Below, one piece after another: positions 1 through 64,000 of a DNA stretch of 64,000 bases; position 1 is the first letter of the stretch; every line of letters starts with the position of its first letter. The DNA is from Methanolobus profundi. GTDB lineage: Archaea > Halobacteriota > Methanosarcinia > Methanosarcinales > Methanosarcinaceae. The stretch lies in contig NZ_FOUJ01000001.1 of assembly GCF_900114835.1 (NCBI RefSeq), positions 930,001-994,000 of the forward strand, in the 5' to 3' direction. The position numbers were made by a program, and so were the translations under genes. Under the pieces are notes generated by a model, which was not told the origin of the DNA, did not search any database, and was given only the letters and a program-made list of their open reading frames with translations.

Positions 1-347
1 GATAGAAGTTCCCAGATCTAAGATAAAAGTATCACATCTTTGTATTTGTACCATTATAAAGAGAAATAAAAAAAGAACAATACAACCATCCACCGAAGGT
101 GGCACATTCCTATAGTGATGTGAAGATGATCGTTGAATTTGTGCTGATAAATATCAAAAGGAAGTATCGAAGAAAAACATTGCATGAACACGCATTTTAT
201 TTCATTTCTTCTTTTGGGAAAACGCCGGCTTCGCCGGACCTTTCGGGATAATTCAAGTTATTCAATGCCTACACCGGTCAGTTTGCAAACGTATAACAAT
301 GCAACTGTCCGCTGCTATACAGAATATTGAATTGAAATGTTGAAGAA
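1..347. other. Intergenic region, no gene seen
   Basis: No convincing reading frame is visible. A short very stable hairpin lies at about 228-241, with CCGGC and GCCGG arms around a TTC loop, followed by a weak T-rich stretch. It may be a terminator of a gene outside the window or a structural element. The region is otherwise AT-rich. Confidence 0.5.
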
Positions 348-389
348 AAAAAAGAAAGCAAAAAAACAACAGAGGAGAAAGCTCTCCTC
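348..389 (-). terminator. Hairpin terminator of the beta-helix lipoprotein gene
   Basis: GAGGAGA (372-378) pairs with TCTCCTC (383-389) around a 4-nt loop. Read on the minus strand, a run of T-rich sequence follows immediately (about 371 down to 348). It lies 15 bp past the stop codon of the lipoprotein gene. Confidence 0.6.
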
Positions 390-403
390 CATTCTCAATA
401 GAC

Positions 404-1807
404 TTACTCGAAAGCAACTCCGTCTACATACAGTGTGTAACCGTTCAGATCGATGTTGTCGGTACTTCCACTCAGTTCTGTAACGTAGCTGTCACCGGTG
501 AGGGTCCATGTGCTTGTGTCATCGATGCTTACAGAGAGCGCAGAAGCTGCTGTTCCGTCGGTGTTCATTGCACCGGTATATGATGTTCCGTCTGAAAGGG
601 TCAGGGTCATTTCAGAGATGGAATCGACCATTATGTCACCTGTTGCAGTCTGCTCATTGAAGTCGACCTCACAGACACCGCCATTGGAACCTTCAGTTCC
701 CCAGCCTCTTGAACCATCATTACCAGCGATCACAATAAGGTATGTGTCGTCAGCAAGGGTCAGGTCAACATTGTTCAGTGTGATGACACTTTCAGTATTT
801 GTGACATAGAACATGTCCCCATTGTTAGATACAAGGGATCCGCCGGTCATTGTGAATGAGCTTGTTCCTACCTCTGCATCACCGGACATACTCTGGTATA
901 ACATCACATTATGGATGTTCTCTGAACCTTCATCGCCATATACACCTTCCATATTTCCTGATACATCACAATTATTGATGGTTACTGAGTTCAGTCCTTC
1001 AACAACAACTGCCTCAGAGGTCTCAGCTGTAAGTGTTGCGTTGCTTACTGTAACATCTGCTGTACTGTAGATCGCAGGAGCACCTGAGCTTCCACTGGTT
1101 GTGTATGTTCCGCCATCAACGACCATTGTTCCGCCGCCACGGTCACTGCGTATTGCAGCTTTTACTGCTGAGAAGACATTAAGGTTGGTAGCATACATTG
1201 TTCCTCCACCGGCAACTTCGATACCGCCGGCATTTCCGCCAGTCACACTGATCTCGGTATCCTCTATGTAGATAGTTGCACCATCGTATGCAAAGACACC
1301 ATTGGAACCTTCAGTTGTAGCTGTGACCGTACCGCCATTGATGTAAAGGACGGAATTATCCAGTGCAAGGATCGCTGAGTTCAGACCATAGAAACTTGAT
1401 GCATCACTGCTTGATGCAGAACCATCTGTTTTCTCAACGCTTACATCAGTAAGTGTTGCAGTAACTTCATCTTCAGCTCTGATGGCGTTCTCATCGTCAT
1501 TTGTAGATGTGTATGTTCCTTCGGTCAGCTCTTCACCATCAGCCAGAACATATGCACCGGTCCCGGTATCTACGCTGGTAGAACCGCCTTCTCCACCAGG
1601 AGGTGTACCCATTTCACCATCCGGCATTCCATCAGGTGGGGTCATATTACCGTCCATTTCAACCGCTGATCCATCGTCCTGTGAATCAGATACATCAGTT
1701 GGATCCGAATCGCTAGCTGTTTGATCATCCTGGGTATCAACACAACCAGAAGCAAAAACCAGTAGTACAAGAAAGATCATTAATGTACTAAATTTTAAAA
1801 CATTCAT
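404..1807 (-). CDS. Secreted lipoprotein with right-handed beta-helix-like repeats
   Basis: The 467-residue product begins with a hydrophobic signal ending in a lipobox (FASGC, Cys22), so it is predicted to be a lipid-anchored surface protein. An acidic linker (about 23-50) and a Pro/Gly/Asp/Met-rich stretch (about 53-75, PPDGMPDGEMG-like) follow. The rest is a series of short beta-strand repeats rich in T, S, G and V, typical of a right-handed beta helix, ending in an LTGDSYVTELSG...NGYTLYVDG segment. From memory, that ending and the phrases 'GLNSAILA' and 'MLYQSMSGDA' resemble a widespread secreted family of anaerobic Firmicutes; I cannot search to confirm. Function is unknown; adhesion or polysaccharide binding is possible. 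AGGAGGG precedes the ATG. The linker resembles the one in the esterase at 5522-7486, so the two may have arrived together. Confidence 0.75.
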   Translation of the reverse strand: MNVLKFSTLMIFLVLLVFASGCVDTQDDQTASDSDPTDVSDSQDDGSAVEMDGNMTPPDGMPDGEMGTPPGGEGGSTSVDTGTGAYVLADGEELTEGTYTSTNDDENAIRAEDEVTATLTDVSVEKTDGSASSSDASSFYGLNSAILALDNSVLYINGGTVTATTEGSNGVFAYDGATIYIEDTEISVTGGNAGGIEVAGGGTMYATNLNVFSAVKAAIRSDRGGGTMVVDGGTYTTSGSSGAPAIYSTADVTVSNATLTAETSEAVVVEGLNSVTINNCDVSGNMEGVYGDEGSENIHNVMLYQSMSGDAEVGTSSFTMTGGSLVSNNGDMFYVTNTESVITLNNVDLTLADDTYLIVIAGNDGSRGWGTEGSNGGVCEVDFNEQTATGDIMVDSISEMTLTLSDGTSYTGAMNTDGTAASALSVSIDDTSTWTLTGDSYVTELSGSTDNIDLNGYTLYVDGVAFE

Positions 1808-1840
1808 CCAAATTCCCTCCTATTTTAATTAAATTTAATT

Positions 1841-1853
1841 AGTTTATATATAG
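1841..1853 (-). promoter_or_regulatory. TATA box of the lipoprotein gene
   Basis: Read on the minus strand the site is CTATATATAAACT, about 35 bp before the ATG of the lipoprotein at 1807. This fits an archaeal TATA box with a very short leader that still holds the AGGAGGG ribosome binding site. Confidence 0.5.
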
Positions 1854-1999
1854 ATAATCCTTATTTGTAACTATAAGCAAAATATTGTAAGAATATCCCT
1901 TGAGACCAGTTCAAAGGTGGTTGTGAGGTAGGAAATGACCGATCATATCCTATCTCAGAGCTGGTATTTTGGATAGTTTACAGAAACTTTTTATCTGTA

Positions 2000-2098
2000 T
2001 CATTCTTCGTCTTTGGTTTGCTGTTTAGGCAATACAGCCATGAGTACAACGGCTGTTGCTGCTATACAGGCCATTCCTTTCAGGATCTTGTGTTTCAT
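2000..2098 (-). CDS. Small membrane protein, 32 aa (LKG-type, second of tandem pair)
   Basis: The predicted peptide is MKHKILKGMACIAATAVVLM followed by AVLPKQQTKDEE. It has a basic start, one hydrophobic span (about residues 8-23) and a charged tail. AAGGAGG lies 7 nt before the ATG, which is strong support for a real gene of this size. It follows the 31-aa ORF at 2121-2216 by 22 bp on the same strand, and both begin with a short polar stretch followed by LLKG or ILKG. I do not recognise the family. A single-span peptide that stabilises a membrane complex, or a toxin-like peptide, are both possible. Confidence 0.55.
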   Translation of the reverse strand: MKHKILKGMACIAATAVVLMAVLPKQQTKDEE

Positions 2099-2120
2099 TC
2101 ATAGCCTCCTTTTCCTTATT

Positions 2121-2216
2121 TTACACTATCATCATTGTGTTTCTCAGCCAATACAATCCAATGAACTCGACTATGAACGATAGATAGACCACACCTTTGA
2201 GCAATCTGTAATTCAT
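2121..2216 (-). CDS. Small membrane protein, 31 aa (LKG-type, first of tandem pair)
   Basis: The peptide MNYRLLKGVVYLSFIVEFIG continues LYWLRNTMMIV and is almost wholly hydrophobic, consistent with one membrane span. GGAG stands 7 nt before the ATG. A TATA-like sequence (TTATATTAA in minus-strand reading, about 2314-2322) lies some 100 bp upstream and could drive this and the following 32-aa ORF as a two-gene unit. The family is unknown to me; the shared LKG start suggests that the two peptides are related. Confidence 0.45.
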   Translation of the reverse strand: MNYRLLKGVVYLSFIVEFIGLYWLRNTMMIV

Positions 2217-2710
2217 TTATTTTCTCCGTCGTTATTTTTATCAGGCCACATTGAGACTTGAGTATTGTCTGAACATATGCCAGTGTTTTCTGACAGATCA
2301 CTGATTAGCCGTTTTTAATATAAGCATACTTAATAAGAAAAGCTTCATTATGAAATCGAATTCAAAAAAGAAGCTTTATTAAAGCTTCATTGCCACTATT
2401 ATTCTTTAGAAACAAAATAAGAGATCGATGTCCTAAGGACTCCATTTCCACAAAGAATTTACTTGCATTGCATAACAGAACATCTGGATCGACCCGGATA
2501 TGCTGCTGCAAGAACATTATATCAAGCATTAGCACTAACATGAAATAGAGTGGAGAAATGCCCTTTTGTTAGTACCCTGGGTTTATGGTAATAACTATGG
2601 ATGAAAGACATATCTGCATCCTGTTGGGCATATGGGTATGATCAAGAGTGGGAACGCCTTTTAACAGCAGTGAAATATGGCTTTTTCTGTGATAAAAAAG
2701 CAATATTAAT
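2217..2710. other. Intergenic region with possible degraded coding fragment
   Basis: About 490 bp without an intact gene. It holds the TATA-like sequence for the tandem small ORFs (about 2314-2322) and the upstream region of trkH. A frame at about 2464-2541 reads like protein (containing EHLDRPGYAAARTLYQ) but lacks a start and has no extension, so it may be a relic. Confidence 0.4.
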
Positions 2711-4162
2711 ATGGATGTGATCGGTTTGAGATCTCGAGTAGTTCTGGGGGTATTGGGTCCTGTTCTGTGGTTGCTTTCCGGATTTCTTATCATACCGATG
2801 ATGGTTGCTCTGTATTATGGGGAGCCACTGCATATTTTTGCTATACCTCTGGTCTCCGCAGTAGTTATTGCTTATATTTTTACATTATTCTTTAAAAGGC
2901 AGAAAGATGAATGGAATCGTAAGGAGGGGTTCTTCATTGTGGCATCGACCTGGCTTATTGCAGCAGTGCTCTATTCGCTTCCCTACATGTTCGAAGGCGT
3001 ACCTCCGATAAATGCCCTGTTTGAATCCATGTCCGGAGTAACAGCTACAGGAGCAACTGCACTCCCCGACATTGAGAGCCATAGTAAAAGCCTGCTTTTC
3101 TGGAGAGGTCTGACCCAATGGCTTGGAGGCATGGGGATCATCATGTTGTTCGTTGCGATCTTACCAAAGCTCGGTGTTGCAGGGAGGCAAATGTTCCGTG
3201 CAGAAGTTCCGGGTCTTCAGGAAGAAAAACTGCGTCCGAGGATCAGAGAAACTGCAAAGATCCTGTGGCTTGTTTACATTATTTTATCTATTTCAGAATT
3301 CATTATCCTGAAGATCGTCGGATTGTCTACATATGATGCCATCACCCATACATTCACATCTATCTCATGTTCTGGTTTCTCTCCATATGCGAACAGCATA
3401 GCAACTTTCAGTGACCCTCTGGTAGAGGGTATTTTCGTTGTGTTCATGTTCCTTGGAGGAGCAAATTTTGCCCTTCACTACAAAACGATATATTCTGACA
3501 GAAAAAGTCTGATAAAGGATCAGGAATTCAAGTTCTACTTCCTGATAATTGTATCTGCAACCCTTGTTCTTGTCTATGAGCTTTACAGAGCCGAAGTCTA
3601 TTCTATCACTGATGCTTTCAGATACAGTATCTTTCAGGTCATTTCTATTCTGACGACCACAGGCTATGCAAGTGTGGACTTTGATCTCTGGCCCGATTCT
3701 CCCAGGTTCATACTCTTTCTGCTAATGTTCATAGGAGGTTGTGCAGGATCTACATCAGGCGGTGTGAAAGTAGTGCGCTTGCTCCTTCTGCTGAAATACG
3801 CACAGAAGGTCCTTCTAAATGTTATCCATCCAAAAGCTGTCATACCGATCCGCTTTAACAACAAAAAAGTACCGGATGATGTTATTCATTCCATTGTGTC
3901 CTTCCTGGTGATATACATTCTGATCTTCGCTGTCAGCTCGACCCTGCTTTCCATGTTAGGAATGGATTTTATCACCACACTGAGCGCTTCCATTGCAACC
4001 CTTGGAAATGTTGGACCGGGGCTTGGTCTTGTAGGACCGATGGCCAGCTTTGATAACATACCGGATCCGGGAAAGCTGATACTGATCGCCAACATGTGGA
4101 TCGGGAGGCTAGAGGTATTTACTGTTATTGTACTGTTAACACCTGCTTTCTGGAAACATTGA
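2711..4162 (+). CDS. trkH: TrkH-family potassium uptake protein, membrane subunit
   Basis: The 483-residue integral membrane protein imports K+ as the channel-like subunit of a Trk/Ktr system. The fourfold pore repeats typical of TrkH are visible, each with its selectivity-filter glycine: TATGAT near residue 112, SISCSGFS near 220, LTTTGYA near 315 and TLGNVGPG near 435. About ten hydrophobic spans fill the rest, and the length fits TrkH (480-490). No clear Shine-Dalgarno site precedes the ATG, so translation may be leaderless or start nearby. The usual cytoplasmic regulator TrkA is not adjacent; the nearest NAD-binding TrkA-N domain is in the KefB-like protein at 35630-37486. Confidence 0.92.
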   Translation: MDVIGLRSRVVLGVLGPVLWLLSGFLIIPMMVALYYGEPLHIFAIPLVSAVVIAYIFTLFFKRQKDEWNRKEGFFIVASTWLIAAVLYSLPYMFEGVPPINALFESMSGVTATGATALPDIESHSKSLLFWRGLTQWLGGMGIIMLFVAILPKLGVAGRQMFRAEVPGLQEEKLRPRIRETAKILWLVYIILSISEFIILKIVGLSTYDAITHTFTSISCSGFSPYANSIATFSDPLVEGIFVVFMFLGGANFALHYKTIYSDRKSLIKDQEFKFYFLIIVSATLVLVYELYRAEVYSITDAFRYSIFQVISILTTTGYASVDFDLWPDSPRFILFLLMFIGGCAGSTSGGVKVVRLLLLLKYAQKVLLNVIHPKAVIPIRFNNKKVPDDVIHSIVSFLVIYILIFAVSSTLLSMLGMDFITTLSASIATLGNVGPGLGLVGPMASFDNIPDPGKLILIANMWIGRLEVFTVIVLLTPAFWKH

Positions 4163-4194
4163 AAAAAGGAAATGGGACTTTGGTGTCTAAACAC

Positions 4195-5043
4195 CTATTC
4201 CCCGTCAATCTTCCTTGCCTTACAGAACAGAACATTCTCCCCGTTCCACATATCAATATCCGGCAACACATCATCAGAACATTCGATATCTTCAAAGCCT
4301 TCCGGCTCCAGGATCCGTTTCAGGTCATCAGACTCAAAGAAATGTGTCCAGAAACGATAGACATCGAACTTGTCAGACTCGTCCGTCGCGATATGCTGGT
4401 ACAGTATCACCTTTTCATCGGGGTAGAGAAAAGAATCCGAGAGTATCAGGTACGGCCTGTCCTTCCAGAAACCACTCTCTTCCATCTCCCATGTCCTTGC
4501 AGAGACTTTAGCTTCGAGGTTCCTGTTGCTCAGGACATCAAAGATGAAAACTCCACCCGGCTTTAAAGCCCTGTGTACGTTCCTGATGAGTATCTCCCTT
4601 TCATGTGGCCTCAGGACACCAAGGTCGGCGAAGACCATCATTACAAGATCGTACCTTTCCTCCTCATTGAGCTCAAGATAGTTCTGGTTCACATACTCGA
4701 TATCCAGACCTTTTTTGGTGGCTTCCTTTCTGGCATATTCAATGGAATTCTTAGAAAAGTCAACGCCTGTGACCTGATGGCCTCTCTCTGCCATCATTTC
4801 ACAATACAGACCCGGACCGCATCCAAGGTCGAGTATGGTCATCTTTTCCTTGTTCACCGGATCAAGGATCCAGTCAACCGTAATGTCAATACTTGACCTT
4901 TTCCGGCTTGCAAGATCCACATCCGGATCCAGGTGGATGTTCAACAACTGTTTCGAAATGTGGGCATCCGTCCACATAATCGCATTTCCTTCAGCATATA
5001 GCTGTGGCTTCTGTGTAAACTCAATAATATCTGTCAAATTCAT
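4195..5043 (-). CDS. Class I SAM-dependent methyltransferase, substrate unknown
   Basis: The product (282 aa) has the Rossmann-fold methyltransferase motif I ILDLGCGPGLYCEMMAERG near residues 65-85, the acidic residue ending strand 2 (VTGVDFS), and the post-motif sequence LKPGGVFIFDVL near 165. An N-terminal cap of about 60 residues and a beta-rich C-terminal part are common in small-molecule methyltransferases. I chose the ATG at 5043 because AAAGGAGGG lies about 8 nt upstream; an in-frame start at 5082 would put that site inside the gene. It converges with trkH and stands alone. Confidence 0.8.
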   Translation of the reverse strand: MNLTDIIEFTQKPQLYAEGNAIMWTDAHISKQLLNIHLDPDVDLASRKRSSIDITVDWILDPVNKEKMTILDLGCGPGLYCEMMAERGHQVTGVDFSKNSIEYARKEATKKGLDIEYVNQNYLELNEEERYDLVMMVFADLGVLRPHEREILIRNVHRALKPGGVFIFDVLSNRNLEAKVSARTWEMEESGFWKDRPYLILSDSFLYPDEKVILYQHIATDESDKFDVYRFWTHFFESDDLKRILEPEGFEDIECSDDVLPDIDMWNGENVLFCKARKIDGE

Positions 5044-5521
5044 AGGCGAGCCCTCCTTTAGTGGGAAAGTCCCGGGACTCAATATCTTCGATCAACTGCT
5101 AACAACTTCAATAGAACAGGATGCTTAGTTGTTGTTCATCACAATAGAAAGGATAGTACATCTTATTAAACTTTTGTGCTGCACTTCGTTGATGATCAAT
5201 GTTGAACAGGTTTTTTGCATAACCTGAATTACAAATATAAATGATCAGAACATCTGTGACATGTTTGTTCGGTACCTCATCGGGTGGCTAAAAAGAAATT
5301 CTGGTGCAAAATGTGAAATTGGGGTTCGCATGCATCAAAAAATATACAGCAGGTGAGTAAATGAACAACAATATTCAATATCCCAGTGAAAATACTACCT
5401 TTTCTGAATTGATATTCAGATATAGGGACTACCTTTCTTTCTTCCTGTCGTCTAAATTATTTATATTACAAGATCAGAATCCTATTGGGGATCTTGTACA
5501 AAAGTATCCGGGAAGTGTAAT
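5044..5521. promoter_or_regulatory. Divergent intergenic region with promoter of the secreted esterase
   Basis: About 480 bp separate the methyltransferase (minus) and the esterase (plus). A TATA-like AAATTATTTATATTAC lies at about 5454-5469, some 55 bp before the esterase ATG, and a GGGAAGTG site precedes that ATG. I see no gene in the rest. Confidence 0.4.
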
Positions 5522-7486
5522 ATGAAATTACTCAAGAGGACTTTAATTCTGATGCTTCTTCTGTCGGTGCTAATACCACTTTGTTCGGCCAGCACTGCTG
5601 AAGAACAGGCAGAAATTATCAGTAGCTATGATCAGGACAATGAAGCACTGACCTTTGACAACAGTGCATGGAACTATGATGAGGACAACGATGTCTACTG
5701 GCAGATCAGTGTCGTTTATTGTTCCTCTCCTGAAACAACCGATTATGAAAGCATGGGGATCTATGTTCCGGGAGCCTACATGGACGCAACAGACAATGGT
5801 GACGGAACCTACACCTGTACCGTCAATACGGAAAACGAGATCAACGGTTACACTGCCAATACAGCACCGATCGTCCTTCCGGTGAACACTGCAGGCTACT
5901 CCGCACAGGCAGCTCCGACATCCTACAGTTATAACAGCATTTCAAGCTATCTTGAAGAAGGCTTTGTGTATGTATATGCCGGTATGCGTGGCAGGGACAA
6001 TGGTTATGATGAGAACGATGAGCTTACCTACAGTGGCGGTGCCCCATGGGGTGTAACAGACCTGAAGGCTGCAATACGCTATTACCGCTTCAATCAGGAC
6101 CTCCTTCCGGGAAACATGGAACATATCTTCACATTCGGCCACAGTGGAGGTGGCGCACAGAGCAGCCTTACAGGTGCCACCGGTGACAGTGCTCTTTACT
6201 ACGACTATCTGAGCTCTATCGGTGCAGCTATGTATGATACAGATGGTAACTACATCAGCGATGCCATCTATGGAGCAATGTGCTGGTGTCCTATAACAAG
6301 TCTGGATCATGCCAATGGGGCATACGAGTGGAACATGGGACAATATTCCACTACCGGTACCCGTGCTGATGATACATGGACCTCAGCCATGTCCGATGAC
6401 CTGGCAGAAGCATATGCATCTTATATCAACGAACTTGGGCTCATGGATGAGGATGGAGATGTCCTCACCCTTGAAGTTTCAGATAATGAGATCTATGCAT
6501 CAGGAAGCTACTATGAATATCAGCTTTCGGTCATTGAAGGTTCCCTGAACAACTTCCTGAGCGATACCACATTCCCATATACCGCATCTGCCGGTATGAC
6601 AATGGCAGACGGAGGATTTGGCGGAGACGGTGCCCCTGATGGAGAAATGCCTGATGGTGACTTCTCTGGAGGGGAAATGCCAGATAACAGTATTCAATCA
6701 AATGAGGATACATCAGAAGTGGTATCTGCATCATTCTTTGATAGTATTATCAATTTCCTGAACAGCCTGTTTGGAAATGATGATACTGCCACAGATGGTG
6801 ACAGCACATCAGATGAAGATACTGACCAGTCCGCAGATACCTCGTCCACAACATATGAGACTGCACAGGATTACATCGATTCTCTTAATTCCGATGAAGT
6901 GTGGATCGAATATGATGCCGAAACGAACACTGCAAGTATTGTAAGTATTGAAGCATTTGTGAACCACATCAAGAACCCATCTAAGGACGTAGGTGCTTTC
7001 GATGACCTGGGCCGTGGACAGGCAGAGAACACACTTTTCGGAAATGATCAAAGCAATGCCCTTCATTTCGACACCGTCATGGCAGCTCTTCTGGAAGAGA
7101 AACAGGAGAAGTATGCCGAATACGATGACTGGGATCCTTCATATATTGAAGAATATCAGAATGACCTTCAGGCTGTTGATAAGTTCGAGAATGGTATCGA
7201 ATACCGCATGAATGCATACAACCCAATGTACTACATCAGTGACTACTATGAGGGCTACGGTACTTCAACAGTGGCACCTTACTGGAGGATACGAACAGGT
7301 ATAGAACAGGGAGATACTGCTACAACGGTCGAGTCAAACCTGGCACTGGCACTGGAACAATACGATGAGGTTGAAAGTGTTGACTTTGAAACAGTCTGGG
7401 CACAGGGTCACACCACAGCAGAACGTACAGGTGACAGTACGGAGAACTTCATTGCATGGGTAAATGAGTGTTCTGCTCAGCAGTAA
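5522..7486 (+). CDS. Secreted tannase/feruloyl-esterase-like alpha/beta hydrolase
   Basis: A Sec signal peptide (1-24, ending CSAS) leads into a 630-residue alpha/beta hydrolase. The nucleophile elbow is GHSGG with Ser208. Asp598 (in IEQGD) and His630 (in AQGHTTAERTG) are the likely remaining triad residues. The C-terminal block around His630 matches my memory of bacterial tannase-like proteins. The catalytic domain is interrupted at about residues 360-440 by a low-complexity Gly/Asp/Met-rich linker (PDGEMPDGDF-like) and a hydrophobic stretch. The protein should act outside the cell on esters of plant aromatics or similar compounds. Esterases of this type are unusual for a methanogen and suggest transfer from anaerobic Firmicutes. 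The precise substrate cannot be read from sequence. Confidence 0.75.
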   Translation: MKLLKRTLILMLLLSVLIPLCSASTAEEQAEIISSYDQDNEALTFDNSAWNYDEDNDVYWQISVVYCSSPETTDYESMGIYVPGAYMDATDNGDGTYTCTVNTENEINGYTANTAPIVLPVNTAGYSAQAAPTSYSYNSISSYLEEGFVYVYAGMRGRDNGYDENDELTYSGGAPWGVTDLKAAIRYYRFNQDLLPGNMEHIFTFGHSGGGAQSSLTGATGDSALYYDYLSSIGAAMYDTDGNYISDAIYGAMCWCPITSLDHANGAYEWNMGQYSTTGTRADDTWTSAMSDDLAEAYASYINELGLMDEDGDVLTLEVSDNEIYASGSYYEYQLSVIEGSLNNFLSDTTFPYTASAGMTMADGGFGGDGAPDGEMPDGDFSGGEMPDNSIQSNEDTSEVVSASFFDSIINFLNSLFGNDDTATDGDSTSDEDTDQSADTSSTTYETAQDYIDSLNSDEVWIEYDAETNTASIVSIEAFVNHIKNPSKDVGAFDDLGRGQAENTLFGNDQSNALHFDTVMAALLEEKQEKYAEYDDWDPSYIEEYQNDLQAVDKFENGIEYRMNAYNPMYYISDYYEGYGTSTVAPYWRIRTGIEQGDTATTVESNLALALEQYDEVESVDFETVWAQGHTTAERTGDSTENFIAWVNECSAQQ

Positions 7487-7521
7487 ATGACAGAATGAAT
7501 GTGTTTTAGAGAACACAAAGA

Positions 7522-7555
7522 AGTTGACGGTGGTAAATTTATTTCCCCGTCAACT
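7522..7555 (+). terminator. Stem-loop after the secreted esterase gene
   Basis: AGTTGACGG (7522-7530) and CCGTCAACT (7547-7555) form a perfect 9-bp stem with a 16-nt AT-rich loop, 36 bp after the stop codon. The tail is only moderately T-rich, so it may be a terminator or an mRNA-stabilising hairpin. Confidence 0.5.
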
Positions 7556-7616
7556 CATATTTGATTAATTACCTATTGCATATCAATAAAGTAATACATG
7601 TATCACAGGCGGACCA

Positions 7617-8318
7617 ATGATGGGACAAAGTAAGAACTACAATATAGTTCCCATTGACATGGGAAGATCCAATGCGTATCTAGTATACGGTTCTGAACAA
7701 GTGCTCCTTATCGATACAGGCTGTTCCGGAAATATTAACAATTTAGAAGAAGCTCTGGAACAAAAAGAACTTCTTATCACCGATATTGACCTCATTATCA
7801 TAACACATTCCCATTATGACCATGTGGGAAACCTTGCCGAGATAAAAGAAAAAAGCGGTGCAAGGGTTCTGGCTCACAGGGATGCAGCCTGTTACCTGAA
7901 AAAAGGGCACACACCTTTTCCAAAAGGGACAATGATGCCTTTTAAGATCATCAGTAATACGGGAAATCGTTTCTTTTCCAGTGGTGGCAGATTTACTCCT
8001 GTAGAACCGGATATTGTAATTGAAGGTGATTATGACCTGTCAACATCTGAACCCCCGGTAAATATTATCCACACTCCAGGTCATACCTCCGGTTCCATAT
8101 GCGTAATAGTCAATAATGAAGATGCAATTGTTGGTGATACTCTTTTCAATATCATTCCGGGAACTGTCTACCCACCTTTTGCCAATGATGAGACTGAACT
8201 GATCAAAAGCTGGGAAAAGTTGCTTTCAACCGGATGCAATACTTTTTATCCCGGACATGGAAAACCATTCTCACGCGAAAAGTTCAGGAAATGTTTTGAG
8301 AAAAGAAAAAATAAATGA
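7617..8318 (+). CDS. Metallo-beta-lactamase-fold hydrolase
   Basis: The 233-residue protein has the complete metal-binding set of the fold: THSHYDHVGN (HxHxDH, about 62-67), a later His in HTPGHTSGS (about 155), Asp in VGDTLF (about 173) and the last His in YPGHGKPF (about 217). These bind two Zn or Fe ions in glyoxalase II-like and related hydrolases. There is no signal peptide, so it is cytoplasmic. The substrate is unknown; thioesters such as lactoylglutathione analogues are the usual guess for single-domain members. Two consecutive ATG codons (7617, 7620) follow a weak GGCGGA site. It follows the esterase after a stem-loop and is probably transcribed separately. Confidence 0.85.
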   Translation: MMGQSKNYNIVPIDMGRSNAYLVYGSEQVLLIDTGCSGNINNLEEALEQKELLITDIDLIIITHSHYDHVGNLAEIKEKSGARVLAHRDAACYLKKGHTPFPKGTMMPFKIISNTGNRFFSSGGRFTPVEPDIVIEGDYDLSTSEPPVNIIHTPGHTSGSICVIVNNEDAIVGDTLFNIIPGTVYPPFANDETELIKSWEKLLSTGCNTFYPGHGKPFSREKFRKCFEKRKNK

Positions 8319-8488
8319 ACTGCTTTTTGGCTGGAAATATCCGTATCACAGTGAATAGCGCCATAAGTTAACTTTTCTCAATCAGCTTTTTTCATGTATA
8401 GCAGGTAAAGTCCTGAAAAAACATGTGCACGCTACTATATTTTGCTAAAAACAGCACACTGCAAGCTACTATTCCAACACCAGTTACA

Positions 8489-8498
8489 TTTAAATATC
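8489..8498 (+). promoter_or_regulatory. TATA box of the winged-helix gene at 8554
   Basis: TTTAAATATC stands 13 bp before the first palindrome of the operator pair at 8511-8539, so a repressor bound there would cover the transcription start. Confidence 0.5.
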
Positions 8499-8510
8499 AG
8501 ATATACTATT

Positions 8511-8539
8511 GTTGTCATAACAACTGTTGCTTTGACAAC
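8511..8539 (+). promoter_or_regulatory. Tandem operator (two 14-bp palindromes) before the winged-helix gene
   Basis: Two palindromes lie side by side with one base between them: GTTGTCATAACAAC (8511-8524) and GTTGCTTTGACAAC (8526-8539). Both fit GTTGY-N4-ACAAC. The same arrangement recurs at 9026-9054 in front of the MarR gene. Inference: the MarR-family protein encoded at 9074 binds both pairs. Confidence 0.75.
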
Positions 8540-8553
8540 AGTTGGAAAAACGG

Positions 8554-8883
8554 ATGATCATTATGACACAATTGAGAGAAACATTGAGATCAGATGGAAA
8601 CGATCTGAACAGCATGTCAGATGCTGAACTGTTCGCGTGGGTATTCGACGTTGACCGACGAATTATCCTGCTGGAATCCATGAAAAAGCACTCTGTACTG
8701 AAGGCATCTTATATTGCCCAGGAAACAAGCAGGTCCGTACAGAACATAAGTCATGCTCTGAAGGAATTCAGAGAACATGGATTCATTACATGCCTTAATC
8801 CTGAAAAAACAACATGGAAAAAGTATATAGTCACTGATAATGGAAAACTGTTATTGGAAAGACTTGATAATTTCAATAACTGA
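8554..8883 (+). CDS. Small winged-helix transcriptional regulator
   Basis: The product (109 aa from this start) has one winged helix-turn-helix domain: recognition region KASYIAQETSRSVQNISHALKEFREHGFI (about 50-80) and a wing ending YIVTDNGKLLLERL. This layout resembles archaeal ArsR/MarR-like or PadR-like regulators. The start is uncertain: ATG at 8554 is 7 nt after GGA, a second ATG is at 8563, and a TTG at 8542 would overlap the operator. The gene lies directly behind a tandem operator shared with the MarR-MFS operon, so it probably belongs to the same control circuit. The effector is unknown. Confidence 0.7.
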   Translation: MIIMTQLRETLRSDGNDLNSMSDAELFAWVFDVDRRIILLESMKKHSVLKASYIAQETSRSVQNISHALKEFREHGFITCLNPEKTTWKKYIVTDNGKLLLERLDNFNN

Positions 8884-9006
8884 TCCCTGCCAAAGAAAAA
8901 GAGGCTGTTAACGTCAGGTTGTTCGCATTCCTCTTTGCTATTCTTTTATTTTGGGCTAAGCACCCATATTCCGGTTCAGAGTACTTTTACTAAACAATAC
9001 AGTTAA

Positions 9007-9016
9007 GTATTAAATA
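9007..9016 (+). promoter_or_regulatory. TATA box of the marR-MFS operon
   Basis: The A/T-rich TATTAAATAA region at about 9007-9017 is placed just before the operator pair at 9026-9054, as in the promoter of the winged-helix gene at 8489-8498. Confidence 0.45.
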
Positions 9017-9025
9017 ATCATAAAA

Positions 9026-9054
9026 GTTGTGAAGACAACAGTTGTTTCGACAAC
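9026..9054 (+). promoter_or_regulatory. Tandem operator (two 14-bp palindromes) before marR
   Basis: GTTGTGAAGACAAC (9026-9039) and GTTGTTTCGACAAC (9041-9054) are perfect GTTGT-N4-ACAAC palindromes with one base between them, the same 15-bp repeat distance as at 8511-8539. The pair ends 19 bp before the MarR ATG and follows the TATA-like sequence, a position suited to autorepression. Confidence 0.8.
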
Positions 9055-9073
9055 TAGCAGCAGAGGAAAATAA

Positions 9074-9547
9074 ATGAAATACATACCCCTTGGGGCATAC
9101 ATCTCAATGACCTATCGGAGTCATTTTGTTAGGATCAATAACCAGATGAAAGAACTTGGACTTTCATCAGGCCAGTTTCACGTACTCATGGTACTTGCTG
9201 ATCAGCAGGGTATTACACAGGATTTCCTGGCAGGTTCACTGCTCATTGACAAAGGAACAGTTGCCAGAGCGGTAAATATTCTTGAGAAAAATGGGATCGT
9301 AAGACGCATCCCGGATGAAAACAACCGCAGAGCTGTGCTTGTTTACCTGACCGAGAAAGGTGAAGAGCTCATCCCTGAGGTGGAGAAGATAGACAGAGAA
9401 TGGGAAGAAGCTGTCTTAAGAGATCTTACAGAAGAAGAGAAAGATCAGGCTAAGTCCTTGCTCCGCAAGATAGCGCAGAACAGCTACGCAAATGCTTACG
9501 AAAAAGGTGACAGAAAATGGAAGGAATTTCCACTGAAAGACCATTAG
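9074..9547 (+). CDS. MarR-family transcriptional regulator
   Basis: The 157-residue protein has the full MarR winged-helix core: a dimerising first helix (SMTYRSHFVRINNQMKELGLSSGQFHVLMVLA), recognition segment TQDFLAGSLLIDKGTVARAVNILEKNGIVRR, and the wing with the conserved DENNRRAVLVYLTEKG sequence (about 90-105). MarR proteins commonly repress adjacent drug exporters and release DNA on binding a small phenolic or drug-like ligand. The MFS gene overlaps its 3' end by 31 bp, so they are co-transcribed. GAGG precedes the ATG. The tandem palindromes at 9026-9054 are the probable autoregulatory site. Confidence 0.92.
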   Translation: MKYIPLGAYISMTYRSHFVRINNQMKELGLSSGQFHVLMVLADQQGITQDFLAGSLLIDKGTVARAVNILEKNGIVRRIPDENNRRAVLVYLTEKGEELIPEVEKIDREWEEAVLRDLTEEEKDQAKSLLRKIAQNSYANAYEKGDRKWKEFPLKDH

Positions 9548-10803
9548 AACATCAAAAACAGAATTCAAAGCAAAAAAATGAGACTTTAAAGCTCATAGTC
9601 ATCCTCAGTGCATCCATGCTCACCATCATGGGTTCAGCAGCCGTAGCACCGGCACTTCCGGAGATGTTAGAATTCTTTGGTGATATCCCTGACGCAGGTC
9701 TGCTGGTATCCATGGTAGTCACACTACCGGCACTGGGTATCATTCTCAGTTCACCCTTCATCGGCATCCTCGCTGACAGATACAGCAGGAAGAACATGCT
9801 CATGGTCTCCCTTGCCATATTTGCAGTTGTAGGAGTCACCGGTGCTGTTCTTAATTCACTTTACGTAATACTTGCTTTCAGAATATTACTTGGAGTTGGA
9901 ATTGCAGGAATGACGATCTGTGCCACAGCCCTGCTCGCAGACAACTATTCCGGTGCTGAACTTAAGAAAAAGATAGGACTGCAATCTGCATGCATGGGTT
10001 TTGGAGCTGTGGTCCTTGAAGTTGCAGGTGGTGCTCTTGCAGATATCAGCTGGCATGCACCTTTCTACATATACCTCATCTCACTTCTGATAATCCCTGG
10101 AGCTATGATCTCGATTAGTAGTTCAAAAAGCAATAATAAAAATGACCATCATGCTGAAAATATTAATGCTGAAAGGCATTTTAAAGAAAAGAAACTACAA
10201 CTCAAAAGTATCGCTCTTATTTATGTAGCCACATTCACACTAATGGTGCTTTTCTTTTCAGTACCAACAAAACTTCCATTCGTACTGGACGAGAAAGGGA
10301 TCACATCAGCATTACTAATTGGTGCTTTGATATCAATTCCAGGACTTTTCGGTACTGTTGGAGCACTGGCACAAGTAAAGGTCTCAGGTTTCGTTACAGA
10401 GATGAAGACAAATCTCTTCTTCTTCATAATGATGGGAGCAGGCGTATTCATCCTCTCCATTGCACCTGATATGCCATCTCTTATAGCCGGGCTGATAATA
10501 ACAGGGATAGCTTTTGGTATCATAAACACCACGAACCTTAGCTGGCTTGGAAGGATCGCACCTGAGGAATCCCGTGGAAAGATATTCTCAGGATTTACTA
10601 CTGTGCTTTTCCTCGGACAGCTCGCAAGTCCCCTGATAATCCAACCGATCCTTAAAACCGGAACACTCTACGATGCCTACGCATTCCTTGGAATTGCAGG
10701 GATCGGACTTGGATTGATATTTGGTATTGTCAATGCCACTGGAGTTATCGAACAACCTCATATGGTGATCGAACAGCCTATGGGAATAGGATCAAAAGAA
10801 TAG
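9517..10803 (+). CDS. MFS transporter, probable drug/metabolite exporter
   Basis: The 428-residue protein has about twelve hydrophobic spans. It carries the major facilitator motif between spans 2 and 3 (GILADRYSRKNML, about 88-100) and motif-like glycines of span 5 (GFGAVVLEVAGGALAD). The N-terminal 25 residues are polar. A charged central loop (SSSKSNNKNDHHAENINAERHF, about 200-225) separates the two six-span halves. The gene overlaps marR by 31 bp in another frame, implying translational coupling. Export of a toxic aromatic or drug-like compound is the usual role of MarR-linked members; the substrate is not known. Confidence 0.88.
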   Translation: MEGISTERPLEHQKQNSKQKNETLKLIVILSASMLTIMGSAAVAPALPEMLEFFGDIPDAGLLVSMVVTLPALGIILSSPFIGILADRYSRKNMLMVSLAIFAVVGVTGAVLNSLYVILAFRILLGVGIAGMTICATALLADNYSGAELKKKIGLQSACMGFGAVVLEVAGGALADISWHAPFYIYLISLLIIPGAMISISSSKSNNKNDHHAENINAERHFKEKKLQLKSIALIYVATFTLMVLFFSVPTKLPFVLDEKGITSALLIGALISIPGLFGTVGALAQVKVSGFVTEMKTNLFFFIMMGAGVFILSIAPDMPSLIAGLIITGIAFGIINTTNLSWLGRIAPEESRGKIFSGFTTVLFLGQLASPLIIQPILKTGTLYDAYAFLGIAGIGLGLIFGIVNATGVIEQPHMVIEQPMGIGSKE

Positions 10804-10855
10804 AAAAGATCATTATAAGGAACATGTAAGATCCTGCTCATCAGGATCTTGCAAA

Positions 10856-11542
10856 CTACTGCTCTTCTACCCACTCATCACTGACCAGGACACCATCCTG
10901 GAATGTGATCACCCTGTCAACATACTTCACATGCCATGGTTCATGTGTCACCATTACAATGGTCTGGCCATAATTATCGTTCAGGTCCTTGAACACTTCC
11001 AGTACCTGTTCTGAATTTCTGGTATCAAGGTTTGCACAGGGCTCATCGGCAAACATAATGTCAGGTTTTTTAGCAATGGCCCTTGCAATGGCCACCCTTT
11101 GCTTTTCCCCACCTGATAACTCATCAGGGATCCTGTCATGTTTATCTTTCAGGCCAACCTTGTCAAGTGCTTCAAGGGCAACTTTATAGGATTCCTTCTT
11201 AGACTTGCCTTCCATCATGGAAAGAATATACACATTCTCTGCAGCGGTCATCTCATTGATAAGTGCATAGTCCTGGAACACATAACCCACCTGTGTTAAC
11301 CTGTAATAGCTCCTTTCCGCCTCGGGCAGGCTGGAAACCTTCAGACCCCTGATGGTGTATTCCCCATCCGTTGCATCATCAAGCAATGCCAGAATTCTCA
11401 GGAGGGTTGTTTTACCACATCCCGATGCTCCCATAATGGCTACGAACTCACCTTTGTTGATCTCAAAGGAAACACCATTAAGAGCTTTAACTGTCATATC
11501 CCCTGAACCATAATACCTTTTCAGGTCCTTTACAGTGATCAT
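10856..11542 (-). CDS. ABC transporter ATP-binding protein (MacB/LolD type)
   Basis: The 228-residue ATPase has Walker A GASGCGKTT (about 37-45), the Q-loop in VGYVFQDYALI, the signature LSGGEKQR (about 140), Walker B DIMFADEP and the switch His in MVTHE. This is the LolD/MacB subfamily, which powers mechanotransmission rather than substrate passage. The start at 11542 is two bases after the permease stop, so the genes are coupled; an upstream in-frame ATG would overlap the permease. The preceding genes encode the FtsX-like permease and a secreted CARD-like protein, together forming one transporter. Confidence 0.92.
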   Translation of the reverse strand: MITVKDLKRYYGSGDMTVKALNGVSFEINKGEFVAIMGASGCGKTTLLRILALLDDATDGEYTIRGLKVSSLPEAERSYYRLTQVGYVFQDYALINEMTAAENVYILSMMEGKSKKESYKVALEALDKVGLKDKHDRIPDELSGGEKQRVAIARAIAKKPDIMFADEPCANLDTRNSEQVLEVFKDLNDNYGQTIVMVTHEPWHVKYVDRVITFQDGVLVSDEWVEEQ

Positions 11543-11544
11543 TA

Positions 11545-12756
11545 TCAGCGTCCCCATATGGCTTTGAGTATACTTTCCTTTGATACGCTCCATGCAGGCA
11601 GCGTTCCGGCGATCACCGACAGAGTGAGCATTGTAGCTATGCTCTCGATAAGCAGCATTACATCTATCTGCGGCCTTATTTCCATAGTCTCATAGAATAC
11701 CACCGGATTTGCCTGGAAATAGAGCATAAGTGAGAGATACAATATCAATCCTGCAAAGATCCCGATCGAAACATAGAACATACTTAAGAATGCATAGGAC
11801 AGGACTATCGACCTTGGAGTGATCCCCACAGCTTTCAGGATGCCGATCTCCTTTTTCCTGTTGAGTATGTTGATGTAGATTATAATAAGTATCAATGCTG
11901 CACCGACTATCAGACCCACGAATTTCGACATAGTGTCTATAGCACCCAGACTTTGCATTGCCTGCCTGATAAGGGTCTCTGATTTATCTGCCCATGTGAA
12001 GATCTTTTCGTTCACCCCGGCTTCCCTTATCTTGTCCTTCATTTCATCTTCAGTACCCTGTTCATCTATCCTGACCACTACACTGGTAGCCTTGCCGCTA
12101 TCCAGGCCGTATACATCTTCTATCTCTTTGTAATGGACCATAGCATTCAGGTCCACAAGTTCAAAATTACCTTCCATGATGCCTTTGACCTTATAGGTCC
12201 GCTTCACACCATTGCTGTATGTTACATCAACAAGTGATCCTGTTCTGGTTTCACCCAGATCATCATAAATTTCACCAAATGTCGTACTTGTACCTGAGAT
12301 AATAGAGCCGATGATGATCTCATCACGGGAAAGATCACCCAGAAAATCCCCTTCTTTGATAATGTACGGATATTGTGAAATATCATATTCTTCCGTAGGG
12401 ATCACACCTGTGATGGTCGCTCCCACAACATTCTGTTTATGTTCGATAGATGCTCCCACATCCAGCCTCTTGGTTGCAGCCCTCACACCTTCCACAGCAC
12501 GGACCTTCTTCAGGACATTATCGGCATTGTTGATGTAGGTATTATCACCTGTAGGTTCGATAACAATGTCCCCATAAGGATAATCACGCATGAAACCTGT
12601 GAACAGGACCGTCATCCCTCCTATCATCGAAGGGAGAAAAACAAGGTTCATAAAGATAAGTGAAAGCACAAAAACAATGAATACCAATGTTTTTTTGTTG
12701 CCTCTCTTTATGCTGCTGCCTGCAATGAGTGCTCCAACCCTGATATCATCTATCAT
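11545..12756 (-). CDS. FtsX/MacB-like ABC transporter permease
   Basis: The product (403 aa) has the MacB/FtsX topology: one N-terminal span (TLVFIVFVLSLIFMNLVFLP), a periplasmic-type domain of about 230 residues and three C-terminal spans, with the NRKKEIGILKAVG coupling sequence at about 315. I prefer the ATG at 12756, about 6 nt behind GAGGTG; a GTG at 12765 in the same frame lies within that site. It sits between the secreted three-domain protein and the ATPase in one operon. In archaea such complexes act at the cell envelope on lipids, peptides or surface proteins. Confidence 0.9.
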   Translation of the reverse strand: MIDDIRVGALIAGSSIKRGNKKTLVFIVFVLSLIFMNLVFLPSMIGGMTVLFTGFMRDYPYGDIVIEPTGDNTYINNADNVLKKVRAVEGVRAATKRLDVGASIEHKQNVVGATITGVIPTEEYDISQYPYIIKEGDFLGDLSRDEIIIGSIISGTSTTFGEIYDDLGETRTGSLVDVTYSNGVKRTYKVKGIMEGNFELVDLNAMVHYKEIEDVYGLDSGKATSVVVRIDEQGTEDEMKDKIREAGVNEKIFTWADKSETLIRQAMQSLGAIDTMSKFVGLIVGAALILIIIYINILNRKKEIGILKAVGITPRSIVLSYAFLSMFYVSIGIFAGLILYLSLMLYFQANPVVFYETMEIRPQIDVMLLIESIATMLTLSVIAGTLPAWSVSKESILKAIWGR

Positions 12757-12767
12757 ACCGGACACCT

Positions 12768-13997
12768 CTATTCTTCTGTGTCCTCACCCGGGATGCTACC
12801 GCCTTCCATTAGCTGCTTGATGATCTCATCCTTTGACCTTTTAGTCCTGTAATTGTTATAGGCCAGTCCACCAATGACCGCCAGAAGCAGCAATACAACA
12901 ATGATAGTTCCTGCCCCGCCACTCTTTTCCATAACTATGACATTGACCTTCGTCTCGATCTGCTCCTCCCCGAAATCATCGATATAAGTGATGATCACCG
13001 GGATCTCGAACTCTCCTTTCTGGTCTGCAATAAAAGTGATAACTGCAGGTCCATCCTCATCAGGGTCAAGAGTTCCGATGAAGGATTCTTTCAGTCCTTT
13101 GAATGGATGGTCTGCATAGACACGTATCGAATTGATGGTCCTGTCACCGGAGTTCTCGACCCTCATGGTAAGTTCCACAGTATCATCCACATAAGGAAGA
13201 ACAGGATCGACCTTTACAGATGCGAGGTTCAGACTTCCTTTTCTGTCAAGAACGGTTATCTGAATATCATATTCATCCTTCTGAACACCGTAATCATCCT
13301 CATATTCTATGATGACTGGTATTTGAAATGTTCCTGAAATGTTAGCCTTGAACTTGAACGATGCTGTCTGAGTGTCATTTGCTGCAAGTGCCCCTATAGT
13401 GGAACCTGTGATCCCTTTAAAATCATGTTCCAGATAGACCTCTACGGACTTTGCTATTGAATCCCCGAAATTCTGTATCTCAAGATCAAGATCAACCGTG
13501 TCACCGGCATAGATATACTTCGGATCGGTACTGACAGAAGCGATCCTTGGTTCTGCGTGCTCACCTGTAACTATGATCTCAACTTCATAGTACGCTGTTC
13601 TTTTGGCATCCGTACTTCCGTATGTAAGTTTCAGTTTAATGATATGAGGACCTGGAGTAGCATCCTGGGTCGTTCTCATATGGTATATCAACTGCCTCTC
13701 GCTATCTTTATAGACGAACTGAGGAATTTCAGTGGCAAGGTCCTCTGTAACTATAATGTCAGGTGGAATACTGATTATCTCGAATGTGATATCTTCAGGC
13801 ACCTGGGTCCCGCAATTCTCAAGGCTTATCCCCACAGTGAACTCTTCATCCCTGCCAACAGAACTTGGACTGATATCTTCCACTACTGCTCTTAAACATT
13901 CATCCCCGGATGATTCTGCCTGAACAATACTTGCTCCTGCCATAAGGATTGCAACGATAACCAGAAATGAATAGATAGCTTTTGTATTTCGACCCAT
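12768..13997 (-). CDS. Surface protein with three CARDB/S-layer-like Ig repeats (transporter partner)
   Basis: A signal peptide (1-27) is followed by three Ig-like domains of about 105 residues. The second and third align well with each other (DPKYIYAGDTVDLDLEIQNFGD versus DPVLPYVDDTVELTMRVENSGD). A C-terminal membrane span (IIVVLLLLAVIGGLAY) ends in a basic and acidic tail. This is the COG1361-like layout often encoded before MacB-type ATPase and permease genes in archaea. The protein is tethered outside the membrane and probably works with the permease. Only 11 bp separate it from the permease ATG. Confidence 0.8.
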   Translation of the reverse strand: MGRNTKAIYSFLVIVAILMAGASIVQAESSGDECLRAVVEDISPSSVGRDEEFTVGISLENCGTQVPEDITFEIISIPPDIIVTEDLATEIPQFVYKDSERQLIYHMRTTQDATPGPHIIKLKLTYGSTDAKRTAYYEVEIIVTGEHAEPRIASVSTDPKYIYAGDTVDLDLEIQNFGDSIAKSVEVYLEHDFKGITGSTIGALAANDTQTASFKFKANISGTFQIPVIIEYEDDYGVQKDEYDIQITVLDRKGSLNLASVKVDPVLPYVDDTVELTMRVENSGDRTINSIRVYADHPFKGLKESFIGTLDPDEDGPAVITFIADQKGEFEIPVIITYIDDFGEEQIETKVNVIVMEKSGGAGTIIVVLLLLAVIGGLAYNNYRTKRSKDEIIKQLMEGGSIPGEDTEE

Positions 13998-14166
13998 CCT
14001 CTACTTAACTCCCTTGTATTCTTCCTAAATTACAAGTTATTATTAGAAAATGTGTAAATTATCATGTATATAGACTTTGGACATAACAGCAGATCGAACC
14101 GGGTGAAAGATGTCTATGGGGAGATCGTGCTAACTAAGGAAAAATACCATTCTTGCTCCAGGAAGG

Positions 14167-14925
14167 TCAAACATCCCTTACAAGCCGTAATCCAACACGA
14201 CTACTGTTCCTTCTTACAACCGAAGGCAGGTAATAGCGACTTGCAGATCGGCATCCCACAGCAGGTGTCTGCCAGCTGCCTCCCCGCAGCACCCTCATAG
14301 ACCTTGATCCATCAAGATCCTCTCTTGCACTGCCATCCCGGGGAGCATTGTCATAACTGTCATGATAGACATCCTGCATCCATTCCCAGAGATTCCCGTG
14401 CATATCATACAATCCCCAATTATTGGGTTTTTTCTCTCCAACTGGATGAGAACCGATATCCTGATTCCCATAATAACAATATGGATCAAGTTCAGTTTCA
14501 CTATCACCGAAAGAATATCTCGTAATACTGCCTGCCCTGCATGCATATTCCCATTCAGCTTCAGATGGCAGACGGTATCTGACCGTATCCTCTTTTTCGT
14601 TCAACCTCGCAATGAACTCCTGTCCAGCACTCCATGAGACCCTGTCCACAGGTCTCCCGGACCCTTTGAACTTAGAGGGATCGTTCTCCATTATCTCAGA
14701 CCATTGTTCCTGTGTTACCAGATATCTTCCAAGATAGAATGACCTTTTAATATTCACTTTATGAACAGGACCTTCGTTTCTGTACCAGTTCTTTTCAGGC
14801 ACCACGGAACCCATTTGAAACTCGCCGGAAGGGATCGATACGAACTCCATCCCGATCGAATTGACCAGAGTGACAGGATGCTCCCGCCTTGCTGTTCCTG
14901 AGATATAGCCTGTTTGCAGATCCAT
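14167..14925 (-). CDS. FGE/SUMF1-fold protein without the sulfatase-activating cysteines
   Basis: The 252-residue protein has the formylglycine-generating-enzyme fold: SIPSGEFQMGS (about 33-43), EGPVHKV, FYLGRYLVTQEQW, VDRVSWSAGQEFIARLN, YRLPSEAEWEYACRAG, GLYDMHGNLWEWMQD and the C-terminal VLRGGSW...SASRYY...VGLRLV. True sulfatase activators have two cysteines in the last part that bind copper; here only one Cys (AVGCRSASR) is present, so that activity is unlikely. Related proteins oxidise other substrates or act in unknown ways. It has no signal peptide. The gene follows the sensor kinase on the same strand by about 60 bp and may be co-transcribed with it. Confidence 0.85.
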   Translation of the reverse strand: MDLQTGYISGTARREHPVTLVNSIGMEFVSIPSGEFQMGSVVPEKNWYRNEGPVHKVNIKRSFYLGRYLVTQEQWSEIMENDPSKFKGSGRPVDRVSWSAGQEFIARLNEKEDTVRYRLPSEAEWEYACRAGSITRYSFGDSETELDPYCYYGNQDIGSHPVGEKKPNNWGLYDMHGNLWEWMQDVYHDSYDNAPRDGSAREDLDGSRSMRVLRGGSWQTPAVGCRSASRYYLPSVVRRNSSRVGLRLVRDV

Positions 14926-14984
14926 ATCATTGACTTCCTGTATACGGACAATAAAAAAAGATGAGAAAACGGACTATGCACACA

Positions 14985-17486
14985 TCAGTTCCATTTAGGG
15001 ATCTTTACATGGAACGAACTTCCCTGTCCGATCTCGCTCTCTATCCAGATATCTCCCTGATGGGCAGCCACAGTATCCTTGCAGATATACAGACTGGATT
15101 CAAATCCCTGGAACATCCTGGCAATAGAATCATCCGCCTGATACATCTTGTAGAACAGACGTGGTATCAGGTCCTGTGCTATACCCTCGCCATTATCCTT
15201 TATGCTCACATGCAGGTGTCCGTTCTCTTCATAGACATCTATCCCTATGCTGTTACCTTTAGGCGTGAGATTGATAGCATTATGGATCAGGTACACGAAC
15301 ATCTCTGTCAGCTTATCCTTATCACCTTTCACAGGCGGCAGACCTGTGGGTATATTCTTTTCAAGAGCAAGCTCTTTCTCATCGATAAGCAGGATCTGGT
15401 TCAACAGGACATCAGAAAGTACAGTGCCTAAACTCACCGGTTCAAAGGAATACTCGATCCTGCCTGACTGCTGAAGGTCACTATAAAGTACCGCATCGAT
15501 AAGCAGTTTCAGTCTCTCGGAGTTGTTCAGTAATGCAGAGATAGCCTCCTTCTGGGAATCATCCAGCAGGTTCAGAGTTTCATCGTCCAGTGCATCGAAA
15601 CTATGTAAAAGGTCATGACCTTTCCTCATACTATCCTCGAGGAACTCCTCCCTGATCATATTCACCGATCGAAGCTTTGTATTAGCTTTTGATAATTCTT
15701 CGGAGTACTTGCTCAGAGCACCTATCAACTGCTTCCTCTGGATAAGTTTCCACATACCCTGCATGAGAAGTGTGAGCTGGCGAACATCGGATTCATCATA
15801 GTTCTCCTCCTTGTTACCGACACCCACAACAGCAACGATATGATCACCATCGAATATTGGGACATTCATATGTCTTATAAGTTCGACATGTCCCTCAGGA
15901 TAACCTTTCTTCATTGGGTCAGGAGCAGCATAATCGTTAGTTATGATAGCCTTTCTTTGTTTTACAGCCTCACCCCAGAGTCCTGTGGATTCTACAGGAT
16001 AGATGAACTGCCTGTCACTTATCCCACACTCTGCCATTGCATTCTTTGACCACGAATGCATGATAAGATCAGTTTCACCGGCATTCATGAATGCAAGATA
16101 ACCAAGCTTGCTCTCGGTAAGTCTTACAGCCTCTTCCTTAACGAACTCAGCTATCTCATCAAGGGAATCACCTGTCATCTCATTGAGCCTGATAAGAGCT
16201 TCCAGTCTGGATTCGTTCAAATGCTTTGCCTTTTCGGCCTTCTTACGTTCAGTTATATCACGTGCAACGGAAAGGATCGTCTTCTTACCATTGTAATTGA
16301 TCATCCTTGCATTGATCTCCAGAGGGATAACAGAACCGTTTTTACAGATCGCTGCTGCCTCGTACATGACCTTATGGTCCCTTTCGATCACCTTGATAAG
16401 TTCACAGGCACGCTGTACATACCATGAAGGAACAATGTCTATAGGGGATGAATTCAAAATAAAGTCCTTTGAATAACCAAGACTATCTACTACCACCTTG
16501 TTAACATCTATGAGATTACCGTTCAGTTCACTGACATAGATCTGGTCATTGATGTTGTTGAAGATCGTCTTGAACCTGTGATCAGCTTCCCTGAAGCTCT
16601 CGTTAGCGATCCTGTGCTCGATCTCGATAGCTGCCAGATCAGCATTGGCTTTCAGGTACTCGTAACATGTTTTCTTGGGTTTGTTCGGGAAATTGAAATA
16701 CATCAGGAAGACACCTAATATCTCACCGGTGGAGGCGGTGATGAGCTCTGCCCAGCTGGCTTTAAGACCTGCTTTCTTTGCAAGCTCCCTGTGTCTTGCC
16801 CAATATGGATGCACCTCTATATTATCGACTATCACCCGTTCTCCCATATAGAGTGCAGTACCTCCCGAACAAACTCCGTATCCTATCTCCAGCCCTTCTA
16901 GAGCTTCTTTATAAAATGAAGGAAGATTAGGTGCAATGACACGACAGATATGCTGATGCTGCTTATCCAGTAGCATAACGGCACATGTAAGCCCTTCGCG
17001 GATCCTTTCCGCATTGGTGACAAGTAGTCCCAGAACATCCTCAAGTGAGATCTCAGTAAGCACTTTCCTTCCATGGTTCTTCTGTTGATGGACTATCATT
17101 TGATGGTGCTTACGCTCAGTGATATCAGTTATCGTGCCTTCGAGGTGGATATTGTCCTTGTCATAGACCTTTATACGAACCCGGTCCTCAACAAAACGCA
17201 CCTCATCGAACCGGCTCAGTATCCTGTATTCCTGAATGAACTCAGGTAACTGTTTATTAAGGTACTTGAAAGCCTTCATTACAGCTTTCCTGTCATCAGG
17301 ATGGATAAGGTCAGCAAATTTTACCTTACCTGAATAGAGTTCTTCAGGTGCATAGCCGAACTGTCTTACATTGTTAGAAATATACTTTACCGGAAGACCT
17401 TTTTCGACTTTCCTTGATATCACAATAACTGGACTATTGTTTATCACCGATTCCATGCTGATATCTAGATCTGGTTGTAAGCTCAT
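14985..17486 (-). CDS. Sensor kinase, PAS-GAF-PAS-GAF-HATPase (MsmS/RdmS-like layout)
   Basis: The 833-residue cytoplasmic protein contains PAS (about 15-125), GAF (about 140-290), PAS (about 300-415), GAF (about 435-590), a coiled dimerisation region (about 600-690) and a HATPase domain (about 720-833). This order matches the methanogen heme sensors MsmS and RdmS of Methanosarcina acetivorans, known to act with Msr regulators on methyltransferase genes. Cys487 in the second GAF is a possible heme ligand but is not proven. The kinase core looks degenerate: no canonical H-box (SHELRTPL) is visible, and the G2 region reads QGFESSLYICK instead of a GxGLGL pattern. The N-box (HNAINLTP) and DNGEGI are kept. 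The RamA-like gene and an Msr gene lie just upstream on the same strand. Confidence 0.85.
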   Translation of the reverse strand: MSLQPDLDISMESVINNSPVIVISRKVEKGLPVKYISNNVRQFGYAPEELYSGKVKFADLIHPDDRKAVMKAFKYLNKQLPEFIQEYRILSRFDEVRFVEDRVRIKVYDKDNIHLEGTITDITERKHHQMIVHQQKNHGRKVLTEISLEDVLGLLVTNAERIREGLTCAVMLLDKQHQHICRVIAPNLPSFYKEALEGLEIGYGVCSGGTALYMGERVIVDNIEVHPYWARHRELAKKAGLKASWAELITASTGEILGVFLMYFNFPNKPKKTCYEYLKANADLAAIEIEHRIANESFREADHRFKTIFNNINDQIYVSELNGNLIDVNKVVVDSLGYSKDFILNSSPIDIVPSWYVQRACELIKVIERDHKVMYEAAAICKNGSVIPLEINARMINYNGKKTILSVARDITERKKAEKAKHLNESRLEALIRLNEMTGDSLDEIAEFVKEEAVRLTESKLGYLAFMNAGETDLIMHSWSKNAMAECGISDRQFIYPVESTGLWGEAVKQRKAIITNDYAAPDPMKKGYPEGHVELIRHMNVPIFDGDHIVAVVGVGNKEENYDESDVRQLTLLMQGMWKLIQRKQLIGALSKYSEELSKANTKLRSVNMIREEFLEDSMRKGHDLLHSFDALDDETLNLLDDSQKEAISALLNNSERLKLLIDAVLYSDLQQSGRIEYSFEPVSLGTVLSDVLLNQILLIDEKELALEKNIPTGLPPVKGDKDKLTEMFVYLIHNAINLTPKGNSIGIDVYEENGHLHVSIKDNGEGIAQDLIPRLFYKMYQADDSIARMFQGFESSLYICKDTVAAHQGDIWIESEIGQGSSFHVKIPKWN

Positions 17487-17575
17487 GTTTTTACCACAGA
17501 TTATGTTAATTCCTGAATTACTCTTCGATCAAATGAAAATACAATGCTGAAGAACTATACCATAAAAAATGGGGA

Positions 17576-19219
17576 TCATACTGCAGGCATGTCCCCTGTT
17601 GAGAATGATCTTATCTCCCTGTAGCTTATCGCCTTTACAGGACAGACACCAACACACCTCTTACAGCTCATTCCAAGACACAGATGAGCGGTATAATCCA
17701 CATAGACATGTCCGTCCTTCGGGACAACATGTAGTGCCTGCTCGGGACATTCACGTTCACATATCTTACACTGCATGCAGCCACTGGATTCCTCTTCAAT
17801 GATCATATCCAGGTCCTTTATGATCTTCAGACCCTGATATCCAGTGTCATCGATATCCTTATTGACCCTCTGTTCGATCGAAGGTATATCTGTGACCTCT
17901 GGCAATCCGGGCATTCCATATGCTTCAAGGAAATGATTATACATCTCAGCCTGCATACCTTCGGTCCAGTAGGCCAGTTCACATGCATAGATGTTCTTGA
18001 AAGTGTCATTGGAAGCCAGCATTATGTGATCTGCCTTTATCCTGTCAGCAAGCTCCACGATCTCATCCAGTTCAAAGTTCCCGAGAACCACGTCCTTTGC
18101 GAGTTCCAGTGACGTATTTCCGAACTGTACGATGTTCTTGGAGAACACAGGAGCAAGTCCTATCTTCCTTCCTTTCTCTGCATCGACATAGGTCCCTGAT
18201 GCACCAGACATATACATGTACTTCAGGTCCTCATACTTCAACCCGGACTCGATCAGCAATGTAAGATGAGCTGCTCTTATGGCACCGATAGCTTTTCCTG
18301 CCTCGGCTATGTCCTCGTCAGTAAGAAGGACGGTCTCACCAAGTACAAGTCTGCCCTTTGGCAGTTCAGGTAACTTCTTTATCAGGCCGGTATTTACAGC
18401 CAGAGAAATAGCTGAGATGACACCGGTTCCTGTGATACCTCTTGCATAGACCTCACCCTTTTCAACGATGACACCTGTTTCCGGATCGATCAGGTCACCT
18501 TTTCCAGGTTCCATATTCTCATCCAGAACCGTCATACGCCAGAAGCCATCCTCAATATTCACATCTGAAATAGCTCCCGGACTGGCAAGCATTCCGCATT
18601 TGATACCCTGACCTTCGATCGAAGGACCTGCTGCTGCACTGCATGTTACGATACGGTCACCGACCTTCAATGCCATCTCAGCATTGGTACCGTAATCAGT
18701 GACTATGGCGATCTCTTCCTGCCTGATGAAATCGGTCTTTATCATCATTGCAAGAGCATCGGCACCGATCTCATGTTCGATGGAAGGAAGGACTATGATC
18801 TCACATTCGTCCAGACCTGAATCGATACCAAAGATATCACTGCCTTTATAGATCCTAAGACCTCTTTTCACTTCCTCGATACCAAGCCTTCTCTGCATGT
18901 TCTTACCTGCATAGGCAAGATCCCTTATCTCGATATTCTGGAAAAGGGATAACTGGATAGGATTTCCACATACAGCTATCTTTGTGATCATCTCCAGAGG
19001 GATGTGTAATTCATCGAGCATCTTGTGGATAGTGTGGGTCATTATCTTGTTCGCACTATCCTGTCCTACCTGAATTGCAAAACCCAGGTGATCGATCACG
19101 TTCCCACCGGGAAGTGGATGCCTCATTGTCATTACTGTTTTTACAGCACTCTTTTTACTAAGGTTCAAAAGCTGCAACCGAAATCCGCTTGTTCCCAGAT
19201 CCAATGCAATTCCGTACAA
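17576..19219 (-). CDS. ramA: RamA-like corrinoid protein reductive activase
   Basis: The 547-residue product belongs to the ASKHA-domain activases that use ATP to reduce Co(II) corrinoid methyltransferase proteins to active Co(I). It begins YGIALDLGTSGFRLQLL (phosphate-1 loop of the actin fold), continues with VTDYGTNAEMAL and GASGTYVDAEKGRKIGL, and ends with two [4Fe-4S] motifs, CMQCKICERECPEQAL and CLGMSCKRCVGVCP. This is the order of RamA of Methanosarcina. I place the start at a TTG (19219), because AAAGGAGG stands about 9 nt before it and the protein then begins exactly where RamA does; an ATG at 19264 would precede that site. It is driven from a conserved promoter about 470 bp upstream. 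It may be a paralog specialised for the corrinoid protein at 24084. Confidence 0.9.
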   Translation of the reverse strand: MYGIALDLGTSGFRLQLLNLSKKSAVKTVMTMRHPLPGGNVIDHLGFAIQVGQDSANKIMTHTIHKMLDELHIPLEMITKIAVCGNPIQLSLFQNIEIRDLAYAGKNMQRRLGIEEVKRGLRIYKGSDIFGIDSGLDECEIIVLPSIEHEIGADALAMMIKTDFIRQEEIAIVTDYGTNAEMALKVGDRIVTCSAAAGPSIEGQGIKCGMLASPGAISDVNIEDGFWRMTVLDENMEPGKGDLIDPETGVIVEKGEVYARGITGTGVISAISLAVNTGLIKKLPELPKGRLVLGETVLLTDEDIAEAGKAIGAIRAAHLTLLIESGLKYEDLKYMYMSGASGTYVDAEKGRKIGLAPVFSKNIVQFGNTSLELAKDVVLGNFELDEIVELADRIKADHIMLASNDTFKNIYACELAYWTEGMQAEMYNHFLEAYGMPGLPEVTDIPSIEQRVNKDIDDTGYQGLKIIKDLDMIIEEESSGCMQCKICERECPEQALHVVPKDGHVYVDYTAHLCLGMSCKRCVGVCPVKAISYREIRSFSTGDMPAV

Positions 19220-19680
19220 ATTATTCCTCCTTTTGATAGTGAATTTTGAAAGGCTGCTGACCATTCACTGTTATATGCCGAATAATCTGTGAGATAAGTA
19301 TAAATAACGAATTCGAGCAAAAAATAAGAGCTGGCGATATAATCAACAGCTCAAACGTGAATGATATGATCGATAGAACAACGCCTTTATCAAAAAATAA
19401 TGCGATCGATAATATCAATGCTATTTATTTTATACTGAAACGATAGATAGATCGTCCATTTGTAAAGAGAAAAGGTCGCAGAGCCTTGTATTGTGTGGAG
19501 AGACCCTGCGACATGTGTAGATGGTACGTAGAATATCGCACAGTTGTGTAGAAATGGTATCTAATCATATCTTGAAGGCTGATCTCTAATGTTGGAAGTA
19601 GAGTGGATAGACCCTTGCAGTGCGATAGTCCCTGCATCTACGTGCACCTGTCACGTCATGACAGGTTTACAATTCCTAGT
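19220..19680 (-). promoter_or_regulatory. Long structured 5' leader of the RamA-like gene
   Basis: The conserved promoter at 19694-19742 predicts transcription from about 19670, leaving a leader near 450 nt with no convincing gene. Visible structure includes a perfect 8-bp hairpin, ACCTGTCA/TGACAGGT (19646-19666), paired GTCGCAG/CTGCGAC arms (about 19473-19514) and repeated AGGG-CT-TC(C)AC motifs. No B12-box sequence of the standard cobalamin riboswitch was recognised. A 70-codon open frame on the same strand (19425-19637) lacks a ribosome binding site. Confidence 0.5.
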
Positions 19681-19693
19681 ATCTGGTAAAAGG

Positions 19694-19848
19694 ATATATA
19701 ATAACCTCTGGTAATTGATCGATGATGCAATTATTATCAATAACGTAAACCTGGTCAAAATGATTGATCGTGAGAACAGGCAAATTCCAGATATAAGCAT
19801 ACAAAAGAACAGAGATATAAGAAGAATTTAAGCCATTGATATTATCAA
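19694..19848 (-). promoter_or_regulatory. Regulon promoter 1 (RamA-like gene): TATA block plus distal palindrome
   Basis: On the minus strand, a distal palindrome TTGATAATATCAA (19848-19836) precedes a 49-bp block (19742-19694). The block begins TATTGATAATAATT, contains TCGATCAATTAC, and ends in the TATA region GGTTATTATATAT. The block matches promoter 3 at 39 of 49 positions without gaps, and the TTGATA-to-TTGATA distance is 108 bp, the same as in promoters 2 and 3. Confidence 0.85.
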
Positions 19849-19930
19849 AAGTGTGGATCAGGAGATGTGCAGGTTCCACTTGAAAAGAATGATTCCTCGC
19901 TCAAAGACCTTGGTAAAGAAAGAAAAAGGA

Positions 19931-20713
19931 TCATTTGACCTGTTCTGCAAGGCCTCTGTAATGCAAAAAGAACTCCTGACCCCATTGTCGTGCAGTATCT
20001 TCAAAACTTATAACCTTTTTATGATCGAAGAATCCCTTCTTGTTGAAGAACGAGAGCAACAGAAGATTATCCGTGACCGAGATCGCACCTGGTTTTATAA
20101 TATTCTCATCACAAACGAACAGATGTGAGTTCTGGGATTCCATGATCGCATTATACTGCTCGGTGTACTCTTCCTTCAGTCTTTCATATACCGGCCTGGT
20201 AAGGATAAGGTTGTAATTCACTTCCTTTCTTGCCAGTTCTGCATAGTTGTTAGGACATGTGGGACAGAAGTACGAATAGAACGTGCATACATTCTTTGTC
20301 TGTTTAAGACTTGTAAGCAACTCCTTTGGTGGTTCGAAAAGATGGTTCAGGTCCGGTTCATGTATCATAACATCACCAAGATCCCCGATCCTGTCAAGCA
20401 ACATATCAGGTACTGCACCCAGATCCCTGCTTGCCCAGAAATCCTTGTTCCCTTCCACAACGTTCAGAGCCTCTATTAATGGTTTTATCTTCTTGAGAAT
20501 TATCTGCCCTACATGGGTCAATCTGTACTCATCATTCTCCTGTTCGATCAGTCCCTGCTCAAGAAGTATCTTTATCTGAGCCATGATCGCACTGGTGGTA
20601 CCATTGATAGAACTCTTTATCTCATCGATACTTGCCGGTTTTTCCATCAACATGATAAGAGTGTTCTTCCTCTTCTCTGACAGAAATACTGTACTAATCA
20701 ATTCTGTTTTCAT
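19931..20713 (-). CDS. Msr/FilR1-type winged-helix regulator (DUF1724)
   Basis: The 260-residue product has an N-terminal winged helix (about 1-70, SEKRKNTLIMLMEKPASIDEIKSSINGTTSAIMAQIKILLEQGLIEQ) and a C-terminal sensor domain. This is the architecture of the Msr proteins that control methyltransferase operons in Methanosarcina. A FYSYFCPTCPNNY motif (about 148-160) offers a CxxC redox or metal site. It is very close in sequence to the gene at 57439-58221. I chose the ATG at 20713, behind GGTGAG and matching the start of that paralog; an upstream start adds 18 unsupported residues. It lies between the RamA-like gene and a zinc-ribbon gene and is a candidate regulator of the shared promoters. 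Confidence 0.88.
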   Translation of the reverse strand: MKTELISTVFLSEKRKNTLIMLMEKPASIDEIKSSINGTTSAIMAQIKILLEQGLIEQENDEYRLTHVGQIILKKIKPLIEALNVVEGNKDFWASRDLGAVPDMLLDRIGDLGDVMIHEPDLNHLFEPPKELLTSLKQTKNVCTFYSYFCPTCPNNYAELARKEVNYNLILTRPVYERLKEEYTEQYNAIMESQNSHLFVCDENIIKPGAISVTDNLLLLSFFNKKGFFDHKKVISFEDTARQWGQEFFLHYRGLAEQVK

Positions 20714-20836
20714 GGTTAGCTCACCTGCCCTTCCTTTGATAGGGTCACCTGGTCCGACCGAACGCAACTGACCTGTAACTGGTAAAATACTGCCATTTTT
20801 TCACCTGAGATAAGGGGACCACAGCGACCCCCATTA

Positions 20837-21178
20837 TTATTGACCTGGTCTTTCTCCAAATGTGTGATGATATCGCTTGATGACAGATCCGATATAGTTG
20901 GATGTCATCCTGGATGATCTTTTTGACATGAAATTGTTCAGTGGGAACTCTGTATGACAATGTGTGCATCTGGCAAGTTCACAACCCCTGACCAGACTTG
21001 GACATCCTGTACATAGTTTTGCCCTTGAGTAGAATAGGTTGAAGGTAGTACCACACTCAGGACAATGTAGCATCCTGTTCGCGTCGTAGAAACTCTTGTT
21101 GACCCCCTTCCTTTGAAGCTCAAAAGAATATCTTTCATCACGCTTCAGGTCATCGATAAATCTTTTCTCATCTGACAT
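20837..21178 (-). CDS. Small zinc-ribbon protein, unknown function
   Basis: The 113-residue protein has a charged N-terminal half and a cysteine-rich centre: CPECGTTFN (about 50), CTGCP (about 68), C in RGCELARCTHCHTEFP (about 78-90). That gives four CxxC-like knuckles, enough for one or two zinc sites or a small Fe-S cluster. The basic C-terminus (KRSSRMTSNYIGSVIKRYHH) could bind nucleic acid. The start at 21178 is set by AAGGTGA; a longer in-frame start adds an unlikely hydrophobic stretch. It precedes the Msr regulator on the same strand by about 120 bp. I do not recognise a named family. Confidence 0.65.
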   Translation of the reverse strand: MSDEKRFIDDLKRDERYSFELQRKGVNKSFYDANRMLHCPECGTTFNLFYSRAKLCTGCPSLVRGCELARCTHCHTEFPLNNFMSKRSSRMTSNYIGSVIKRYHHTFGERPGQ

Positions 21179-21513
21179 CTTTTTCACCTTGTTGACTGCC
21201 ATACATGATTTTGAGTTCAGGTATATATATAACGAATTATGCAGGAAAATCAAATAGGCTCAAGAAATCTGTTGTCAGCAAAAAAACAATGGTCTTGATA
21301 AAATCAAAGCCTTGAACATAACAACTGGATCAGATATAATAATCTGTTTTATCCATATTTTATACATATAAAAAATGAGGAAGATATCTGAACAGAAAAA
21401 AGATACCTTCTGGCAAACTGCATTTTGCAAACTATCCAGTATTCCCTTATTCTATAACTGGAACGATCAAAAATGGTGTGTTAAAAATGAGAGCAGGTAT
21501 TTTGTGAGGATCC

Positions 21514-23682
21514 ATGGCATTTCAGAGATTGTTCGAGCCTGCGTATATTGGGAAATGCCATCTCAAGAACAGGATCATCATGGCACCTATTGGTAATATC
21601 AATATGGCAGACCCCACCGGACGTCCTCTTGATAAGATGACAGAGTACTTCAAAGAAAGAGCAAAGGGTGGAGCAGGACTATTGATAACCGGCCTTGTCC
21701 CTGTTTCCTATGGTATCGACCCCTGCCTTTACGAAGAGAACAACACAACATATTTTCCCCGTATCGATGGTTCTTCCAGAACAAGACTTAGCGGATGGAG
21801 AGACCTCACAGCAGCGGTCAAACCATATGGATCAAAGATATTCATTCAGCTTTCACCCGGACTTGGAAGAGTAGGTTCTCCTGAACCTGCATTGAAAGGA
21901 AAGATACTAAGATCTGCTTCATGGAACAGGAACTTCTACATACCCCAGGTACCTCATCTTCCACTTTCTGATCGCAAGATAAAGAAGATCATCAAAATGA
22001 TGGGACAGAGTGCAGCTAATGCGAAAGTATCAGGGTTCGATGGTATCCACCTGCACGGACATGAAGGATACCTGATGGACCAGTTGACATCTGCACCCTG
22101 GAACCGAAGGATCTTCGGCAGGTACAGGAACAGGTTCCAGTTCGGTATCGATGTTGTCAAGGAAATAAAGGAACGTTGCGGAGAGGATTTTCCTGTGATC
22201 TACAGAATAGATCTTACACAGGCGTTACAGGAAAGTTATGGAAATGAGGTTTTCAGGAAACGTTTCCACGGAAAAGAAAGAGATATTGAAGAAGGACTTC
22301 AGTTCTGTAAAGCTCTCCATGAAGCAGGTGTGGATGCATTCGATGTCGATAAGGGATGTTATGATAACTGGTTCTGGCCACATCCTCCTTCCTATTTTGA
22401 TGATGCTATATACGTCAAAGAAATGGCCGGCAAGCTAAAGGAGTTCTTCAGACAGGAAGGAATCGATACAAAAGTGATAGCTGTAGGTAAACTTGGAAAA
22501 CCTGAAACTGCTGAAAATGTCCTTGAAAAAGAATGGTCAGACTTTGTGATGCTTGGAAGACCTCTGCTTGCCGATCCATACTGGCCTGCTAAAGTAAAAG
22601 CTGGCAGAACAAAAGAGATCATCCATTGTATAGGCGACCATGAAGGCTGCATGGAATCGTTCAAAAAAGGCGGCCATCCCTGCTGTTCAGTGAACCCTTA
22701 CACCGGTTTTGAGGATACAAAGAAACTGGTCAGATCAGATACTATAAAGAAAGTGGCTGTCATTGGTGCCGGTCCTGCCGGTTGTGAAGCTGCTATGACC
22801 GCATTCAAGAGAGGACATGATGTAACTCTCTTCGAAAGAACTGACAGGATTGGCGGTCAGTTGTTCACTGCCGGTAAGATGGCAATAAAACATGATATCC
22901 GAAGGTATCTCGATAACCTGCAGTACCAGATAGGACTTATGGAGAAGAAAGGTCTGAAACTGGAGTTCAATAAGGAGATCAGGAACCATGACATCGCTGA
23001 TCAATATGATGTTATTATCTGCTGCAACGGACTGCGAACATCATTACCTGATATCAATGGGATCGATAACGTTGATCATATCGAGGCACGGGAGTTCCTG
23101 AACCGGAACATGAAGCTTTCGGCAGGTGTTAAAGATATAATGGTAGTAGGCGGTGGGATGATCGGTTGTGAGATCGCTTATTCCCTTGCCTGTGAAAAAG
23201 GAATAGATGTAACGCTGGTAGGAAGGAATAAGGAACTTATGCCGGAGACCACACATGCCAACCGGGCACAGATGCTCTGGATGATGATGGGAAAAGGTTC
23301 ACCATCTGGAAAGGAAGAGGATGTCCTTGAAAGAGCAATAAGGGTGTTGAATTCCTCTAATATAGTACGATTCTCAGATGGCAAAGCCCATGTTAAAGCT
23401 AACAGGGGAAGAAAAGACCCATACACACCCTGGAAGCCATTGATCCCTGAAAATGTAAAGGATCCCTTTGAAAAGGAACTTGACCCTGATGATGTGGAAG
23501 ATATCATCATCGACACCGATCTTGTGATCTTTGCTACCGGTGGGAAGGCAGATGATGCACTCTACTATGAACTGCTGAAAAGAGATGCTGCACCAGAGAT
23601 CTATTCAGTGGGGGATGCAAGTGGGACCGGAAGGGTCTGGGAAGCCGTTACCGGAGCTAATGAGATAGCCAGGAATATCTGA
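21514..23682 (+). CDS. Old Yellow Enzyme/FadH-like FMN-FAD oxidoreductase with altered Fe-S motif
   Basis: The 722-residue protein has the layout of 2,4-dienoyl-CoA reductase and trimethylamine dehydrogenase. An FMN TIM barrel (about 1-350, start FEPAYIGKCHLKNRIIMAPIGN, substrate-side HLHGHEGYLMDQL) is followed by a [4Fe-4S] segment, then an FAD domain (AVIGAGPAGCEAA, about 412) and an NAD(P)H domain (MVVGGGMIGCEIAYS, about 547). The cluster segment reads CIGDHEGC...CC, while the family has CxxCxxxC...C: the second cysteine is Asp. Trimethylamine dehydrogenase belongs to this family, so a role with methylated amines or enoates is conceivable. GAGG precedes the ATG. It stands just before promoter 2 but has no visible copy of the shared promoter itself. 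Confidence 0.88.
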   Translation: MAFQRLFEPAYIGKCHLKNRIIMAPIGNINMADPTGRPLDKMTEYFKERAKGGAGLLITGLVPVSYGIDPCLYEENNTTYFPRIDGSSRTRLSGWRDLTAAVKPYGSKIFIQLSPGLGRVGSPEPALKGKILRSASWNRNFYIPQVPHLPLSDRKIKKIIKMMGQSAANAKVSGFDGIHLHGHEGYLMDQLTSAPWNRRIFGRYRNRFQFGIDVVKEIKERCGEDFPVIYRIDLTQALQESYGNEVFRKRFHGKERDIEEGLQFCKALHEAGVDAFDVDKGCYDNWFWPHPPSYFDDAIYVKEMAGKLKEFFRQEGIDTKVIAVGKLGKPETAENVLEKEWSDFVMLGRPLLADPYWPAKVKAGRTKEIIHCIGDHEGCMESFKKGGHPCCSVNPYTGFEDTKKLVRSDTIKKVAVIGAGPAGCEAAMTAFKRGHDVTLFERTDRIGGQLFTAGKMAIKHDIRRYLDNLQYQIGLMEKKGLKLEFNKEIRNHDIADQYDVIICCNGLRTSLPDINGIDNVDHIEAREFLNRNMKLSAGVKDIMVVGGGMIGCEIAYSLACEKGIDVTLVGRNKELMPETTHANRAQMLWMMMGKGSPSGKEEDVLERAIRVLNSSNIVRFSDGKAHVKANRGRKDPYTPWKPLIPENVKDPFEKELDPDDVEDIIIDTDLVIFATGGKADDALYYELLKRDAAPEIYSVGDASGTGRVWEAVTGANEIARNI

Positions 23683-23778
23683 TAATTCTCTGAATTCAAG
23701 AATAGGAACGCGATCGTGTGAATGTGATCAGATCACAAAAACTTCTCTTTCGTTCAACAACTGATAATATTCATGCTT
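23683..23778. other. Short spacer before promoter 2
   Basis: No gene or strong hairpin is seen between the oxidoreductase stop and the distal palindrome of the corrinoid gene promoter. Confidence 0.4.
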
Positions 23779-23933
23779 TTGATAATATCAAAGGTGTTCT
23801 TTTTTTGCATACCGGGGTTTTTCTACAACATATAGATCCTGAATAGCCGATCTGCAATATCCACATTTTGAATTAAGAATATAGTATTGATAATAATTAT
23901 TTTGTTGATTAATTACTCTAAGTTATTATATAT
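23779..23933 (+). promoter_or_regulatory. Regulon promoter 2 (corrinoid protein gene): TATA block plus distal palindrome
   Basis: TTGATAATATCAA (23779-23791, perfect palindrome around a central A) is followed 108 bp later by the TTGATA of the 49-bp block at 23885-23933. That block contains TATTGATAATAATT, TTGATTAATTAC and the TATA region AAGTTATTATATAT. It matches promoter 3 at 43 of 49 positions with no gaps. In both, GAATATAG stands just before the block and a run of T follows the distal palindrome. Confidence 0.9.
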
Positions 23934-23943
23934 ATTCGTATGG

Positions 23944-23982
23944 GTAATGGTAAATTGTCAACCATTACAGATCCATGATCTG
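23944..23982 (+). promoter_or_regulatory. Two hairpins at the 5' end of the corrinoid gene leader
   Basis: GTAATGGT/ACCATTAC (23944-23951 with 23961-23968) and CAGATC/GATCTG (23968-23973 with 23977-23982) are adjacent perfect stems close to the expected transcription start, about 100 bp before the ATG. They could stabilise the abundant methyltransferase mRNA or serve as a regulatory structure. Confidence 0.45.
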
Positions 23983-24083
23983 TTCTGTTGACCTGATACA
24001 TAATTCACAGAACAATGTTCAGGAATGCAGCGAACTGAAATACCCCCATTCCTGGACCTTGACAAAAAGATCGGAGGTATTCT

Positions 24084-24749
24084 ATGGAAGAAAATGAGAT
24101 CATCAACGGACTGACCGATTCAGTGGTCAATGGAAAGAAGGATCAGGCAATCGAATTAGCAGAAAAGGCACTGGCAGAAGGTATTGATCCTTACATAGCA
24201 GTGATAAATGGTCTTGCAAAGGGCATGGAGATCATGAGCGAGAGATATGAGCAAAAGCAGGCATTCATGCCACATCTCCTGATGGCTTCCAACGCAATGT
24301 ACGGAGGTATGGACGTACTCGTACCACACATCAAGACCGAAGGTGAAGGAGCAAGAAAGGTCCTTGTCATCGGCAGTGTGGAAGGAGATGTACACGATAT
24401 TGGAAAGAACCTCGTAAAAACCATGATGAGTGCTGTTGGTTTCGAGGCTATAGACCTTGGTAAGGATGTACCTGTCGAACAGTTCGCAGAAGCTGCTGTC
24501 GAGCACAAGGCAGACGTCGTATCTATGAGCACACTCATGACATCAACAATGGATAACATGCAGAGGGTCATGGACAGTCTTGAGAGCAGAGGCATCAGGA
24601 ACAACCTGAAGGTGATCATCGGTGGTGCACCTATAACTGCAGACTTTGCAGACGAGATCGGTGCAGATGCGACCAAGACCGATGCCATGGAAGCTGCAAG
24701 ATGGGCACAGGATGCAGCAGCAGCACTTTCACCTGAAAGGTGGAGCTAA
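24084..24749 (+). CDS. Corrinoid (B12-binding) methyl-carrier protein, MtaC/MtbC/MttC family
   Basis: The 221-residue protein has the standard form of methanogen and acetogen methyl carriers. An N-terminal four-helix cap (about 1-90, AEKALAEGIDPYIAVINGLAKGMEIMSERYEQKQAFMPHLLMASNAMYGG) precedes a Rossmann B12 domain with EGDVHDIGKNL. His104 is the lower axial cobalt ligand. The later STLMTSTMDNM and GGAPITADFADEIGAD are also diagnostic. It carries a methyl group between a substrate-specific methyltransferase and a methylcobamide:CoM methyltransferase. GGAGG precedes the ATG. No substrate-specific partner is adjacent; the promoter is shared with the UroD-family gene at 53925. Class (MtaC, MtbC, MttC, MtpC) cannot be settled by eye. 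Confidence 0.92.
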   Translation: MEENEIINGLTDSVVNGKKDQAIELAEKALAEGIDPYIAVINGLAKGMEIMSERYEQKQAFMPHLLMASNAMYGGMDVLVPHIKTEGEGARKVLVIGSVEGDVHDIGKNLVKTMMSAVGFEAIDLGKDVPVEQFAEAAVEHKADVVSMSTLMTSTMDNMQRVMDSLESRGIRNNLKVIIGGAPITADFADEIGADATKTDAMEAARWAQDAAAALSPERWS

Positions 24750-24979
24750 AGATCAAACGACTACAGAAAAGGCACAGACAACATGTTCGGCCTTATCTGA
24801 TCCATGCCCATGCCCTGGTTCACAGATCAGACAGGCCACACAAAGCAACAACCAACCATCAGGAAGAACTGCCGACTATCAAAGACTCACCCGGCAGTTA
24901 ATACGCACATTCGAACAGGTCCGTGCCGGTACTGTAGTATGATGACGGGACCCTGACAGCTAACTAAGGAGGAATGGAC
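24750..24979 (+). other. Gap with an open, protein-like frame (CPCPG motif), possible relic
   Basis: One frame is open from within the corrinoid gene to 24942 and, after that gene's stop, reads TCSALSDPCPCPGSQIRQATQSNN...LTRQLIRTFEQVRAGTVV. It looks like real protein with a Cys-Pro-Cys-Pro element but has no start codon or ribosome binding site after 24749. It may be a relic of a gene fused or inserted here, or chance. Confidence 0.3.
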
Positions 24980-25072
24980 ATGTCAGTTGGTCCTGTTCAT
25001 CCTATATCCATTTCACAGAGAATTAAAAACAAAATTTGTTCCCTGATCCGTGATACGGGTCTTATTTCATAA
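24980..25072 (+). CDS. Short ORF, 30 aa, with strong ribosome binding site
   Basis: TAAGGAGG stands 7 nt before this ATG. The peptide MSVGPVHPISISQRIKNKIC ends SLIRDTGLIS. It lies between the corrinoid protein and methyltransferase genes, in the same direction. The strong site argues for translation; it may encode a small protein or act as a leader that couples the two genes. No homology is recognised, and it could also be the remnant of a longer gene. Confidence 0.4.
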   Translation: MSVGPVHPISISQRIKNKICSLIRDTGLIS

Positions 25073-25099
25073 TTATAAAGATTACAGGAGTTCACTTCA

Positions 25100-26119
25100 A
25101 TGGAAGAATACACACCAAAAGAGAGACTGTCACGTGCATTAAGAGGAGAAGCAGTTGACAGGATGCCAGCTATCTCTGTTACACAGACAGGAACTGTGGA
25201 ACAGATGGAAGCCTGTGGTGCATTTTGGCCGGAAGCTAATGAAGATGCACAGAAGATGGCAACACTTGCAGAAGCAGGACATACTGTCATTGGTCTTGAA
25301 GCCGTGCGTGTTCCCTTTGACATCACAGCAGAAGCCGAGTTCTTCGGATGCAAGATAAAGGACGGTACCAAGGAACAACAGCCATCTGTTGTAGGTCACG
25401 TAGTAAAGTCTATCGAAGATGTCGAGAAGCTCAAGGATTATGACATCAGTGAAGGCAGGATCGGCGTTGTATGTGATGCCATCAAGATACTTGCAGAGAA
25501 ATACGGTGAAGAACTGCCTATCATGGGTAGTATGCTCGGTCCTTTCTCCCTTGCACAGCACATGAATGGTGATGACTGGTTCATGGCTATCATGACCGAT
25601 GAGGATTTCGGTTTTGCTCTTATGGAACTTACTACCGAGTTCAACATAGAATATGCAAAGAAGATGGTCGAGAACGGAGCAGATACAATGGTCATAATAG
25701 ACCCAACTGCAAGTGCAATGCTTATCGGTGACGAGTTCTACCAGAAATTCGTGGTACCTGCACACAAAAGAATAGTAGATGCAATGCGTGAACTGAACGT
25801 TGCCACCGTACTGCATATCTGTGGAGATACAACACCAAGTCTGGGACTTATGGAATCTTCAGGAGTTGACGCCATAAGTGTTGACCAGAATGTAGATGTT
25901 GCTACTGCTCTCAGCAAGGTTGACAAAGCAGTTATCGTCGGCAACCTTGACCCGGTAAGTGCCCTGTGGAAGCAGTCCCCGGAAGATATCAAAGAGGTAT
26001 CAAAGGGCATACTGGAAGCAGGGGTCGGGCTTCTGGGACCAGGCTGTGGTATCGTGAGCAAAACACCAAATGCAAACCTGCAGGCTATGGTCGAAATGGC
26101 CAAAAACCACAGGTATTAG
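25100..26119 (+). CDS. Methylcobamide:CoM methyltransferase, MtbA/MtaA family
   Basis: The 339-residue protein belongs to the uroporphyrinogen-decarboxylase-fold methyltransferases and should move the methyl group from a corrinoid protein to coenzyme M. The zinc site HxC-x74-C is intact: His239 and Cys241 in VLHICGDTT, and Cys316 in [15 protein letters not shown]. The N-terminus ([27 protein letters not shown]) is typical of MtaA/MtbA. A GGAG site lies about 9 nt before the ATG. It follows the corrinoid protein gene after 350 bp and ends at a strong terminator, so the two form one transcription unit from promoter 2. Assignment to a substrate class is not possible by eye. Confidence 0.92.
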
Positions 26120-26272
26120 AAATTCAAAGATCAAGATCAAAGATAATGTCTCCCAGTTGTCTCTTTCATGTTCAATGACCTTCCACCAGGAGAGATTATC
26201 AATTTGATATGATGGGACCTGAATATCAAGCGCATCGGGTTCTATCCGGAGATCTACCTCCGCACTTCCCTG

Positions 26273-26308
26273 GCCAGTGCCTTATCAACACTGGCTTTTT
26301 ATTTTTTT
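26273..26308 (+). terminator. Intrinsic-type terminator after the CoM methyltransferase gene
   Basis: GCCAGTG (26273-26279) and CACTGGC (26289-26295) form a perfect 7-bp stem, followed by a T-rich run to 26308. It separates the methyl-transfer genes from the aldehyde dehydrogenase operon. Confidence 0.8.
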
Positions 26309-26368
26309 AGGGAACTGAAACATCAGATAAGAACAGGAGTTCTAACTCCGATCCTCTCTCCACAATAT

Positions 26369-27232
26369 ATGAAAAATGTAGTGATCGATATGTCATCTCA
26401 ATTAAAGGTATTCTTAGATACACAGGAACTTCAAGATCCTATGCCACTTCAATATATGAAGACATCACTTGAGGAAAAGAGCAGGATACTTCTCAATGAT
26501 CCACAATATTTCTTCATCTTTATGCTCTCAACGATATTCGGTGTCCTCATATATTACAGGGCTACCGTTGACGAGATCCTGCCTACGATAGTGCTTTCAC
26601 TGATCTGGGTCCTTTTCTGGAAGAACACCGACCAGAAGGGCAGGATATTCCTTGTTATAGCAGCTGTCTTCGGTTATGTGCATGAACTTCTTGGTGTCAG
26701 CTATGGATATTTCACATATCTTGGAGGATTCATAGGCGGATCCCCGATCTGGCTCATCCCGGGTTACGGAACGATATTCTGGTCATCCTATAACCTGTGG
26801 GAGATCTTCGAGAGAACGTATTCAGAAAGAAGATGGTTCCGGTTCACGAATATATTCATACCTGTCAGCCTTGCTTTATTGATAGCTATTGATCACATGG
26901 TTTTCGATCTGGCACTGAAACCTCTCAGCATACTGGCAAAGTTCACACTTGCACTCATGCTCTTCAGGACATTTGAAGGAATAAGACTTGCCTATTTTGT
27001 GGCTTTCTTCACTGTTCTCACAGAACTTACAGGAGAGATGATAGGTACGTGGACACACCCTGAATTCTCGCTGATATCCCTGATGGCAGGCTATGTGTTC
27101 CTGCTATGGGTCTGTCTTACGATAAATGATGCTTCAAAGGGCAGGATATCAAAGAACGGAAAAGAGGTCATTGCAGGCTTATTCCTTACGACCTTCTACA
27201 TATTCCTCTTACTTGGATCAATTTCGGTATAA
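26369..27232 (+). CDS. Polytopic membrane protein, unknown function
   Basis: The 287-residue protein has a cytoplasmic N-terminal stretch of about 45 residues and seven to eight hydrophobic spans (for example FFIFMLSTIFGVLIYY, ILPTIVLSLIWVLFW, IFLVIAAVFGYVHELL and EVIAGLFLTTFYIFLLLGSI). A conserved-looking core reads GYFTYLGGFIGGSPIWLIPGYGTIFWS. It resembles some carotenoid-biosynthesis or DUF2878-like membrane proteins only vaguely. It is the first gene of an apparent operon with aldehyde dehydrogenase, short-chain dehydrogenase and DUF5714 genes (26 bp to the next), which suggests a role with a lipid-soluble aldehyde or alcohol. An internal ATG (residue 8) is an alternative start. Confidence 0.65.
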   Translation: MKNVVIDMSSQLKVFLDTQELQDPMPLQYMKTSLEEKSRILLNDPQYFFIFMLSTIFGVLIYYRATVDEILPTIVLSLIWVLFWKNTDQKGRIFLVIAAVFGYVHELLGVSYGYFTYLGGFIGGSPIWLIPGYGTIFWSSYNLWEIFERTYSERRWFRFTNIFIPVSLALLIAIDHMVFDLALKPLSILAKFTLALMLFRTFEGIRLAYFVAFFTVLTELTGEMIGTWTHPEFSLISLMAGYVFLLWVCLTINDASKGRISKNGKEVIAGLFLTTFYIFLLLGSISV

Positions 27233-27270
27233 GATATAAAGAAAACAACAGGAACGAAGTGATACACACG

Positions 27271-28680
27271 ATGCAACCTGACATCAGAACCATATTTGGC
27301 GCACAGAAGGAAAAAGTACACAGAAAGGGTTCACTTGATGCAAAAGAAAGACTTGAGCGTGTACTTCGCATCGATAGTTACCTCAGGGATGAGAAGAACC
27401 TGCAGGATCTTTATGAGGCGCTTTACAATGATCTGAGAAAACCAGAGGTTGAGGTCATAGCAACAGAAGTGGGCGTTATCCAGGCCCAGATATCCTATAT
27501 CAAAAAGAATCTGCAAAAATGGGACCGTGATCACCGGGTCTCCACTCCGTTGCCATTGCTCGGTACACGGTCCTATATCCGCTATGAACCAAAGGGAGTA
27601 GTTCTCATTATCTCTCCATGGAACTTTCCCCTCAACCTCTCCCTTGTACCTCTTGTCTATGCATTAGCAGCAGGTAATGCTGTTATATTGAAACCAAGTG
27701 AGATCTCGTCCCATACTTCAGCTTACATCAGGAAGATGATCACTGAACTGTTCAGATGGAACGAAGTAGCCGTTGTTGAAGGTGATGCAACGGTAGCAAC
27801 AAAGCTGCTGGAATTACCTTTCGACCACATATTCTTCACCGGCAGTCCACGTGTTGGAAAGATAATAATGGCAAAGGCTGCAGAGCATCTTACCAGTGTG
27901 ACCCTGGAACTTGGGGGGAAGTCTCCTGCTATCATAGATGAGACCGCTGACATCCCACGTATTGCAAGACGGCTGGCATGGGCTAAATCGATCAACTGTG
28001 GTCAGACATGTGTTACACCGGACCACGTTATCATCCATGATTCTAAGAAAAAAGAGTTCATAGAAGAGTTCAGGTCATCTATCACAGAGCTCTACAACAG
28101 GGCCGGAACCGGTACTGAACACTCACCGGATTATTGCAGGATCATAAACCCTCATCATTTTCAGAGACTTGGTTCTCTCTATCAGGATGCAATAGATAAG
28201 GGTGCTCACCTGCTTACCGGGGGTAACTTTGAGGAAGATGACCTGTTCATCGCACCTACATTGCTTGATAATATCTCCGAGGATATGAGCATTATGCAGG
28301 AGGAGATATTCGGGCCTCTGCTCCCCGTTATTACCTATAATGACAGGTCTGAGGTGAAGGATATCATCCGCAGACATCCAGATCCCCTGATGCTCTACAT
28401 AGCCAGTGATGACAGGAAGAACATCCAGTATTTCATGGATGGAAATCCCGCTGGTGGCACTGTTATCAATGACTATATGCTCGGTTACAGTAATCCGAAC
28501 CTTCCTTTTGGCGGAGTAAGTAACAGTGGCATGGGAAAGTCACTTGGTTTTCACTGCTTCATGGAGTTCTCCAACAAGCGGAGTGTTATCCATCGTAAGT
28601 GGGGGTCGCTGGATATGATATATCCACCCTACAGCGACCGTGTATTGTGGATGGTAAGATCATTGTACAGGTGGATGTGA
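27271..28680 (+). CDS. Aldehyde dehydrogenase, class 3/fatty-aldehyde type
   Basis: The product (469 aa) oxidises an aldehyde to the acid with NAD(P)+. Visible are the NAD-site sequence ISPWNFPLNLSL, the KPSE motif, FTGSPRVGK, catalytic Glu in LELGGKSP and catalytic Cys in NCGQTCVTPDHV, with EEIFGPLLPV near 350 and NPNLPFGGVSNSGMG near 410. The order and short length match class 3 enzymes, which act on long-chain or aromatic aldehydes. The C-terminus has a hydrophobic-basic tail (YPPYSDRVLWMVRSLYRWM) that could touch the membrane. I start at the ATG at 27271; a GTG at 27259 is in frame. The short-chain dehydrogenase ATG is two bases past its stop. Confidence 0.9.
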   Translation: MQPDIRTIFGAQKEKVHRKGSLDAKERLERVLRIDSYLRDEKNLQDLYEALYNDLRKPEVEVIATEVGVIQAQISYIKKNLQKWDRDHRVSTPLPLLGTRSYIRYEPKGVVLIISPWNFPLNLSLVPLVYALAAGNAVILKPSEISSHTSAYIRKMITELFRWNEVAVVEGDATVATKLLELPFDHIFFTGSPRVGKIIMAKAAEHLTSVTLELGGKSPAIIDETADIPRIARRLAWAKSINCGQTCVTPDHVIIHDSKKKEFIEEFRSSITELYNRAGTGTEHSPDYCRIINPHHFQRLGSLYQDAIDKGAHLLTGGNFEEDDLFIAPTLLDNISEDMSIMQEEIFGPLLPVITYNDRSEVKDIIRRHPDPLMLYIASDDRKNIQYFMDGNPAGGTVINDYMLGYSNPNLPFGGVSNSGMGKSLGFHCFMEFSNKRSVIHRKWGSLDMIYPPYSDRVLWMVRSLYRWM

Positions 28681-28682
28681 CC

Positions 28683-29573
28683 ATGAAAGAGAGGGAGATC
28701 CAGAATGACCATGTCACTGAAAAGTGCAGGAAGACCGTCCTTATTACCGGAGGAGCAGGAGGTATTGGTCAGGAGCTTGCAAAGCTCTTTGCCCGTGATG
28801 GTTACGACCTTGTATTGGTTGACAGAAACAAGGAAGAGCTGAAGAAGGCCAGGGATACTTTGCAGGGTATCAACCTGAACATGAGTGTATACCTGCTGGC
28901 ACAGGACCTTACAGAACCGGATGCTGCGGAAAAGGTCTATTCATATACATGTGAGCAATGTGCCAGTATCGATGTGCTGGTGAACTGTGCGGGTTTTGGG
29001 ACATACGGTCCTGTCAATGAGAAAGATGAGGATAAGGAACTTGACATGCTGCAACTGCATGTTATCACGCTCTACCGGATGACACGGCTCTACCTGAAGG
29101 ATATGGTCGAAAGAAATGATGGCAGGATAATCAATCTGTCATCGATATCGGCTTTCCAGCCAAACCCGTATTTTGCCACTTATGGTGCCAGCAAGAGCTT
29201 TGTTCTGAACTTCAGCAGGGCGCTGAACTACGAACTGAAGGAGAAGGGACTGGATGTGAGAGTGATGGCGGTCTGTCCGACCGCTGTGAAGGATACGGGA
29301 TTCAGGACGGTGGCAGGAATGGACCACACCAAGACGTTTCGTTCATGGATGTCAGTGAATGCCGGTGTTGTTGCACGTGATACCTACCGTGCGCTTGAAT
29401 GTGAGAGGGATGTGGTGATACCGGGCAGAGGTCTTGGTCTTTTGCATCGCATTGCCTGCCGTCTGCCTGTGAGCTGGCTGATGAGGATGTCACGTTCAGA
29501 ATTGAGGGAGGACGGTGGTATCCGTTCCAGAGAGACGTTTATCTGCTCCTGTGAAAAGGGAGCTGATCAATAA
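28683..29573 (+). CDS. Short-chain dehydrogenase/reductase (SDR)
   Basis: The 296-residue protein is a classical SDR: cofactor loop TGGAGGIGQ (about 24-32), NCAGFGTYG (about 103), catalytic Ser in INLSSISAFQ, and YGASK with the Tyr-Lys pair (about 164-168). The ATG at 28683 starts directly after the aldehyde dehydrogenase stop; a longer in-frame start would overlap that gene. Its C-terminal extension (RIACRLPVSWLMRMSRSEL) is basic and amphipathic, as in membrane-associated SDRs that act on lipids or retinol-like alcohols. Together with the aldehyde dehydrogenase it could interconvert alcohol, aldehyde and acid. Confidence 0.88.
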   Translation: MKEREIQNDHVTEKCRKTVLITGGAGGIGQELAKLFARDGYDLVLVDRNKEELKKARDTLQGINLNMSVYLLAQDLTEPDAAEKVYSYTCEQCASIDVLVNCAGFGTYGPVNEKDEDKELDMLQLHVITLYRMTRLYLKDMVERNDGRIINLSSISAFQPNPYFATYGASKSFVLNFSRALNYELKEKGLDVRVMAVCPTAVKDTGFRTVAGMDHTKTFRSWMSVNAGVVARDTYRALECERDVVIPGRGLGLLHRIACRLPVSWLMRMSRSELREDGGIRSRETFICSCEKGADQ

Positions 29574-29592
29574 TGTGTTCGAGGTGAGAAAA

Positions 29593-30390
29593 ATGGAGAT
29601 AGGATGTATGGAAAATACAAAGAATGATGTTTGTGGAAAAAATAGTGATAATATTCCTGTGATCCAGGTTTTAAGTACAGGCACCAGGAACACCTGCAAG
29701 ACAGATTGTCTTGTTTGTGGTACTGAGGTAGATTATATGAGCGAGCCGGTGAATGCGACCTGTCATTACTGCGGAGTTGAGGAGAGGACGTATTTCGTGT
29801 GCAATGACGGGCATTACGTGTGCAACAGGTGTCATTCCGAAGATGCGATGGCCGTCATTGAGAATATCTGCAGGACTACGGATATTGCAGACCCGCTGAC
29901 CATTGCGGAGATGATCATGGAGCACCCCAGTATCCATATGCATGGACCGGAACACCATGCTCTTATCCCTGCGGTCCTTGTTACCGCCTACCAGAACTAT
30001 ACAGGTAATACGGATAAGGGACCGATCGTTGAGGCAATGAGACGTGGCAGCCTGGTCCCGGGTGGCTACTGTGGTCTTTATGGAGCATGTGCTGCCGGAA
30101 TAGGAGTGGGTATTGCCATGTGCGTGCTGCTGGAAGCCACTCCCCTCACACCCGAGGAAAGAGCACATGCCAACTGGGCCACTGCCTGTACCCTGAAATG
30201 CATAGCCGATGCAGGCGGTGCCAGATGCTGCAAGAAGTCGACCCGCATCTCACTTGAAGAAGGAATGAAGTACCTCTCCGATATGTTCGACCTCGGCTGG
30301 TACGAAAAAGCAGACTTCCATGTGAATTGCGACTATACACAGTACAACAGGGAATGTGACACAGATTGCAGGTATCGGAGCGAAGGCTGA
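29593..30390 (+). CDS. DUF5714 cysteine-rich protein
   Basis: The 265-residue protein has a Cys-rich N-terminal part (CKTDCLVCGTEVDYM, ATCHYCGVEERTYFVCNDGHYVCNRCH, about 35-85) that looks like zinc or Fe-S binding. A conserved DUF5714 domain follows, with HPSIHMHGPEHHALIPAVLVTAYQN and GGYCGLYGACAAGIGVGIAMCVLLEATPL, then TACTLKCIADAGGARCCKKSTRISL. From memory, DUF5714 domains are found near TrsS-type radical SAM proteins and methyltransferases in anaerobes; the function is unknown. GAGGTGAG precedes the ATG at 29593, within the 3' end of the SDR gene's neighbourhood, so it is part of the same operon. Confidence 0.8.
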   Translation: MEIGCMENTKNDVCGKNSDNIPVIQVLSTGTRNTCKTDCLVCGTEVDYMSEPVNATCHYCGVEERTYFVCNDGHYVCNRCHSEDAMAVIENICRTTDIADPLTIAEMIMEHPSIHMHGPEHHALIPAVLVTAYQNYTGNTDKGPIVEAMRRGSLVPGGYCGLYGACAAGIGVGIAMCVLLEATPLTPEERAHANWATACTLKCIADAGGARCCKKSTRISLEEGMKYLSDMFDLGWYEKADFHVNCDYTQYNRECDTDCRYRSEG

Positions 30391-30767
30391 TACCTGTTTT
30401 TGTTTTATCTGGTGATTTTATTTATTTTTTGTGATATGGTCTTTTGTTTATGATCGTAAAATGAGATTGCGTAAAATTTCAAGTTGATATCAAAGTCCTT
30501 TGGTTCAAACTATAGAAGTAGCAATGTTATTTTGGGAAGTAGGTAAGCTCGAAGAACGGAACTCTTACTTTTAATTTCTACTGTATAGTTTGTTGAAGAA
30601 TCGAGAAAATATGAAACTTTCGTTCTTACAAATAATCAGAATCCTCAAGAGTTTTTATTTTTGTGTGGAAATAGAAAAGATTATAAGATACCTGAATTAT
30701 GGGATATTATAGGGATAGTTCCTATGATCAAATGGTCGTAGCTCGGGTATAATAACTACAAGTCAAA
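30391..30767. other. AT-rich intergenic region, no gene seen
   Basis: About 375 bp, markedly more AT-rich than the preceding genes. It marks the border to the hydrolase/cas1 relic segment. T-rich stretches near 30415-30435 could terminate the DUF5714 operon. Confidence 0.4.
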
Positions 30768-31784
30768 GTGATCTTCTTGAAAGAAGTTAAGAGCAGGGTC
30801 CGGAATATTTTACTAATTGTATTGGCATTTTCAATTTTGATAACTCTTATACTAATTGCTCTGACTTATCCTGACTATAACGATACAATGACGGAGAAAC
30901 AAAAGCAGTTGCTCGCTGACAGTAATATTTTGCAAACTGAGTATGGAGATATTGAATATGCTGTGAAAGGAGGAGGGACACCTGTCTTAATGATACATGG
31001 AGCAGGCGGTGGTTATGATCAGGGTCTCTGGTTGGGTAAAGTGTTTTTCGGGGACGATTATAAATTCATCTCAGTCTCACGATATGGCTATCTTCGATCA
31101 AGCATTCCGAATAATGCATCGGTAAAGATGCAATCTGAAGCGTATAAGCCTCTTCTGGACAGTTTAAACGTAGACAGAGCAATTGTTATTGGTGTTTCGG
31201 CAGGAGGGCCTTCAGCCACTCAGTTTGCCAATGACTATCCCGACAGATGCTCAGCATTGATATTGATATCTGCTGTAAGCATGGGGCCGGCACCAGATGA
31301 CAAAGACCCCTTTTATGTTGGTATTATTCACACGATCCAGCAATCCGATTATGGATATTGGATTGTTACAAGATTTTTCCAGCCCACAATTCTGGAACTG
31401 ATGGGAATTCCCACCGACGTATATGAAACATTCGATCCTGAGCAGAAAGAACTAGCACAGGAAATGCTTGATGTAATGCATCCAATGTCTCAAAGGTATG
31501 AAGGCACTATAAACGATGAAAGAATGATTAGATCATATACTGTGCCTGCAGATAATGTCAGTTCACCAACGTTAATTATCCACGCCAAAGATGATGTGCT
31601 GGTAAGTTACAAACATGCAGAAAATGCTCATAATAAAATAGCTCGATCACAATTGGTGTTATATGATACCGGTGGTCATGGAATGCTGTCTCAAATGGAC
31701 AGTACAAGGCTGCTTGTAAAAGACTTTCTGAATGGATCCACTTCTAACAGCACCAATTATGTATCAGAACCTCAAGATATTTAA
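30768..31784 (+). CDS. Membrane-anchored alpha/beta hydrolase
   Basis: The 338-residue protein starts with a basic segment and one membrane span (about 13-32, ILLIVLAFSILITLILIAL), then an alpha/beta hydrolase domain. The oxyanion region is LMIHGAGGGYDQGLW (about 75-88), the nucleophile is Ser in GVSAGGPSA (about 144), Asp in AKDDVLVSY (about 282) and His in TGGHGMLSQ (about 307). Its likely role is hydrolysis of an ester or amide at the membrane surface. Start codon is GTG without a clear ribosome binding site. The neighbourhood is AT-rich and includes a decayed cas1 gene that begins at its stop codon. Confidence 0.75.
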   Translation: MIFLKEVKSRVRNILLIVLAFSILITLILIALTYPDYNDTMTEKQKQLLADSNILQTEYGDIEYAVKGGGTPVLMIHGAGGGYDQGLWLGKVFFGDDYKFISVSRYGYLRSSIPNNASVKMQSEAYKPLLDSLNVDRAIVIGVSAGGPSATQFANDYPDRCSALILISAVSMGPAPDDKDPFYVGIIHTIQQSDYGYWIVTRFFQPTILELMGIPTDVYETFDPEQKELAQEMLDVMHPMSQRYEGTINDERMIRSYTVPADNVSSPTLIIHAKDDVLVSYKHAENAHNKIARSQLVLYDTGGHGMLSQMDSTRLLVKDFLNGSTSNSTNYVSEPQDI

Positions 31785-31970
31785 TCCAAGTATGAATAAT
31801 TTAGCCTATGACATACAAGAGCCTTTCAGATTCCTTGTTGATCTCTCAATTATCGACTTGATCGAGTTGGATAAAATGGATAACAAGGAATTCATCAGGC
31901 TGAGAGTTATTCTCTCAGCTCAAACCATCAGGAACAAAGAAGGTTGACTGAGGAGTTCAATAACTGGATA
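31783..31970 (+). pseudogene. cas1: Relic of cas1 (CRISPR adaptation integrase) with frameshifts
   Basis: The translated remnant reads NPSMNNLAYDIQEPFRFLVD then LSIIDLIELDKMDNKEFIR, which matches the characteristic C-terminal Cas1 segment NPSxxNLAYDLQEPFR(F/W)LVDL. After FIR the reading frame is lost. Restoring one base after 31900, one base within the following 20 bp, and removing one base near 31940 recovers (T)ESYSL-LKPSGTK-RLTEEFNNW, again Cas1-like. The N-terminal two thirds are absent, being replaced by the hydrolase gene. I found no cas2, other cas gene or repeat array next to it. Confidence 0.8.
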
Positions 31971-32039
31971 TACACGACATATATTCATTCACATTCATGA
32001 ACAGTGATACTCCAGTACCCTTTTGAATGTGCTGATCTA

Positions 32040-32621
32040 TCATTCCCTGTTAGCACTATCGTTGTCGTCAAAGAGGACGAGGTCTGTATGTCCGAATCCC
32101 TTAGAAAAGTCCAGAATTGACATCACGGTGGTACGGATATGATACAGGTTGGTATTGGGGTCGGGGAAGACCTTGTCGCCGCCGTCGTAGGTGATCTTTG
32201 CAAGTTCTGGCATTTTCTCTAACAACCTACGGTGAAACTCCCTGGCTACCGTTTCGTCGTTCACCTCTTCGGCATATCCAGCCAGCGAGATACCGCATCC
32301 ATTCAGCAGATCCTCATAGAAAGGCCAGATAGCGATCGATACACGAGGGTCATGTGCAATGTTCTTCGCCTTTGAAGTGTACCTGGATGTTTCAAAATAA
32401 ATGTCAGGCCCCATATTCACGAAGCTGACGGTATTGACCTGCGGCCATCCGTCTTCCCGCACGGTGGAGATTGCCATATCCTTACAGGATGAGACTATCT
32501 CGATTATCTTCTCATACAATTCGTCATTCATCTCGTCGATGCTATTCGAAAAGGTTCTTTTCTGCATCGATCCATCGACCTTGTTTTGAACCCTTGGAAT
32601 TCCCGTGTCCTGTTCGGTCAT
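32040..32621 (-). CDS. Pyridoxamine-phosphate-oxidase-like (PPOX) split-barrel protein
   Basis: The 193-residue protein has the FMN-binding split-barrel fold: KDMAISTVREDGWPQVNTVSFVNMGPDIYFETSRYTSKAKNIAHDPRVSIAIW is the standard PPOX core (about 47-100), followed by LAGYAEEVNDE. It should bind FMN or F420 and reduce a small molecule, or serve in flavin storage. The N-terminal 30 residues are polar and may be shorter in reality (Met19 is an alternative). No operon partner is evident. Confidence 0.82.
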   Translation of the reverse strand: MTEQDTGIPRVQNKVDGSMQKRTFSNSIDEMNDELYEKIIEIVSSCKDMAISTVREDGWPQVNTVSFVNMGPDIYFETSRYTSKAKNIAHDPRVSIAIWPFYEDLLNGCGISLAGYAEEVNDETVAREFHRRLLEKMPELAKITYDGGDKVFPDPNTNLYHIRTTVMSILDFSKGFGHTDLVLFDDNDSANRE

Positions 32622-32857
32622 TTCAGCTTCCTTCGCTTTTATTACATCCCATTTTTACATCAGTTATGCGCAAATAATTGCACATTATAATATTGTTTTT
32701 TGTATTCTATATCATTTATGGAACATTATTACTGAATAACTTAGCAATGCATCTCTTTCGATCAATTGAGATACGTGGATATAAAAAGAAAATAAAGAAC
32801 AGGGTTCTCTAATAGTTATACAATAACGGTGTCTGCTCAGCCATTTTCATCTGTAGT

Positions 32858-33721
32858 TCAGAAAAGCTCTTCCACACACACCTTAAGCTCACGGTAAGCA
32901 TGCGTATCTTCTATGCTCTGCGGACCCGTGGCGAAAGCTTCCAGCATTGAGCGATAGTACCATTCCTGTTCTTCCTTTGCTGCGTTGAAATTGTCCCAGA
33001 AGCCTTCTCCCTGCATCCTGAGTTCACTGATGAGATCCCTGATATTTGCAAGCTTGTCCGCACATGAGAGAAGTTTGACATCACGGTCAGCACTCTTGAT
33101 ATCCATAATGGTATGTTCCTTTCGCTGCTTCCAGGTACGTGCCTTGTCACCGGTGGCAGGCTCCCTTAGCTCTTCAGGTTCGGTAACAGCATTCACATAG
33201 TCAGCAACCTGCTGGCCGTATTTATCTGCTATTGTTCCAATGTCAACATCGGTATCTTCAACAACATCATGGAGCAATCCTGCCATAACAAGTTCAATAG
33301 ATGCATTCTCTTTGAGAAGCGTGGACGCTACGTCCATTGGATGCGATATATACAGAGTACCGGACTTTCTCAGATCATAACTGTGTGCACCAACGGCAAA
33401 CGCGAACGCATCAGCAAGATCTGTGAGATCTGCCTCCTTCTGCACCTCATACTTTTCCTGAAGGTCGGTCAACTGTATCCTGTAGTTTGCCATCCTCACG
33501 TGTTCGTAAACAGTTAATTTGCCATCTATCTCTGTTATTATCATCCTGTAAGCATCGCTTGCCCAGATCCTTCTTAAAGGTTCCTCGGAAAGCTGATCCA
33601 AATAACTGAACACTTCGGGTGTCTCTAGAGGTTCAGGAACATCGAGCGTATAGATAGTGATCCCATTCCCTTTTTTCTCAGTATTGATGCAATACTGACT
33701 GATAATTTCGCGTATTTTCAT
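32858..33721 (-). CDS. RelA/SpoT-type HD-domain phosphohydrolase with N-terminal extension
   Basis: The 287-residue protein has the (p)ppGpp-hydrolase-like HD fold: HSYDLRKSGTLYISHPMDVASTLL, LLHDVVEDTDVDIGTI (HD pair plus ED) and LLSCADKLANIRDL, between about 115 and 230. These bind Mn2+ in SpoT, MESH1 and related hydrolases. The N-terminal 100 residues form an unrecognised domain. There is no synthetase domain, so it would act only as a hydrolase of a nucleotide 3'-pyrophosphate or a related metabolite. It stands alone between a PPOX gene and a divergently oriented regulator. Confidence 0.85.
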   Translation of the reverse strand: MKIREIISQYCINTEKKGNGITIYTLDVPEPLETPEVFSYLDQLSEEPLRRIWASDAYRMIITEIDGKLTVYEHVRMANYRIQLTDLQEKYEVQKEADLTDLADAFAFAVGAHSYDLRKSGTLYISHPMDVASTLLKENASIELVMAGLLHDVVEDTDVDIGTIADKYGQQVADYVNAVTEPEELREPATGDKARTWKQRKEHTIMDIKSADRDVKLLSCADKLANIRDLISELRMQGEGFWDNFNAAKEEQEWYYRSMLEAFATGPQSIEDTHAYRELKVCVEELF

Positions 33722-33941
33722 GATGATAACTCCCTGATCGGTATAGATGGTCTTAATACTTGATTGGCAGGTCTTTATCCATATGCTTTAAAGTTAATGG
33801 TGTCCCATCCCATTGGATGATCATCTGAAATGACCCATGCTCACAGGACGGCCACCAGGTCATTAATATGCAACAGTATACTTTAAATACGACATGTGCA
33901 TAAGTGCAGCATCAACTTTGATTTGAGCAGTATCTGCTCAT

Positions 33942-34739
33942 GTGGGTGTTGATCAGTTGAAAAAACGATTACTTGATGTAATATATGCTTCTGATAAGAG
34001 AAAGAATGTGCTATTATTGTTACAGAATGGTTCACAGAAAATGGAGCATCTTCTTGATTCAATAAAAACAACAAGGCAGGCACTGCTCCCTCAAATAAGG
34101 ATCCTTGAAGATCATCATCTTGTAAGGCACTATAACGATACTTATGAACTAACGACCATTGGGAAACTTATCGTAGATGATATGAGACCTTTATTATCAA
34201 CGGTCGAAGTACTCGGACCAGACATTGACTACTGGGGAACACATAACATTGACTTCATTCCACCCGATCTCCTGAAAAGGATGAGAGAATTCAAAAATTG
34301 CAAGATCATAAACCCTTCTGTCACAGACCTATATTCAATGCACAAAAGTTTTCATGATAAGAAGAATACAGGATCTGTCTTTAAAGTGACAAATTTCCTT
34401 TATCCGGATTATCGTACAATATTCAATGAACTGCTAGAGAACAATGTAACTATAAATTATATTGTCTCGCAGCAGTTACTTGATAAGATAAAGACTGAAC
34501 ACTATGAAGATTTCAAATTTTTTATTGGATCGGAATTCTTTAATCTATACGTTTACAACAATGGATTTAAATTTCTGTTCTTCACATTCGATGATTTTCA
34601 TATCGTCATCAGTCTCTTAAGAACAGATGGAGATTTCGACGGCAAGTTCATTCTATGCAGTGACCCTGATGCTCTCAAATGGGGAAAAGACCTATTTGAC
34701 CATTATTTGAAGGATTCTACACAAATAACAGAACTTTGA
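33942..34739 (+). CDS. Msr/FilR1-like winged-helix regulator (divergent paralog)
   Basis: The 265-residue protein has the same plan as the regulators at 19931 and 57439. A winged helix (DKRKNVLLLLQNGSQKMEHLLDSIKTTRQALLPQIRILEDHHLVRHY) is followed by a sensor domain starting FIPPDLLKRMREFKNCKIINP. It lacks the CPTCPNN motif (the aligned place reads FLYPDYRT) and is much more distant from the other two than they are from each other. Start is a GTG at 33942 without a clear ribosome binding site. It may control another gene set. Confidence 0.78.
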   Translation: MGVDQLKKRLLDVIYASDKRKNVLLLLQNGSQKMEHLLDSIKTTRQALLPQIRILEDHHLVRHYNDTYELTTIGKLIVDDMRPLLSTVEVLGPDIDYWGTHNIDFIPPDLLKRMREFKNCKIINPSVTDLYSMHKSFHDKKNTGSVFKVTNFLYPDYRTIFNELLENNVTINYIVSQQLLDKIKTEHYEDFKFFIGSEFFNLYVYNNGFKFLFFTFDDFHIVISLLRTDGDFDGKFILCSDPDALKWGKDLFDHYLKDSTQITEL

Positions 34740-34837
34740 TGTTCTAACAGTAATGTGATCAGAACAAGAGAAGTCGTTTTGATCACACTCTTATCCGATC
34801 ACTCTCTCATTCTACGACCATAAAATGTGACATTTAT

Positions 34838-35482
34838 TCAGGCTTCATGGTCATCCTTGAATTCAATATCACGATGACTGCCATCACAGAACGGTTTATT
34901 TTTAGATGCTCCGCATCTGCAAAGGGAATAATGGTCCTGTGTCTCGGGTACTGAGCCCTCTGGGTCATTAAGTTCTATACCTGTGACATTATAAGGTCCA
35001 TCTTTTAGAATAGAGATCTCCGGTTCTTCCGAGTAATCCTTATTCAATTCCCCGTTGATGGTATAGCTCAATGCACCGGAAGGACATGACCTGATAAGAG
35101 CTGCTACCTCTTCAGGATCTGCTGCATCCGGTTCTGCCCATGGATTCCTTCCTCTTTCAAAAACCGCAGGCAGATTGTGAACACAGTAACCTACATGACA
35201 ACACACACCTCTGTTACGATGGATAGTGATATTCTTCCCGACGTAATTCTCCATCCTGTCAGGAACACGGTCTTCTTCTTTTTCCCCGGAAAAACCGATC
35301 TTTGCATGTGTTCCATCACAGAATGGAGTATTTGCCGAGCCTCCACACCTGCAAAGTGTCATAACGGGTTTTGTCTCAATTAGAACACCCTTTGAATTCC
35401 TGAGCGTCTTAACGTCTTTAGCAATATACGGACCATTTTTTGATACCTTTATTGAAGGTCTGGATTCTTTATCCACTGACAC
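34838..35482 (-). CDS. CDGSH iron-sulfur protein: CDGSH - Fer4-like - CDGSH
   Basis: The 214-residue protein has two CDGSH [2Fe-2S] motifs, CRCGGSANTPFCDGTH (about 44-59) and CRCGASKNKPFCDGSH (about 186-201), each with three Cys and one His. A divergent 4Fe-4S mono-cluster domain between them (CCHVGYCVHNLPAVF...CPSGALSY, about 94-140) supplies further cysteines. The arrangement is that of archaeal and bacterial iron-binding zinc-finger-like CDGSH proteins, thought to act in redox or Fe-S handling. It is cytoplasmic. No operon partner is seen. Three clusters in one chain make it a good electron-transfer candidate. Confidence 0.9.
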   Translation of the reverse strand: MSVDKESRPSIKVSKNGPYIAKDVKTLRNSKGVLIETKPVMTLCRCGGSANTPFCDGTHAKIGFSGEKEEDRVPDRMENYVGKNITIHRNRGVCCHVGYCVHNLPAVFERGRNPWAEPDAADPEEVAALIRSCPSGALSYTINGELNKDYSEEPEISILKDGPYNVTGIELNDPEGSVPETQDHYSLCRCGASKNKPFCDGSHRDIEFKDDHEA

Positions 35483-35629
35483 ACCTCTCTAAACTAGAAT
35501 TTGTCTGCATCCGATTTCTAATTTTTGCAGGCATCACTCTCTGAAAGAGACGGATGTATCTGCATATATCATTGAAATTTATCTGATGGTATGTCTCCAT
35601 TTATCCCATCAGAATTTCGTTCCGGCGTA

Positions 35630-37486
35630 TTATTTTTCCGGGTTTGCAGCAGTCCAGGCCTTGTCGATCTCTTCAATGTTCAGGTTCAGATCGAGCATCA
35701 TTAACTTTTCAAGGTCTTCATTATGCTTCTGATACATCGATATGTAACTGTCCTCACCTTCATGGTGCATTTTATGCAATTCCGGCATCATCTCTTCATC
35801 CTTTTTCCGGAAAATACGCATCAATTTATGCGCTTCATATGGATCGAACCCGAGAAGTTTCAATGCATCCTGTCCCAGTGCCAGAGCACTGCCAAAGGTC
35901 TCCCTTCTTATCTGGGTGATTCCCATATCCATGAGCTCATGAGCAGACGCACGGTCATAGGCATTGACTGCAATTTTAAGATGCGGATAGTGCTTACCTG
36001 CTAATTCGATCAGCTTTCTCGATTTATCTACATCACCTATGGCGATCACTAAGAGCTCAGCTTCAGCAGCTCCGGCAGCTTCGAGAAGGTCAAGTCGTGT
36101 AATATCTCCGTAATACACCTCAAATCCGAATTTTCTCAGAATATCCACATTATCCGCATCATAATCAAGAATGACCGGTTTGATCCCGGCAGAGATAAGG
36201 AAACGACCAAGATCAGTTCCCAGACGACCAAATCCGGCAAGGATAACCTTGTGTCCGGTGTGATCGATAGTATCTGAAGTACGTCTGGATGCATCATCCC
36301 CCTGAGCACGTGTACTGAACTTCTCATATACCAGGAACATGAGCGGAGTAAGGAACATGGAGATAGCAACTGCGGAAATAAGGGGTTCTATAGTTTGATC
36401 AGGCAATACCCCATTGGTCCTTGAGAACTGGAAAAGGACAAATGCGAATTCTCCTCCCTGAGCAAGTGCAACAGCAAAAAGTGAACGGTCCTTTTTCTCC
36501 ATTTTAAAGAAAGAACCAGTACTTACAAGGACCAGCCATTTGAAACCTATCAGGCCTGCAGTAAGTCCTGCGATCAGCATGATCTCTTCCCCTATCAATG
36601 TGAAGTTGAGACTGGCACCAATGGAAATGAAGAAGACGCCCAGTAACAGGCCCTTAAATGGTTCTATATCACTTTCAAGCTCGTGACGATATTCGCTGCC
36701 TGCAAGAACAACACCGGCAAGGAAGGTTCCAAGAGCAGGGGATAGACCAACTGCAGTCATAAGTATCGAGATCCCAACTACAAGGGCAAGGGCAGCAGCA
36801 ACAAAGATCTCCCTGACCCGCGTAGCTGCAATGGTCCTGAATATTGGTCTGCTTGCATATTTACCTATGAAGAAGATAGACAGTATCGCGAGCAGCGTTA
36901 CAATGATCTGCATGTATTCCGGCAGTGCGCTGATATTAAACAGGGCTGCTTCAGAATGTCCGTCGTCATGTATAGCGATGGTTGCCAGAAATGGCAGAAC
37001 AGCAAGCATAGGAATGACTGCCAGATCCTGGAAAAGGAGGACCGAGAAGATAGACCTTCCGGAAGAGGTTCTCATCAACCCTTTCTCCCGCAGGGTTTGC
37101 AAAACTATGGCCGTAGAGGAGAGGGAGAGAGTAAGACCAACGGCCACTGCCTGTTGCCAGGGCAGAAAAATAAGTGCTATACCGGAAATGATGACACTCG
37201 ACAGAACAACCTGCATTCCACCCATTCCCAATATTGGAGTACGCATCTGCCAGAGCAGTGATGGTTTAAGTTCGAGTCCAACCAGAAATAGCATCATCAC
37301 TACGCCAAACTCTGTGAAATGCATGACCTCTTCAAGGTCAGCAATGAGAGAGAGACCAAAGGGTCCGATGACGATACCTGCGATGAGATATCCGAGCACA
37401 GAACCAAGCCCCAGTTTCTTGGCAATCGGAACGGCAATGGCTGCTGAAGCCAGGAAAATAAATAACTGTAACAGGAAACTTTCCAC
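35630..37486 (-). CDS. kefB: KefB/KefC-like monovalent cation:proton antiporter (CPA2) with TrkA-N domain
   Basis: The 618-residue protein has about twelve membrane spans of the CPA2 type (about 1-385, including [17 protein letters not shown] and [16 protein letters not shown]). A Rossmann domain ([30 protein letters not shown], about 412-440) binds NAD(H) or a thiol adduct as regulator. It exports K+ in exchange for H+ under electrophile or alkaline stress. A KefF-like flavoprotein gene precedes it, with two bases between its stop and this GTG start. The C-terminus ends in a charged tail of about 80 residues. Confidence 0.9.
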
Positions 37487-37488
37487 TT

Positions 37489-38097
37489 TTACGTCCCCCT
37501 GATGATCGAATCCAGGTCGCTGTTAAGATATTGACCTTGCTTTGCTTTCTCAATATCCAGCCTATCGTCCCGTAAGGCAGTGACCATGCGGCGATATTCT
37601 TTTGCATGGAACTCAACTTCCTCCTCAGACAAGCCCTGATGTATTCCAAGAACTGTGAATGGTGGAAGCCAGTTCATGTTGCACAGGTTTGCCATGGCAC
37701 AATAGGGAGAAGTAAGCTCTCTGATCGTAAAAATATTACAACCATCTTTCTGATAGGTACTGTCGTCACCGCCTGCAGAGATAGCCTGCAGGAAGAGCTT
37801 TCCTTCGAGAGCCTTGCCTTTCGAACCGTAGGCCCAGCCATGCTCGAGTACCAGATCAAGCCATTCCTTTACTATTGAAGGAGGGGAGTACCAATAGAAC
37901 GGATGCTGGAAAATAATGACATCGTGTTCTTCACAGAGACTTTGCTCCCTTTTGATATCTATCAGAAAGTCCGGATAGTTCGCATAGAGGTCATTGATGG
38001 TCACATTTTCAAGACCTTCAACAGCAGCACGAAGAGCACTATTAATTTTTGAGCGGGTTCTTGCCGGATGGGCAAAGATAATAAGGATCTTTTTCAT
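37489..38097 (-). CDS. kefF: KefF/KefG-like NAD(P)H-quinone-oxidoreductase-type flavoprotein
   Basis: The 202-residue flavodoxin-fold protein has the family's start ([41 protein letters not shown]), [29 protein letters not shown] (about 65-95) and QAISAGGD. Such proteins bind FMN and activate KefB/KefC as ancillary subunits. Its stop codon is two bases from the antiporter GTG, so the two are translationally coupled. A GGAGAG site precedes the ATG. Confidence 0.9.
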
Positions 38098-38525
38098 GGT
38101 CTTCTCTCCTGAGCGGGTGATATGTTAGTAATCAAGAACTGTTCTAAAACTGTTATGTACGTTTGGGACCTCATTCTGATAATGAGAAGATGGCCTGAAA
38201 AGAAGGACCACATACTTTCTACCCCCTAGTATCAAAATATACCAGGTAGTACTTATAGTCCATGCAAATATTCTCAACTGTCACCACAAACAAGTAAACA
38301 ATAATATGAGAAATATCAACTAAAGAACTGACATACAGATAAAGATGTAAACAGATCTGGTATATTCCTGATCATACCATTTTCTGAGATCCAAAAAACT
38401 GATATTTCGATATACAGGAACAGACAGAAATGCCTGACCATTCCCATATATACCATATTTCCTTCCGGTAATGGATCTGCTTTATACTGCAGATCCATAG
38501 ACCGAATCGGGACCTTTCTTTGAGT
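38098..38525. other. Intergenic region, no gene seen
   Basis: About 430 bp between two minus-strand genes. It holds the promoter of the kefF-kefB pair (a TATA-like GGTATATTTT in minus-strand reading at about 38234-38243) and the region after the homospermidine synthase stop. No supported small ORF was found. Confidence 0.35.
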
Positions 38526-39974
38526 TTATCCTATGAACTGGAAATTCTCAAATTGCCATGGATCAGGATCATGTTCCACTGCCGGATTTTCCTTAAAGAA
38601 TACCTTACGGTTCTTAAGTGGGGTCCAGTCGGATGGAGTGGAGATGAACTTACCAAGATACGGCTTTGCAATATCAAGGACAAAATCATGTGGAAGATCT
38701 TCAGGTGTCCTTATCCCTTCCTTTGGATTCTCAAGCATCCAGAGTATAGCAGCTACTATACCAGCAGCTACCTGAAGTGTGGTTGCATTCTGACCAGGAG
38801 CAAGGGCCCTTGTATCTTCGATGCTCAAAGCACTTCCGGTCCACCATGAATTGTAAGAATGACCCATCAGAAGTGCTCCCAGTATATCTGCACCGGAAAC
38901 GATCTCATCTGTCATTATCCTGAGCTTTGGCTGAAGCTCATAATTACGTCCACGCAGCTCAAAGAGAGATGAGAGCGTATCATGGCATGGCATGTAAGCG
39001 TAATGGATGGTTGGTCTGAAAACAGCCTTCTCTTCATCACAAACTGTCAGTAATTTTGAAAGACCGTATGATTCCCCATGTCGGATAACCATACCAACGA
39101 TCTCCTGATCAGGTATCCATGACCTTACCCAGGTGTTCATACCCATCTGTGGCATGAAGATAACATTCTGTGGACCAAAGTCTGGAACCTGAGCCAGTGG
39201 AGGCATCTTGTTCTCATGACTACCCCAGGCGATCTCTACAGGAGCTGTTCCTTCTTCCCGAAGTCCCTCTATGCTCCATGTACCTACAAATTCATCGACT
39301 TCCTTTGCACGGTTAGCAACCTGTGTGTCACGTTCACTGCAGTGAATGACCTTTACACCAAGTTTGTGGGCAAGATGAGCAAAGTCTCTTTTCTCAGCAA
39401 GTTCTTTGATCTCTGCTTCATCTTCAGGAGATACCTTCTTGTCAGCACAGGTTCGTTCTGCAATGTCCAGAAGACCCTGCTTTACGAAATGAGTTATCAG
39501 ACCTGGATTTGCACCGTGATCAACAATAGCTGTAGGTGCATCCTTCCAGTCACGGGAAAGCTCAAGTAATTTCATCTGGCGCAAATAGAGGGATTTTTCC
39601 AGCAGACTTCTGTTCAGGAAATCCTCTGTTGGATCCCATACTTCGACAGATGTGTTTACGTACAGCACATTATGCTCATGACACCATGTAATGATATCGA
39701 CAGCATCGATATTCCATGAAAGGTCTATGATCAGACCATCATTATCCATATGTCTGGATAAGACCTGACCCAGGTTTTCCGGGGTGATCTTCTCACGAAC
39801 AAATGTCAATCCCTGATCAGTATATTTCTTCAGGGCATTTGCTTTGTCTTCAAAATCAATTAATGTAACGTTTTCTAGCAAAACATCGATCTTGTCCAGT
39901 AAGAGAGGTAAGGTGCATTGCGAAACTGAACCGTAACCGATGATGAGAACCTTTTTTGAGAATTCTGGTTTCAT
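38526..39974 (-). CDS. hss: Homospermidine synthase
   Basis: The 482-residue protein matches the bacterial-type homospermidine synthase, which makes homospermidine from putrescine (or spermidine) in an NAD+-dependent reaction. It starts with the Rossmann sequence VLIIGYGSVSQCTLPLLL (about 9-26), continues with LIIDLSWNIDAVDIITWCHEHNVLYVNTSVEVWD and DHGANPGLITHFVKQGLL, and has the family-length C-terminal part with HDTLSSLFELRGRNYE and MGHSYNSWWTGSAL. Polyamines stabilise RNA and DNA in archaea. It stands alone; no ribosome binding site is evident before the ATG. Confidence 0.88.
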   Translation of the reverse strand: MKPEFSKKVLIIGYGSVSQCTLPLLLDKIDVLLENVTLIDFEDKANALKKYTDQGLTFVREKITPENLGQVLSRHMDNDGLIIDLSWNIDAVDIITWCHEHNVLYVNTSVEVWDPTEDFLNRSLLEKSLYLRQMKLLELSRDWKDAPTAIVDHGANPGLITHFVKQGLLDIAERTCADKKVSPEDEAEIKELAEKRDFAHLAHKLGVKVIHCSERDTQVANRAKEVDEFVGTWSIEGLREEGTAPVEIAWGSHENKMPPLAQVPDFGPQNVIFMPQMGMNTWVRSWIPDQEIVGMVIRHGESYGLSKLLTVCDEEKAVFRPTIHYAYMPCHDTLSSLFELRGRNYELQPKLRIMTDEIVSGADILGALLMGHSYNSWWTGSALSIEDTRALAPGQNATTLQVAAGIVAAILWMLENPKEGIRTPEDLPHDFVLDIAKPYLGKFISTPSDWTPLKNRKVFFKENPAVEHDPDPWQFENFQFIG

Positions 39975-40385
39975 GTTTTCTTTACATACCTAAATAACAT
40001 ATAACCTTTTTGTGATCCACGCTACATTAAATTTTATTTTAATATATTTATTTAAAACGGTCGATCCCCAGAGTAATGTTCTCCACCAAAAACACAAAAA
40101 GTATGATCGTATTTGTTCCTGAACTCCTGAGCCATGTTCACATCAAGAGGCTGCCATTAATGTTATTGGTTTATTGCCTATTTACGTAACTTAAATTAAG
40201 ACAACTCTTTTTTCTGGAATTACTTTATCAGTAGTTAAAACAATGTTTTATTAGTGGTTAATCGCTAAGCTGGGTCGTGGGAAATGGATATTTGGGATCG
40301 TGAATGCATCCTGAATATATTGTAATATTTACTGGTAATTCCAGAATTATCCAGTCAGATTGACCAATATAAAGGGGGTAAATAA
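39975..40385. other. Divergent intergenic region, AT-rich
   Basis: About 410 bp between homospermidine synthase (minus) and the metalloprotease (plus). TATA-like A/T runs lie at about 40030-40055 for the minus-strand gene. AAAGGGGG stands 9 nt before the protease GTG. No gene is seen. Confidence 0.35.
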
Positions 40386-41096
40386 GTGAACAAACTGATC
40401 ATAGGTTTAGTGTTAGCATTATTGCTTCTAAGCACAGCAGGAATAGGTGTGGCAACTGATAACAAGCCAGATAACGCTCCACCTGATGTCCAGAAAATAA
40501 CTTTTGTCCATTATGCAAAATCGGCTGATAATTCTAAAACAGAGTGGGATGAAGAAGTTGATGTGTATAAGTTGTTACCATCTAAAGTTAAGTGGTATGA
40601 TACTGTGGAGTATGAAATTTATGCTGATGGCAGTGGCCTGAACAAAAAAAATACTTATGATGCTATTAGTGAGAGTTTACAAACATGGGATGCTGAAACA
40701 AGTTTTGATCTGTTTGCAAAACCCAAATGGATGGAAGGACAAGCCTCTGTAACGCCTGGAGAATTAGACGGTAAAAATATAGTCGTTTGGAATGACCTTG
40801 GTAGTAGTGGAATAATTGCTATGAATACATTCTGGTTCTACCGAGCAACTGGAGAGATTGTTGATTCTGATGTTGAATTCAATACATACTATGAGTGGAG
40901 TACAACTGGTGAGACAAATAAAATGGATCTGCAAAATATAGCAACCCACGAATTCGGGCACAACGGACTAAACGATTTGTATATCACAAAATGCACAGAA
41001 CTGACAATGTATGGATATAGTGGTTATGGGGAAACTAAGAAGCAAACTCTGGGAACTGGCGATATATCAGGTATACAGGCATTGTACGGAGAATAA
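40386..41096 (+). CDS. Secreted metzincin-like zinc metalloprotease with altered spacing
   Basis: A signal peptide (1-24, ending GVA) precedes a 210-residue domain. The zinc motif is THEFGHNGLNDLY (about 190-202): the HExxH pair is intact, and the third-ligand region is GLNDL rather than the metzincin xxGLxD/H, one residue closer than usual. The following MYGYSGYGETKKQTLGTGDISGIQALYG resembles the Met-turn and end of matrixin-like enzymes. The protein should be exported, probably acting on the S-layer or surrounding proteins. The start is a GTG at 40386 with AAAGGGGG upstream. Confidence 0.75.
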   Translation: MNKLIIGLVLALLLLSTAGIGVATDNKPDNAPPDVQKITFVHYAKSADNSKTEWDEEVDVYKLLPSKVKWYDTVEYEIYADGSGLNKKNTYDAISESLQTWDAETSFDLFAKPKWMEGQASVTPGELDGKNIVVWNDLGSSGIIAMNTFWFYRATGEIVDSDVEFNTYYEWSTTGETNKMDLQNIATHEFGHNGLNDLYITKCTELTMYGYSGYGETKKQTLGTGDISGIQALYGE

Positions 41097-41371
41097 ATTT
41101 CTCTGTCTTTTTTAATAATTAGTTACTCCGATCAACGATTCTGTCCCACATCTCCAACTCCTTACAGATTGCCTGAGAATCCTGCCTTATAGCACCATAA
41201 ACAGGTTTACTGTGATCAATTGTATTCCTTTCTGAAAACATACTGAACAAACTCCTTTATCTTCAACAATAGAGATAATTCTACAAAAAGAAAGTATCAC
41301 GCATTTCCAAAGATCCCCACCAACCAAAGTATATAGATACACCTGCAAAACATACACAATAATGTGATAAA
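41097..41371. promoter_or_regulatory. Promoter region of hcp
   Basis: A TATA box GTATATAGATA lies at about 41329-41339, some 35 bp before the hcp ATG, giving a leader of about 15 nt. The rest of the gap holds nothing I can name. Confidence 0.45.
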
Positions 41372-42991
41372 ATGTTCTGCTACCAGTGTGAAGAAACAAT
41401 GAACGGGGAAGGCTGCACAAAGAACGGCATGTGCGGTAAGAAAGGGGAGGTTGCAGACCTTCAGGATGATCTCATCTATGTGCTTAAGAGCATTGCATTC
41501 TACAACCAGAAAGCAAGAAAGGAAAATATTTCTGAAACCAGCACTGATGACTTCATGCTTGATGCATTGTTCTCGACCATAACCAATACCGATTTTAGAG
41601 CAAGCGGGATCCAGGAACGTATTGACAGGGGGTTCATACTTCAGAATGAGATCAGACAGAAACTTCTGGACAACAATGCGCTTGATGAGAAAGACCTGCC
41701 TGAGATAGCAACTTTGACACCTGAGAATCTCAAGGACAGGGATACAGGCATACTTGCCACAGAGAATGAAGATATACGGTCATTGAGAGAACTGCTTATC
41801 TTTGGTATCAAAGGAATAGCAGCATACGCCCATCATGCCATGATGCTTGGAAATGTCAATAAGAAGGTCAACTCGTTCATTGAAGAAGGACTTGTGGCAA
41901 CAACGGATGACAGCCTGACCGATAAGGACCTCATCTCACTGGTCCTGAAATGCGGGGAAAAAGGGTTTGATGTAATGGCAGACCTTGACAGGGTGAATAC
42001 CACTGCATTCGGAAATCCGGAACCTACACAGGTCAATATAGGAACAAGAGGAAATCCTGGAATTCTCGTAAGCGGACATGACCTGAAGGACCTGAAACAA
42101 CTACTGGACCAGACAGAAGGCACAGGTGTGGATGTCTATACTCACGGCGAGATGCTCCCGGCAAACTCATATCCTGATTTTAAGAAATACGAACATCTGG
42201 TAGGCAACTATGGCGGGTCATGGTGGCATCAGAAGCAGGAATTCGAGAGTTTCAACGGGCCAATATTACTGACAAGCAACTGTATAGTTCCTCCAAGGGA
42301 AAGCTACATTGGCAGACTATACACCACAGGATCCGTAGGTTATGACGGTGCCACACATATCGTAGCTGAAGATGGGAAGAAAGACTTCTCCGCCCTCATT
42401 GAACAGGCAAAGACCTGCGAAGCTCCGGTACAACTGGAAGAAGGCACCATAATGGGTGGTTTTGCCTACAACTCCGTGTTATCAAATGCGGACAAGATAG
42501 TTGATGCTGTTAAAACAGGGAAGATAAAGAAGTTCATTGTCATGGCAGGCTGTGATGGACGCCACAAGGACAGGCAATACTACACGGATTTTGCAGAGGC
42601 ATTACCCGAAGATACTGTTATCCTTACTGCCGGATGTGCAAAATATCGCTACAACAAACTCGACCTGGGAGAGATCGATGGGATCCCGAGGGTTCTGGAT
42701 GCAGGACAGTGCAACGATTCTTTTTCACTGATAGTTATTGCACAGGGACTGATGGCAAAACTTGGATTCACAGACGTGAACGAGGCACCGATCTCATACA
42801 ATATCGCATGGTATGAGCAAAAAGCAGTACTTGTGTTGCTCACACTTCTGAGACTTGAGATACAGGATATCACACTTGGTCCAAAGCTACCGGCCTTTGT
42901 CTCACCGAATGTCCTCAAAGTACTGGTGGAGAAATTCAACATAACACCGAACACCACCATTGAAGAGGACATGGAAAGGCTCTTGAAGTAG
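41372..42991 (+). CDS. hcp: Hybrid cluster protein (hydroxylamine reductase)
   Basis: The 539-residue protein carries an N-terminal Cys motif [22 protein letters not shown] (Cys3, 6, 15, 21) for the cubane cluster. Ligands of the hybrid 4Fe-2S-2O cluster are in [11 protein letters not shown] (about 250), TSNCIVPP (about 310), [18 protein letters not shown] and [10 protein letters not shown] (about 425), and DAGQCND (about 450). It reduces nitric oxide or hydroxylamine, protecting the anaerobe from nitrosative stress. The length agrees with the class of about 540 residues. It is monocistronic with its own promoter. Confidence 0.95.
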
Positions 42992-43116
42992 CCTTTCACT
43001 TTTTTAAAAACAGCCTCATATGCTTTAAAATGAAAAATGAAGACTTCAAATTGGTTCGAAGTTTAGAAAGTGCCTAAATAGTAACAGGTTCTATTTGGTG
43101 TCAGGAGCAAAAACAT

Positions 43117-43908
43117 ATGAGATCTATAAGGAAAATACTGGCTTTATTTTTCATATGCAGTTTGGTCACAGCCACTCTTTTAGTATCCGGCTGTACTGAA
43201 ACTGTAGATGATCAGGATAATTTGAACAACGAGGAAATAGAAACCGAGACCATTTCCATAGACGATATAACTGACATTAAATGGCAATGGTCAGGACTTA
43301 TTGAAACTGAACCTGCCAGTCAATTTGTAGTTCCTGATCCTGAAAACTACACACTCATCTTCAACTCTGATGGAACATACTCACTTAAAGCAGACTGCAA
43401 CATTGGAAGTGGAAGCTATACACTGGAAAAAAGTGATCTTACATTATCTCCTGGACCAATGACACTTATGTACTGTGGTTCCGATTCACTGGACAGTCAA
43501 TATCTTTCCCTATTGAACAACGTGGCAACTATTACAATTGAGAATGACCAGCTTGTTCTTGGTACAGGTGAGAATGGCGACAGAATGCTGTTTGTAAAAG
43601 AGGAAAGCTCTATAGAGAACAATGACGGGGCTGAAGCTCTTAACAGCTTCAATGGAACTATATCTTCTCTCGAAGATGGAGATACTTATCCAATGTTCCT
43701 GCTTGAAAGCGAAGAAATAAACAGCTCGGGGTATACAAATGGAATTAAGTTTGTAATATCTAATGAAACTGTAATAGTAGACCCAAATGGAGGTCTTTTT
43801 GATGCAGAAAATCTAAGAGAAGGAATGAATGTCAGGGTTTTCTTTGGTCCTGCATTGACCAGGAGCATTCCACCAATTGGGCAGGCTGAATTGATCCTAA
43901 TGAAGTAA
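43117..43908 (+). CDS. META-domain-like surface lipoprotein
   Basis: A signal with lipobox (LVSGC, Cys26) precedes an acidic linker (about 30-50) and a small beta domain resembling the META domain: IKWQWSGLIET...YTLIFNSDGTYSLKADCNIGSGSYTLEKSDLTLSPGPMT and QLVLGTGENGDRMLFVKEE (about 55-170). A second beta-rich part (about 180-263, FNGTISSLEDG...MNVRVFFGPALTRSIPPIGQAELI) looks like an OB-type fold. The protein is anchored at the cell surface; its role is unknown. GGAG precedes the ATG. Confidence 0.75.
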   Translation: MRSIRKILALFFICSLVTATLLVSGCTETVDDQDNLNNEEIETETISIDDITDIKWQWSGLIETEPASQFVVPDPENYTLIFNSDGTYSLKADCNIGSGSYTLEKSDLTLSPGPMTLMYCGSDSLDSQYLSLLNNVATITIENDQLVLGTGENGDRMLFVKEESSIENNDGAEALNSFNGTISSLEDGDTYPMFLLESEEINSSGYTNGIKFVISNETVIVDPNGGLFDAENLREGMNVRVFFGPALTRSIPPIGQAELILMK

Positions 43909-44075
43909 ATTACTTTTTTTATTTTTCATTTTTACCAGGTATCTATCTTTACTGTGAGTGTACTCACAAAGTAGCCTATGTTGTTGAGACAATACTCATG
44001 AAGAAAAATGAAAGCAACAGCTCTGATGTTGATTAAAATAGTTAGTAAGGTGGTCACAAGGTGTTGAAGGTTATT

Positions 44076-44218
44076 ACGGGATCGGGTTCTATCCCGTCCT
44101 GAATTTCACTTCATTTCAGCTATACGTTGATGAAGCGACTTTGAAACGGGCTCTGTCCCGTTCTGAATTTTGCTTCATCCAAATTACGCGTAAATGAAGT
44201 TTGTTACGGAATGGTTCC
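44076..44218 (+). repeat. Tandem hairpin repeat, two full units and a partial one
   Basis: Each unit has a G/C hairpin and an A/T-flanked one. Unit 1 has ACGGGAT/ATCCCGT (44076-44082 with 44091-44097) and CTTCAT/ATGAAG (44109-44114 with 44130-44135). Unit 2 has AACGGG/CCCGTT (44145-44150 with 44157-44162) and CTTCAT/ATGAAG (44173-44178 with 44194-44199). A third, shorter hairpin is GGAA/TTCC (44208-44218). The stems pair in each unit although the loops differ, which points to selection on RNA or DNA structure. There is no reading frame. Confidence 0.65.
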
Positions 44219-44324
44219 AATGTAGTCCCCATTCTGAAAACGCTGCCCCATTTTACAGCTTACTCCCTTATGACCAAATAAAATTATGTATTTAATAATA
44301 TAAGCAACTGACGGTCATACAACT

Positions 44325-44471
44325 GTGAATTATTTGAGGAAAATAATAAAGCTCAAGTTAATGTATCTTAATTATAACTATGACTGGAAAGGACCGGAAT
44401 CTTTGAGAGATGCATCTGATCATATAAAAAAGAATGCTAAAACTGACAAGTTCTTTACTCTTAATGCTTAA
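44325..44471 (+). CDS. Possible small protein, 48 aa, maybe leaderless
   Basis: A GTG at 44325 opens a frame reading MNYLRKIIKLKLMYLNYNYD, then WKGPESLRDASDHIKKN and AKTDKFFTLNA. A TATA-like TTTAATAATAT lies about 30 bp before it (44290-44300), which would fit leaderless translation. The composition is protein-like but no family is recognised; it could be a relic. Confidence 0.3.
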   Translation: MNYLRKIIKLKLMYLNYNYDWKGPESLRDASDHIKKNAKTDKFFTLNA

Positions 44472-44535
44472 ATAACACTCTTCAAATTTCAATTGGAGAT
44501 TTTCGTAAAAGAGTCATGTTTCACGATAGCATATA

Positions 44536-44570
44536 TTGAAACTTTATTGTGTTTCAAATGATTTTGAAAC
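44536..44570 (+). promoter_or_regulatory. Operator-like TTGAAAC sites before the FmdE-TauE genes
   Basis: TTGAAAC (44536-44542) and its complement GTTTCAA (44551-44557) form a palindrome, and a third TTGAAAC lies at 44564-44570. A TATA-like TTTAAATATA follows at 44579-44588. The position just upstream of the TATA box would suit an activator. Confidence 0.5.
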
Positions 44571-44799
44571 CACTATGTTTAAATATAGGCAGACCAATTG
44601 TACAATATCGGTTTTGTGAGTGAATCCCAATACCGTGCAAGTGAGTTTCTGGAGATATCCAATATAGAAATGACAAAAAGTGAATTACTTGAGCTCAGAT
44701 CTCACGGATATCATTGGACAGGAATATCGCCTTGATCAACACCAGCCTGGAAAACCATGGAAGGAACTGGCGTATCAAGAACAAAGGAAGGATGCTAAA

Positions 44800-45399
44800 A
44801 TGATCGATGTAAATGACTATCTTGAAACTGGATTTATTTTTCACGGCCACAGGTGCCCTGCTATGCCACTTGGAATGAGGATCGGTGCTGCTGCTATGAA
44901 TGCACTTGGGGTCGACAGATCGAAAGATAAAGAGCTCCATCTTATCGCAGAGACAGGAAATGACCATGCAGCCGGATGTTTTGTTGATGGTCTTATGGCC
45001 ATTACTGGCTGTACTTATGGAAAAAGCAATATTGAGAAGACCTACTATGGCAAAATGGCCTTTACGCTCATCGATACCATAAACCAAAAGGCTGTCAGAG
45101 CATACATAAAACCTGAGTTCTTTGGGAACATGCTGGGATCTCCGTTCGTTGAGCAGAGGAAAGCAGGTGTACTGCCACAGGACATTTCTTCTGATATCGC
45201 GGAGCCTCTGGTTAACAAAATACTGAGCATACCTGAAGAGAATTTCCTGGAGCTAGGACCTGTTCTCGACTATCCGTTCGAAAAGAAGAAAGGGGTTTTT
45301 GATACAGGATTGTGTGAGGAATGCGGTGAACGCACATTTGCTCATAAATTGCAGGATGTCGATGGCAAAATGCTTTGCAAACCCTGTTCAGACAAATAA
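44800..45399 (+). CDS. FmdE-family protein with C-terminal zinc ribbon
   Basis: The 199-residue protein has the FmdE domain (LETGFIFHGHRCPAMPLGMRIGAAAMNALG, about 8-37; ETGNDHAAGCFVDGLMAITGCTYGKSNIEK, about 50-80), named after a protein associated with molybdenum formylmethanofuran dehydrogenase. It ends in a CEECGE...CKPC zinc ribbon (about 170-195). The HGHxCP and CFVDG sequences are thought to bind metal. Its role, perhaps metal or cofactor insertion into a molybdoenzyme, is inferred. ATG at 44800 is preceded by AAGGAAGG; a longer in-frame start at 44680 lacks that support. The TauE-like permease follows after 83 bp. Confidence 0.85.
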   Translation: MIDVNDYLETGFIFHGHRCPAMPLGMRIGAAAMNALGVDRSKDKELHLIAETGNDHAAGCFVDGLMAITGCTYGKSNIEKTYYGKMAFTLIDTINQKAVRAYIKPEFFGNMLGSPFVEQRKAGVLPQDISSDIAEPLVNKILSIPEENFLELGPVLDYPFEKKKGVFDTGLCEECGERTFAHKLQDVDGKMLCKPCSDK

Positions 45400-45482
45400 G
45401 TAACTGATAAACTGAGCATTTGGTGTAGGTGCAATTGCACCAACCATTTTTACAATATACTACAAAGTCTGGAATTGGTCAT

Positions 45483-46238
45483 ATGGATGTTATTCTAATT
45501 GCTGTTATCATCTTTTTTTTAGCTGTTATATTTTCAATGCTTGGTCTGGGCGGATCTCTGGTATATGTACCATTGTTCTACTGGCTTGGCATCGATATGC
45601 TAATAGCGATACCTACAGCATTGCTTCTCAATGGTATAACTGCCAGCTCAGCAGCGATCACATATTACAGAAAAAAAATGATAGACCTGCAAGTGGCAGC
45701 TCCTTTTGTATTGACTTCCATCATAGGGGCTCCACTCGGCGCTTACTTTACTAAGTTCGTTCCAACTGAGATACTGCTATGGATACTTAGTATAGTGTTG
45801 ATCTTTGCCGGAGCACGAATGTCATTTTTTGGAAGGAAAGGAGCAAAGAATGTATCAGCTACTGACACAGCTAAGAAGAACAGAACTGCCATTGGCATCG
45901 TTCTTGGCCTAATGATAGGTTTTTTCGCCGGACTTCTCGGACTTGGTGGCGGTGTGTTCATTGTACCTATCCTGATCGCACTTGGGTTTGAGACAAAACG
46001 TGCTTCTGCCACATCAGCGTTCATTGTATTGTTCTCTTCGTTCTCAGGTTTCTTTGGTCATCTGAGCACAGGACATCTGGACATGGATCTCATGATCTAT
46101 ACAGCCCTGGCTGCATTCGCAGGAGGACAGGTAGGTTCTCATCTGATGTACAGCAAAATAAGATCAGAAACCATTAAACAGATGTTTGGTGTGGTTCTGT
46201 GGATAATGGCCATCAAAATAGTTTATGGGTTAATGTAG
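45483..46238 (+). CDS. TauE/SafE-family membrane transporter
   Basis: The product (251 aa) has seven to eight hydrophobic spans in two repeats with the family's glycine motifs, FSMLGLGGSLVYVPLFYWLG (about 15-34) and FFAGLLGLGGGVFIVPILIALGFE (about 143-166). Members export sulfite, sulfoacetate or related organosulfur anions, or import similar compounds. In methanogens, an organosulfur or molybdate-like oxyanion role would fit the FmdE neighbour, but this is inference. An ATG at 45483 lies at the first span; a GTG at 45429 would add 18 residues. Confidence 0.85.
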   Translation: MDVILIAVIIFFLAVIFSMLGLGGSLVYVPLFYWLGIDMLIAIPTALLLNGITASSAAITYYRKKMIDLQVAAPFVLTSIIGAPLGAYFTKFVPTEILLWILSIVLIFAGARMSFFGRKGAKNVSATDTAKKNRTAIGIVLGLMIGFFAGLLGLGGGVFIVPILIALGFETKRASATSAFIVLFSSFSGFFGHLSTGHLDMDLMIYTALAAFAGGQVGSHLMYSKIRSETIKQMFGVVLWIMAIKIVYGLM

Positions 46239-46388
46239 TTGTGCCATTGTGTGGGTAGCATAGGATCTTGTGCTGCTCCATATTTCATTCTGACCAAAAA
46301 GGGAAAAGAACTTGTTATAGAAAGGATAAAAGATACTACAGATCCACTTCTTATCAATACTATATCTTTGCCTGTACTGCCTGAGTAG
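46239..46388 (+). CDS. Possible small protein or relic, 49 aa
   Basis: A TTG at 46239 right after an in-frame stop opens a frame reading CHCVGSIGSCAAPYFILTKK then GKELVIERIKDTTDPLLINTISLPVLPE. It has a CxC...C start and protein-like composition, in the gap between the TauE-like and hydantoinase genes. No ribosome binding site is seen. It may be a fragment of a former gene. Confidence 0.3.
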   Translation: MCHCVGSIGSCAAPYFILTKKGKELVIERIKDTTDPLLINTISLPVLPE

Positions 46389-46457
46389 AAGCGAACGGGG
46401 GAATTAAAATATGGCAGGTCAGGCTACTTTGAAATTCTTAAAAAGGAGCTATATATC

Positions 46458-48389
46458 ATGCAATTCAGTCTAGGGATCGATGCAGGAGGAACGTACACGG
46501 ATGCCATCCTTGTAAGGGATTCAGATGGCTCAGTGGTTGATTCGAGTAAAGCACTTACAACATATCCTGACCTTGTAACAGGTATCAGGAATGCGATCGA
46601 GGGTATAGGGTCCGATTATCTGAAAGATATCACTCTGGTATCGGTTTCCACCACCCTTGCAACAAATACCGTGCTTGAAGGCACCGGAAGTCCGGTAGCT
46701 CTTATCCTTGCAGGCGACCATCCGGTAAAAGGTGATTTTCCTGCAAAACACGTTCTTGAGATTGCAGGCGGACATGGATTCAATGGCGAAGAGATCGAGA
46801 GACCAGACCTTGAAGCTGTCAGGAAGTTCGCTGAAAAGGTAAAGGATGATGTAGCTGCTTTTGCAGTATCTTCCTTCTTCAGTATCAGGAATCCTGAACA
46901 TGAACTTGTCATAACAGATGTTATCCATGAACTTACAGGACTGCCTGTAGTATGCGGTCATGAGCTATCACAGGATCTTGGTGCATATGAGAGAGCGGTC
47001 ACCGCTGCTTTGAATGCTCAGTTGCTTCCGATATCTCACAAATTCATCCTTTCTGTCATTGACGAGATCAAGAGAAAAGACATCAATGCCAGATTATTGA
47101 TGCTGAAATGTGACGGAACGGTAGTTGGTCTGAAGGACGCTCTGGACAAACCCGTAGAAACCATATTCTCAGGTCCTGCTGCAAGTCTTGTAGGTGCCTC
47201 ATTCCTTTCTGGTCTTGATACATGTGCAGTTGTGGATGTCGGTGGGACCAGCACCGATGTTTCAGCCATAACCGATGGTATCCCTGAACTATCGAATACC
47301 GGTGCTGTTGTAGGTGGCTGGAAGACAAGGGTCCGTGCAACAAGGATGGAAACATCCGCAATGGGAGGAGATAGTCATGTATGGACCAGATCGAAGAAAA
47401 TAAATGTAGGTCCAAGAAGGGTGATCCCTCTGTGTCTTGCTTCCTCGAAGTTCCCCGGATTCATAGAGAAATTAAAAAGAACACCTGTTCCAAAAAGAAG
47501 TGTACTGGACAGGAACATACAGCCTACCAAGTTCTTCATGCGATCGGGTTTTGAGCCTAAAGGTCTTGAAGATGCAGAAACTGAGGTTCTTTCTGCAATT
47601 GGTGATGAACCAATGAGCCTTGATGAGATAGCTGTTATCTCAAGAAGATATCCATCTTCCATTGTAATTGATTCTCTTATACAGAAAAGACTTATACAGC
47701 CGGTTGGTTTTACGCCAACTGATGCACTTCATGTACTGGGTGAGTATGCACTATGGGATGCCAGGGCTTCAGAAATAGGAGCTGAAAAACTGGGAAAGCT
47801 CAACAAGCTCGATGCTGTTGAATTCAGTAAAAAGGTGAAAGACATTGTTGCAAAGAACATGGCCTTTGACCTGATGTCCTTTTTACTTCCTGGTATTGAG
47901 AGGTCCGGTATCAGGAAAATAGTTGACGGACAGTTCAAGTCCCGCTTCAAAATAGATGTCCCCGTGGTCCTTCTTGGTGGGCCTGTATCTGCCTATCAGG
48001 ACATCATGAGCGAAGTTATCGATGCGGACATTATCATTCCTGAACATGCAGAGGTTGGCAATGCTGCCGGTGCCCTCTTTGGAAAAGGTATCAAGAGGAT
48101 CGAGATAATAATAAGACCAATGTCGATCGATGACCCTGATGAGGGATACTTTATGTTCTCTCCGGTTGGCAGAGCCTCATTTAAAGGATATCGTGAAACA
48201 GTTGATCATGCAAATGAGCATGGGAGAAAACTTGTTCTTGACTATATGAGCGAATGTGGTGTCAGCAGGGATTTTGTTGAGATCAAAGCGACAAAAAAGA
48301 CCTTTTCTCCCGAAGACTGGAAACATGACCCTGTTGAGACAGTGATCCAGATAACAGGCATTGGTTACCCGAAGAAATTCATGATGTGA
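46458..48389 (+). CDS. Hydantoinase A/oxoprolinase-family protein
   Basis: The 643-residue protein has the ATP-binding actin-like fold of the hydantoinase/oxoprolinase A subunit: SLGIDAGGTYTDAILV (about 4-19), TLATNTVLEGTG, RAVTAALNAQLLP, TIFSGPAASLVGASFLSG and CAVVDVGGTSTDVSAITDG (about 255-275). Methanogen members of this length are usually not accompanied by the B subunit, and none is next to it here. Its reaction (ATP-dependent ring opening of a hydantoin-like or 5-oxoproline-like substrate) cannot be confirmed. AAAAAGGAG stands 9 nt before the ATG. Confidence 0.88.
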   Translation: MQFSLGIDAGGTYTDAILVRDSDGSVVDSSKALTTYPDLVTGIRNAIEGIGSDYLKDITLVSVSTTLATNTVLEGTGSPVALILAGDHPVKGDFPAKHVLEIAGGHGFNGEEIERPDLEAVRKFAEKVKDDVAAFAVSSFFSIRNPEHELVITDVIHELTGLPVVCGHELSQDLGAYERAVTAALNAQLLPISHKFILSVIDEIKRKDINARLLMLKCDGTVVGLKDALDKPVETIFSGPAASLVGASFLSGLDTCAVVDVGGTSTDVSAITDGIPELSNTGAVVGGWKTRVRATRMETSAMGGDSHVWTRSKKINVGPRRVIPLCLASSKFPGFIEKLKRTPVPKRSVLDRNIQPTKFFMRSGFEPKGLEDAETEVLSAIGDEPMSLDEIAVISRRYPSSIVIDSLIQKRLIQPVGFTPTDALHVLGEYALWDARASEIGAEKLGKLNKLDAVEFSKKVKDIVAKNMAFDLMSFLLPGIERSGIRKIVDGQFKSRFKIDVPVVLLGGPVSAYQDIMSEVIDADIIIPEHAEVGNAAGALFGKGIKRIEIIIRPMSIDDPDEGYFMFSPVGRASFKGYRETVDHANEHGRKLVLDYMSECGVSRDFVEIKATKKTFSPEDWKHDPVETVIQITGIGYPKKFMM

Positions 48390-48829
48390 ATCACATCATT
48401 TGTTTTTTACTTTTTTTACTTATTTAATATTAAATGATCCATAATCGGCTCAATACCAGACCACCATGATCTAGAAAAGAAGTCTGGAACAAAATGCAAG
48501 CAAGACCCCTAAAGTGACATAGAGAGCAAAAAGGACAACTAAGCCCTTTAACAACAGACAAGTCTGATCGTTCATAATATCGATGAAACTCCAAATTCAG
48601 GATGCTTCATTACCAAAGTTTGAAAATAGGTTTCACGATCAGCAAGTGAATGTAACATGCATTCTGATGATGCGAGAAAAACGTGGTGCTTTTGTGATGT
48701 CATTTTATACCTCATTAACAACATCCAACCTTTAGACAATTCCCAAAAAGAATTATATCTAACCCACGTTTAGAAGTGTATAATAGTATTTTAAATATAC
48801 GGTTGTTGAAAACATTATCCGGACAAAGA
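48390..48829. other. Convergent intergenic region with one small ORF
   Basis: T-rich stretches at 48399-48425 probably terminate the hydantoinase gene. A 34-codon ORF lies on the minus strand (48471-48575). Nothing else is recognised. Confidence 0.4.
48471..48575 (-). CDS. Small membrane protein, 34 aa (LKG-type)
   Basis: The peptide MNDQTCLLLKGLVVLFALYV continues TLGVLLAFCSRLLF: a polar start, then LLKG and one long hydrophobic span. It resembles in layout the 31- and 32-aa peptides at 2121-2216 and 2000-2098. The Shine-Dalgarno match is weak and distant (GGAG about 12 nt before the ATG). It may be a third member of a family of tiny membrane proteins. Confidence 0.35.
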   Translation of the reverse strand: MNDQTCLLLKGLVVLFALYVTLGVLLAFCSRLLF

Positions 48830-49543
48830 TCACAGTCCTTGTCCTATAGTATCCCCATTCTCTCCGAGAACATTCTTCTCAATGAACACATTGTCATACA
48901 GCAATGCTGCGACGATACCACCAATTATCGGACCGATCCAGTAGACCAGATGATCTGTCCAGTAACCTGAAATAAGAGCCGGACCGAAGGATCTTGCAGG
49001 ATTCATTGATGCACCGGTCACCGGTCCTCCTACAAGGATAGCAAGAAGTACAAATGAACCAATAGCAAAACCTGCCATACCCGGTGGAGACCTGCTGTCA
49101 ACTGCAACACCAAAGATCGTGAATACCAGTAAAAAAGTGAGGATCGCTTCGATCATCAGACCTGTTCCAGGAGAGATATCGGTTCTAAGACTTGTTGCTC
49201 CAAGGTTCACACTGCTCACTGCTGAAGGAAAGAGTTCCATAAGAACAAAGCTTGCAGCACATGCTCCTGATACCTGTGATACTATATATCCAAAACAATT
49301 CCTGGCACCCATCTTTCCTGTCACTGCCATAGCTATCGTAACAGCAGGATTGATATGAGCACCCGAGATGTGTCCGATAGCATAGATCATCACCATAACA
49401 GTTACACCAGTGGTAACAGCCATGCCGGTAAGACCCAGAGAGCCATGTGATATGTGGTCGATAGCATTGGAACCGGCAGCTATGAAGACCAGTGCGAATG
49501 TTCCCACGAACTCGGCCACATATTTCCGGAATGGAACAGACAT
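48830..49543 (-). CDS. Aquaporin/MIP-family channel
   Basis: The 237-residue protein has six spans and the two half-helix signatures HINPAVTIAMAV (about 65) and MNPARSFGPALI (about 184). The first loop uses the canonical NPA; the second NPAR belongs to the water or small neutral solute filter. It starts 11 bp after the CoA ligase stop and is the last gene of the operon led by the UroD-family methyltransferase. Its place suggests that it passes the methylated substrate, its product or ammonia, urea, glycerol or a similar small molecule. The solute is unknown. Confidence 0.92.
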   Translation of the reverse strand: MSVPFRKYVAEFVGTFALVFIAAGSNAIDHISHGSLGLTGMAVTTGVTVMVMIYAIGHISGAHINPAVTIAMAVTGKMGARNCFGYIVSQVSGACAASFVLMELFPSAVSSVNLGATSLRTDISPGTGLMIEAILTFLLVFTIFGVAVDSRSPPGMAGFAIGSFVLLAILVGGPVTGASMNPARSFGPALISGYWTDHLVYWIGPIIGGIVAALLYDNVFIEKNVLGENGDTIGQGL

Positions 49544-49554
49544 GTTCTATTACC

Positions 49555-50694
49555 TCAATTACCGGTCCATCTTTCTATGTCGCTTATCCTCTGATCCACA
49601 CAGGAACCACACTGACATGGTTCATCGATAATGGAAGTGATATCACGGGTCCTGTAACGGATAAGAGGCATACACTTTCTCCTCAGGGTTGTGACAACAA
49701 GCTCCCCTTTCTCACCTTCAGGCAATACCTTCCCCGTTTCAGGATCAATGATCTCAACAAGGAAATCAGGATTGTTCAGGTGGAAGCCGTTCTGGTGATC
49801 ACACTCAATGGCATTTGCCAGACCTAGCTCTGTCATTCCCCACTGCCTGAGGGTCTTACAGCCCCAGACACTCTCGATCTCTTCCCTCATTTCCTCTGTC
49901 AAAGGTTCGGATGAGCAGATCATCCTCTTGATACCAAGTTCTCCAGGTTCGATGAGCCCACGTGCCTGTCTTGAAAGATCATAGAGGAAAGACGATGTCC
50001 CTATTATGAAGGTAGTACCAGATTCCCTCATGGTCTTTATCTGCTGTTCTGCATCAAGAGAATCCTCGATAACTGAATTGAAACCTCCAAGAGCACATGC
50101 TTTGCTGAGAACAAGTCCGGGATCCCATGTTGCCGTTATAGTCGGATACATTATCTGCAACACGTCATCCTTTGAATCCATACCTGCCATTTTCAGACCG
50201 GATATAACAGAATCAACTATCTCCAGTAGTTCATCCTGGGTATATGCCATCCTTTTGAGCATGTTAGTGGTACCGGAACTTGTGAACTCACGGATAATGT
50301 CCTTTCTTGGAACACAAAGGAAGTGATAAGGTTTGTTCGCAAGGTCCACCTGTTCTGTGAGTGGCAGTTTTTCGATATCTTCATAGCTCCTGATATCAGA
50401 GATAGCGATGCCTGCATTTGCATAGAGGTCCTGGTAATAGGGACTATTATCCAGTACATATGCCAGAAGTTCTCTGAACTTGAAGAGCTTGTACTCTTTG
50501 ATTGATTCCCTGTCAGGTTCTTCGCTGCCAAAGTAATTGCTCATTACCCTGTTGTTCTTGATATCGCTTCTTATCTTTGTAAGACCCCACTGTTCAAGCG
50601 GGTTGCCTTGCTGGATGTTTATCTTTCTGGAATCGAGCTTCCTTTTTGCCACACTCATACGAACAGACGTGTTTATCTTTGTGCAAAGACTCAT
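49555..50694 (-). CDS. AMP-forming CoA ligase, DVU_1553/phenylacetate-CoA ligase type
   Basis: The 379-residue protein belongs to the adenylate-forming enzymes related to phenylacetate-CoA ligase and F390 synthetase. Motifs are FTSSGTTNMLKRMAYTQDEL (nucleotide loop, about 95-115), SSEPLTEEM and QWGMTELGLANAIEC (about 240-260), and GELVVTTLRRKCMPLIRYRTRDI (about 310-335). The C-terminal cap domain is short. The ATG at 50694 is preceded by GGAGG; upstream codons in frame give a hydrophobic stretch unlike the family. I believe it matches the NCBI family DVU_1553 AMP-dependent CoA ligase, usually next to TrsS-type radical SAM proteins, which is the case here. Confidence 0.8.
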   Translation of the reverse strand: MSLCTKINTSVRMSVAKRKLDSRKINIQQGNPLEQWGLTKIRSDIKNNRVMSNYFGSEEPDRESIKEYKLFKFRELLAYVLDNSPYYQDLYANAGIAISDIRSYEDIEKLPLTEQVDLANKPYHFLCVPRKDIIREFTSSGTTNMLKRMAYTQDELLEIVDSVISGLKMAGMDSKDDVLQIMYPTITATWDPGLVLSKACALGGFNSVIEDSLDAEQQIKTMRESGTTFIIGTSSFLYDLSRQARGLIEPGELGIKRMICSSEPLTEEMREEIESVWGCKTLRQWGMTELGLANAIECDHQNGFHLNNPDFLVEIIDPETGKVLPEGEKGELVVTTLRRKCMPLIRYRTRDITSIIDEPCQCGSCVDQRISDIERWTGN

Positions 50695-50792
50695 TTTTCT
50701 GCCTCCTGTATCTTCTGGACATACTGTCCCGTTCCCTGATGAAAATAATAAGGATAATAAAAAGAAAAAATAAAACGAAGGAATATGATATA

Positions 50793-52250
50793 TCAGGCAG
50801 CATCCCTGTAGAGGAAGTTGCCATTGCAATCGGTCATATTATAGTTACAGAAGGGGATGAATCTGCCGTCACGTGTGACAACATGTATACAGCAGTTCTC
50901 AACACGGTCCTGCTCATATGACCATACATCCTGGAATGCCATGGTTGAAATTGTGAGGTAATTGTTCTTGCTCATCTCAATGAAATCTGCCCAGCCACCG
51001 GTCTTATCCTTACCGGAACCCGGGTTCTTTGAAAGGACATCTATAAGTGGTTTCTCACAACAGGACCCCTTCACGGTCAGTTCACTGAGAGGCTTTTCAC
51101 AGCAGGAACCCTTTATCAGCAGATCACCACATGAAGATGCTGGCTTTGGGTCCTTCTCAAGACCTTTCCATCTGCCCATGATGGACTTCTTGGTCTTACT
51201 TGCCACGTCAGATGCAGACTTTACAGCTCCCATGGAAACGTTTGTAAGTGGCAGGAAGCCGCCGTTGTCGATAAGTGTGAGACATGTGGCTCCACAATGT
51301 GCATGTGGCATCAGTGAAGGTGTAAAATTGCTGACCTTGAGCTGTCCTTCTGTTTGCTTTTCGATCTCCCTCAATAGTTCCAGTATAGTTACCTTGTCCG
51401 TCATGTCAGATGGTGATCTTCCTGAATGGAACACTGGCTGGAAGTGAACACCCCTTACAGCAGGAACTCTTCTTGCTGCGAAATCTATTATCTTGCCGAC
51501 CTCATGAAGATTGTAGCCCTTGGCTACCAGTGGTACGAGCACAACACCGATACCGGCCTTTTCGCACCTGTTAATGACCTCTGTCTTAACATCAAGCATC
51601 TTCCTTCCGGTCCTCTGCATGTAGACCTCATCCGATACGCCGTCAAATCCAAGATAGACTGCATCGATACCTGCAGCAGCGATCTTGTCAAAGTACTCCT
51701 GGTCATTTGAGATCCTGACACCATTGGTGTTCAGCTCGATGTGGCTGATACCTATTTCCTTTCCCATTCTGATGATCTCCGGGAGGTCGTTCCTCAGGGT
51801 CGGTTCCCCGCCGGAGATCTGGATACATGTGGGTTCATTCTGGCATTTCTTTACCGTCTCGAACATCAGCCTGATGGTATCCATATCAGGATCAAGGCTC
51901 TCATCCATTGATGAATTTGCAAAACAATATGTACATTTCATATTACACCTGTCAGTGATCTCGACCACTGCCAGGCAGGTATCCTGTTTGTGAGAGGGAC
52001 ACAGACCGCAATCGTAAGGACAGCCTCTTTGTGTATCCGTTAAAGGCGCTCTGGCCTTTGATCTGTCAACATCGAAGCATTCATCCATCTGACGATAATG
52101 GTCTATATCTTCAGAGACAAGGGTTATGAAGTTGCCATGTTCGGCACAGTTCTTCATTATGTAGACCTTGCCATCTTCGACATATTTTGTGCCTTCGATC
52201 TTAGCAAGACATTCCGGACACAGACTCTGTACTTTTTCGATCGGTTCCAT
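50793..52250 (-). CDS. Radical SAM protein, TrsS type, with GSCCEKP repeats
   Basis: The 485-residue protein has a Cys-rich lead domain (CPECLAKI...CAEHGNF, CPYDCGLCPSHKQDTC, about 10-100), a radical SAM motif CNMKCTYC (about 107-114) and QISGGEPTLRNDLPEI. The C-terminal part holds two GSCCEKPL repeats at about 391-409 and further cysteines (ENCCIHV). From memory, TrsS-family proteins have this layout, with selenocysteine in some species; here all are Cys. It presumably makes a modified substrate or peptide using S-adenosylmethionine. GAGGG stands 7 nt before the ATG at 52250. It lies between the redox protein and the CoA ligase in the operon. Confidence 0.82.
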   Translation of the reverse strand: MEPIEKVQSLCPECLAKIEGTKYVEDGKVYIMKNCAEHGNFITLVSEDIDHYRQMDECFDVDRSKARAPLTDTQRGCPYDCGLCPSHKQDTCLAVVEITDRCNMKCTYCFANSSMDESLDPDMDTIRLMFETVKKCQNEPTCIQISGGEPTLRNDLPEIIRMGKEIGISHIELNTNGVRISNDQEYFDKIAAAGIDAVYLGFDGVSDEVYMQRTGRKMLDVKTEVINRCEKAGIGVVLVPLVAKGYNLHEVGKIIDFAARRVPAVRGVHFQPVFHSGRSPSDMTDKVTILELLREIEKQTEGQLKVSNFTPSLMPHAHCGATCLTLIDNGGFLPLTNVSMGAVKSASDVASKTKKSIMGRWKGLEKDPKPASSCGDLLIKGSCCEKPLSELTVKGSCCEKPLIDVLSKNPGSGKDKTGGWADFIEMSKNNYLTISTMAFQDVWSYEQDRVENCCIHVVTRDGRFIPFCNYNMTDCNGNFLYRDAA

Positions 52251-52307
52251 TTTTATCCCTCTCAAAGGTGGTATTTATCTCAGGGATCCTGAGACTTGGG
52301 TTACAAT

Positions 52308-52766
52308 TTAAGCTCTCTTCTCTTCCAGGATCGCTTCTGCGGTCTTCAGTGTCTTTGCCACACCATCGGATACGTAGAATTCATCACACTTTGGACATAC
52401 AAGTCCTGGTCCCGGTCTTGTAACGCCCATGTATGTCATGTCCACATTCCTTTCCAGTGCGATCTCGCCACATTTTGCACATGCCCATTCGCTTGCATCA
52501 TCATAGTCGATCTCATTGAGCTCTCCGCCTGTGAGACCGAGAATGTTCATCTTGTGGGCGTACACGTCTAAGAGTTCATCAGGTGAGTAGACCGCATAGA
52601 CTGTGAGGTTGTCCGATCCACCCTTTGCAATTGTTACGTTGCCATCTCTGGCCTTGAGCTTTGTACCACTGGCCTCTGCATTTGCAATGAGCTCCTGGAT
52701 CTCTTCCTTTTTGAAACCGTTATCCTTCAGTGTGTTGTCAAGTTCTTCAGTTATCTTAATATCCAT
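52308..52766 (-). CDS. DVU_1557-type CxxC redox protein
   Basis: The 152-residue protein has an acidic helical N-terminal half (about 1-60), a middle with VYAVYSPDELLDVYAHKMNILGLTG, and two CxxC pairs: CAKCGEIALE (about 95) and CPKCDEFYV (about 125), with GVTRPGPGLVCPKC between. This matches my memory of the DVU_1557-family redox protein, usually next to TrsS. The CxxC pairs bind zinc or act in thiol redox. It lies 42 bp after the methyltransferase stop codon in the operon. AAGGAG precedes the ATG. Confidence 0.8.
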   Translation of the reverse strand: MDIKITEELDNTLKDNGFKKEEIQELIANAEASGTKLKARDGNVTIAKGGSDNLTVYAVYSPDELLDVYAHKMNILGLTGGELNEIDYDDASEWACAKCGEIALERNVDMTYMGVTRPGPGLVCPKCDEFYVSDGVAKTLKTAEAILEEKRA

Positions 52767-52812
52767 TTTGAAACACTCCTTAAATTTTCCTTATTTGCTG
52801 CGATCCTCATCC

Positions 52813-53925
52813 TCAGAACTTCTCATACTTTCCGTGGTCTTTTGCAGCCTTTACCAGTGCATGGACATTTACAGGTGGTGCGTTGGTCGGACATTCACAT
52901 GCAGTTCCAAGAATGAATCCTCTTGGACTGTCCTTTCCTGCAGTTACCTGTTCCTTGGCCTGTTCGTATACCTGTGCAGGAGTTCCACGATCAATGAGCT
53001 TTGTGTCCACTGTTCCAAAACATGTACATCTGTCACCGAAGTGTTCTACGAGCTTGGATGTTGGGAAGATGTTCTGTCCGTCATATCCGATCTGTACGAT
53101 GGTAAATGGACTCATTGGAGCGTTCTTCCACATCTCGAAGTCATCGGTATGGTTTCCACAGAGGTGGTAGTAGATACCCGGACCTGCTCCTGAGTTCAGG
53201 ACCTTTCTGACAGCACGTGAGACTGGCTGGAAACCGAACCTCTTGATCTGTTCTGTGTCCATGAGATCACCACTGGCGATAACGGATCCTGTGATCATTA
53301 CGTTGGCACCGTACCTTTCGGATGTTGCCTTACATGCGTTCACCATGTGGTCTCCTGCCTTTACACAGAGCTTGTCAACGAGTTCAGGTTCTGTGATCAT
53401 CCACATGAAGACGTCCTCAATAGCAGCCCAGTTGGTTGCTACTTCCATTGTTCCGCCTAACTGTGTGATAGGAGCGAACATGTGAGGGAATTCTTCTTTA
53501 CAGGTATCAAGAGCCTTGTAGTGTGTTGTGAGGGTCGGACCCTTGGTCAGTTCATCAACATCAAGGACCTCGAAGTTGTCCACATCTTCAGCGGTCTTGA
53601 TAGGACGCTTTGTGATACCTGGTGGAGAGTTGGTCTGGACCTTTATTTCGGCTCCATAGTCCTGTCCCCAGTAGTCTGCATACAGATAGTGGCCAACAGG
53701 AGTGACATCGTAGAGTTCACATGCATGGCATACCATTCGTATCGCTTCGTCAGGATTCTGATAGAAATATCCTGCATTTTTTCTGAACAGGCTTGCAGCA
53801 TGGGACAATATGATCGGATCTACAATGACCCTGTCAGATGGCTTGTCAACCCAAGGTGTTGTCCACAAACTTCCTGCTTCTTCTAGCCAATTTTGATCTA
53901 TTGGTGCGTAATCTTTTGCTGGCAT
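52813..53925 (-). CDS. UroD-family methyltransferase, likely substrate- or corrinoid-specific
   Basis: The 370-residue protein has the uroporphyrinogen-decarboxylase TIM-barrel fold shared by MtaA, MtbA and MtpA methyltransferases. The zinc-type site is present: His254 and Cys256 in YYHLCGNHTDD, and Cys343/Cys345 in GTACECPTNAPP. Conserved parts are GHYLYADYWGQDYGAEIKV and VMITGSVIASGDLMDTE. I start at the ATG at 53925, after GGTGATC. It is only distantly similar to the CoM methyltransferase at 25100. It leads the operon, from promoter 3. A substrate-to-corrinoid methyltransferase or a second CoM transferase are both possible. No TAG readthrough was noticed. Confidence 0.85.
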   Translation of the reverse strand: MPAKDYAPIDQNWLEEAGSLWTTPWVDKPSDRVIVDPIILSHAASLFRKNAGYFYQNPDEAIRMVCHACELYDVTPVGHYLYADYWGQDYGAEIKVQTNSPPGITKRPIKTAEDVDNFEVLDVDELTKGPTLTTHYKALDTCKEEFPHMFAPITQLGGTMEVATNWAAIEDVFMWMITEPELVDKLCVKAGDHMVNACKATSERYGANVMITGSVIASGDLMDTEQIKRFGFQPVSRAVRKVLNSGAGPGIYYHLCGNHTDDFEMWKNAPMSPFTIVQIGYDGQNIFPTSKLVEHFGDRCTCFGTVDTKLIDRGTPAQVYEQAKEQVTAGKDSPRGFILGTACECPTNAPPVNVHALVKAAKDHGKYEKF

Positions 53926-54076
53926 GATTTGATCACCCATGTTCTTATATGGTCGGCAGATCACGGAAATCAGAATTACCGCCCTTTGCCGCCTATTTAA
54001 TGATTAACTATGTGTGGTCGGTAATACAGACCGAGATCCGCAATTACTGACTAAAGAGAAATAGCAAGCTGGAGTT
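53926..54076 (-). promoter_or_regulatory. Leader of the UroD-family methyltransferase operon
   Basis: About 125 nt from the expected start near 54050 to the ATG, similar in length to the corrinoid gene leader but without visible sequence similarity to it. No ORF is convincing. Confidence 0.35.
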
Positions 54077-54231
54077 ATATATAATAACTTCAAGTAATTA
54101 ATCAACGCATGAATTATTATCAATACTATATTCCAGGATCAAATAGTGATCATAACGAATACCATATTTTAGAACGATACCATGCAGGAAGACTTTGATA
54201 AGAAGAAAAAAAGAACCTTTGATATTATCAA
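54077..54231 (-). promoter_or_regulatory. Regulon promoter 3 (UroD operon): TATA block plus distal palindrome
   Basis: On the minus strand TTGATAATATCAA (54231-54219) precedes the 49-bp block at 54125-54077: TATTGATAATAATT, TTGATTAATTAC and the TATA region AAGTTATTATATAT. The two TTGATA sequences are 108 bp apart. GAATATAG stands just before the block, as in promoter 2, and the distal palindrome is followed by AAGG and a T run, also as in promoter 2. Confidence 0.9.
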
Positions 54232-54284
54232 GGGCATGGATATTGACAGTGATCGATCATTGACAAATTCTGCCCTTCTAATAT

Positions 54285-54860
54285 CTACTGATAAACGGTC
54301 AAATAGAAACCACTTTCAGCAACGATCTTTATTCTGTCGCCAGTTGGTATATAATATTCAATGTATTCACCACAATGGTTGTCAGGTCCGTCTATAAACT
54401 CCATCTCATTCCACTGATCATCATAATAGTCATATATGTAGTAATTGATATCTCCAAGAGTGCATGATGGACAGGTTGAACATTCATCTCCTCTGGCCTG
54501 AAGTTTAACTGCTGATCCGGGAACTACATCATATATTTTCCAGCCACCACAATTTCCATAATAGAACCAGGTAGCAGAACCTTCTCCAGTGGATGGATAA
54601 ACAGTTCTTTTAGAATCAAGACAAATATCATCAGGGGCTTCAGAAGGATAAATTATGTGTTCTGTTTCAGAAATCCCTTCCTGACTTCCGGTCAGATCGA
54701 ACCTGATTCGTAGAAATTCATATATCGATGAATCATCAAGGTCTTCCAAAGTATTTACCAACATTACACCAGCAAAGAGTACTACTCCCACAATGATCAG
54801 ATCCTTGATCATATTATCCTTTTTAGAAGCACCTGGTTTTATAGGGACATTTTTTTCCAT
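54285..54860 (-). CDS. Membrane-anchored exported protein, unknown function
   Basis: The product (191 aa from this start) has a basic N-terminus, one span (about 17-35, MIKDLIIVGVVLFAGVMLVN) and an outside domain of about 150 residues. That domain is rich in aromatic and acidic residues with several cysteines (CLDSK, NCGGW, CSTCPSC, NHCGEY), which may form disulfides or bind metal. Its gene ends close to the distal palindrome of promoter 3 and reads in the same direction, so the promoter lies between it and the methyltransferase. I do not recognise a family. GGTGG precedes the ATG. Confidence 0.6.
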   Translation of the reverse strand: MEKNVPIKPGASKKDNMIKDLIIVGVVLFAGVMLVNTLEDLDDSSIYEFLRIRFDLTGSQEGISETEHIIYPSEAPDDICLDSKRTVYPSTGEGSATWFYYGNCGGWKIYDVVPGSAVKLQARGDECSTCPSCTLGDINYYIYDYYDDQWNEMEFIDGPDNHCGEYIEYYIPTGDRIKIVAESGFYLTVYQ

Positions 54861-55199
54861 CTGACCACCATCCAAATTAACGTGGGAAGTAACATATACA
54901 TAGATATAAATTTTTCTAAATTGTTATGGATCTGTTTGCGAGTACTAAAATAAATGAAATATGTTTTGAATCAGTTGACTTATCCACTAGTGTAACTAGA
55001 TAGATCTGCAGTATGATCTCTATTTAATAGCAGATCAATAAAAGTTCGATCATTTCTTATTCTGATCAGGATCATCTTCAATAACTATTTATCAAGGATC
55101 ACTCAAACTGATATTGGGGAGAAAAAAACAAATTCAAAGACCACTGGGTCTGTATGAACGATCCCAAATATACACATCAAGCCTTCTGGAAGTTATTCC
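54861..55199. other. AT-rich intergenic region, no gene seen
   Basis: About 340 bp of divergent promoter region between the exported protein (minus) and the DUF504 gene (plus). T/A-rich blocks offer several TATA-like sites but none stands out. Confidence 0.35.
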
Positions 55200-55454
55200 A
55201 TGAGCACTGCAATAAGATCGAAACATCCAAGGGATATACTCAATGAGTTGAAATGGAAAGATGGTCTTGACATAAACGAATGCAATATAGAGTATATCCA
55301 CAGAGGCGCACCCGGAAATACAAAAAGGATCTCTGGCGATAATATTGTAGATATTGGGCATTCATTTTTCACACTAGTTCCAGATACTATGATCCCATAT
55401 CACAGAATACTTAAGATCAGGTACAAAGGGGAAACTATCTACGTAAAACCTTAA
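55200..55454 (+). CDS. UPF0248/DUF504 family protein
   Basis: The 84-residue protein matches the archaeal DUF504 family: PRDILNELKWKDGLD (about 10-24), IEYIHRGAPGNTKRISGDNIVDIG (about 31-54) and MIPYHRILKIRYKGETIY (about 63-80). From established knowledge, archaeal members are small basic RNA-binding-like proteins, some linked with RNA 2',3'-cyclic phosphate handling. It is cytoplasmic. No operon partner is evident. Confidence 0.88.
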   Translation: MSTAIRSKHPRDILNELKWKDGLDINECNIEYIHRGAPGNTKRISGDNIVDIGHSFFTLVPDTMIPYHRILKIRYKGETIYVKP

Positions 55455-55524
55455 CCAGAGCATGAGGGATCAGTATTCGGATATGACCTGCTTTTCATGA
55501 GCAAGTCACTCCACATATGCGCTA

Positions 55525-56292
55525 TTAGAGCTTGTTCTTCTGAAAAATGTAGAACGCATAACCATATTCATCCGGGATTTTTCTGAATAGTTCTATCTCT
55601 TTTCTGTTAAACTCAAGTATCATTTCTGCCTCAGTGTTCCCTTTATAGTTATCACTGATCTCATCAACTCTTTTTTCCAGGTTGTCATAGAACTCGTACC
55701 AGACAGAAACTGGCAATTTAAAGTGATCAATGACATCATATCCTACTGCCGTGATAACTTTTTCAGTGTCAGGTATGTTCATTATACCAGGATATATTTC
55801 CTGCCAGAATTCAACAACTTCTGGAGAAGGTTCATCCTTGAACCATGTGTTCTCTGTCACTGCCATATAGCCACCATCTTTTAAGAACTGTTTCCAGTAG
55901 CTTATCCCCTTTTCAAAACCAAGGATAAAGATGGAGCCTTCTGCCCAGATCACGTCGAATTCTCCTGCTTCAAAAGGCAGGTCATCCATGGAAGCACAAA
56001 CTGTGCTTATCCTGTCATCAACTCCTTCTTTAGCTGCATTTTCCATCAGTTTATCCAGAAAAGGCTGGTAAATGTCAGTTGCAGTGATATGACAGTCCTT
56101 GCAGATACTGGCAAGGTGTATTGTCTGCATACCGACACCACATCCAATATCAAGGATCTTAACACCTGCAGGAAGAGAAGAAAGCATATTGAATGCTTTT
56201 TCAGTACATTCGTTACTACCCGGACCCTGTCTGGGTAAACCATCAAATATCTCAAAAATTGCTGATCCCATTTTTGCACCTATATTCATCAT
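55525..56292 (-). CDS. Class I SAM-dependent methyltransferase
   Basis: The 255-residue protein has motif I ILDIGCGVGMQTIHLASICKD (about 45-65), acid of strand 2 in ITATDIYQPFLDKL (about 69-82), and FDVIWAEGSIFILGFEKGISYWKQFLKDGGYMAVTENTW (about 110-150). This pattern fits small-molecule methyltransferases. The start is uncertain: ATG at 56292 or ATG at 56271, which has AGGTG 5 nt ahead. A TrmB-type regulator is encoded divergently 166 bp away and may control it. Confidence 0.85.
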   Translation of the reverse strand: MMNIGAKMGSAIFEIFDGLPRQGPGSNECTEKAFNMLSSLPAGVKILDIGCGVGMQTIHLASICKDCHITATDIYQPFLDKLMENAAKEGVDDRISTVCASMDDLPFEAGEFDVIWAEGSIFILGFEKGISYWKQFLKDGGYMAVTENTWFKDEPSPEVVEFWQEIYPGIMNIPDTEKVITAVGYDVIDHFKLPVSVWYEFYDNLEKRVDEISDNYKGNTEAEMILEFNRKEIELFRKIPDEYGYAFYIFQKNKL

Positions 56293-56458
56293 TTATTTTG
56301 CCTGGTATAAATATGCAACAAATTCATTATGACTTTTTGACAATTACATTGATAGTTACATTGATAATTACAAATTTATATGTTCAAGCAGTGATTCTTA
56401 ATACTTCTCAGAATAGATAACAATTTTACTTTACGATAAACTAAAAAGTAGTGAAAAG

Positions 56459-57292
56459 ATGGATGAAAAGTTACTTGCAAATATCGGTTTAAACAAATAT
56501 GAAAGAACCGTTTACTGGACACTTTTGAAAAAAGGAGAGCTGGAAGCAAGTAAATTATCACAGTTATCACGAGTTCCTATTGGTAAGATCTATGAGGTTT
56601 TGAGCGACCTGAACAAGTATGGTCTTGTGGAGATCAAACCTTCAAGGCCACGAAAATTCAGGACTGTTGAGCCTAAAATTGCTTTTGAAGTTATGTACAA
56701 AAGGAGAGAAGAAGAAGCACTCAATGAGCTCAAACTACTCAGGGAAGCATTTGCTGAAATTGAACTGCAACTTTCCAAAGACGATTCTCCAAAGCATGTT
56801 GAAACAACATTCTGGCCCGATAAGTTCCATGATGATGAACTACAAGAGACAATTAATTCATTTTTTGAGGGGATCGAGCATGAAATATGTGTTGTTACTC
56901 CCAGTAAGTATAAGCCAGGAGTATCAGAACAATATGATGACTCAATGCCGGTATTCAGCAAGGCTTACTTAAATTTGGCACAGCGTGGCATTCATGTTAA
57001 GATCCTGGATTCCCACTCTCAACTGTTACCTTCAATAAAAGAACTTGTTACTTCAATAGAAGATGAATCAGTCAAAAGTGATCTTCAGAAATTCATGGAG
57101 ATCAGAATTCTGGAAACAAAGCATGATTTCGTGATCTTTGATTCAAAGACCCTATTCCTTGATATTGAAGATCAGATAGATACGGGTACCAGTCTCGGTA
57201 TGACGCAAATTCATGATGAGGCATATACAAAGCGTTTCAAGACTAAATTCGACGACCTCTGGACCAAGGGAAAGCGATTCGATATCACATAA
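56459..57292 (+). CDS. TrmB-family transcriptional regulator
   Basis: The 277-residue protein has the TrmB layout. An N-terminal winged helix (IGLNKYERTVYWTLLKKGELEASKLSQLSRVPIGKIYEVLSDLNKYGLVEIKPSRPRKFRTVEP, about 8-72) and a short coiled coil (about 80-108) precede a phospholipase-D-like sugar-sensing domain (FFEGIEHEICVVTPSKY...VKILDSHSQLLPSIKELV, about 138-200). TrmB proteins sense sugars or other ligands and act as repressors or activators. The neighbouring methyltransferase gene is divergent and is a probable target. Confidence 0.9.
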   Translation: MDEKLLANIGLNKYERTVYWTLLKKGELEASKLSQLSRVPIGKIYEVLSDLNKYGLVEIKPSRPRKFRTVEPKIAFEVMYKRREEEALNELKLLREAFAEIELQLSKDDSPKHVETTFWPDKFHDDELQETINSFFEGIEHEICVVTPSKYKPGVSEQYDDSMPVFSKAYLNLAQRGIHVKILDSHSQLLPSIKELVTSIEDESVKSDLQKFMEIRILETKHDFVIFDSKTLFLDIEDQIDTGTSLGMTQIHDEAYTKRFKTKFDDLWTKGKRFDIT

Positions 57293-57438
57293 ACTGATCC
57301 ATGTTATGAGCTTCTTATTGATGCCTGCTAGTCATATGATCTCTTAAGATCCCCCTTTTTTACAAGTTATCTATAATTCCTTATCTAATAATGAGACAGG
57401 CAGGATTAGCAAAGATCTAGTTTCTAAAAAACAAAACC

Positions 57439-58221
57439 CTACTTTACCCTCTCAGACCTCTCCTTGTAATACTGGAAGAGATCCTGTCCCCAGTTGCGGG
57501 CACTTTCCTCGAAGCTTATGACCTTCTTGTGATCGAAGAAACCATCCTTGTTGAAGAAAGCTATGAGCATCAGGTCATCGGTTACGGAGAGAGCACCCAG
57601 TTTCATGGATTCGTCGTCGCAGATGTACATGTGGGAGTTCTTCGAGTTCATCATGGCATCATGCTGTTCCTTGTATTCATCCCGCAGCCTTTCATATACC
57701 GGACGGGTCAGGATGAGATTGTAATTGACCTCTTTTCTTGCCAGTTCTGAGTAGTTGTTAGGACATGTGGGACAGAAATATGAGTAAAATGTACACACAT
57801 TCTTTGTCTCATGAAGGCTGGTAAGTAACTCCTTTGGTGGCTCGAAAAGGTGGTTGAGGTCAGGCTCATGGATCAGTATATCTCCAAGGTCACCTATCCT
57901 GTCAAGAAGGAACTCAGGTATTGGATCAAGGTTCCTGCTGTCCCAGAAATCCTTGTTCGCCTCCACCACATTCAGTGTCTCGATGAGAGGTCTGATCTTC
58001 TTCATTATCAGCTTTCCAATGGAAGTGAGCCTGTATTCATCCTCTTTTTGTTCTATAAGTCCCTGTTCAAAGAGGATCTTAACCTGGGCCATTATCGCAC
58101 TGGTTGTCCCTGTGAGAGACTCTTTTATCTCGTCAACGGTAGCTGGTCCATCCATTAACATCAAAAGAGTTTGCTTTCTCTTCTCTGACAGAAACACCGT
58201 ACTTATCAATTCGGCCTTCAT
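57439..58221 (-). CDS. Msr/FilR1-type winged-helix regulator (close paralog of 19931-20713)
   Basis: The 260-residue protein is near identical in plan and very similar in sequence to the regulator at 19931-20713: the same start M-K-x-ELISTVFLSEKRK, winged helix, FEPPKELLTSL, YFCPTCPNNY and FNKDGFFDHKKVISFEESAR. The CPTC motif may form a redox or metal switch. Such close paralogs in Methanosarcina (MsrA to MsrF) differ in which methyltransferase operon they activate. Along with the regulator near ramA, it is a candidate binder of the TTGATA elements. Confidence 0.88.
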   Translation of the reverse strand: MKAELISTVFLSEKRKQTLLMLMDGPATVDEIKESLTGTTSAIMAQVKILFEQGLIEQKEDEYRLTSIGKLIMKKIRPLIETLNVVEANKDFWDSRNLDPIPEFLLDRIGDLGDILIHEPDLNHLFEPPKELLTSLHETKNVCTFYSYFCPTCPNNYSELARKEVNYNLILTRPVYERLRDEYKEQHDAMMNSKNSHMYICDDESMKLGALSVTDDLMLIAFFNKDGFFDHKKVISFEESARNWGQDLFQYYKERSERVK

Positions 58222-58590
58222 GATAACTTTCCTATTATTATTTTGTACTGCTAGTATAAAATTTTGTGCTTGTTTATACTGGTGAACCTACAGTTACACA
58301 TTATTTTGTGACGCTATTACACTGAATAAATAATAAGCTTTTGTTAACACCGTTAACACCAGCCTTCCAAATTCATTTATCGAACCTAGATATGAGTATC
58401 CACTTTGATGCTTCGTGCGTAAGCTTAAAAGGTTTACTCAAAAAAGGCAGGACTTGTTCTATTTCTTAATAATAGTCGATATTATTATGACTATGTAGAT
58501 AAATGTGCAAAAGAGAAACAAAATAAAATAGATAAGTATAAATACTTACCAATAAGGAACCACCTTTTCAAACTATCAGGTTAGCCTTCC
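58222..58590. other. Intergenic region upstream of the Msr gene, with fen terminator
   Basis: About 370 bp. Direct repeats GTTAACACC/GTTAACACC lie at about 58343-58361, upstream of the Msr gene. TAAGTAT/ATACTTA (58533-58548), followed by T-rich sequence on the minus strand, looks like the terminator of the flap endonuclease gene. No gene is seen. Confidence 0.45.
58533..58548 (-). terminator. Hairpin after the flap endonuclease gene
   Basis: TAAGTAT (58533-58539) pairs with ATACTTA (58542-58548). On the minus strand a T-rich tract follows (58532 down to about 58510), 43 bp after the stop codon of the endonuclease. Confidence 0.45.
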
Positions 58591-59622
58591 TCACCAGTCA
58601 CCAAGACATGACTGACACTCAGAAGCAGCCCTCTCCTCAAGTGTCTGAGTATTCTTTAGAACCTGTTTCTCCGAGAATCCCCTTTCAGTTACAAGGAAAT
58701 CGAACAATCTATCTGACCGTGGTTTGCTCCATTTAAGCTTAGAAGCATAGTCTGTGGTCACAGGTGGGTCCATGAAGAAATCCCTGATCTCCTCAACAGA
58801 TGCACATGCACGGATATCCTTGCTCTCTTCACTGATCACGGTATTGATATTACCATGCTTTCTGATGAGCTTGAGAGCTGTCTTAGCACCCACACGGTGC
58901 ATCCCCTCATTGAAATCCGTACCGATGCAGATAGCAAGATCAATAAGCTGTTCCCTGCTCAGATCAAGTTCCTCGAGACTGGATGAAAGTGATATATGTT
59001 CCGGAGTCTTTGCCACATACTTATTCTGACCGGGAACCTTTCTCTTTCCAGTGCTTCCAAGATTGCGGACAACATCCTCAGCACCAAAAAGGAAAACATC
59101 ATAATCCTGTGAACCAACAAGGTCTGCATCTCCCCGAGACACCATAAAAGCAGCCTGTGCTTCGGCTTCGGATTCTGCCTGTATCCACGGGATGCCCATG
59201 AGCTCAAGTAGCCTCTTTGAAGTATCCAGAATATCCGGAGTTATCCTGGAAGTTCCCTGTGCATATTTTTTCATGTCCTCAAGGTTGCCTTCATCTTTAG
59301 CGATCTCGTAATTGAGGACTGCATTCTCCTTGCATTCCTTACGCTTTTCAAGGGTCTCTTTTTTCATCTCAGGTGGTTTTCCATCAAAGATAAAAACTGG
59401 TTTGATATTGGATTCTCTGAGCTTGCTTGTCCTTGAGAACAGACCTGTGAGATGAGATACAGGATTGCCTGAAGGATCAGTGAGAAGTGAACCGTCACGC
59501 TGGCGAATGGCACTTAGGAACTGATAGATCGTATTGTACGCATCTATTGCTATCACTTTACCTGAGAGTTCCTCATAGCTTATCGGGTTCTTTGTGAGTA
59601 ATGTTCCTATCTGTGTGCCCAT
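58591..59622 (-). CDS. fen: Flap endonuclease 1
   Basis: The 343-residue nuclease removes 5' flaps in replication and repair. Motifs are VIAIDAYNTIYQFLSAIRQ (Asp of the first metal site, about 22-41), VFIFDGKPPEMKKETLEKR (about 76-94), EAEAQAAFMVSRGDADLVGSQDYDVFLFGA (about 151-180) and ICIGTDFNEGMHRVGAKTALKLI (about 230-250). The C-terminal PCNA-binding tail reads QSCLGDW and stops, where most FEN-1 proteins end QxxLxxFF or QSTLDSWF: the last aromatic residue is missing. AAGGAG precedes the ATG. Confidence 0.95.
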   Translation of the reverse strand: MGTQIGTLLTKNPISYEELSGKVIAIDAYNTIYQFLSAIRQRDGSLLTDPSGNPVSHLTGLFSRTSKLRESNIKPVFIFDGKPPEMKKETLEKRKECKENAVLNYEIAKDEGNLEDMKKYAQGTSRITPDILDTSKRLLELMGIPWIQAESEAEAQAAFMVSRGDADLVGSQDYDVFLFGAEDVVRNLGSTGKRKVPGQNKYVAKTPEHISLSSSLEELDLSREQLIDLAICIGTDFNEGMHRVGAKTALKLIRKHGNINTVISEESKDIRACASVEEIRDFFMDPPVTTDYASKLKWSKPRSDRLFDFLVTERGFSEKQVLKNTQTLEERAASECQSCLGDW

Positions 59623-59808
59623 GGTATGCTCCTTTTCGATATTGTCCTGTTTGCCTGCATAAAGGAGAAAGTCGTTTAATAATACACTGGTTCAACCATC
59701 CTGAATTTTACAGTTGTACAAATTTAGTTCCCGGACTTAATATTTTATCTATTATGTTCTTCAAATAATAATTGATACTTAAAAGTACCAATTAAAGGGG
59801 GAGTGTAA

Positions 59809-60039
59809 ATAGCAGACAAAGAAAAGAAAGTACCGGAAAATGTACCCGGGCCATATTACGTGGATGACAGTTGCATCTCATGCCAGCTATGCAATGACAG
59901 AGCACCTGACCATTTCAAAATGAACGAGAGCAATATGAACTCATATGTTTACAAACAGCCGGAAACTGATAGTGAGATCAGGAACTGTGAAGAGGCACTT
60001 AGTTCCTGTCCTGCTTCTGCTATTGGCAATGATGGATGA
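59809..60039 (+). CDS. Small [4Fe-4S] ferredoxin-like protein with apparent ATA start
   Basis: The 76-residue protein carries CISCQLCNDRAPDHFKM (about 24-40) and, later, NCEEALSSCPASAI (about 59-72): three cysteines in the first motif plus C-x-x-x-C-P at the end, enough for one [4Fe-4S] cluster as in the Fer4_13/19 type. The natural start is an ATA codon (59809-59811), directly after an in-frame TAA and 6-7 nt behind GGGGGAG. The sequence (A)DKEKKVPENVPGPYYVDDSC from that point looks like a complete ferredoxin N-terminus. A GTG codon at residue 20 would truncate it just before the first cysteine. Confidence 0.75.
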   Translation: MADKEKKVPENVPGPYYVDDSCISCQLCNDRAPDHFKMNESNMNSYVYKQPETDSEIRNCEEALSSCPASAIGNDG

Positions 60040-60158
60040 AAGATAAGTGTCATATTCTCTGAACTTTTTAGCATTCCTGACCTTACTCTTCCACAAACAA
60101 TAATAGCCTTCAAAAACAATGCTATTACAAATAAAGAATTTTTTACGTGGAGCGGGTG

Positions 60159-62570
60159 ATGATGACAGGCAACAAATATGTTCGCTGGTTCGAGGAAATT
60201 AGCATTGATGATATTCCATCCGTTGGTGGAAAGAACGCATCCCTTGGTGAGATGTACAGGGAACTGACAAATAAAGATATCAAGATACCGAATGGTTTTG
60301 CGATCACTGCGGATGCGTACTGGCATGTGTTAGAAGATGCCGGGGTGCTCGATGAGCTAAAACAGACACTTGAAGGACTTGATATCGATGATGTCACCGA
60401 CCTTGCCAGCAGAGGGAAGAAAGCAAGGAATCTGGTACTTGATGCCGGTATCCCCGATGACCTGTGGGATGAGATCAAAGAGGCATACGATAAACTCTGT
60501 GAGCAATACGGGGAAGACGTTGATGTAGCTGTACGCAGTTCGGCCACTGCAGAGGACCTGCCCAATGCATCATTTGCAGGACAGCAGGAGACCTACCTTA
60601 ATATTCACGGCTACCATTCACTTAAAGACGCCTGCAACAGGTGTTTTGCATCACTTTTCACGGACAGGGCGATATCATACAGGGTGAACAACGGGTTCGA
60701 CCACTTTTCAGTAGGCCTGTCCATTGGTGTTATGAAGATGGTTCGCTCGGACCTTGCATCCAGCGGTGTGATCTTTACCCTTGATACGGAAACGGGATTT
60801 GAGAACGTTGTCTTCATTACCGGAGCCTACGGACTTGGTGAGAACGTCGTACAGGGACTTGTGAACCCGGACGAGTTCTATGTATTCAAACCCACGCTGG
60901 GAGACGGATACAGACCTATTATCAAGAAGAAACGCGGCAGTAAAGAGATCAAGATGATATACGGTCGTGGAGATTCCCGTGTACTGACACGTAATGTGGA
61001 TGTTCCGGAGGCTGAAAGGAAGCTGTATTGTATCACCGATGATGAAGCGCTGGCACTGGCAGGGTTCGCCATTACCATCGAGGAACACTACTCAGGAAAG
61101 AAGGGGAAGTGCATGCCTATGGATATTGAATGGGCAAAGGATGGAGAGACCGGTGAGCTGTTCATAGTCCAGGCACGACCGGAAACGGTGCAATCACAGA
61201 AGAGGAAGGATGTGCTGGAGACATATTATCTCGATGGTACCTCAGATGTAATTGTCACGGGAAGGAGTGTTGGTGCAAAGATAGCTGCAGGGAAGGTACA
61301 TGTGATCCCTGATGTGTCCATGCTTTCCGACTTCAATGCCGGTGAGATACTGGTTGCCGATACCACAACTCCGGACTGGGAACCTGTGATGAAGAAGGCT
61401 GCGGCTATCATTACCAACAAAGGTGGAAGGACATGTCATGCAGCTATCGTGAGCCGTGAGCTTGGTATTCCTGCTGTTGTAGGTGCAGGGGATGCCACGG
61501 AAAAATTGAGAGATGAGATGGATGTGACGGTAAGCTGTGCAGAAGGGGATGCAGGCAGGGTGTATGAAGGTATCCTTCCTTTCCATATAGAGACCGTTGA
61601 CCTGAAAGGACTTGAGAAGACAAAGACCGAGATAATGATGAACCTGGGTAATCCCGAGGAAGCGTTTGCCATGTCCATGATACCGAATGATGGTATAGGA
61701 CTTGCAAGACTGGAGTTCATTATCACAAGCTACATCAAGGTCCATCCAATGGCACTTGTGCATCCCGAGAAGGTTGAGGATGAGGAAGTTTTGGAAGAGA
61801 TCGACAAACTCACCGGCAGATACGAGAACAAGGCTGATTTCTTCGTTGAGAAACTGGCTCAGGGTGTTGCAACGATAACAGCAGCATTCCACCCGAAGCC
61901 TGTTGTTGTCCGTATGAGCGATTTTAAATCGAATGAGTATGCCAGCCTCATAGGCGGAGAGTATTTCGAGTTCGAGGAAAGCAACCCCATGATAGGTTTC
62001 AGAGGTGCTTCACGTTACTACGATGAGCGCTACAGGGAAGGCTTCGCCCTTGAGTGCAAGGCCATGAAAAAAGTGAGAGATGAGATGGGACTGACCAATC
62101 TCATACTGATGATCCCGTTCTGCCGTCGCATCGATGAAGCCAAAAAGGTTCTCGAAGAGATGAAGAAGAACGGTCTTGTCAGGGGAGAGAACGACCTCAA
62201 GGTCTACATGATGACCGAGATCCCAAGCAATGTCCTGCTCATAGACGAGTTCAGCAAGTACTTTGACGGCTTCTCCATCGGCTCCAACGACCTCACACAA
62301 CTGACCCTCGGCGTTGACCGTGATTCCGAGATCCTTGCATCCACCTTCGACGAACGCGACGAAGCCGTGAAGAAACTAGTTTCAATGGCAGTTCAGGGTG
62401 CCAAAAGGAACAACAAACACAGCGGTCTCTGCGGTCAGGCTCCAAGCGATTACCCGGAGTTTGCTGAGTTCCTTGTGAAGGAGGGAATAGATTCGATCTC
62501 GCTGAACCCTGATTCTGTGATGAAGATAGCAGTTAAGGTGCTGGAGGTTGAGAAGGGGATGGGGGAGTGA
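60159..62570 (+). CDS. ppsA: Phosphoenolpyruvate synthase
   Basis: The 803-residue enzyme makes PEP, AMP and phosphate from pyruvate and ATP, the entry to gluconeogenesis. Domains are an ATP-grasp N-terminus (SVGGKNASLGEM near 18; VDVAVRSSATAEDLPNASFAGQQETYL near 120), a swivelling phospho-His domain with GGRTCHAAIVSRELGIPAVVG (His427), and a TIM-barrel PEP site (SNDLTQLTLGVDRDS, near 710, and GLCGQAPSDYPEF near 755). A GGAG site stands 6 nt before the ATG at 60159; a GTG at 60147 is in frame. Confidence 0.96.
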   Translation: MMTGNKYVRWFEEISIDDIPSVGGKNASLGEMYRELTNKDIKIPNGFAITADAYWHVLEDAGVLDELKQTLEGLDIDDVTDLASRGKKARNLVLDAGIPDDLWDEIKEAYDKLCEQYGEDVDVAVRSSATAEDLPNASFAGQQETYLNIHGYHSLKDACNRCFASLFTDRAISYRVNNGFDHFSVGLSIGVMKMVRSDLASSGVIFTLDTETGFENVVFITGAYGLGENVVQGLVNPDEFYVFKPTLGDGYRPIIKKKRGSKEIKMIYGRGDSRVLTRNVDVPEAERKLYCITDDEALALAGFAITIEEHYSGKKGKCMPMDIEWAKDGETGELFIVQARPETVQSQKRKDVLETYYLDGTSDVIVTGRSVGAKIAAGKVHVIPDVSMLSDFNAGEILVADTTTPDWEPVMKKAAAIITNKGGRTCHAAIVSRELGIPAVVGAGDATEKLRDEMDVTVSCAEGDAGRVYEGILPFHIETVDLKGLEKTKTEIMMNLGNPEEAFAMSMIPNDGIGLARLEFIITSYIKVHPMALVHPEKVEDEEVLEEIDKLTGRYENKADFFVEKLAQGVATITAAFHPKPVVVRMSDFKSNEYASLIGGEYFEFEESNPMIGFRGASRYYDERYREGFALECKAMKKVRDEMGLTNLILMIPFCRRIDEAKKVLEEMKKNGLVRGENDLKVYMMTEIPSNVLLIDEFSKYFDGFSIGSNDLTQLTLGVDRDSEILASTFDERDEAVKKLVSMAVQGAKRNNKHSGLCGQAPSDYPEFAEFLVKEGIDSISLNPDSVMKIAVKVLEVEKGMGE

Positions 62571-62579
62571 ATTTATTAT

Positions 62580-62612
62580 GGATTAAAAATTCAAATTTAA
62601 TCCCTCTTTTTT
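62580..62612 (+). terminator. Intrinsic-type terminator after ppsA
   Basis: GGATTAAA (62580-62587) and TTTAATCC (62596-62603) form a perfect 8-bp stem, followed by a T-rich run (62604-62612). Confidence 0.75.
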
Positions 62613-62734
62613 GATTAAGGGGATATATACAACTCAAATTATGGCAACGATTATTTAAAACATTCAGCACATCATAGATTATCATTGTAGGGTAGGGAAA
62701 TATTTTAAATGTTTGAGACTCATTTTTTTCTTAA

Positions 62735-64000
62735 ATGGATGAAACTATCACTTGTAAACCTGCAAAATATCCATATAACGATACTTTGGAAAACAATGCT
62801 ATTACAGTTTTGGAGTATATACTTGACCAAAATTTTGTGAAGACAGATTTGAATAAAAGAGATAAAGTACCTAATATCGATGGATATTTCGAAATTGTGG
62901 ATATTGACCAAATTCCAATTGGAAAATTGGAAATACAAGTGAAGAAATTATCAGATAATAATTTAGAAAATCCAAAATATCAATGCAAAGTAGAATTTTT
63001 GAAATACTGCGAAGAAAGTGTTCTTCCTGTTTTTCTTATCTTGGTTGACATTCAAAACAATATTGCTTATTGGAAGCTATGCAATAATCTTTTTAAAGAA
63101 TTATCGATTAGCAAAAACGCCAAAACAAAAACTGTTAAAATTTTACCTGAAAAATATATTCGAAAAGGAGAAAGTGGTTATATCCAAGAATGGAAAGAAA
63201 TCATTGCAAATTACAAAATTAGAATAAGTTCGTATGAACCCTTAAAGGAAGAACTTCAACAACTAAAAGAAGATCATGATTTGCTTATCCATAACTCAGA
63301 GCCACTTTTAAATTCGGAAAGAGATGAATTTCAAAAAATTCATATTTTTTTAGATAATTTGAACTTTCATTTTGATACATATCTGAATAATATTAAAAAA
63401 ATACTTTACCCTAATTGTTGGAAGCTAGGACTTGCTTATAGTGGTTATGAAAAGGATTCGATTGCGTATATTTTATACCCAATTAATATGAGTAGTAATG
63501 ACTTGCAAATAAGGGAATTCTCAAGTAAACTAACGAATCAATTGGATAAAAGTGAGTTTGGATACACAACAACAATTTTCTATAGTGAAAACCCAATTCA
63601 AACTAGACCAAAAGAATATGCCACTGAATTGGCAAAAAAACAAGCTAAAGAAGTGTTGGAAAAAAAAGCACTAAATATACAAAATTTGCTTTTAGCTGAG
63701 GAATTGCTATTTTCTTTCATTGATAGAAATAATGAGTATTTAGGTTTGAAGATTAAAAATAAATATGATATTGACGAACTTGATTATGCTTTTTTCGTTT
63801 ATTTTCCTATTTTTATCGAAGAAACTGCAAAAAAAGTAAACCACAATTTAAGCCTTAACCCCATAATTAATATTGATTTATTAACAAGTAAAATAGCTGA
63901 AAATGACTTAAAGCTTATAATTGCAAATGTAAAAACAAGGCTTGAAAATAAGGATCGCTCTATTTTTGATATTTACCTTAAAAGCACGTTTTTCTCTTCA
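62735..64000 (+). CDS. DUF4365-domain protein, partial at window end
   Basis: From ATG 62735 one frame stays open to the window end, giving 422 codons of an incomplete gene. The N-terminal part (about 1-155) resembles DUF4365: ENNAITVLEYILDQNFVKTDLN, then RDKVPNIDGYFEIVDIDQIPIGKLEIQVK, then YCEESVLPVFLILVDIQNNIAYW. In DUF4365 proteins this is a nuclease-like region with conserved D, E and QVK residues; some members are linked with defence loci. The DNA is far more AT-rich than the genes before it (many AAA, AAT, TTT codons), a sign of recent transfer. The C-terminal part is helical with no recognised domain. Confidence 0.75.
   Translation, partial: MDETITCKPAKYPYNDTLENNAITVLEYILDQNFVKTDLNKRDKVPNIDGYFEIVDIDQIPIGKLEIQVKKLSDNNLENPKYQCKVEFLKYCEESVLPVFLILVDIQNNIAYWKLCNNLFKELSISKNAKTKTVKILPEKYIRKGESGYIQEWKEIIANYKIRISSYEPLKEELQQLKEDHDLLIHNSEPLLNSERDEFQKIHIFLDNLNFHFDTYLNNIKKILYPNCWKLGLAYSGYEKDSIAYILYPINMSSNDLQIREFSSKLTNQLDKSEFGYTTTIFYSENPIQTRPKEYATELAKKQAKEVLEKKALNIQNLLLAEELLFSFIDRNNEYLGLKIKNKYDIDELDYAFFVYFPIFIEETAKKVNHNLSLNPIINIDLLTSKIAENDLKLIIANVKTRLENKDRSIFDIYLKSTFFSS

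Follow-up and report, generated by a model that had tools for sequence, protein, structure and literature searches.

An 18-bp operator ladder predicted at methyltransferase-cluster promoters of Methanolobus, with Msr1 and Msr2 as probable regulators

The window analysed here, a stretch of 64,000 nucleotides from Methanolobus profundi, contains three promoters of one design, P1, P2 and P3, together with the genes behind them. P1 lies upstream of ramA, the gene for a RamA-type corrinoid reductive activase (17576..19264, minus strand; TIGR04270, 746 bits vs 500), after which comes a PAS/GAF sensor histidine kinase (14985..17486, minus). P2 precedes an operon that begins with an MtbC/MtgC-like corrinoid protein (24084..24749, plus) and the methylcobamide:CoM methyltransferase MtbA (25100..26119, plus; NF041608, above cut-off) and continues with ALDH, SDR and DUF5714. 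The target of P3 is a UroD-family protein (52813..53964, minus; translation probably begins at the ATG at 53925), and the rest of that operon (49555..52766, minus) encodes DUF7479, a TrsS-like radical SAM protein and a DVU_1553-type AMP ligase. A zinc-ribbon-like protein, ZnRib (20837..21253, minus), and an OYE-type flavin oxidoreductase (21514..23682, plus) are divergently oriented targets of a fourth promoter. Two candidate regulators belong to the same neighborhood: Msr1 (19931..20767, minus), whose end lies a short way upstream of P1, and Msr2 (57439..58221, minus), 74% identical to Msr1. The UroD-family protein retains the HxC (267-269) of zinc-dependent CoM methyltransferases, while its kinship with MtbA/MtaA is only distant. 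The stretch 49555-53964 (minus) appears as one conserved methanogen operon of UroD, DUF7479, TrsS-like radical SAM and DVU_1553-type AMP ligase genes, co-regulated with MtbA and RamA, and its products may form a pathway that acts on a methylated substrate so far unrecognised.

All three promoters carry the identical distal palindrome TTGATAATATCAA, followed at a distance of 108 bp by a proximal TTGATA; this pairing, first described in the initial annotation, proved exact down to the coordinates. In P1 (ladder 19693..19866, minus, with 18-bp units running from -18 up to the TATA box) the palindrome occupies 19836..19848, and the proximal region 19711..19740 holds TTGATAATA (from 19740 down) and, 18 bp on, TCGATCAATTAC (from 19722 down). 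In P2 (ladder 23761..23934, plus) the palindrome lies at 23779..23791, and the proximal sites (23887..23916) are TTGATAATA at 23887 and TTGATTAATTAC at 23905, again 18 bp apart, with the TATA box at 23923, that is 144 = 8 x 18 bp from the palindrome. In P3 (ladder 54076..54249, minus) the corresponding positions are 54219..54231 for the palindrome and 54094..54123 for TTGATAATA (54123 down) and TTGATTAATTAC (54105 down). The best 49-bp blocks match at 43/49 positions between P2 and P3 and at 39/49 between P1 and P3, as had been reported. The initial annotation overlooked a fourth palindrome, a second ramA promoter, the sequence conservation throughout the interval and the 18-bp register discussed below. 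The fourth palindrome, TTGATAAAATCAA (21295..21307), sits between ZnRib and OYE and is kept in 16 of 25 ZnRib/OYE intergenic regions. The second ramA promoter, P1b (19299..19418, minus), consists of the palindrome TTGATATTATCGA (19418-19406), a proximal TTGATTATATCG that starts at 19346, 72 bp from the palindrome, and a TATA box at 19307-19299; its layout is kept at 71-72 bp in Methanolobus relatives. The ramA leader that starts from P1 would be longer than 400 nt and contains additional repeats.

These sites are rare. The pattern of palindrome and TTGATA matches three times in the window, against an expectation of 0 from shuffles, and we extended the search by pattern to the 3.1 Mb of this organism's own Methanolobus genome, as the initial annotation had proposed. 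There the exact 13-mer occurs four times, three of them in the window; the fourth (C10:86257) lies inside a chemotaxis-type coding sequence and was set aside. The relaxed palindrome TTGATWWWATCAA is found in five places, four being promoters of the cluster and one a coding gene, against about one place expected by chance (estimated from base composition). For the proximal block, only P1-P3 match genome-wide, even at 3 mismatches.

When only the proximal block served as query against 112 genomes of the family, it matched in 21 of them, from five genera, mostly at two or three sites each, and the gene map around the matches has a recurring layout: Msr1-P1-ramA, OYE-P2-corrinoid and Msr2-P3-UroD. 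Promoters gathered through their downstream gene add Methanococcoides, in which the proximal site has diverged and the distance is still 108 bp. The combined set, whose members were located by their proximal core or by the gene they precede, comprises 62 P1-P3 promoters from Methanolobus and neighbouring genera, and distal sites were identified in it without imposing the 108-bp distance. When distal sites that carry one or two changes are counted in, the spacing is 107-109 bp in 60 of the 62, and exactly 108 bp in 53. Because this spacing persists across genera, the promoter design is, on comparative grounds, judged to be old and functional. Could P1-P3 instead reflect a recent promoter duplication or gene conversion that has no function? 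The three are clearly related to one another, as such an event would have it. However, P1, P2 and P3 are each conserved across genera where their flanks are not, and the spacing is gap-free; we rejected the explanation on the cross-genus conservation, and it strikes us as barely credible.

The initial annotation had held that the three promoters define a regulon, and the comparison bears this out: several genera keep the promoter in front of the same operons, hardly any further copies exist in their genomes, and promoter and operons occur together. Promoter and UroD presence agree in 105/112 genomes (Fisher p=6e-15, a value that ignores shared ancestry). For the clade of Msr1 and Msr2, with membership set at >=61% identity to Msr2, agreement with UroD presence reaches 108/112 (Fisher p=1e-19, with shared ancestry likewise ignored). 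Genome G126 has the genes and an Msr in an incomplete layout, and in G114 and G090 the Msr clade is present but the UroD operon is missing.

Conservation extends beyond the two named sites. Forty-nine promoters align gap-free over 183 bp, and in their group-balanced profile lags of 18, 36, 54 and 72 are the four strongest of 69 self-similarity lags. Column permutation, taking the maximum over periods 12-26, gives p=0.0002 for period 18 in the whole region and p=0.001 in the interval (positions 13-107) from which all named sites are excluded, and with 5-bp blocks the interval test gives p=0.0025. The signal is repeated separately in the Methanococcoides, Methanosalsum, UroD and corrinoid sets; in the ramA promoter set alone, period 18 is not significant in the interval. 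The named sites themselves fall on the same grid, with the palindrome at 0, the proximal sites at 108 (6 x 18) and 126, and the TATA box at 144. Tested singly, P2 (p=0.002), P3 (p=0.001) and P1 (p=0.04) show the period. When 33 upstream regions in the window (400 bp for ZnRib/OYE) were scanned without any motif, the top four period-18 scores belonged to the zinc-ribbon, UroD, OYE and corrinoid genes. An alignment-free scan of 361 kb of the same genome left P2 and P3 outside the top 14, and a scan of this kind is too unspecific to find such promoters genome-wide. The promoters of the window are thus individually only modestly periodic, and the claim of a ladder rests on the comparative profile.

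How would regulator molecules use such a promoter? The initial annotation had offered cooperative binding through either a DNA loop over ten helical turns or a stacked array. For a loop, Msr dimers at the distal palindrome and at the proximal site would face each other about ten turns apart across passive spacer DNA, and indeed there are two strong sites at a constant 108 bp, close to an integral number of turns. However, the interval is not passive in its sequence, being conserved and itself carrying the 18-bp register. Moreover, the natural spacing variants point the same way. We found 90 bp in the Methanosalsum P2, 71-72 bp in P1b, and 18 bp in the G126 UroD promoter and in the Methanococcoides zinc-ribbon promoter, where palindrome, second site and TATA box follow one another as 18 + 18 + TATA. 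To within 1 bp, each of these is a multiple of 18, and among the collected promoters we saw no variant displaced by one helical turn (+/-10-11 bp). The 36-bp indel described below fits the same series. A step of 18 bp, about 1.7 turns, would break the phase of a loop. Spacing that changes in steps of 18 rather than 10.5 bp therefore favours the stacked array, the half of the earlier proposal that survives; the loop reading is probably wrong, and we assign it little weight.

Both Msr proteins score well above the cut-off of 27 bits for FilR1_middle (PF08350), at 114 bits for Msr1 and 123 bits for Msr2. An AlphaFold2 model (pLDDT 91.9) has an N-terminal winged helix-turn-helix, with helices 29-36 and 40-52 and a wing. 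The recognition helix of Msr1 is GTTSAIMAQIKIL; the stretch SAIMAQVKIL falls in the recognition helix of the model, and in nearly all regulon genomes Msr1 and Msr2 both read GTTSAIMAQ(I/V)KIL, the Methanosalsum form being GTSSAIMTQIKIL. In most other Methanolobus genomes, Msr2 is the gene immediately upstream of P3. Together with the position of Msr1 at P1, the clade that tracks the regulon, the identical helices and a parallel at mtsH described below, this strengthens the earlier suggestion that the regulator is an Msr, and Msr1 and Msr2 are well supported as the predicted binders of the P1-P3 ladders. At the targets of MsrA/B and MsrD/E both partners are needed (PMC3960522), and because of this precedent Msr1 and Msr2 may act together.

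A different regulator could in principle occupy the ladder, such as a general chromatin protein or the TrmB-like protein encoded close by (56459-57292), and Msr1 and Msr2 would then be unrelated or mere neighbours; what gives this reading room is that we infer binding by the two Msr proteins. We think it unlikely, since only the Msr clade is seen to track the promoters and to lie directly upstream of P1 and P3 across genomes, since at mtsH of Methanosarcina acetivorans the same palindrome goes with a matching helix in the adjoining Msr, and since the half-sites differ where the adjoining Msr has a different helix.

We consider it reasonably likely, then, that P1-P3, P1b and the ZnRib/OYE promoter each form a long operator ladder cooperatively bound by Msr1 and Msr2, where we infer binding, cooperativity and activation alike. 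Degenerate half-sites resembling TTGAT-N3-ATCAA would recur at 18-bp intervals, starting with the strong distal palindrome and ending at the TATA box, and the winged-helix proteins Msr1 and Msr2 would bind them cooperatively, coating the DNA stepwise. The palindrome would be the strongest site, with the weaker units filled in register. The last two units (TTGATAATA and TTGATTAATTAC) would set protein against the TFB/TBP site, where the basal machinery would most likely be recruited, giving activation. One could turn the same array around and let it block the TATA box until substrate releases it. The last unit does abut BRE/TATA, and Msr proteins are able to act both ways (PMC3960522). However, MsrA/B, MsrD/E and MsrF are reported as activating their own targets (PMC3960522), which makes a repressor array improbable to us and activation by the ladder the reading we carry forward.

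Does the ladder extend to other Msr targets? For this we turned to genome G148, which we take to be Methanosarcina acetivorans, with its genes recognised by position. The regulon described here is absent from that genus, unlike the regulator family itself. The mtsD promoter has period 18 with z=11.0, and the mtsH promoter, whose distal end carries TTGATATTATCAA, has it with z=6.0; the Msr encoded next to mtsH has the helix GGTSSAIMAQIKIL, with the stretch SAIMAQIKIL, nearly that of Msr1 and Msr2. Across the genus the mtsD ladder is present in 13/13 Methanosarcina genomes, with 18 the best period in all (z 4.7-11.2), and the sole indel beyond single bases inside the ladder, found in 4/13, is exactly 36 bp. 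MsrF is reported to enhance expression of mtsD (PMC3960522), and two further targets, mtaCB1 (MsrA+B) and mtaCB2 (MsrD+E), are known to involve two Msr proteins, as we suggest for the present promoters. The likeness thus covers the register at mtsD and mtsH and the palindrome at mtsH, whereas mtsD uses other half-sites. In M. acetivorans, mtsF and mtaC1-3, which are further Msr targets, show no clear ladder, the signal being weak or absent. The mtaC promoters of M. acetivorans and of our own genome were rejected as ladders, having only weak signals. The ladder is no rule for all Msr promoters.

Where the half-sites change, so does the helix. In G128-G130 and G090, the promoters of paralogous Msr-corrinoid pairs show period 18 with different half-sites; in the paralogous promoter of L118 the single best period is 12, not 18. 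The helix NVT(S/T)SA(I/M)MTQIK is that of MsrF and of the paralogs whose half-sites are changed, and Msr proteins with V/MMTQ or V/IMTQ helices adjoin promoters with altered half-sites. Half-sites of the GTTAAT/ATTAAC type recur about every 18 bp at L083:18700-19080, L085:16850-17240, L118:19000-19420 and L147 (upstream of corrinoid and ramA). A recognition code between Msr helix and half-site is possible. More generally, and only tentatively, we suggest an archaeal promoter class in which an Msr/TrmBL2-like regulator might nucleate at a distal palindrome and polymerise in 18-bp steps to the TATA box. Promoter length would then evolve in 18-bp quanta, and specificity would reside in two or three recognition-helix residues, G..IMAQ reading TTGAT/ATCAA and V..(I/M)MTQ reading TTAAT/ATTAA-like or GATCA-like half-sites.

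While our focus is on a single regulon, comparison with other systems is instructive. Msr regulators decide which methylated compound methylotrophic methanogens use, and in open-access text we found no published Msr operator. The closest solved fold of Msr2 is TrmBL2 of the Thermococcales (E 1.8e-10, with overall TM-scores of only ~0.45), named an archaeal chromatin protein in its PDB title. TrmBL2 coats DNA with little sequence specificity in binding, in contrast to the present ladder, which is fixed, sequence-defined and found at few promoters. Bacterial OmpR/PhoB and archaeal Ss-LrpB also occupy several evenly spaced sites in a cooperative manner upstream of promoters; they are unrelated proteins with other unit lengths and fewer units than the roughly eight 18-bp units seen here. 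Cooperative tandem operators are therefore not new; an 18-bp ladder leading up to an archaeal TATA box is a new form of them. From FilI/FilR of Methanosaeta harundinacea comes the name of the FilR1_middle domain, and a kinase gene belongs to the present regulon too; the FilI/FilR paper gives no binding motif. What our analysis supplies is an exact predicted operator, a regulon of four to five promoters, a probable pair of regulators and a spacing rule, in a reading that reaches mtsD and mtsH in a genetically tractable species. If true, a sequence-defined stepwise array up to the TATA box would link specific archaeal activators with filament-forming chromatin proteins of the same fold.

Downstream of the promoters, the predicted P2 and P3 transcripts mostly open with a hairpin about 30 nt past the start, in P2 at 23957..23992 on the plus strand (GTCAAC..ACAGATC/GATCTGT..GTTGAC). 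Rfam has no match in the window at gathering score, this hairpin included. Its position in P2/P3-type transcripts is fixed and its base changes across genera are compensatory, in 10 of 11 pairs among 18 examples hand-picked by eye (RNAalifold), values that 0/500 shuffles reach. Because the examples were chosen by eye, we treat this apparently conserved leader hairpin as a lead.

Proximal-block matches without the distal palindrome occur at L097:8887 (minus) and L098:6637 (plus), in front of genes for a PAS-domain protein and for a BioB-like radical SAM protein. In Methanosalsum, promoters of the same type lie outside the methyltransferase cluster at L096:9008 (minus) and L094:7197 (minus), with the 108-bp spacing in L096, and are followed by a long leader and the gene for a secreted PKD/cupredoxin-like protein.
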